DNA from: Betaproteobacteria bacterium
GTDB lineage: Bacteria; Pseudomonadota; Gammaproteobacteria; Burkholderiales; Usitatibacteraceae
Direction of reading: 5' to 3'
Length of the DNA stretch: 21,238 nucleotides
Assembly: GCA_003105245.1 (NCBI GenBank)
Contig: PQAI01000169.1
Coordinates: 1-21,238 of the forward strand
Shown: one piece after another, positions 1 to 21,238 of the stretch
Layout: each line of letters begins with the position of its first letter
How positions within the stretch are numbered: the first letter of the stretch is position 1
Translations under genes and position numbers: made by a program
Notes under the pieces: generated by a model
What the model saw: the letters and a program-made list of their open reading frames with translations, nothing else
Told to the model about the DNA's origin: nothing
Databases searched by the model: none

Positions 1-190
1 GCCATCGGAGTGGAAGAACCGCGAGGTCGCGAGGAAGAGCCTGGTGGCCGCGCGGGCCCTGAAGGCGGGCGAGCGTCTCGAGGTCGCGTGCAAGCGGCCC
101 GGGACGGGACTTTCGCCCTTCGAGTACTGGGCCGCGGGCGAACGGGTGGCCGGGCGCGACTACGGCCCCGACGAGGCGATCGATGGCTGA
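1..190 (+). CDS. neuB: NeuB-type nonulosonic acid synthase, C-terminal end (partial)
   Basis: Only the last 62 residues are in the window, read from base 2 to the TGA at 188-190. They match the C-terminal SAF (antifreeze-like) domain of sialic/legionaminic/pseudaminic acid synthases: the arginine-lysine-serine-leucine-valine-alanine start (RKSLVAARALKAGERL) and the KRPGTGLSPFEYW segment are typical. In this family the SAF domain of one subunit closes over the active site of its dimer partner, and the enzyme condenses PEP with a 6-carbon amino sugar to make a 9-carbon nonulosonic acid. The catalytic TIM barrel lies upstream of the window, so the substrate (ManNAc, 2,4-diacetamido-mannose or the altro sugar) cannot be read here. 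The gene overlaps the next one by 8 bases (ATGGCTGA). Unlike the second NeuB-like gene at 12719, this copy keeps the canonical SAF motifs, so it is probably the working synthase. Confidence 0.85.
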   Translation, partial: PSEWKNREVARKSLVAARALKAGERLEVACKRPGTGLSPFEYWAAGERVAGRDYGPDEAIDG

Positions 191-830
191 GCGCGGGATC
201 TACCTCCTGGCCGCCGGCGGGCACGCGAGCGTCGTCCTCGACGCGCTCCTCGCGATGGGCGTGCGCGTGGCCGGCATCCTCGACCCGGCCCGCAAGCCGG
301 GCGAGTCGATCTTCGGCGTGGCGGTGCTGGGCGACGACGGCTGGCTCGCCGGGCGCGAGCCGGGAGCGACGCTGCTTGCCAACGGCGCCGGGCAGGTGCC
401 GCGCGCGAGCCTGCGCCAGGCGCTCTTCGAGGGCTTCAAGGCGCGCGGCTTCGGGTTCGTATCGGTGCTGCACCCCTCGGCGGTCGTCGGGCGCGAGGCC
501 GAGCTCGCCGAGGGCAGCCAGGTCATGGCGGGCGCGGTGGTGCAATGCCGCGCGCGCATCGGCAGGAACGCGGTCGTCAACACGCGCGCGAGCGTCGACC
601 ACGACTGCATCGTGGGCGAGCACGCCTTCGTCGGCCCGGGCGCCACTCTCTGCGGGGACGTGCGCGTGGGCGAGGGCGCGTTCGTGGGCTCCGGCGCGGT
701 GGTCCTGCCCGGGGTCGCGGTCGGTGCCCGCGCCATCGTGGGCGGCGGCGCGCTCGTGGCGCGCGACGTCCCCGAGGGCGCGCTGGTGACCGGGGTGCCG
801 GCGGCGGCCCGGCGGGAGCGAAGCGAATGA
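183..830 (+). CDS. neuD: NeuD-family sugar O-/N-acetyltransferase
   Basis: A 215-residue protein of the NeuD/PglD type. The N-terminal part (about 1-95) is a small Rossmann-like UDP-sugar-binding domain with a GGHA motif at 12-15. The C-terminal part (about 98-210) is a left-handed beta-helix of hexapeptide repeats ending in VTGVPA. The histidine in SVDHD (H140) sits where the family's catalytic base lies. Family members transfer acetyl from acetyl-CoA to a sialic acid or to an amino group of a nucleotide-linked or free diamino sugar; which applies here is not visible. The start is the ATG overlapping the end of the NeuB gene, and the stop overlaps the next start (ATGA at 827-830), implying translational coupling. 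A role in acetylating a legionaminic-type sugar or its precursor fits the neighbours. Confidence 0.85.
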   Translation: MAERGIYLLAAGGHASVVLDALLAMGVRVAGILDPARKPGESIFGVAVLGDDGWLAGREPGATLLANGAGQVPRASLRQALFEGFKARGFGFVSVLHPSAVVGREAELAEGSQVMAGAVVQCRARIGRNAVVNTRASVDHDCIVGEHAFVGPGATLCGDVRVGEGAFVGSGAVVLPGVAVGARAIVGGGALVARDVPEGALVTGVPAAARRERSE

Positions 831-1885
831 AATCGTGGAAGGACGTCGTCGTCTCCCCGGAGGCGACGCTCAAGGAAGGCATCGAGCGCATCGACAAGGG
901 CGGCATGCAGCTCGCCATCGTGCTGGAGCCCGACGGGCGGCTGGCCGGCCTGCTGAGCGACGGCGACGTGCGCCGCGCCATCCTGCGGGGCTGCGACCTC
1001 GCCACGCCGGTGCGGCAGGTGATGAACCGCCAGCCCACCACCGCGCCGTCGTCCTCCTCGAGCGAGGAGCTGCTGGCGCTCATGCGCAAGAAGATCCTGC
1101 GCCAGCTGCCGGTGGTGAACGAGGCCGGCAGGGTCGTGGGGCTCGCCACGGTGGACGACCTCTCCGGGGTCGTCGAGCGCCCGAACTGGGTCGTGCTCAT
1201 GGCCGGAGGCCTGGGCACGCGCCTGCTGCCGCTCACCGAGACGGTGCCCAAGCCGATGCTGCCCGTGAGCGGCAAGCCCATCCTCGAGAACATCCTCGAG
1301 AGCTTCGTCGAGCAGGGCTTCCGGCACTTCTTCCTGTCGGTGAACTACATGGCCGAGGCGGTGCGCGCGCACTTCGGCGACGGCAGCCGCTGGGGCGTGG
1401 ACATCACCTACCTCTACGAGAGCAAGCGCCTGGGCACGGCGGGGGCGCTGTCGCTGCTTCCCGGCCGGCCGGAGGACCCGATCCTGGTCATGAACGGCGA
1501 CCTCCTCACGCGCGCGCGCTTCGACAACATGCTGCACTTCCACCTCGAGCACGGCGCGTCCGCGACCATGGCGGTGCGCGAGTACGACTTCCAGGTGCCC
1601 TACGGCGTGGTGCGCCTGGAGGGGGCGAGGATCCTGGGCGTCGACGAGAAGCCCGTGCACCGCTTCTTCGTGAACGCGGGCATCTACGCGCTCTCGCCCG
1701 CCGTCCTCGACCTGGTGCCGAAGGACCGCTTCTTCGACATGCCCTCCCTCTTCGAGGGGGTGCTCGCGAGCGGCGGGCACGTGGCGGCCTTCCCGGTGCG
1801 CGAGTACTGGCTCGACGTCGGGCGGCTCGAGGAGTTCGAGCGCGCGCAGCAGGAGTGGAGCAACGAGGACGAGCCCGGTGATTGA
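827..1885 (+). CDS. CBS-domain sugar-1-phosphate nucleotidyltransferase (PtmE-like)
   Basis: A 352-residue two-part protein. Residues about 1-118 form a pair of CBS domains (LLSDGDVRRAI at 42-52 and a second repeat ending VGLATVDDL at 104-112). Residues about 121-345 are a nucleotidyltransferase with GGLGTRL at 127-133, PKPMLPV at 141-147 and a metal-binding NGD later on. This architecture matches Campylobacter PtmE, a glucosamine-1-phosphate guanylyltransferase that starts the GDP-linked route to legionaminic acid; related proteins are annotated as mannose-1-phosphate guanylyltransferase-like. The start is the ATG of the ATGA overlap with the previous gene; an open frame extends further upstream but through neuD. 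Its place between NeuD and the CMP-sugar synthetase supports the legionaminic route. The exact nucleotide and sugar are inferred, not shown. Confidence 0.8.
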   Translation: MKSWKDVVVSPEATLKEGIERIDKGGMQLAIVLEPDGRLAGLLSDGDVRRAILRGCDLATPVRQVMNRQPTTAPSSSSSEELLALMRKKILRQLPVVNEAGRVVGLATVDDLSGVVERPNWVVLMAGGLGTRLLPLTETVPKPMLPVSGKPILENILESFVEQGFRHFFLSVNYMAEAVRAHFGDGSRWGVDITYLYESKRLGTAGALSLLPGRPEDPILVMNGDLLTRARFDNMLHFHLEHGASATMAVREYDFQVPYGVVRLEGARILGVDEKPVHRFFVNAGIYALSPAVLDLVPKDRFFDMPSLFEGVLASGGHVAAFPVREYWLDVGRLEEFERAQQEWSNEDEPGD

Positions 1886-2588
1886 CTCGCAGCCCGTGCT
1901 CGCGGTGATCCCGGCGCGCGGGGGCTCCAAGGGGCTCCCGGGCAAGAACATCCGGCCCGCCGGCGGCAAGCCCCTCATCGCCTGGACGATCGAGGCCGCG
2001 CGCGGCGCGCGGCGCCTGGACCGCGTGATCCTGTCCTCCGACGACGAGGCCATCATCGCGGTGGCGCGCGAGTGGGGCTGCGAGGTCCCCTTCGTGCGCG
2101 AGGCCCGGCTGGCGGGCGACGAGACGCCCACCATCGACGTGGTGCTCGACGCGCTCTCGCGACTGCCGGGCTACCCGTGGGTCGTGCTGCTGCAGCCCAC
2201 CTCGCCCCTTCGCCTCGCCTCCGACATCGACGGCGCCATCGACCGCTGCGAGCGCAGCTCCGCGCCCTCGTGCGTGTCCGTGCGCGAGGCGCAGGAGAAC
2301 CCGCACTGGATGTACCGTCTCGGCGAGGGCGGGCGGCTCTCCCCGGTCATCGCCGGCGCGGTCCCGACCCGCCGGCAGGACCTGCCGCCGGTCTACGTGC
2401 CCAACGGGGCGGTCTACGTGGCGCGCGCCGACTGGCTCGCGCGCGAGAGGAAGTTCATCACGACGGACACGGTGGCGTACGAGATGCCGGCGCGGCGATC
2501 GCTGGACGTCGACACCGAGTCCGACCTATTCCAACTGCAGGCCATCCTGGGTGAAAAGAAAGATGTTCCGCTATCCCCGACGACGTGA
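1878..2588 (+). CDS. CMP-nonulosonic acid cytidylyltransferase (NeuA/LegF type)
   Basis: A 236-residue cytidylyltransferase that activates a nonulosonic acid with CTP to give the CMP-sugar donor and pyrophosphate. The N-terminus carries the CTP-binding signature IPARGGSKGLPGKN at 11-24; SSDDEAI, the QPTSPLR segment and the late DVDTESD stretch (metal and product binding) are all present. It starts at a GTG in the sequence GTGATTGA that also contains the previous gene's stop, an 8-base overlap. The length is normal for the single-domain NeuA/LegF/PseF family. It lies between the PtmE-like enzyme and the amidotransferase, consistent with legionaminic acid, though sequence reading alone does not separate Neu, Leg and Pse specificity. 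Confidence 0.87.
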   Translation: MIDSQPVLAVIPARGGSKGLPGKNIRPAGGKPLIAWTIEAARGARRLDRVILSSDDEAIIAVAREWGCEVPFVREARLAGDETPTIDVVLDALSRLPGYPWVVLLQPTSPLRLASDIDGAIDRCERSSAPSCVSVREAQENPHWMYRLGEGGRLSPVIAGAVPTRRQDLPPVYVPNGAVYVARADWLARERKFITTDTVAYEMPARRSLDVDTESDLFQLQAILGEKKDVPLSPTT

Positions 2589-3885
2589 ATTCGACATCGA
2601 GCCCTTCAAGCGCGAGGCCGGTCCGCACGCGACCCGCTACGGGCTGCCGCACGACGTGGCCTTCTGCCGCAAGTGCGTCATCTCCAACCAGCGCCCCAAT
2701 TCCGCCGTCGAGTACGGGCACACGGCCGAGAGCCGGAAGACCACGATCCACTTCGACGGCGAGGGCGTGTGCGACGCGTGCCGCATGGCCGAGCAGAAGC
2801 ACGGCACGATCGACTGGGCCGACCGCGAGCGCCAGCTGCGCGAGCTCTGCGACCGCCACCGCCGCCACGACGGCTCCTACGACTGCGTGGTGCCGGGCTC
2901 CGGCGGCAAGGACAGCTTCTACGCCGCGCACGTGCTCAAGTACAAGTACGGCATGCACCCGCTCACGGTGACCTGGGCGCCGCACGTCTACACCGACTGG
3001 GGATGGCGGAACCTGCAGGCCTGGATCCACGCCGGCTTCGACAACTTCCTGTGCACGCCCAACGGTCGCATCCACCGCCTCATCACGCGCCTGGCCGTGG
3101 AGAACCTCTTCCACCCCTTCCAGCCGTTCATGTTCGGGCAGAAGTCGCTCGCGCCCAAGATGGCGCTGCTGCACCGCATCCCGCTCGTCTTCTACGGCGA
3201 GAACGAGGCCGAGTACGGCAACCCCATCGCCGACACGCAGACGGCGAAGCGCGACTGGTCGTACTTCACCTCCTCGGACAAGTCGAGGATCTACCTCGGG
3301 GGCACCTCGCTTTCCGACCTCAAGGAGCACTTCGGGGTGGACGAGCACGAGCTGCAGCCGTACCTGCCGGCCGACCCGGCGCAGATCGAGGCGCAGAAGG
3401 TCGAGGTGCACTACCTGGGCTACTACCTCAAGTGGCACCCGCAGAGCTGCTACTACTACGCGGTGGAGAACGGCGGCTTCCAGGCCTCCCCGGAGCGCAC
3501 GCCGGGCACCTACAGCAAGTACAACAGCATCGACGACCGCATCGACGACTTCCACTACTACACGACCTACATCAAGTTCGGGATCGGGCGCGCCACCTAC
3601 GACGCCGCCCAGGAGATCCGCTCGCGCGACATCGACCGCGACGAGGGCGTCGCCCTCGTGCGCCGCTTCGACGGCGAGTTCCCCGAGCGCTTCGCCGACG
3701 AGATCTTCCGCTACCTCAGCATCCCCGGGAAGGAGTTCCCGCAGGCCTCGCGGATGTTCGAGCAGCCGGTCATGGACTACGAGTACTTCATGCACCTGGC
3801 CGACACCTTCCGCCCGCCGCACCTGTGGAAGTTCGAGAACGGCGAGTGGAGGCTGCGCCACCGGGTCTTCGACGCGGGGGCCTAG
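2563..3885 (+). CDS. N-acetyl sugar amidotransferase (PseA/WbpG/WbuX family)
   Basis: A 440-residue PP-loop ATPase-type amidotransferase that converts an N-acetyl group into an acetamidino group using ATP and ammonia. Two CxxC pairs (C35/C38 and C70/C73) form a likely zinc-binding knuckle, followed by the PP-loop SGGKDS at 113-118 in PGSGGKDSFY. Campylobacter PseA/PtmG and Pseudomonas WbpG are the relevant relatives; WbpG works with a dedicated HisH/HisF pair, and both partners follow here. About 34 residues precede the first CxxC, more than in short relatives. I chose ATG 2563; an in-frame GTG at 2551 would add four residues. Neither start has a strong ribosome site, and both overlap the end of the cytidylyltransferase gene. 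Confidence 0.87.
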   Translation: MFRYPRRREFDIEPFKREAGPHATRYGLPHDVAFCRKCVISNQRPNSAVEYGHTAESRKTTIHFDGEGVCDACRMAEQKHGTIDWADRERQLRELCDRHRRHDGSYDCVVPGSGGKDSFYAAHVLKYKYGMHPLTVTWAPHVYTDWGWRNLQAWIHAGFDNFLCTPNGRIHRLITRLAVENLFHPFQPFMFGQKSLAPKMALLHRIPLVFYGENEAEYGNPIADTQTAKRDWSYFTSSDKSRIYLGGTSLSDLKEHFGVDEHELQPYLPADPAQIEAQKVEVHYLGYYLKWHPQSCYYYAVENGGFQASPERTPGTYSKYNSIDDRIDDFHYYTTYIKFGIGRATYDAAQEIRSRDIDRDEGVALVRRFDGEFPERFADEIFRYLSIPGKEFPQASRMFEQPVMDYEYFMHLADTFRPPHLWKFENGEWRLRHRVFDAGA

Positions 3886-3891
3886 CGGCCG

Positions 3892-4671
3892 ATGGCCAAC
3901 GTCCGCCTCATCGCGCGCCTCGACATCAAGGGGCCCAACCTCATCAAGGGCATCCACCTGGAGGGGCTGCGCGTCATCGGCGACCCGCAGGAGCACGCGC
4001 GCCGCTACTACGAGCAGGGCGCCGACGAGCTCCTCTACATCGACATCGTGGCGAGCCTCTACGGGCGCAACAGCCTGCGCGACATCGTGAGCCGGGCGGC
4101 GCGCGACATCTTCATCCCGCTCACCGTGGGCGGGGGCGTGCGCTCCGTGGACGACGTGAGGGACCTGCTGCGCGCCGGGGCCGACAAGGTGGCGATCAAC
4201 ACGGCGGCCGTCAACCGCCCGGAGCTCGTCACCGAGGTCTCGCGCGCCTTCGGCTCGCAGTGCATGGTGCTGTCGATCGAGGCCAAGAAGATCGGCGAGG
4301 GCCGCTGGGAGGTGTTCACCGACAACGGCCGCGAGCGCACCGGCAAGGACGTGGTGGAGTGGGCGCGGCGAGGCTGGGAGCTGGGGGCGGGCGAGATCCT
4401 GCTCACCTCGGTCGACCGCGAGGGCACGCGCAAGGGCTTCGACGTGGAGCTCGTGGAGGCGGTGACGCGCGCCTGCGCCATCCCCGTGATCGCGAGCGGC
4501 GGCATGGGCACGCTCGAGCACGTGGAGGAGGTGTGCAAGCGCGGCCGGGCCGACGCCGTGGCCATCGCCGACGCGCTGCACTACAAGCGCATGGACATCC
4601 CGCAGGTCCGCGAGGGCATGCGCTCCCGCGGCATCGCCGTGCGCCGGCTCGAGGGGAGGCCCGCGCCATGA
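3892..4671 (+). CDS. AglZ/HisF2-family acetamidino modification protein (WbuZ-like)
   Basis: A 259-residue (beta-alpha)8 barrel of the HisF family. It resembles the HisF2/WbuZ branch, which supplies ammonia for sugar amidation rather than making histidine: the opening RLIARLDIKGPNLIKG and the ASLYGRNSL segment are typical of that branch, and it is flanked by the amidotransferase and a HisH partner. The first acid of the cyclase site (D11 in RLDIKG) is present. The second, D130 in true HisF, is glutamate here (SIEAKK, residues 129-133). The phosphate loops TVGGGV and SVDREGTRKGF are retained. It probably acts as the barrel through which ammonia from HisH reaches the amidotransferase. Its 3' end overlaps hisH by four bases (ATGA). 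Confidence 0.87.
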   Translation: MANVRLIARLDIKGPNLIKGIHLEGLRVIGDPQEHARRYYEQGADELLYIDIVASLYGRNSLRDIVSRAARDIFIPLTVGGGVRSVDDVRDLLRAGADKVAINTAAVNRPELVTEVSRAFGSQCMVLSIEAKKIGEGRWEVFTDNGRERTGKDVVEWARRGWELGAGEILLTSVDREGTRKGFDVELVEAVTRACAIPVIASGGMGTLEHVEEVCKRGRADAVAIADALHYKRMDIPQVREGMRSRGIAVRRLEGRPAP

Positions 4672-5312
4672 CCGCCGCGGTCACCGTCATCGACTACGGC
4701 ATCGGCAACATCTTCAGCGTCACCCGCGCCCTGGAGCATTGCGGCGCGACGGTGCTCCTGTCGGGCAGGCCCGAGGACATCCTGGCCGCGCCCCGCCTCG
4801 TGCTCCCCGGCGTGGGCGCCTTCGCCAACGGCATGGAGGGGCTGCGCAGCCGGGGGCTCGTCGAGCCCATCCGCCGCTACGCCGCGAGCGGCCGGCCGCT
4901 CCTGGGGATCTGCCTCGGCATGCAGATGCTCTTCGCCCGCAGCCTCGAGTTCGGCGACCACGAGGGCCTCGCGCTCATTCCCGGCATCATCGCGCCCATC
5001 GTCGCGAAGGCGCCGGACGGCGCCGCCCTCAAGGTGCCGCACATCGGCTGGACGCCGCTCGAGCGCCCGCCGGGATGCGCGACCTGGGACGCGACGCTCC
5101 TCGCCGGCGTGCGCGAGGGCGAGAACTGCTATTTCGTGCACTCGTTCACCGCCGTGCCCGAGCGCGAGTCCTCGCGCCTGGCGGACGCCTGCTACGGCGA
5201 CTGCCGCATCTCGGCCGCGGTGCGCGAGGGCAATGTCTGGGGCTGCCAGTTCCACCCCGAGAAGAGCGGGGAGACGGGGCTCAGGATGGTCGCCAACTTC
5301 GTGAGGATGTGA
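4668..5312 (+). CDS. HisH-type glutamine amidotransferase subunit (HisH2)
   Basis: A 214-residue class I glutaminase. The catalytic triad is complete: nucleophile C82 in GICLGMQ, and H196 and E198 in QFHPEKSG. The N-terminal DYGIGN and PGVGAF motifs are those of HisH. It hydrolyses glutamine and passes ammonia to its HisF partner. The setting (amidotransferase-HisF2-HisH2, no other histidine genes) indicates that it feeds acetamidino-group formation, as shown for the Pseudomonas WbpG/HisH/HisF set, not imidazole glycerol phosphate synthesis. The start ATG overlaps the stop of the HisF2 gene, and the next gene begins one base after its stop, so all are probably co-transcribed. Confidence 0.87.
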   Translation: MTAAVTVIDYGIGNIFSVTRALEHCGATVLLSGRPEDILAAPRLVLPGVGAFANGMEGLRSRGLVEPIRRYAASGRPLLGICLGMQMLFARSLEFGDHEGLALIPGIIAPIVAKAPDGAALKVPHIGWTPLERPPGCATWDATLLAGVREGENCYFVHSFTAVPERESSRLADACYGDCRISAAVREGNVWGCQFHPEKSGETGLRMVANFVRM

Positions 5313-5313
5313 C

Positions 5314-6279
5314 ATGCAACGGGTCAAGATCGTCGGCGCGGGCCAGCTCGGCAGCCGCCACCTGCAGGCGCTGCAGGCCGTCTCCACGCCCCTCGAGATC
5401 CACGTGATCGACCCCTCGCCGGAGTCGCTGCGCGTGGCGCGCGAGCGCTTCGAGGCCGTGGGCAAGGGCGTGGCCCACCAGGTGCGCTACGAGACCGGCG
5501 TGACCGCCACGGGGCCCACCGACGTGGCGATCGTGGCGACCAACGCCGATGCGCGCCGCAAGGCGGTGGAGCAGCTCCTCGCCGCCTCCCCCGTGAAGGG
5601 CCTGGTGCTGGAGAAGCTGCTCTTCGACCGCCGCGACGACTACGCCGCGGTGGGCTCGCTCGTCGAGCGATCGGGCGCCCGCGCGTGGGTCAACTGCTGC
5701 ATGCGCGTTATGCCCCCCTACGAGGCGATCCGCGCCGAGCTCGCCGGCGCCCCCGTGTCCTACCGCGTGACCGGCAGCCAGTACGGCCTGGTCACCAACG
5801 CCATCCACTACGTCGACCACGTCGCGCACCTCACCGGCTGCGCGCAGGCCGCCTTCGACGTCTCCGGCATCGACGCGAGGCCGGTCGCGAGCAAGCGCCG
5901 CGGCTTCCTCGAGCTCACGGGCACGCTCGCGGGCCGCTTCGCCGACGGCAGCCGCTGCGAGATCGCCTGCTACCCGTCGGGCAACGCGCCCGTGGTCGTG
6001 GAGATCTTCTCGCCCACGCACCGCTTCGTCGTGCGCGAGTCGGAGGGCCGGGCCTGGCACGCGCACGAGTCCACGGGCTGGAAGTGGGAGGAGCGCGAGG
6101 CGAGGATCCCCTACCAGAGCGAGATGACCGCGGGCGTCGTCGGCTCGCTCCTCGCCACGGGCGAGTGCGGCCTCGCGCCACTGGCCGAGTCCTCGCGCCT
6201 GCACCTCGCGCTCCTCGAGGCGCTGCGGCCGTGCGTGCGCGCCGAGGCTCCCGACGACGGGCACTATCCCTTCACCTGA
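5314..6279 (+). CDS. Gfo/Idh/MocA family oxidoreductase
   Basis: A 321-residue NAD(P)-dependent oxidoreductase. A Rossmann nucleotide-binding motif lies at the N-terminus (VGAGQLGSRHLQAL, residues 7-20), followed by a typical second strand (HVIDPS) and the LEKLLF element where the family's catalytic-lysine EKP motif normally sits; here proline is replaced by leucine. The C-terminal half has the mixed sheet pattern of this family. Such enzymes oxidise, reduce or epimerise sugar derivatives. Its place just after the amidation genes suggests it modifies a nonulosonic acid, its nucleotide sugar or another sugar of the same glycan, but the substrate cannot be deduced. A GAGG stretch within the end of hisH could be its ribosome site. 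Confidence 0.75.
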   Translation: MQRVKIVGAGQLGSRHLQALQAVSTPLEIHVIDPSPESLRVARERFEAVGKGVAHQVRYETGVTATGPTDVAIVATNADARRKAVEQLLAASPVKGLVLEKLLFDRRDDYAAVGSLVERSGARAWVNCCMRVMPPYEAIRAELAGAPVSYRVTGSQYGLVTNAIHYVDHVAHLTGCAQAAFDVSGIDARPVASKRRGFLELTGTLAGRFADGSRCEIACYPSGNAPVVVEIFSPTHRFVVRESEGRAWHAHESTGWKWEEREARIPYQSEMTAGVVGSLLATGECGLAPLAESSRLHLALLEALRPCVRAEAPDDGHYPFT

Positions 6280-6306
6280 CCGCATCGCCGAGCGAGGCGC
6301 ATCGAG

Positions 6307-7266
6307 ATGACAGACAACCAAGTCCTGCTGGTCGGCGCGGGCCCCATGGCGGTGGCCTACGCGAAGGTGCTCCAGGCGCACGGGATCGCCCCGGTGACCG
6401 TGGGGCGCGGCGCGAAATCGGCGGCCGCCTTCCGGGCCGAAACGGGGCTGGAGGCCTCGCAGGGCGGGCTGGAGGCGTGGCTCGCGGCCGGCCGCCCCGT
6501 GCCCGGGCGCGCCATCGTCGCGGTGGGCGAGAAGTGGATCGGGAAGGCGACCCGCAGCCTCATCGACGCGGGCGTGGGCTCGATCCTCGTCGAGAAGCCC
6601 GGCGGCCTCGACCCGGCCGACATCCGCGCGGTGGCCGCGCGCGCGGCAGAGCGCCGCGCCGAGGTCTTCGTGGGCTACAACCGGCGCTTCTACGCCTCGG
6701 TCGACGCGGCGAGGCGGCTGATCGCGGAGGACGGCGGCGCGACCTCCTTCAACTTCGAGTTCACCGAGTGGGGACACGTCATCGCCCCGCTCGAGAAGGA
6801 GGAGGGCGTGAAGGCGCAGTGGTTCCTCGCCAATTCCACGCACGTGATCGACCTCGCCTTCCACCTGGGCGGCGCCCCGGCCGAGATCGCCTGCTTCACC
6901 GCGGGCGGCGTCGACTGGCACCCCTCGGCCACCGTCTTCGCCGGCGCGGGAAGGACGGCGGCGGGAGCGCTCTTCTCCTACCAGGCCAACTGGCAGGCGC
7001 CCGGGCGCTGGGGCGCGGAGATCCTCACGCGCAAGCGCCGCTTCATCTTCCGGCCGCTGGAGAAGCTGCAGGTGCAGAACCTGGGCAGCGTAGCCATCGA
7101 GCCGGTGGCGATCGACGACGCGCTCGACCAGCAGTTCAAGCCCGGGCTGCACCGCCAGGTGGGCGCCTTCCTCGCGCGCGACGCGGCCGTGCTGCCGACC
7201 ATCGCCGGGCAGGTGGCCATGCTCGCGTGGTACGAGAAGATCCGCGACGGCGGGAAGGCCGCGTGA
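6307..7266 (+). CDS. Gfo/Idh/MocA family oxidoreductase, second copy
   Basis: A 319-residue protein with an N-terminal Rossmann motif (LLVGAGPMAVAYAK, about 7-20), the family's EKPGG catalytic motif (E96-K97-P98) and YNRRFY (124-129), which follows in many sugar dehydrogenases of this family. It is only distantly similar to the preceding oxidoreductase and has the complete EKP motif that the first lacks, so the two probably act on different substrates or steps. A 27-base gap separates them, the longest in this part of the operon. The stop overlaps the GTG start of the ABC permease. The role is inferred as sugar modification for the exported glycan; the substrate is unknown. Confidence 0.78.
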   Translation: MTDNQVLLVGAGPMAVAYAKVLQAHGIAPVTVGRGAKSAAAFRAETGLEASQGGLEAWLAAGRPVPGRAIVAVGEKWIGKATRSLIDAGVGSILVEKPGGLDPADIRAVAARAAERRAEVFVGYNRRFYASVDAARRLIAEDGGATSFNFEFTEWGHVIAPLEKEEGVKAQWFLANSTHVIDLAFHLGGAPAEIACFTAGGVDWHPSATVFAGAGRTAAGALFSYQANWQAPGRWGAEILTRKRRFIFRPLEKLQVQNLGSVAIEPVAIDDALDQQFKPGLHRQVGAFLARDAAVLPTIAGQVAMLAWYEKIRDGGKAA

Positions 7267-8087
7267 GCACGCGCATCACCACGGTCTCGGCCTCGGCCGG
7301 GCCCTCGGTCCGCAGCCTCCTGGCCGAGCTCTGGGCCTATCGCGGCCTGGTGTGGGCGTTCTCCGCGCGCGACCTCAAGGTCAAGTACTTCCAGACGATC
7401 TTCGGCCCCCTGTGGGTGGTCCTCACGCCGCTCATCACCGTGGGCGTGATGACGTTCGTCTTCGGCCTGATGATCAAGGTGCCCTCCGACGACCTGCCCT
7501 ACCTGGTCTTCTACCTCGTGGCGATCGTGCCCTGGCTCGCCTTCATCGCGGTGTTCAGCCAGACGATGACCTCGCTCGAGGCGCACGGATCGCTGCTCAG
7601 CAAGATCTACTTCCCGCGGCTGGTGATCGGCGCCTCCTACGCGGTGAACGGCACGATCGACTTCCTCGTGGGCTTCGCCGCCGCGGTGGCGGCGGCGGCG
7701 GCGTACGGGATCCTCACCGTGCAGTTCGTGCTCGCCATGCCGGTGCTGCTCGCCATCCAGATGGCGTGGGCGCTGGGCCTGGGGTTCCTGCTCGCCCCCT
7801 GGAACGCGCAGTACCGCGACGTGAAGCACGTCATCCCGCTCGTGATCCAGCTCTACTACTTCGCGAGCCCGATCCTCTACTCGGTGTCGGTGGCGCCGTC
7901 GTGGATGAAGTGGATGTACGCCGTGAACCCGCTCGCGGTCGTGGTGACCGCCTACCGCTCGCTGCTCAACGGCCACCCGCTCGACTGGCCGGCCCTCGCC
8001 TGGGCGCTCGTCGCCTCCTTCGCCGTCCTGGCGTGGGGCGCGGTGGCCTTCATGCGCCGGGAGCAGGAAATGGTGGACGTGCTGTGA
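7263..8087 (+). CDS. wzm: ABC-2 type polysaccharide exporter permease (Wzm-like)
   Basis: A 274-residue integral inner-membrane protein with about six hydrophobic segments (roughly residues 49-71, 78-99, 118-150, 154-179, 187-208 and 244-263). Family features include an amphipathic N-terminal region with RDLKVKYFQT before the first membrane segment, the cytoplasmic NAQYRDVKHVIP loop (181-192) and the late NPL...AYR element (222-232). It is the membrane half of a Wzm/Wzt exporter, which moves undecaprenyl-linked polysaccharide (O-antigen or capsule-like) to the periplasm. It starts at a GTG overlapping the previous stop (GTGA), and its own stop overlaps the GTG of the ATPase gene, the tight arrangement expected of a subunit pair. 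Confidence 0.92.
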   Translation: MSTRITTVSASAGPSVRSLLAELWAYRGLVWAFSARDLKVKYFQTIFGPLWVVLTPLITVGVMTFVFGLMIKVPSDDLPYLVFYLVAIVPWLAFIAVFSQTMTSLEAHGSLLSKIYFPRLVIGASYAVNGTIDFLVGFAAAVAAAAAYGILTVQFVLAMPVLLAIQMAWALGLGFLLAPWNAQYRDVKHVIPLVIQLYYFASPILYSVSVAPSWMKWMYAVNPLAVVVTAYRSLLNGHPLDWPALAWALVASFAVLAWGAVAFMRREQEMVDVL

Positions 8088-10888
8088 CCTGGTCGATCCA
8101 GGTCGAAGGGCTCTCGAAGCTCTACCGCGTGGGGCGCGGGCACGCGCGCAGGTTCGACAGCTTCTACGAGGTGGTCGCCGACAAGGGGCTCGCCCTCGCC
8201 GAGCGGCTCACCGGCGGACGCTCGAGCCGCATCCTGCCCGTGCGCGCCGCGGCGAGGCCCCCCGAGATCCAGAGCGAGCACCTGGTGCTCTCCGCCGGGC
8301 AGTTCGACGGCGCCCCCGAGGGCCACTTCTGGGCGCTGAAGGACATCTCGCTCGAGATCGCGGAGGGGCAGCGCGTCGGCATCATCGGCCGCAACGGCTC
8401 GGGCAAGAGCACGCTGCTCAAGATCCTGTCGCGGATCACGCGCCCGAGCGAGGGCCTGTTCCGCTTCCGCGGGCGCCTCATCAGCCTGCTGGAGGTCGGC
8501 ACCGGCTTCCACCCGGACCTCACGGGCCGCGAGAACATCTTCATCAACGCCAAGATCAACGGCATGTCCGACGCCGAGATCCGCCGCAAGTTCGACGAGA
8601 TCGTCGACTTCTCCGAGCTGGGCGTGCAGATCGACACGCCCATCAAGCGCTACTCCTCGGGGATGTACATGCGGCTCGCCTTCTCCGTGGCCGCGCACCT
8701 GGAGAGCGAGATCCTCATCGTGGACGAGGTGCTCGCGGTCGGCGACGCGGGCTTCCAGAGGAAGTGCCTCGACAAGATGCTCGAGATCGGCAACTCCGGG
8801 CGCACGCTCCTCTTCGTGAGCCACGACATGGACGCGGTGAGGAAGCTGTGCGACTCGGCCGTGGAGATCTCGCACGGCCGCCTGGTCGCCCAGACCCGCA
8901 TCGGCGCCGGGGCCGGCGGTCCGCAGGCCCAGGGGGCGGGGCAGCAGTCCGTGGCCGCGGCCATCGCCGACTACTCGCTCGACCGCAAGATGAGGAGCGA
9001 GCGCGCCTGGAGCGAGGAGGAGGCGCCGCGCACGCCCTCCGGCGGCCTGGCGGTGCTGCGCGCGTGGCTCGAGGACGCGAAGGGCGAGGTCCGCGGCAGC
9101 TTCGTCCCCGGCGAGGAGATCGGCGTGCGCGTGGAGCTCGGCGTCGCCTCGGCCACGAGCGGCTGTACGCTGAGGCTGGAAGCGGCCACGGTTACCGGCC
9201 GGGCGCTCCTCGCCGCCACGGCCCGCGTGGGACTGGAGGAGGTCGCGGCCGGCGGCGCCCGCGTGGTCGGCTGCCGCATCCCCGCGCCCTTCTTCAACCC
9301 CGGCGTGTTCCGCCTGGGGCTGGCGCTCGCCGACGAGGCCGACCCGGGGCGCGAATGCGCGCTGCGCGAGGCGCTCGACCTCGTCGTGCTGCCCGGCGCG
9401 GAGCCGGTCCCCGCGGCCGCCCGCGAGGCGCCGCTCGCCCCCGCCTTCGACTGGTCGTCCTCGGCCTCGGGAGCCGCCGTCGCGCCGCGCGTGCGCCGCG
9501 CCGCGCACACGCTCGTGGCGGTGTACTCGCCTTCGCAATGGGCCTACCTGCGGCGCGTGGCTTCGCGCCTGCGTGATCGCGGCGAAAGCGTGGGCGCGGT
9601 CTACTTCGGCCCCGCCGGGCCGGGCGGGGACTCGATCCGGGAATCGGCCGCCCGCGAGGGTTTCGCCTTCTTCGACCACGAGGCGATGGCCGCGGCGCTC
9701 CCGCCGCCCCCGGCGGAAGGCGTGGCGATTCCCGCGGCGCTCGAGGGCGGCCGCCCGCCGCTCGCCGACGACCATCCCTATCGCGTGCTGGTTCGCCGCC
9801 AGGTCGAGGCCGCGCGCCGCGTCTTCGACGAGAGCGGCGCGCGCCTGCTCCTCGTCGGCGAGGACGGGATCGGCGGCGACGCCGCCCTCATCTCGATCGC
9901 GCGCCGGCGCGCCATTCCCGTGGTGGTGACGCCCTACGGCATCGGCGAGAGCCGCGACTACGACGTCTTCCTCGACGACAAGCATCGCGCGGGCGCGCTC
10001 AACGTGGTTCCCGACGACGCCCTCGGCGGCTTCGTCCGCCGGCACGCCGCGAAGTGGATCCGCCGGCGGCCCTACGGCGAGGCCCTCGTCTTCCCGGCCG
10101 AGTTCCTCGTCGCGCGCCTGCTCGAGGGCCTGGACCAGCCGCTGCCGTGGGCCGTGCAGGGCGGAAACGCGAACGCGATCGCGGTGGAGTCGCCCGCGAT
10201 GCGCCGCCACTACCTGCGCGAGGGCATCGCCGAGGCGAAGCTCGCCGACGCCGGCTCCGTCTTCTGCGACGCCCTCCTCGAGGCGATGCGCGAGGACCCC
10301 GCGTTCGTCACCGCCTTCGAGACCCAGCGCAAGGCGCGGGCGGGCGCCACCTCGATCCTGGTGTCGCTGCCGCCCAGCTACCACGACGGCCGTGCGCCGG
10401 GCGGCGGGCCTGCCTCCTACTCCGATTTCTGCCGCGAGTTGCTCGGCTACTGCGCGAGCCTGCCCGGCGCGCAGCTCACCGTCTCCATCCATCCCAACAC
10501 CCGTCCCGAGGACGCGGAGGCGATCCGCGCCACGGGCGCGCGCGTGTCGGATCGCTGGGTCGTGGAGCTCATCGCCCAGCACGACGTCTTCCTCACCGTG
10601 TACTCGAGCACCATCCGCTGGGCCATCGCGGCGCGCAAGCCGGTGGTGAACCTGGACCTCTACGGCTTCCGGCTCCCCACCTACGACGGCGTGCCGGGCG
10701 TGCTCGCCGCGGGCACGATGGACGAGGCCAGGCGGATCGTGGCGGGCCTCGTGGGCGACGACGGGGAGTACCACCGCGCGGCGCTTGCCCAGGCCGGCGC
10801 GAGCGCGGACTGGGGAGCCCTCGACGGCGGCAACCTCGCGCGCCTGCTGGATCTCGCGGCGGGGCTGCGCGCGGGAGCGCGCGCATGA
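8084..10888 (+). CDS. wzt: Wzt-type exporter ATPase fused to a glycosyltransferase-like domain
   Basis: A 934-residue protein in one uninterrupted frame. Residues about 1-260 are an ABC ATPase: Walker A GRNGSGKST at 102-110, signature YSSGMYMRLA from 190, Walker B ILIVDE from 210, and SHD for the H-loop. Residues about 290-440 fit the Wzt C-terminal beta-sandwich that recognises the glycan in several O-antigen systems. A proline/alanine-rich linker follows. Residues about 475-934 form a GT-B-like domain with EDG at 593-595, HP at 803-804 and SST at 841-843, collinear with the protein at 15994-17631. Usual Wzt proteins are roughly 250-470 residues and end after the sandwich. The fusion suggests that a sugar transfer step is tethered to export. 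The GTG start overlaps the permease stop. Confidence 0.85.
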   Translation: MTWSIQVEGLSKLYRVGRGHARRFDSFYEVVADKGLALAERLTGGRSSRILPVRAAARPPEIQSEHLVLSAGQFDGAPEGHFWALKDISLEIAEGQRVGIIGRNGSGKSTLLKILSRITRPSEGLFRFRGRLISLLEVGTGFHPDLTGRENIFINAKINGMSDAEIRRKFDEIVDFSELGVQIDTPIKRYSSGMYMRLAFSVAAHLESEILIVDEVLAVGDAGFQRKCLDKMLEIGNSGRTLLFVSHDMDAVRKLCDSAVEISHGRLVAQTRIGAGAGGPQAQGAGQQSVAAAIADYSLDRKMRSERAWSEEEAPRTPSGGLAVLRAWLEDAKGEVRGSFVPGEEIGVRVELGVASATSGCTLRLEAATVTGRALLAATARVGLEEVAAGGARVVGCRIPAPFFNPGVFRLGLALADEADPGRECALREALDLVVLPGAEPVPAAAREAPLAPAFDWSSSASGAAVAPRVRRAAHTLVAVYSPSQWAYLRRVASRLRDRGESVGAVYFGPAGPGGDSIRESAAREGFAFFDHEAMAAALPPPPAEGVAIPAALEGGRPPLADDHPYRVLVRRQVEAARRVFDESGARLLLVGEDGIGGDAALISIARRRAIPVVVTPYGIGESRDYDVFLDDKHRAGALNVVPDDALGGFVRRHAAKWIRRRPYGEALVFPAEFLVARLLEGLDQPLPWAVQGGNANAIAVESPAMRRHYLREGIAEAKLADAGSVFCDALLEAMREDPAFVTAFETQRKARAGATSILVSLPPSYHDGRAPGGGPASYSDFCRELLGYCASLPGAQLTVSIHPNTRPEDAEAIRATGARVSDRWVVELIAQHDVFLTVYSSTIRWAIAARKPVVNLDLYGFRLPTYDGVPGVLAAGTMDEARRIVAGLVGDDGEYHRAALAQAGASADWGALDGGNLARLLDLAAGLRAGARA

Positions 10889-11610
10889 CGGGCGCGCGCG
10901 GGGCCTACAGCCGCACCGGCGTCTACCTCGAGGGCGGAGCGGACGGCCCGAAGCACATGTTCGTGCGCATCGGCGACCTCGTCGCGCGCCGAGCCGACGC
11001 GGCAGCGGGCTTCGACCTGCTCGACGTGGGCGCCGCCGCCGGGGCCTTCGCCGCCTACGCGCTGTCGCGCTTCCCCGCGGCCCGCGTGACCGGGCTCGAG
11101 CACGATCCCGCGCTGGTGGCCGCGGCGCGCGCCGCGTGCCCCGCCGCCACCTTCCTCGAGGGCGACGCCAACCGCATGGCGGGGCTCGCCGATTCGGCCT
11201 TCGACGTGGTGACCATGACCGGCACGCACTCGATCTTCGACGACTTCCGGCCCTCGTTCTCGGAGTGCCTGCGGGTGGCGCGCGAGGGCGCCACGGTGAT
11301 CGTCACCGGGATCTTCAACCCCTGGCCCGTCGACGCGCAGATCCACTGGCGCTACGGCGCGCGCTTCGAGGCCGACTGGCACCCCGGGTACAACCTCTTC
11401 TCCCACCTCTCCGTGGCGACCTTCCTCGAGGCCCACCCGCGCGTGCGCGGCCACGAGTTCGTGCCCTTCGCGCTGCCCTTCGACCTCGCGCCGAGGGAGG
11501 ACCCGATCCGCTCCTGGACCGAGGCCGGCGCCGCGGGCGAGCGCATCCTGCGCAATGGCATCATGCCGCTGCCCTTCGCGAGCCTCGTCGTCGCCGTCGG
11601 GAACCGATGA
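10885..11610 (+). CDS. Class I SAM-dependent methyltransferase
   Basis: A 241-residue Rossmann methyltransferase. Motif I is LLDVGAAAGAF (45-55), followed by an acidic residue at the end of strand 2 (GLEHDP, 70-75), GDANRM (93-98), and the FDVVTMTGTHSIFDDF segment corresponding to motif IV. It would use S-adenosylmethionine to methylate a sugar, phosphate or other acceptor. It lies between the exporter ATPase fusion and a glycosyltransferase-like gene and overlaps the ATPase stop by ATGA, so it most likely modifies the exported glycan. Methylation of the chain end, as by WbdD in some ABC-exported O-antigens, is one possibility; internal sugar methylation is another. Confidence 0.78.
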   Translation: MTGARGAYSRTGVYLEGGADGPKHMFVRIGDLVARRADAAAGFDLLDVGAAAGAFAAYALSRFPAARVTGLEHDPALVAAARAACPAATFLEGDANRMAGLADSAFDVVTMTGTHSIFDDFRPSFSECLRVAREGATVIVTGIFNPWPVDAQIHWRYGARFEADWHPGYNLFSHLSVATFLEAHPRVRGHEFVPFALPFDLAPREDPIRSWTEAGAAGERILRNGIMPLPFASLVVAVGNR

Positions 11611-12722
11611 GGCTCATCGCCGCCGCCGGCGACCGGGACGGGTGGCAGCACCTGGAGGCGGTGGCCCGCGCGCTGCCGGACGGTGGCCGCGAATCCCTCG
11701 CGCTCTGCCGCGCGGGTCTCGGGCCGATCGACGGGATTCCCACGCGCGTGCTCGTGGACGACGCGGCCGCGCAGGAGGAAGTCGACCGCGCCATGGGCGG
11801 GAACGACGTCGACGCGGTCCTCCTCGTCACCAGCCGCACGGGCCCCGATCCGCTCACGCGCGCCGCGGCGAGGGGTTGCGCCGGTCTGCCCGTGTTCGCG
11901 ATCCAGGAGTACTGGGGCGACCCGCTGGGCGTGGAGCCCGTCGACGGCGGCGCGCTCCGCTACCTCGTGCGCGACGAACTCGCCGCGAAGCTCACCGCGG
12001 CCCGGCAGCCGCTCGCCGACGTTTGCGCGACCGGCAGCCCCAAGTACGCGGCTTACGAGCGCCGCGACATCGAGGCGGCGCGCCGCGCCCGGCGCGCGGA
12101 GCTGGGCGCGGGCGAGGGCGATCGCCTCGCGGGATGGTTCGGCCAGGCCCCGCTCGCGGAGGAGAGCTACCGGCGCACGCTCGAAGCCTTCGCCCGGGCC
12201 GTCGCCGCGCGCCGCGGCACGAAGCTCCTCTACCGGCCGCACCCGCGCGAGTCGCCCGAGCAGGCGGCGCGGTCCCTGCGCACGTTCCGGGAAGCCGGGG
12301 TGGAGGCGCGTCTCGCGACGTCGGGCGAGACCTGGCAGTGGATCGCGGCCGTGGACGCGGTCTTCGCCTGCTTCTCCAATTGCTGCGCCGACGCGGCCCA
12401 CCTCAACCGGGCCTCGCCGCGCCCGCTCAACGCCCCGGCCTTCATGCTGTTCGACGAGGAGCTGCGCGCCTACCACGAGCGCGCCACCGCCATGTCACAG
12501 CCGCCGCTCGCCACGCTCGGCCTCGCGCTGCTGGCCGCGCAGGCCGCGCGGGTCGGCGAGGTCGTCGAGGAGGCGCTCGATCCGGCCACCGCCGGGCGCC
12601 ACTGGGACGCGGCGCGGCGTATGCTGCCCCTCGGGTCGGCCGCCGCGGCAGCGGTGGCGGGAGAGCTCGCGCAGGCAGGCCCTGCGCCGCGGGATGCGAG
12701 GGCAAGGAGGGAGCGCAAGTGA
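11607..12722 (+). CDS. GT-B-like surface polysaccharide biosynthesis protein (HP motif)
   Basis: A 371-residue protein that I do not recognise by name. It is clearly paralogous to the minus-strand gene at 14746-15891: both share an aromatic QEYWGD or QDFWGE element (100-105 here), TGSPKYAAY (142-150), a WFGQ/LFGQ strand (177-180), YRPHPRE (209-215) and FSNC (256-259). The histidine of HP (H212) and the serine of FSN (S257) are 45 residues apart in both. This C-terminal pattern recalls GT-B enzymes of the CDP-glycerol glycerophosphotransferase and bacterial sialyl/polysialyltransferase groups, so a transferase role in glycan assembly is likely, but donor and acceptor are unknown. The alanine-rich, charged C-terminal tail contains the ribosome site of the next gene. 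Confidence 0.6.
   Translation: MRLIAAAGDRDGWQHLEAVARALPDGGRESLALCRAGLGPIDGIPTRVLVDDAAAQEEVDRAMGGNDVDAVLLVTSRTGPDPLTRAAARGCAGLPVFAIQEYWGDPLGVEPVDGGALRYLVRDELAAKLTAARQPLADVCATGSPKYAAYERRDIEAARRARRAELGAGEGDRLAGWFGQAPLAEESYRRTLEAFARAVAARRGTKLLYRPHPRESPEQAARSLRTFREAGVEARLATSGETWQWIAAVDAVFACFSNCCADAAHLNRASPRPLNAPAFMLFDEELRAYHERATAMSQPPLATLGLALLAAQAARVGEVVEEALDPATAGRHWDAARRMLPLGSAAAAAVAGELAQAGPAPRDARARRERK
12704..12710 (+). promoter_or_regulatory. Strong Shine-Dalgarno site for the NeuB-like gene
   Basis: The sequence AAGGAGG lies eight bases before the GTG at 12719, inside the end of the preceding coding region. It is the best ribosome-binding site I noticed in the operon and fixes the GTG as the start of the divergent NeuB paralog. 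Confidence 0.75.
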
Positions 12723-13774
12723 ACCGGTTCTTCATCGGCCGCACCGAGGTGGGAGGCGGCGGGCCGCCGGCCCTGTGGCCCGACATCGACGTGTACTTCA
12801 AGCGCGACGCCGCGCTCGCCCTTCGCCTCGTGGACGCCATCCGGGAGGCGGGCATCGCGACGGTGAAGACGGCCGCGCTCCACGACCCCGGGCTCGCCGT
12901 GGACGGCGGGGCGCCGGCCCAGTACTTCGTGCAGGGGCGGGGCGTGGTCTCCGAGTCCTACCGCGAGGTCGTCGAGCGCCACGCCGTTCCCCTGGCGGAC
13001 CTTCGCCGCATCTTCGCCCGCGTGCGCGAGCGCGGGCTCGACCTCGTGGTGAGCGTCTACGACGAGGAGGGCATCGCGCTCGCGGTCGAGATGGATGCCG
13101 CCGCGCTCAAGATCCCCAGCAGCAACATCGTGCACGCGCCGCTCATCCGCGCCGCGGCCTCGGCGGGCCGGCCCCTGGTGATCGACACCGGGCGCTCGAC
13201 GATGGCCGAGATCGGGCGCGCGGTGGCCTGGGCGCGCAGGGCCGGCGCCGAGCGCCTGCTCGTCCAGCACAGCCCGCCCGGCCCGCCCGCCCCGGCCGCC
13301 GATTTCCACCTGCGGATGATGGCGGAGCTCGGCCGGCGCTTCGACGCGCCCTGCGGGCTGTCGGACCACTTCCCGGGAACCGAGATGCTGCTCCTCGCGG
13401 TGGCCCTGGGCGCGAGCGTTCTCGAAAAGGGCGTGTGCGCCGACGGCACCGCGCCCGACATCGACATCGCGCACGCGCTTCCCGCCTCGCAGCTCGCGCG
13501 CACGCGCGAGTTGCTCGAGCTCGCGCACGCCGCGCTCGGGCGCACGGAGCGCGTGCTTCCCCTCGACAGGCCGCGCCCGCCCGACCGGATGGGCCTCGTG
13601 GCCGCGCGCGAGCTCGCCGCCGGCGAGCGCGTGACGCGCGAGAGCGTGCGCTTCGCCTTCCCCACGCGGGGCATCCCCGTCGAGGAGTGGGACGAGGTCG
13701 AGGGCCGCAGCCTCGCGCGCGGCCTTCGCCCGGGAGAGCCCCTGTCCCGAGAGCACCTGGCTCCCCGTGATTGA
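12719..13774 (+). CDS. Divergent NeuB-family (nonulosonic acid synthase-like) protein
   Basis: A 351-residue protein with the NeuB layout: a TIM-barrel domain (about 1-275) and a C-terminal SAF domain (about 290-351). Barrel landmarks are recognisable: VKTAAL at 49-54 (usually VKFQ), LKIPSS at 130-135 (usually KIASGE), LSDH at 214-217, and ALGASVLEKG at 229-238. Several positions that are nearly fixed in the family differ. The AEIGxNHxG motif near the N-terminus is missing, the glutamate after KIASG is asparagine, the CVSNYP strand reads VQHSPPG, and EKH is EKG, removing one of the two metal-binding histidines. The SAF opening reads RMGLVAAREL instead of R(R/K)SLVA. It may use a different substrate or have lost PEP condensation. 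The start is the GTG behind a strong ribosome site. Confidence 0.75.
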   Translation: MNRFFIGRTEVGGGGPPALWPDIDVYFKRDAALALRLVDAIREAGIATVKTAALHDPGLAVDGGAPAQYFVQGRGVVSESYREVVERHAVPLADLRRIFARVRERGLDLVVSVYDEEGIALAVEMDAAALKIPSSNIVHAPLIRAAASAGRPLVIDTGRSTMAEIGRAVAWARRAGAERLLVQHSPPGPPAPAADFHLRMMAELGRRFDAPCGLSDHFPGTEMLLLAVALGASVLEKGVCADGTAPDIDIAHALPASQLARTRELLELAHAALGRTERVLPLDRPRPPDRMGLVAARELAAGERVTRESVRFAFPTRGIPVEEWDEVEGRSLARGLRPGEPLSREHLAPRD

Positions 13775-14756
13775 CGCGCCGGCGCACGAAGGGCTGGTGC
13801 CCGCACCGCTCGCCTGGCAGGAAGCCGGCGGCGAATGGGCCGGGCGGATCGCGGCGGCCGCGGACGCCTCGCGCGTGGAGCTCGCCACGCGCCCCCGGCC
13901 GCAGCCGCGCGGCTACTACCGCATCACCGCGAAGGCCACGGGCGCCAGGCGCTTCGGCAAGGTCGTGGCGGCCGCCGAGCTGCAGAGGCAATGGGCGGCG
14001 CAGCAGCTCTCCGACCGTGCGGCGGCAGCGGGCGTGCCCGCGCAGCGCTCGGTCGGGCAGCCGCTTGCGATCGGCGACGGCTATGCGCTCCTGATGTGCG
14101 AGTGGATCGACGGCCGTTTCGCCACGCCGTCGCGAGCCGAGCTCGCGCAACTGGGCGGCGTGGTGGCCGCGCTTCACGGCTTCCTGCGCGGCGAGCCGGC
14201 CGCGGGACGGGCACCCGACCCCTGGAACCCGCTCGAGGCGCTCGCGTCCTCCGGGCGCATCCCGGCGCCGGTCGCGGCCGCGGCGGCCGACCTGCTGCGG
14301 CGGCGCGGCGAGGTCGAGGAGCAGCTCGCGACGGCCCTGCAGCCCCTCCACAACGACCTGCACGCCGGGAACCTGTTCTTCCACGGCGACGGCCGCGTGG
14401 CCGCCGTCCTCGACTGGGAGGAGGCGCTGCACTCGGCCGGCTGCCCGCTCGTCGACCTGGGCTGGGTGGTGGAGCGCCTGTGCTTCGCGCGCCTCGGCGC
14501 GGCCGAGGCCGAGCGGCTCGCGGACGCCTTCCTGCGGGCCTACGCGGCCGCCGCGCCGCGCTTCCCCGTGCGACCCGGCGCGCTCCTCGACGCGATCCGC
14601 TTCCGCGGCCTGTACGCGCTGGGGCTGATCGACCGCGACGAGTCCGCGGACTCGCCCGCGATGCACCGCGAGCGCGCGAAGTTCGAGTCCCTCGTCGTGG
14701 CCTCGGAGGACTGGCGCCCCGCCCTCGGGCGCCTGGAGGCAATCGTCAGGGGTTGA
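13767..14756 (+). CDS. APH/choline kinase-fold phosphotransferase
   Basis: A 329-residue kinase-like protein. The C-lobe carries the Brenner-type catalytic loop LHNDLHAGN (H195, D197, N202) and the metal-binding aspartate in VLDWEEA (D216). In the N-lobe, RRFGKVV supplies a plausible ATP-binding lysine with a following glutamate in AAELQRQW. The family phosphorylates small molecules, lipids or sugars. Nothing suggests antibiotic resistance here: it overlaps the NeuB-like gene by eight bases (GTGATTGA) and ends the glycan operon. A sugar or chain-end kinase role is inferred from context only. Its 3' end overlaps the convergent gene by 11 bases. Confidence 0.75.
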   Translation: MIDAPAHEGLVPAPLAWQEAGGEWAGRIAAAADASRVELATRPRPQPRGYYRITAKATGARRFGKVVAAAELQRQWAAQQLSDRAAAAGVPAQRSVGQPLAIGDGYALLMCEWIDGRFATPSRAELAQLGGVVAALHGFLRGEPAAGRAPDPWNPLEALASSGRIPAPVAAAAADLLRRRGEVEEQLATALQPLHNDLHAGNLFFHGDGRVAAVLDWEEALHSAGCPLVDLGWVVERLCFARLGAAEAERLADAFLRAYAAAAPRFPVRPGALLDAIRFRGLYALGLIDRDESADSPAMHRERAKFESLVVASEDWRPALGRLEAIVRG

Positions 14757-15891
14757 GCGCGGGCCCGCGGCCCGCGGCCGCCTCCAGCAGGGCGTCGGCC
14801 ATGCGGCTCGCGGCGAGCGAGGGATCGGGGAGCGAGCGCCTCGCCGCGCGCCAGGTCCCGGCCCGCCCCGCCTCGCCGATCGCCTCGCCGAGGGCCGCCG
14901 GGAGCGCCGCGGGATCGCGCACCGCGATCGCCAGCCCCTGCGAGAAGTAGGGCAGATCCTCGAAGCGCGCGATGGCCGAGTAGAAGGCGGCCATCTCCGG
15001 GTCGAAGAGCAGCATCATGGGCGACACCAGCGGCGAGGCGCTGAAGTAGTTGAGGTACGCGGCGTCGTAGGCGCAGTTCGAGAACACGGTGCAGGCCGCG
15101 TCGCATGCGACGAGGGCTTCCTCGGTGCTCTCGGCCTCGAGGCTCGCCACCGCCACGCCGGCCTCCTCCAGCAGCGAGCGGGTGCGCGCGCGCTCCTCCG
15201 GCAGCTCGCGCGGGTGGGGGCGGTAGACGAAGCGCGTCCCCGGCGCGAGCGCGAGGCACGCCTGCGCCCACGCGTCGAGCGTGCGGCGGTAGCCGGGCCG
15301 GTCGTGCAGGTGCTGCCCGAACAGGCCCACGACCGCCGCGTCCGGCGCGATGCCGAAGCGATCGCGGATGCGCGAGCGCGTCGCCGCGAGGTCGATGTGC
15401 CGGTATTCGCCGTGCCGCGGCGAGCCGCTCACGACGGCGGGCGTGCCGTGGCGCGCGAGGCTCAGCCTGGCGGCCGCCTCGTCGAGGGCGAACACCGCGT
15501 CCGGGCCGCGGCCGAAGAAGTCGTTCTGCTCGCCCCAGAAGTCCTGCATGACGAACGCGGGCACCCGGCGGCGCGCGAGGAGCGCCTCGTCGATGCCGCC
15601 CTCCCGCGGCGAGGAAAGGCCGCAGAGGACGACGTCGGGCCTCGCCTCGGCGAGGACCGCGTCGGCGAGCGAGAGCAGCGCGTGCGCCTCGGCGCCGTCG
15701 CGCTCGCGGGCGTACACGAAGGGCAGTGCCCGCGCCTCCACGCCGTGCTCCCGCAGGATGTCGAGCGCCGGCTGCTGGGCCGCGACGACCAGGCGCAGGC
15801 GGGCGTCGTCGCGCGCGTGCGCGCAGAAGGCGGAGAGCTGGAACGCCGCCGCGGGATCGCGCGCCGACACGAGAAGGGTCACCCGGCTCAT
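14746..15891 (-). CDS. GT-B-like surface polysaccharide biosynthesis protein, paralog
   Basis: A 381-residue protein on the opposite strand, paralogous to 11607-12722. Shared landmarks are QDFWGEQ (116-122), SGSPRHGEY (155-163), LFGQ (190-193), YRPHPRE (223-229) and FSNCAYDAAYLN (270-281); the HP-to-FSN spacing of 45 residues is identical. An acidic/glycine segment (PREGG, 95-99) lies where the related Wzt-fused domain has EDG. I infer a glycosyl- or glycerophosphate-type transferase for the same glycan; the donor is unknown. The start is the ATG at 15891-15889. Its promoter must lie in the 102-base spacer shared with the divergent gene at 15994, unless it is read from further away. The stop lies inside the end of the kinase gene. 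Confidence 0.62.
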   Translation of the reverse strand: MSRVTLLVSARDPAAAFQLSAFCAHARDDARLRLVVAAQQPALDILREHGVEARALPFVYARERDGAEAHALLSLADAVLAEARPDVVLCGLSSPREGGIDEALLARRRVPAFVMQDFWGEQNDFFGRGPDAVFALDEAAARLSLARHGTPAVVSGSPRHGEYRHIDLAATRSRIRDRFGIAPDAAVVGLFGQHLHDRPGYRRTLDAWAQACLALAPGTRFVYRPHPRELPEERARTRSLLEEAGVAVASLEAESTEEALVACDAACTVFSNCAYDAAYLNYFSASPLVSPMMLLFDPEMAAFYSAIARFEDLPYFSQGLAIAVRDPAALPAALGEAIGEAGRAGTWRAARRSLPDPSLAASRMADALLEAAAGRGPALNP

Positions 15892-15993
15892 GGGGGATGG
15901 GATAATTGGCGCGGGTTCCGCCAGGGGCAGTCGTGGGAGGGGGAATCGAAGCGCGATTGTCTCTCAACCCGGCGGGTGATTCCATCGTGGCCC
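15892..15993. promoter_or_regulatory. Divergent intergenic spacer, probable promoter region
   Basis: This 102-base spacer separates two divergent glycosyltransferase-like genes and is the longest non-coding gap in the window. It is visibly richer in A/T patches than its surroundings (GATAATT at 15901-15907). On the minus strand AATTAT could serve as a -10 element about 15 bases before the ATG at 15891, but no good -35 is seen. A perfect 5-bp inverted repeat, AATCG/CGATT with a 5-base centre, lies at 15944-15958, and a looser GGAATC/GATTCC pair at 15942-15947 and 15978-15983. I cannot identify a regulator. Confidence 0.35.
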
Positions 15994-17631
15994 ATGTCTG
16001 AAACGAACGTCCTCGTCTTCGTCCACATCCCGACGCACTTCGCGGAGATGCTGCGCGTGGCGCGGCTGCTGCAGGGCACGGCGCGCTACCGCCCCCTCGT
16101 CGTCTTCAACGCGATGTACGAGGGCGTGGACGGCGACGTGGAGGCCTGCCGCCGCCTGGGCATCGAGACCGTCACCGAGGACCGCTACTCGCGCTACCTG
16201 CCGCCCAAGCCGCCGCTCACCGGGATCGCCCGCTGGATCAACCGGCAGCTGCGCGGGGCGCGGGCCCGGTTCGTGCGCGGCACGCGGCACGGGCCCGTCT
16301 GGCAGCTTCGCCTGGCCTACCGGGCCACGCGCCGCGGGGCGTTCGCCCTGGTCCGCGCGGTCTTCCGGTTGAGCCGGAGCGACAACCCCGTCATCCGCGG
16401 CGTCCGCCTGGTCGTCTGGGCGCTGCTGGCGCCCTTCGTCTTCCTGCTGCGCTCGCCGCTGCGCCGCGCGCTGGTGGCGCTCTTCGGCTTCGTGTTCCGG
16501 CGCCTGCCTTTCCTGCTGCCGCCGGACATCGCGGCGCAGCGCTACTTCACGCGCATCCTCCCCGGGCTCCTCGAGCGCAACCGCGTGGGCGTCGTGGTGG
16601 TGCCGGAGGACAATTTCTTCTACTTCACCAACCTGCTCATCCGCGGCGTGCACGAACGCGGCGGCGTGGCCGTGGTCGTCCCGTTCACCATCGTCAACGT
16701 GCGCGAGTGGGCGGAGGCCTTCCATCGCGAGCCGGCCTGCGACGCGAGCATGCTCGTCAACCGCGTGATCGCCGAGCTCTTCCCGGCGTGGACCCACGAG
16801 TACCGGGGCCGGCGGATGGTGCTGCCCGCGCAGCAGGTGCTGGCCGCGCAGTACCACCGCGCCGCGCCGCCGGTGCCCTGGCTGATCAACAGCGGGCACG
16901 CGGACGCCATCGCCGCGGAGAGCCCCTTCATGGCGGACTACTACCGCCGCGCCGGCATCCCCGACCGCCAGGTGCGCCTCACGGGCGCCCTCTACGACGA
17001 CGTGCTGCATCGCGGGCTCGCGCGCGCGGCGCAGGACCGCGAGGATCTCTACCGCGAGGCGGGCCTGCCGCCCGGCCGGCCGATGCTCCTTTGCGCGATG
17101 CCCCCGAACCAGCTGCGCGGCTCGGGCCGGCCGCAGTGCGCCTTCCAGGACTACGGCCTGATCCTGGAGGCCTTCGCCGGGCCCCTGGAGGCGATCGCCG
17201 ACGAGTGGAACGTCGTCGTGAGCCTGCACCCGCGCATCACGGCCGAGGAGGCGGGCGCGCTCGCGGGCCGGCGGCTCTTCGTCTCGCGCCGCAACATCGC
17301 CGACCTCGTGCCGCTTTCGCGCATCTTCGTCGCCTCGAGCTCGGCCACCATCCGCCTCGCGGTGACCTGCGCGATCCCCGTCGTCAACTACGACGTCTAC
17401 GCCTACGACTACGACGACTACCGCGACGTGCCCGGCGTGGTCACGATGACGAGGCAGGAGGACTACGCGGCGTGGGTGGACGGGCTGGCGCGGCACCCCG
17501 AGACCTGGGAGAAGTCGCGCGCGGCCCTGGCGGAATTCGCGCGCGACCGGGCGGTGCTGGACGGCAGGGCCGGGGAGAGGCTCCTCGCCCTCCTCGACGC
17601 GCTCCTGGCCGCCCGCCCCGCGATTCAGTAG
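15994..17631 (+). CDS. Glycosyltransferase-like protein, free-standing paralog of the Wzt-fused domain
   Basis: A 545-residue protein whose second half is collinear with residues 475-934 of the Wzt fusion. Shared elements are a PEDN acidic motif (204-207; GEDG in the fusion), NSGHADAIAAESPFM (NGNANAIAVESPAM-like in the fusion), SLHPRITAEE with HP at 412-413, and SSSATIR at 448-454. The E-to-HP distance is 207 residues here and 210 in the fusion; HP-to-serine is 36 and 38. An acid motif, HP and an S/T pair together recall bacterial sialyl- and polysialyltransferases. Residues about 90-172 form a basic, hydrophobic region (two stretches near 138-152 and 159-175) that the fused paralog lacks and that may bind the membrane. 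The start is ATG 15994, without a clear ribosome site. Confidence 0.65.
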   Translation: MSETNVLVFVHIPTHFAEMLRVARLLQGTARYRPLVVFNAMYEGVDGDVEACRRLGIETVTEDRYSRYLPPKPPLTGIARWINRQLRGARARFVRGTRHGPVWQLRLAYRATRRGAFALVRAVFRLSRSDNPVIRGVRLVVWALLAPFVFLLRSPLRRALVALFGFVFRRLPFLLPPDIAAQRYFTRILPGLLERNRVGVVVVPEDNFFYFTNLLIRGVHERGGVAVVVPFTIVNVREWAEAFHREPACDASMLVNRVIAELFPAWTHEYRGRRMVLPAQQVLAAQYHRAAPPVPWLINSGHADAIAAESPFMADYYRRAGIPDRQVRLTGALYDDVLHRGLARAAQDREDLYREAGLPPGRPMLLCAMPPNQLRGSGRPQCAFQDYGLILEAFAGPLEAIADEWNVVVSLHPRITAEEAGALAGRRLFVSRRNIADLVPLSRIFVASSSATIRLAVTCAIPVVNYDVYAYDYDDYRDVPGVVTMTRQEDYAAWVDGLARHPETWEKSRAALAEFARDRAVLDGRAGERLLALLDALLAARPAIQ

Positions 17632-18542
17632 TTGTTGCCCCCGTCCGTCCAGGTCCCGTTGATGAGGTAGGAGGTCCGGGCGCCGCGGACGGTGTTGTTG
17701 CGGAAGAACCCCTTCGTGGGCGACGAGGCCGCGAGCCCGAAATCGAAGCCGGCGATCGTGTTGCCGACGACTTCCGCGTCGCTCTCGCCGCCGACCCAGA
17801 TGCCGTACTCGTCGTTGGGGTCCTCGCCGTTGCGCAGCAGGTTGTCGGTGACGACGCTGCCGACTCCCCGGTCGCTGACGGAGATCGCCACCGACTCGGC
17901 CGACCCCTTCGTGTCGATCACGGTGTTGTGGTGCACGATGTTGCGCTCGCCGAGGATTTCGATGCCGATCGCGATGACGGGAGCCTCGAGGGAGGCCGTG
18001 CCGGGCACGGTGGCCGCGGGCCTGCCCCCGTCCCCGCCGGTGCCGCCCGCGTCCTGCAGCCTGCGGGTTCTGGGCGCGGGCTGCGCCGGCTCCGGTTGCG
18101 CCACGCGCGCCTCGGGCGTGGTGTTCTCGATCCGGTTGTTCAGGATCTCGGAGTCGGATCCGTCCAGGCGGATGGCGCGGAAGTAGTTGTCGACGAACCG
18201 GACGTTCTCGACGCGCGCGCCCGACAGGCGTTCGCCCTCCAGGCCGACGCCGCAGTTGCGGACGACGCCGTTGCGCAGCGTGAAGTTGGCGCGCCCGTAC
18301 GCGTAGATGCCCCGGGTCCAGGTTTCCGGTTCCCCGGCGCAGACGACCGTGTGGCCGTTAAGGTCCAGCGTCACGTTGTTCGCGCCGACGACGAACCCCA
18401 GGGTGCCCGCCGTCACGACGACGTTGTCGGCGAGGTAGTACCGGGTGGGCCTGTCGCCCGTGAACGGAAGTGCCGTCACCGCCATGTCGGCGTGGGCGGC
18501 GGTCGCCAGAAGAATCATCCCCGCAATGGCCGGAATTCTCAT
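17625..18542 (-). CDS. Secreted right-handed parallel beta-helix repeat protein
   Basis: A 305-residue protein with a Sec signal peptide (MRIPAIAGMILLATAAHA, likely cut after residue 18). The mature part shows short beta-helix turns rich in N, V and I with asparagine-ladder character (NVTLDLNGHTVV, FTLRNGVVRNC, EILNNRIENT, NIVHHNTVIDT, EVVGNTIAG, FFRNNTVRG). This is the pectate-lyase/NosD-like fold. Residues about 142-187 are a proline-, alanine- and glycine-rich segment that breaks the helix. No catalytic residues can be assigned, so polysaccharide binding, a lyase or a structural surface role all remain possible. It overlaps the convergent upstream glycosyltransferase-like gene by seven bases and lies 75 bases downstream of ilvD on the same strand. 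Confidence 0.75.
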   Translation of the reverse strand: MRIPAIAGMILLATAAHADMAVTALPFTGDRPTRYYLADNVVVTAGTLGFVVGANNVTLDLNGHTVVCAGEPETWTRGIYAYGRANFTLRNGVVRNCGVGLEGERLSGARVENVRFVDNYFRAIRLDGSDSEILNNRIENTTPEARVAQPEPAQPAPRTRRLQDAGGTGGDGGRPAATVPGTASLEAPVIAIGIEILGERNIVHHNTVIDTKGSAESVAISVSDRGVGSVVTDNLLRNGEDPNDEYGIWVGGESDAEVVGNTIAGFDFGLAASSPTKGFFRNNTVRGARTSYLINGTWTDGGNNY

Positions 18543-18550
18543 GTCCCGTG

Positions 18551-18557
18551 CTCCTTT
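18551..18557 (-). promoter_or_regulatory. Shine-Dalgarno site for the beta-helix gene
   Basis: Read on the minus strand, AAAGGAG lies eight bases before the ATG at 18542, supporting that start and the full signal peptide. Confidence 0.6.
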
Positions 18558-18617
18558 CCCCAGGTTGTCAGTCCCCCTTTTGCACTCCCTCCATTCGTGG
18601 CGCCGACCCGCTTCCCG

Positions 18618-20291
<1,674 letters not shown>

Positions 20292-20315
20292 GGTCCTCGA
20301 ATTCCTCGCGATTGA

Positions 20316-21238
20316 TCAGTCGACCTTGATGCCGCCGGCCTTCACGACCTTGCCCCAGAGCTCGGTCTGCTCCCGGACGAAGCGCCCGGCCTCCTTCGGG
20401 CCGTAGCCCGCGATCTCGCCGCCGAGCGTGGCGACGCGCGCGCGGATCTCCGCCGACTGCATGGCCGTCGCGATGGCGGCGGCGAGCCTGTCGACGACGG
20501 CGGGCGGCGTGCCGGCGGGCGCGAAGATCGCGTTCCACTCGTAGACCTCGTAGCCGGGAATGCCGGCCTCGGCCATCGTGGGCGTGTCCGGAAGCGACGA
20601 CGCGCGCTTGGCGCCCGTGACGGCCATGGCGCGCAGCTTCCCGCCCTTCACGTGCGCCAGTCCCGAGGCCACGTTGGCGAAGAACACCGGCACCTGGCCG
20701 CCCATCACGTCGTTCATCGCCGGGCCGCCGCCCTTGTAGGGGATGTGCGTCATGTCGACGCCCGCCTTCTGCTTGAAGAGCTCCCCGGCCAGGTGCTGGG
20801 CGGAACCGTTGCCGGAGGAGGCGAAGGCCACGGTGCCGGGCTTCTCCTTCGCGAGCGCCACGAGCTCCTTCACGTCCTTCGGCGGGAAGGACGGCGTCAC
20901 CACCAGCATGTTCGGGTAGAGCGCCAGCACCGCGAGCGGCGTGAAGGACCGGTTGGGGTCGTAGGGGAGCTTCGCGTACAGGCTGGGGTTCACCGCGAAG
21001 GAGGAGGCGTCCAGCATCAGCGTGTAGCCGTCGGGCGCGGCGCGCGCGACCTCGGCCGCGCCGATCTGCCCGCTCGCCCCGGGCTTGTTCTCGACGACGA
21101 CCTGCTGGCCCAGCGCCTCGGCCATCTTCGGCGCCACGAGCCGCGCCATGAGGTCGGCGCCGCCGCCGGGCGGATAGGTGACCACGAGCCGGATGGGCTT
21201 CGTCGGGAAGGCCTGCGCCAGGGCGGCGGCGGGCGCGA
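20316..21238 (-). CDS. Bug/TctC-family tripartite tricarboxylate transporter substrate-binding protein (5' partial)
   Basis: The open frame runs off the right edge of the window, so the true start is missing. The visible part begins with the end of a signal peptide (ALAQAFPTKPIRLVV), then gives the family opening VVTYPPGGGADLMARLV, ENKPGASGQIGA, YKGGGPAMNDVMGG and the late TMAEAGIPGYE. About 307 residues are visible, close to the family's full length near 320. These periplasmic receptors bind small carboxylates or related metabolites, and many are orphans without TctAB membrane partners. Bug proteins are strongly expanded in Burkholderiales such as Bordetella and Cupriavidus, which is the main taxonomic hint in the window. 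The ligand cannot be predicted. Confidence 0.9.
   Translation of the reverse strand, partial: APAAALAQAFPTKPIRLVVTYPPGGGADLMARLVAPKMAEALGQQVVVENKPGASGQIGAAEVARAAPDGYTLMLDASSFAVNPSLYAKLPYDPNRSFTPLAVLALYPNMLVVTPSFPPKDVKELVALAKEKPGTVAFASSGNGSAQHLAGELFKQKAGVDMTHIPYKGGGPAMNDVMGGQVPVFFANVASGLAHVKGGKLRAMAVTGAKRASSLPDTPTMAEAGIPGYEVYEWNAIFAPAGTPPAVVDRLAAAIATAMQSAEIRARVATLGGEIAGYGPKEAGRFVREQTELWGKVVKAGGIKVD

Follow-up and report, generated by a model that had tools for sequence, protein, structure and literature searches.

The closest described relatives of the protein analysed here are the Wzt subunits of glycan exporters. In Aquifex aeolicus WzmWzt and in E. coli O9a, Wzt consists of an ATPase, a beta-sandwich and an end strand, and the Wzm gene lies directly upstream. 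In the source excerpts drawn on here, the residue that the Wzt sandwich reads is placed by enzymes separate from Wzt, namely WbdD (methyl/phospho-methyl) and, in K. pneumoniae O4, the Kdo transferase ORF7. The K. pneumoniae O12 enzyme is presumably a chain terminator of the same kind. In the characterised capped O-antigen systems, as covered by the excerpts of PMC9445017 and PMC11231755, the terminator is not on Wzt, the known caps include the ulosonic acid Kdo, and the sandwich reads the capped end. In L. pneumophila serogroup 1, ORF 4-9 are given in the excerpt of PMC3766260 as wzt, wzm, ORF 6, ORF 7, the methyltransferase ORF 8 and the NeuB-type ORF 9, so that Wzt is an ORF of its own, unlike the fused protein described below.

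In the window (the whole stretch of 21,238 nucleotides analysed), a Wzt of the same ground plan likewise follows Wzm directly, but here an enzyme-like GT-B domain of 460 residues stands after the end strand (Table 1). The reading frame translates into 934 residues with no internal stop and overlaps both wzm upstream (GTGA) and the methyltransferase gene downstream (ATGA) by 4 bases, and its third-position G+C stays at 0.87-1.00 throughout, the junction included. A search for other proteins of this architecture returned the predicted proteins P0003, P0004 and P0005, which share the layout, run through the junction and have overall identities of 85, 80 and 62%; they are listed from other sources and are known from protein sequences alone, their DNA being unseen. 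P0002 (99% identity) has no listed source and was not counted as an independent copy, because it could represent the cluster of the window itself. An unfused Wzt of the same genus, 77% identical, ends at the fusion junction. Since the layout is shared by P0003-P0005 and the unfused Wzt stops at that point, the fusion does not look like an assembly error. The initial annotation had proposed an in-frame fusion with normal start/stop overlaps that did not resemble such an error, and all of this was confirmed: 8084-10888 is a real gene fusion of a capped-glycan exporter ATPase (Wzt) with a GT-B glycosyltransferase.

Table 1. Positions of the genes, domains and motifs discussed, in window coordinates.
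Feature	Position	Strand	Remarks
NeuD-type acetyltransferase	183..830	+	TIGR03570 over cut-off
CBS + nucleotidyltransferase protein	827..1885	+	Domain matches
CMP-nonulosonate synthetase type (NeuA/PseF-like)	1878..2588	+	CTP_transf_3; PseF 147.3 of 205.7 bits needed
N-acetyl sugar amidotransferase (WbuX family; acetamidino group)	2551..3885	+	398.5 bits, cut-off 203.2
HisF-like	3892..4671	+	HisF 290.4, WbuZ 290.0 bits, both just below cut-offs
HisH-like	4668..5312	+	Over cut-off
wzm, exporter membrane partner	7263..8087	+	ABC2_membrane E 2.6e-14
Wzt-GT fusion gene	8084..10888	+	934 aa, GTG start, TGA stop
ABC ATPase (nucleotide-binding) domain	8084..8902	+	Residues 1-273; 6amx 6.6e-59, 8dku 2.7e-58
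Wzt C-terminal beta-sandwich (carbohydrate-binding type)	8987..9469	+	Residues about 302-462, ends in conserved PAFDWSS strand
Linker and fusion junction	9470..9505	+	Residues 463-474; unfused same-genus Wzt stops after ...PLAPVFDWSS
GT-B domain, predicted CMP-nonulosonate transferase	9506..10885	+	Residues 475-934
E593-D594-G595 (D/E-D/E-G motif)	9860..9868	+	Alignment; motif meaning from PMC2169525
H803-P804 (HP motif)	10490..10495	+	Alignment; PMC2169525
S841-S842-T843	10604..10612	+	Just before helix in C-terminal Rossmann half (model)
SAM methyltransferase	10885..11610	+	57% over 233 columns to methyltransferase half of P0007 (GT-MT fusion)
g12, putative glycosyltransferase, another family	11607..12722	+	Paralog of g15; no Pfam match
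Second, divergent NeuB-type synthase with SAF domain	12719..13774	+	Below NCBIfam equivalog cut-offs
APH-type kinase-like protein, same module	13767..14756	+	Pfam; module in other genomes
g15, putative glycosyltransferase	14746..15891	-	Weak Glyphos_transf E 0.21; near module in other genomes
g17, free-standing distant paralog of fused GT domain	15994..17631	+	28% over 261 columns, E 2e-20

The N-terminal part had been called a complete Wzt, and this description holds. Walker A and B, signature and H-loop are all present in the ATPase (we take them to be GRNGSGKST, ILIVDE, YSSGM and SHD, respectively), which is closest to Wzt and matches ABC_tran at residues 85-216 (Pfam, E 1.5e-18). The Wzt_C match at 318-421 is weak (Pfam, E 0.04, 14.3 against a cut-off of 30.4 bits), and a PDB search with the single sandwich sequence gave nothing significant (best E 0.78). 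In the predicted model the sandwich strands occupy 306-435, with one more at 456-462, and the full-length A. aeolicus Wzt (7k2t) aligns structurally with residues 4-448; for 7k2t, 8dku, 8dne and 8dl0, aligned over about 4-448, the rmsd is 13-14.5 A across two domains. In the alignment behind the full-length model (pTM 0.57), the rows of 13 unfused Wzts are empty in the columns of residues 302-464, possibly misplaced elsewhere, which leaves 4 aligned rows to support the sandwich model. The N-terminal half was realigned separately with unfused Wzts, and there their P-x-x-x-W end aligns with the PAFDWSS of the fusion. A Pro/Ala-rich linker had also been described; such a stretch does exist, at low confidence (441-452), but it precedes the final sandwich strand, and the true linker is the short segment after that strand, about 463-474. 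By analogy with known systems, the sandwich would bind the non-reducing chain end.

The C-terminal 460 residues were modelled as a GT-B fold with two Rossmann-like halves (pLDDT 89.8), and structure prediction and fold comparison thus upheld the earlier view of a GT-B-like part. No Pfam match was found in this half of the fusion, and a PDB profile search with the GT alignment gave nothing significant (best E 0.36). S841-S842-T843 presumably has a role in phosphate binding. Among 21 aligned GT-domain sequences, the D/E-D/E-G motif occurs in 19 and HP in 21, and the window protein has both, 209 residues apart (202-209 across the 21). These motifs are common to the GT38, GT52 and GT80 sialyltransferases; according to the excerpt of PMC2169525, both are important in bacterial sialyltransferases, either for catalysis or for binding CMP-Neu5Ac, their spacing varies between families (its residue numbers put it at about 125 for the N. 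meningitidis enzyme and at 170 for PmST1), and the GT80 enzyme PmST1 has a solved GT-B fold, the fold also predicted here. However, the longer motif spacing and the absence of a profile match (0 of 16 GT-domain members hit sialyltransferase Pfam families at E up to 1) leave the domain unassignable to GT38, GT52 or GT80. Speaking against a nonulosonate transferase, B. subtilis SpsB has both motifs, yet is dispensable for legionaminic acid transfer in the excerpt of PMC7439481.

Among the structural matches listed, the nearest folds are UDP-GlcNAc 2-epimerases (top), MurG and other NDP-sugar enzymes; solved sialyltransferases are absent among the best 50, which excludes nothing. NeuC identity was considered because of the top epimerase folds and was rejected as the main reading, there being no Epimerase_2 match in the domain. 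Within the host genome, a single Epimerase_2 match was found, on contig C65, which carries NeuC- and NeuB-type genes and whose last 799 bases match the window's first 799 at 97.6%. Profile comparison of the GT domain with the C65 protein gave 22% probability (E 9e-4, 77 columns), which fits a distant shared fold.

The genes around the fusion point to a donor. The CBS and nucleotidyltransferase protein has what we take to be a PtmE-like layout, and the gene content of the operon predicts that its product is a nonulosonic acid of acetamidino type, legionaminic or pseudaminic. As in the excerpt on L. pneumophila serogroup 1, predicted Wzm-Wzt export and an acetamidino nonulosonate have a methyltransferase gene and another NeuB-type gene near them. 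In other genomes, the second synthase of the window is also encoded beside the free-standing GT. The GT domain stands free in ten proteins of 460-475 aa (44-50% identity), and natural GT-methyltransferase fusions (P0006/P0007) have a methyltransferase part homologous to the gene downstream of our fusion. In the fetched flanks of the 8 loci with the best-matching genes for the GT domain, NeuB and a NeuA-type gene were each found in 6, and at least one of them in 7, L029 having neither. A clear Wzt or Wzm was found in the flanks of none of these 8 loci (L026 and L027 gave ABC matches of only 25%), so a tie of the family to Wzt export seems not to have existed before the fusion. The fused GT domains and P0008 form one clade in the tree (support 100/99); P0008, a protein of 473 aa from a contig of 1588 bases, was not counted as fused; it could be what is left of a truncated fusion, or have split off later. 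Of 28 family genomes, 1 (its own) yielded the domain, and so did 3 of 369 class genomes, for which at most 4 candidates per genome were scored (its own, one at 35% and one weak, E 2.2e-9); in another search, with 8 candidates per genome scored, nearly all matches listed were ABC ATPases. Judged from these sequences, the family of the domain is rare, and its members as a rule stand alone, in the neighbourhood of predicted nonulosonic-acid genes.

We propose, with moderate confidence, that the GT domain is a CMP-nonulosonate transferase tethered to the exporter, most plausibly writing a residue, late or terminal in the chain, for the sandwich to read. Its donor is most likely the CMP-activated acetamidino nonulosonic acid made by the operon, as the operon itself suggests; the position of the added residue and its coupling to export, inferred like donor and linkage, are most plausibly as follows. 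Each Wzm2-Wzt2 exporter would carry two GT domains on the cytoplasmic face, beside the sandwich. The GT domain would add a late or terminal nonulosonate to the lipid-linked chain, the adjacent sandwich would recognise this nonulosonate end, and ATP-driven export would begin. Because ATPase and GT share one polypeptide, chain synthesis and export may be physically linked. The Kdo of O4 belongs to the ulosonic acids, as does the predicted donor of the window, but ORF7 and WbdD are separate from Wzt whereas the putative enzyme of the window sits on Wzt itself.

A bolder version of this proposal is tentative: the exporter may license itself, its ATPase holding both the writer of a nonulosonate cap and its reader, with termination and export as one event and other Wzt-transferase fusions as parallel inventions. 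Such fusions were looked for in a domain scan of 10 of 120 long Wzts listed (1393 matches in all), nine of them picked because they bore an additional domain label and P0022 taken from a large group labelled as ATPases only. C-terminal transferase domains were assigned in P0031 (Capsule_synth), P0053/P0085 (GT2), P0060 (GT4), P0054/P0108 (methyltransferase) and P0135 (pyruvyltransferase), all unrelated to the GT here; in P0104, labelled Glyco_transf_4, that domain was absent at E 1e-5. Predicted Wzt-transferase fusions are thus already present in public sequence data, and the partner GT family differs here. The fusion of unrelated transferases to other Wzts suggests that coupling is useful. 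No characterised Wzt with such a partner had been known to the initial annotation, and no published Wzt with a fused transferase was recognised in open-licence PMC papers on Wzt with fused or terminating enzymes.

Rather unlikely, in our estimate, is that the fused GT is a nonulosonate transferase making the repeat (or an adaptor or side branch), with elongation coupled to export and the cap not added by this domain. The O-chain of L. pneumophila serogroup 1 is a legionaminic acid homopolymer exported by Wzm-Wzt (excerpt of PMC3766260), and the GT-like g12, g15 and g17 could serve as terminators instead; against this, the fusion keeps a full sandwich and end strand, which in known systems read a capped end. 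We regard as improbable a GT-B transferase with a UDP-, GDP- or CDP-linked donor, fused for coupling while the nonulosonate genes serve other transferases. The missing sialyltransferase profile match, the fold neighbours listed above and weak Epimerase_2 matches in 3 of 16 GT-domain relatives (Pfam, best E 1.2e-4; the window protein has none) would suit it, but the near-invariant E-D-G and H-P motifs and the repeated linkage to NeuB/NeuA argue for a CMP-nonulosonate donor.

A neutral operon fusion, two independent and functionally uncoupled enzymes in one polypeptide, is very improbable. The genes overlap tightly, the Wzt sandwich is able to act in trans (excerpt of PMC9445017) and GT relatives stand free elsewhere; however, the fusion is maintained across 62-85% identical sequences of one clade, and in other proteins Wzt has acquired transferase domains unrelated to this one. 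An assembly artefact or missed stop, which the strain variation of this fragmented MAG (contig overlap matching at 97.6%) and the stop in the unfused same-genus gene might suggest, is extremely improbable given the shared junction in P0003, P0004 and P0005, the open frame and the unbroken third-position G+C. A separate GT product might also arise from an internal in-frame start: GTG codons lie near the junction (9491, 9515 and 9521, among others), no ribosome-binding-like sequence was seen by eye upstream of them, and the alignment has no conserved methionine there in P0003-P0005.

As of 2020, no bacterial enzyme had been reported to transfer legionaminic acid to cell surfaces, according to the excerpt of PMC7439481, and the present GT family is a candidate family of nonulosonate transferases. 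With the ATPase, the chain-end reader and the probable writer in one polypeptide, the hand-over from synthesis to export may become observable in a single complex.

The frame encoding the fusion protein (8084-10888, + strand) translates into 934 residues with no stop. It overlaps by 4 bases both the end of wzm on one side and the start of the methyltransferase gene on the other, which places the fusion gene within a tight operon. Third-position G+C along the gene is 0.87-1.00, including the junction. A protein search with residues 460-934 matched six proteins, four built as ABC + sandwich + GT and two in which a methyltransferase lies C-terminal to the GT domain (P0006, partial, and P0007). 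One of the four, P0002 (99%), may be the window's own cluster; the other three, P0003, P0004 and P0005, are 85%, 80% and 62% identical overall to the fusion protein. The initial annotation had proposed a Wzt ATPase fused in frame to a glycosyltransferase-like domain; the open frame and the same layout in these three relatives establish that the fusion is real and conserved.

Features of the glycan cluster, with coordinates in the window
Feature	Coordinates	Strand	Remark
wzm	7263-8087	+	exporter membrane partner
wzt-GT fusion gene	8084-10888	+	
Methyltransferase gene	10885-11610	+	
g12	11607-12722	+	putative glycosyltransferase, paralog of g15
NeuB-type gene	12719-13774	+	
g15	14746-15891	-	putative glycosyltransferase, paralog of g12
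g17	15994-17631	+	free-standing distant paralog of fused GT domain
Right-handed beta-helix protein (NosD-like)	17625-18542	-	end of glycan cluster, opposite strand

An unfused Wzt was found in a genome of the same genus (G004, locus L046). From the acetyltransferase through the first oxidoreductase its genes are 94-99% identical to those of the window, while the second oxidoreductase and the exporter are 77-84% identical (wzm 84%; wzt 77% over residues 1-461 of the fusion protein). The G004 Wzt ends immediately past ...PLAPVFDWSS, which indicates that the fusion junction is the natural Wzt end. When the window from 183 to 10888 was compared with L046, the genes past wzt were found to differ except for a g17 relative (66%); before it come two genes on the opposite strand with no likeness to the window's. 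It looks as though the exporter and transferase were exchanged as a cassette within the genus. Among 28 sampled family genomes the GT domain was present in the organism's own and absent from all others; among 369 sampled class genomes it occurred in three, its own included.

With the GT domain alone as query, 16 proteins were matched: ten free-standing GT proteins of 460-475 residues (P0009-P0018, 44-50% identity), P0008, both methyltransferase fusions, and P0019-P0021, which are shorter or more distant. A tree built from 21 GT sequences groups the fused GT domains and P0008 in a single clade (support 100/99) and the methyltransferase fusions in a separate one (100/100), suggesting that each type of fusion arose in an event of its own. 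The gene that follows the fusion gene in the window is 57% identical to the methyltransferase half of P0007 and 51% to that of the partial P0006.

Long Wzt-like proteins were surveyed by Pfam labels, covering 120 listed of 1393 proteins, with lengths from 514 to ~1634 only. Among these 120, seven carried glycosyltransferase-type labels, two methyltransferase, three sulfotransferase and one pyruvyltransferase. Ten proteins hand-picked from the listing were scanned for domains. Seven of them (P0031, P0053, P0054, P0060, P0085, P0108, P0135) carry a transferase on the C-terminal side of the ATPase, of unrelated types (Capsule_synth, GT2, GT4, methyltransferase and pyruvyltransferase), and P0058 carries one on the N-terminal side; the labelled transferase domain of P0104 was unconfirmed, and P0022 contains two ABC domains. 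Some two dozen of the matches listed, 780-825 aa long, bear ATPase labels only and may be of the same kind as P0022. Wzt-transferase fusions thus recur, and the seven C-terminal cases look like repeated origins of enzyme-on-exporter fusions; the GT partner here is of a different family. Among the papers listed by open-licence PMC searches for Wzt with fused or terminating enzymes, none was recognisable from its entry as describing a Wzt-GT fusion.

A genome-contig search matched 18 loci, the matched gene being nearest the fused GT domain in eight and nearest g17 in ten. Within flanks of at most 10 kb, or less where a contig ends, NeuB is present in 6/8 of the former, a NeuA-type gene in 6/8 and at least one of the two in 7/8, together with methyltransferase (4/8) and amidotransferase (5/8) genes; a clear Wzt or Wzm was found in none. 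The GT family therefore seems to belong to nonulosonate assembly generally, and its recruitment to Wzt seems to have taken place in the window's lineage. In L. norrlandica (L028, 10001-12506) two adjacent GT-domain relatives (35% and 31%) neighbour g15, kinase-like, NeuB, methyltransferase, NeuA and amidotransferase genes. Relatives of g17 occur at L030-L040, several near NeuA, NeuB or amidotransferase genes, and g17 with these relatives is a candidate broad nonulosonate transferase family. At one locus of a Bacteroidetes MAG (L033, 5516-11041), a g17 relative has genes for a Wzt-type ATPase (64%) and for a Wzm-type permease (29%) about 3 kb away; genes of NeuB and NeuD type come further along.

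The window itself contains genes of NeuD, nucleotidyltransferase/CBS, NeuA/PseF, WbuX amidotransferase, HisF, HisH and NeuB type; only the NeuD, WbuX and HisH models pass NCBIfam cut-offs, the NeuA/PseF, NeuB and HisF matches falling below. Another contig of the genome (C65) carries the sole Epimerase_2 (NeuC-type) match found in it and another NeuB. The last 799 bases of C65 match the first 799 of the window at 97.6% identity, so C65 probably lies directly upstream of the operon, the imperfect overlap probably reflecting strain variants within the MAG. Together these genes look like a set for an acetamidino-substituted nonulosonic acid, by established pathways. The paralogs g12 and g15 are 37% identical over 275 columns; neither has a Pfam match above cut-off, and relatives of g15 lie near nonulosonate genes in other genomes. 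The L. pneumophila serogroup 1 locus is described by ORF number as wzt and wzm (4, 5), ORF 6, ORF 7, methyltransferase ORF 8 and NeuB-type ORF 9, in an orientation that varies among strains (PMC3766260). The succession of Wzm, Wzt-GT, methyltransferase, g12 and NeuB in the window is similar. ORF 8 reportedly N-methylates legionaminic acid at its acetimidoyl group (PMC3766260, PMC13306086).

Three short motifs vary little among the aligned GT sequences: [DE]-[DE]-G is present in 19/21 (E593-D594-G595 in the window protein), H-P in 21/21 (H803-P804), and S841 in 21/21, with the serine after it in 19/21. D/E-D/E-G and HP are described as motifs of the bacterial sialyltransferases GT38, GT52 and GT80, with an important part in catalysis or in binding CMP-Neu5Ac (PMC2169525). 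The motif spacing differs, however: it is 209 in the window protein, whereas two reference enzymes have ~125 and ~170 as judged from their residue numbers. In addition, none of the 16 GT-domain members matched sialyltransferase Pfam families, and SpsB of B. subtilis, a protein with both motifs, was reportedly dispensable for legionaminic acid transfer (PMC7439481). Membership of GT38, GT52 or GT80 is therefore not claimed. Motifs and nonulosonate neighbourhood support the reading that the domain probably acts in the manner of a CMP-nonulosonate transferase.

Where chains are capped, a terminator is described as altering the chain end first, the Wzt sandwich admitting the chain only afterwards; the cap may be a methyl group, a (methyl)phosphate or a sugar, for instance Kdo (PMC9445017, PMC11231755). 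The simplest reading is that the GT domain would write and the sandwich would read. Nearly as compatible with the data is that the fused GT builds the repeat, its tether coupling elongation to export, instead of placing the residue that is read. Donor, acceptor, residue position and coupling to export are inferred. In the write-and-read arrangement, a nonulosonate transferase and the sandwich would share one chain, the enzyme placing a residue and the sandwich reading that same residue.
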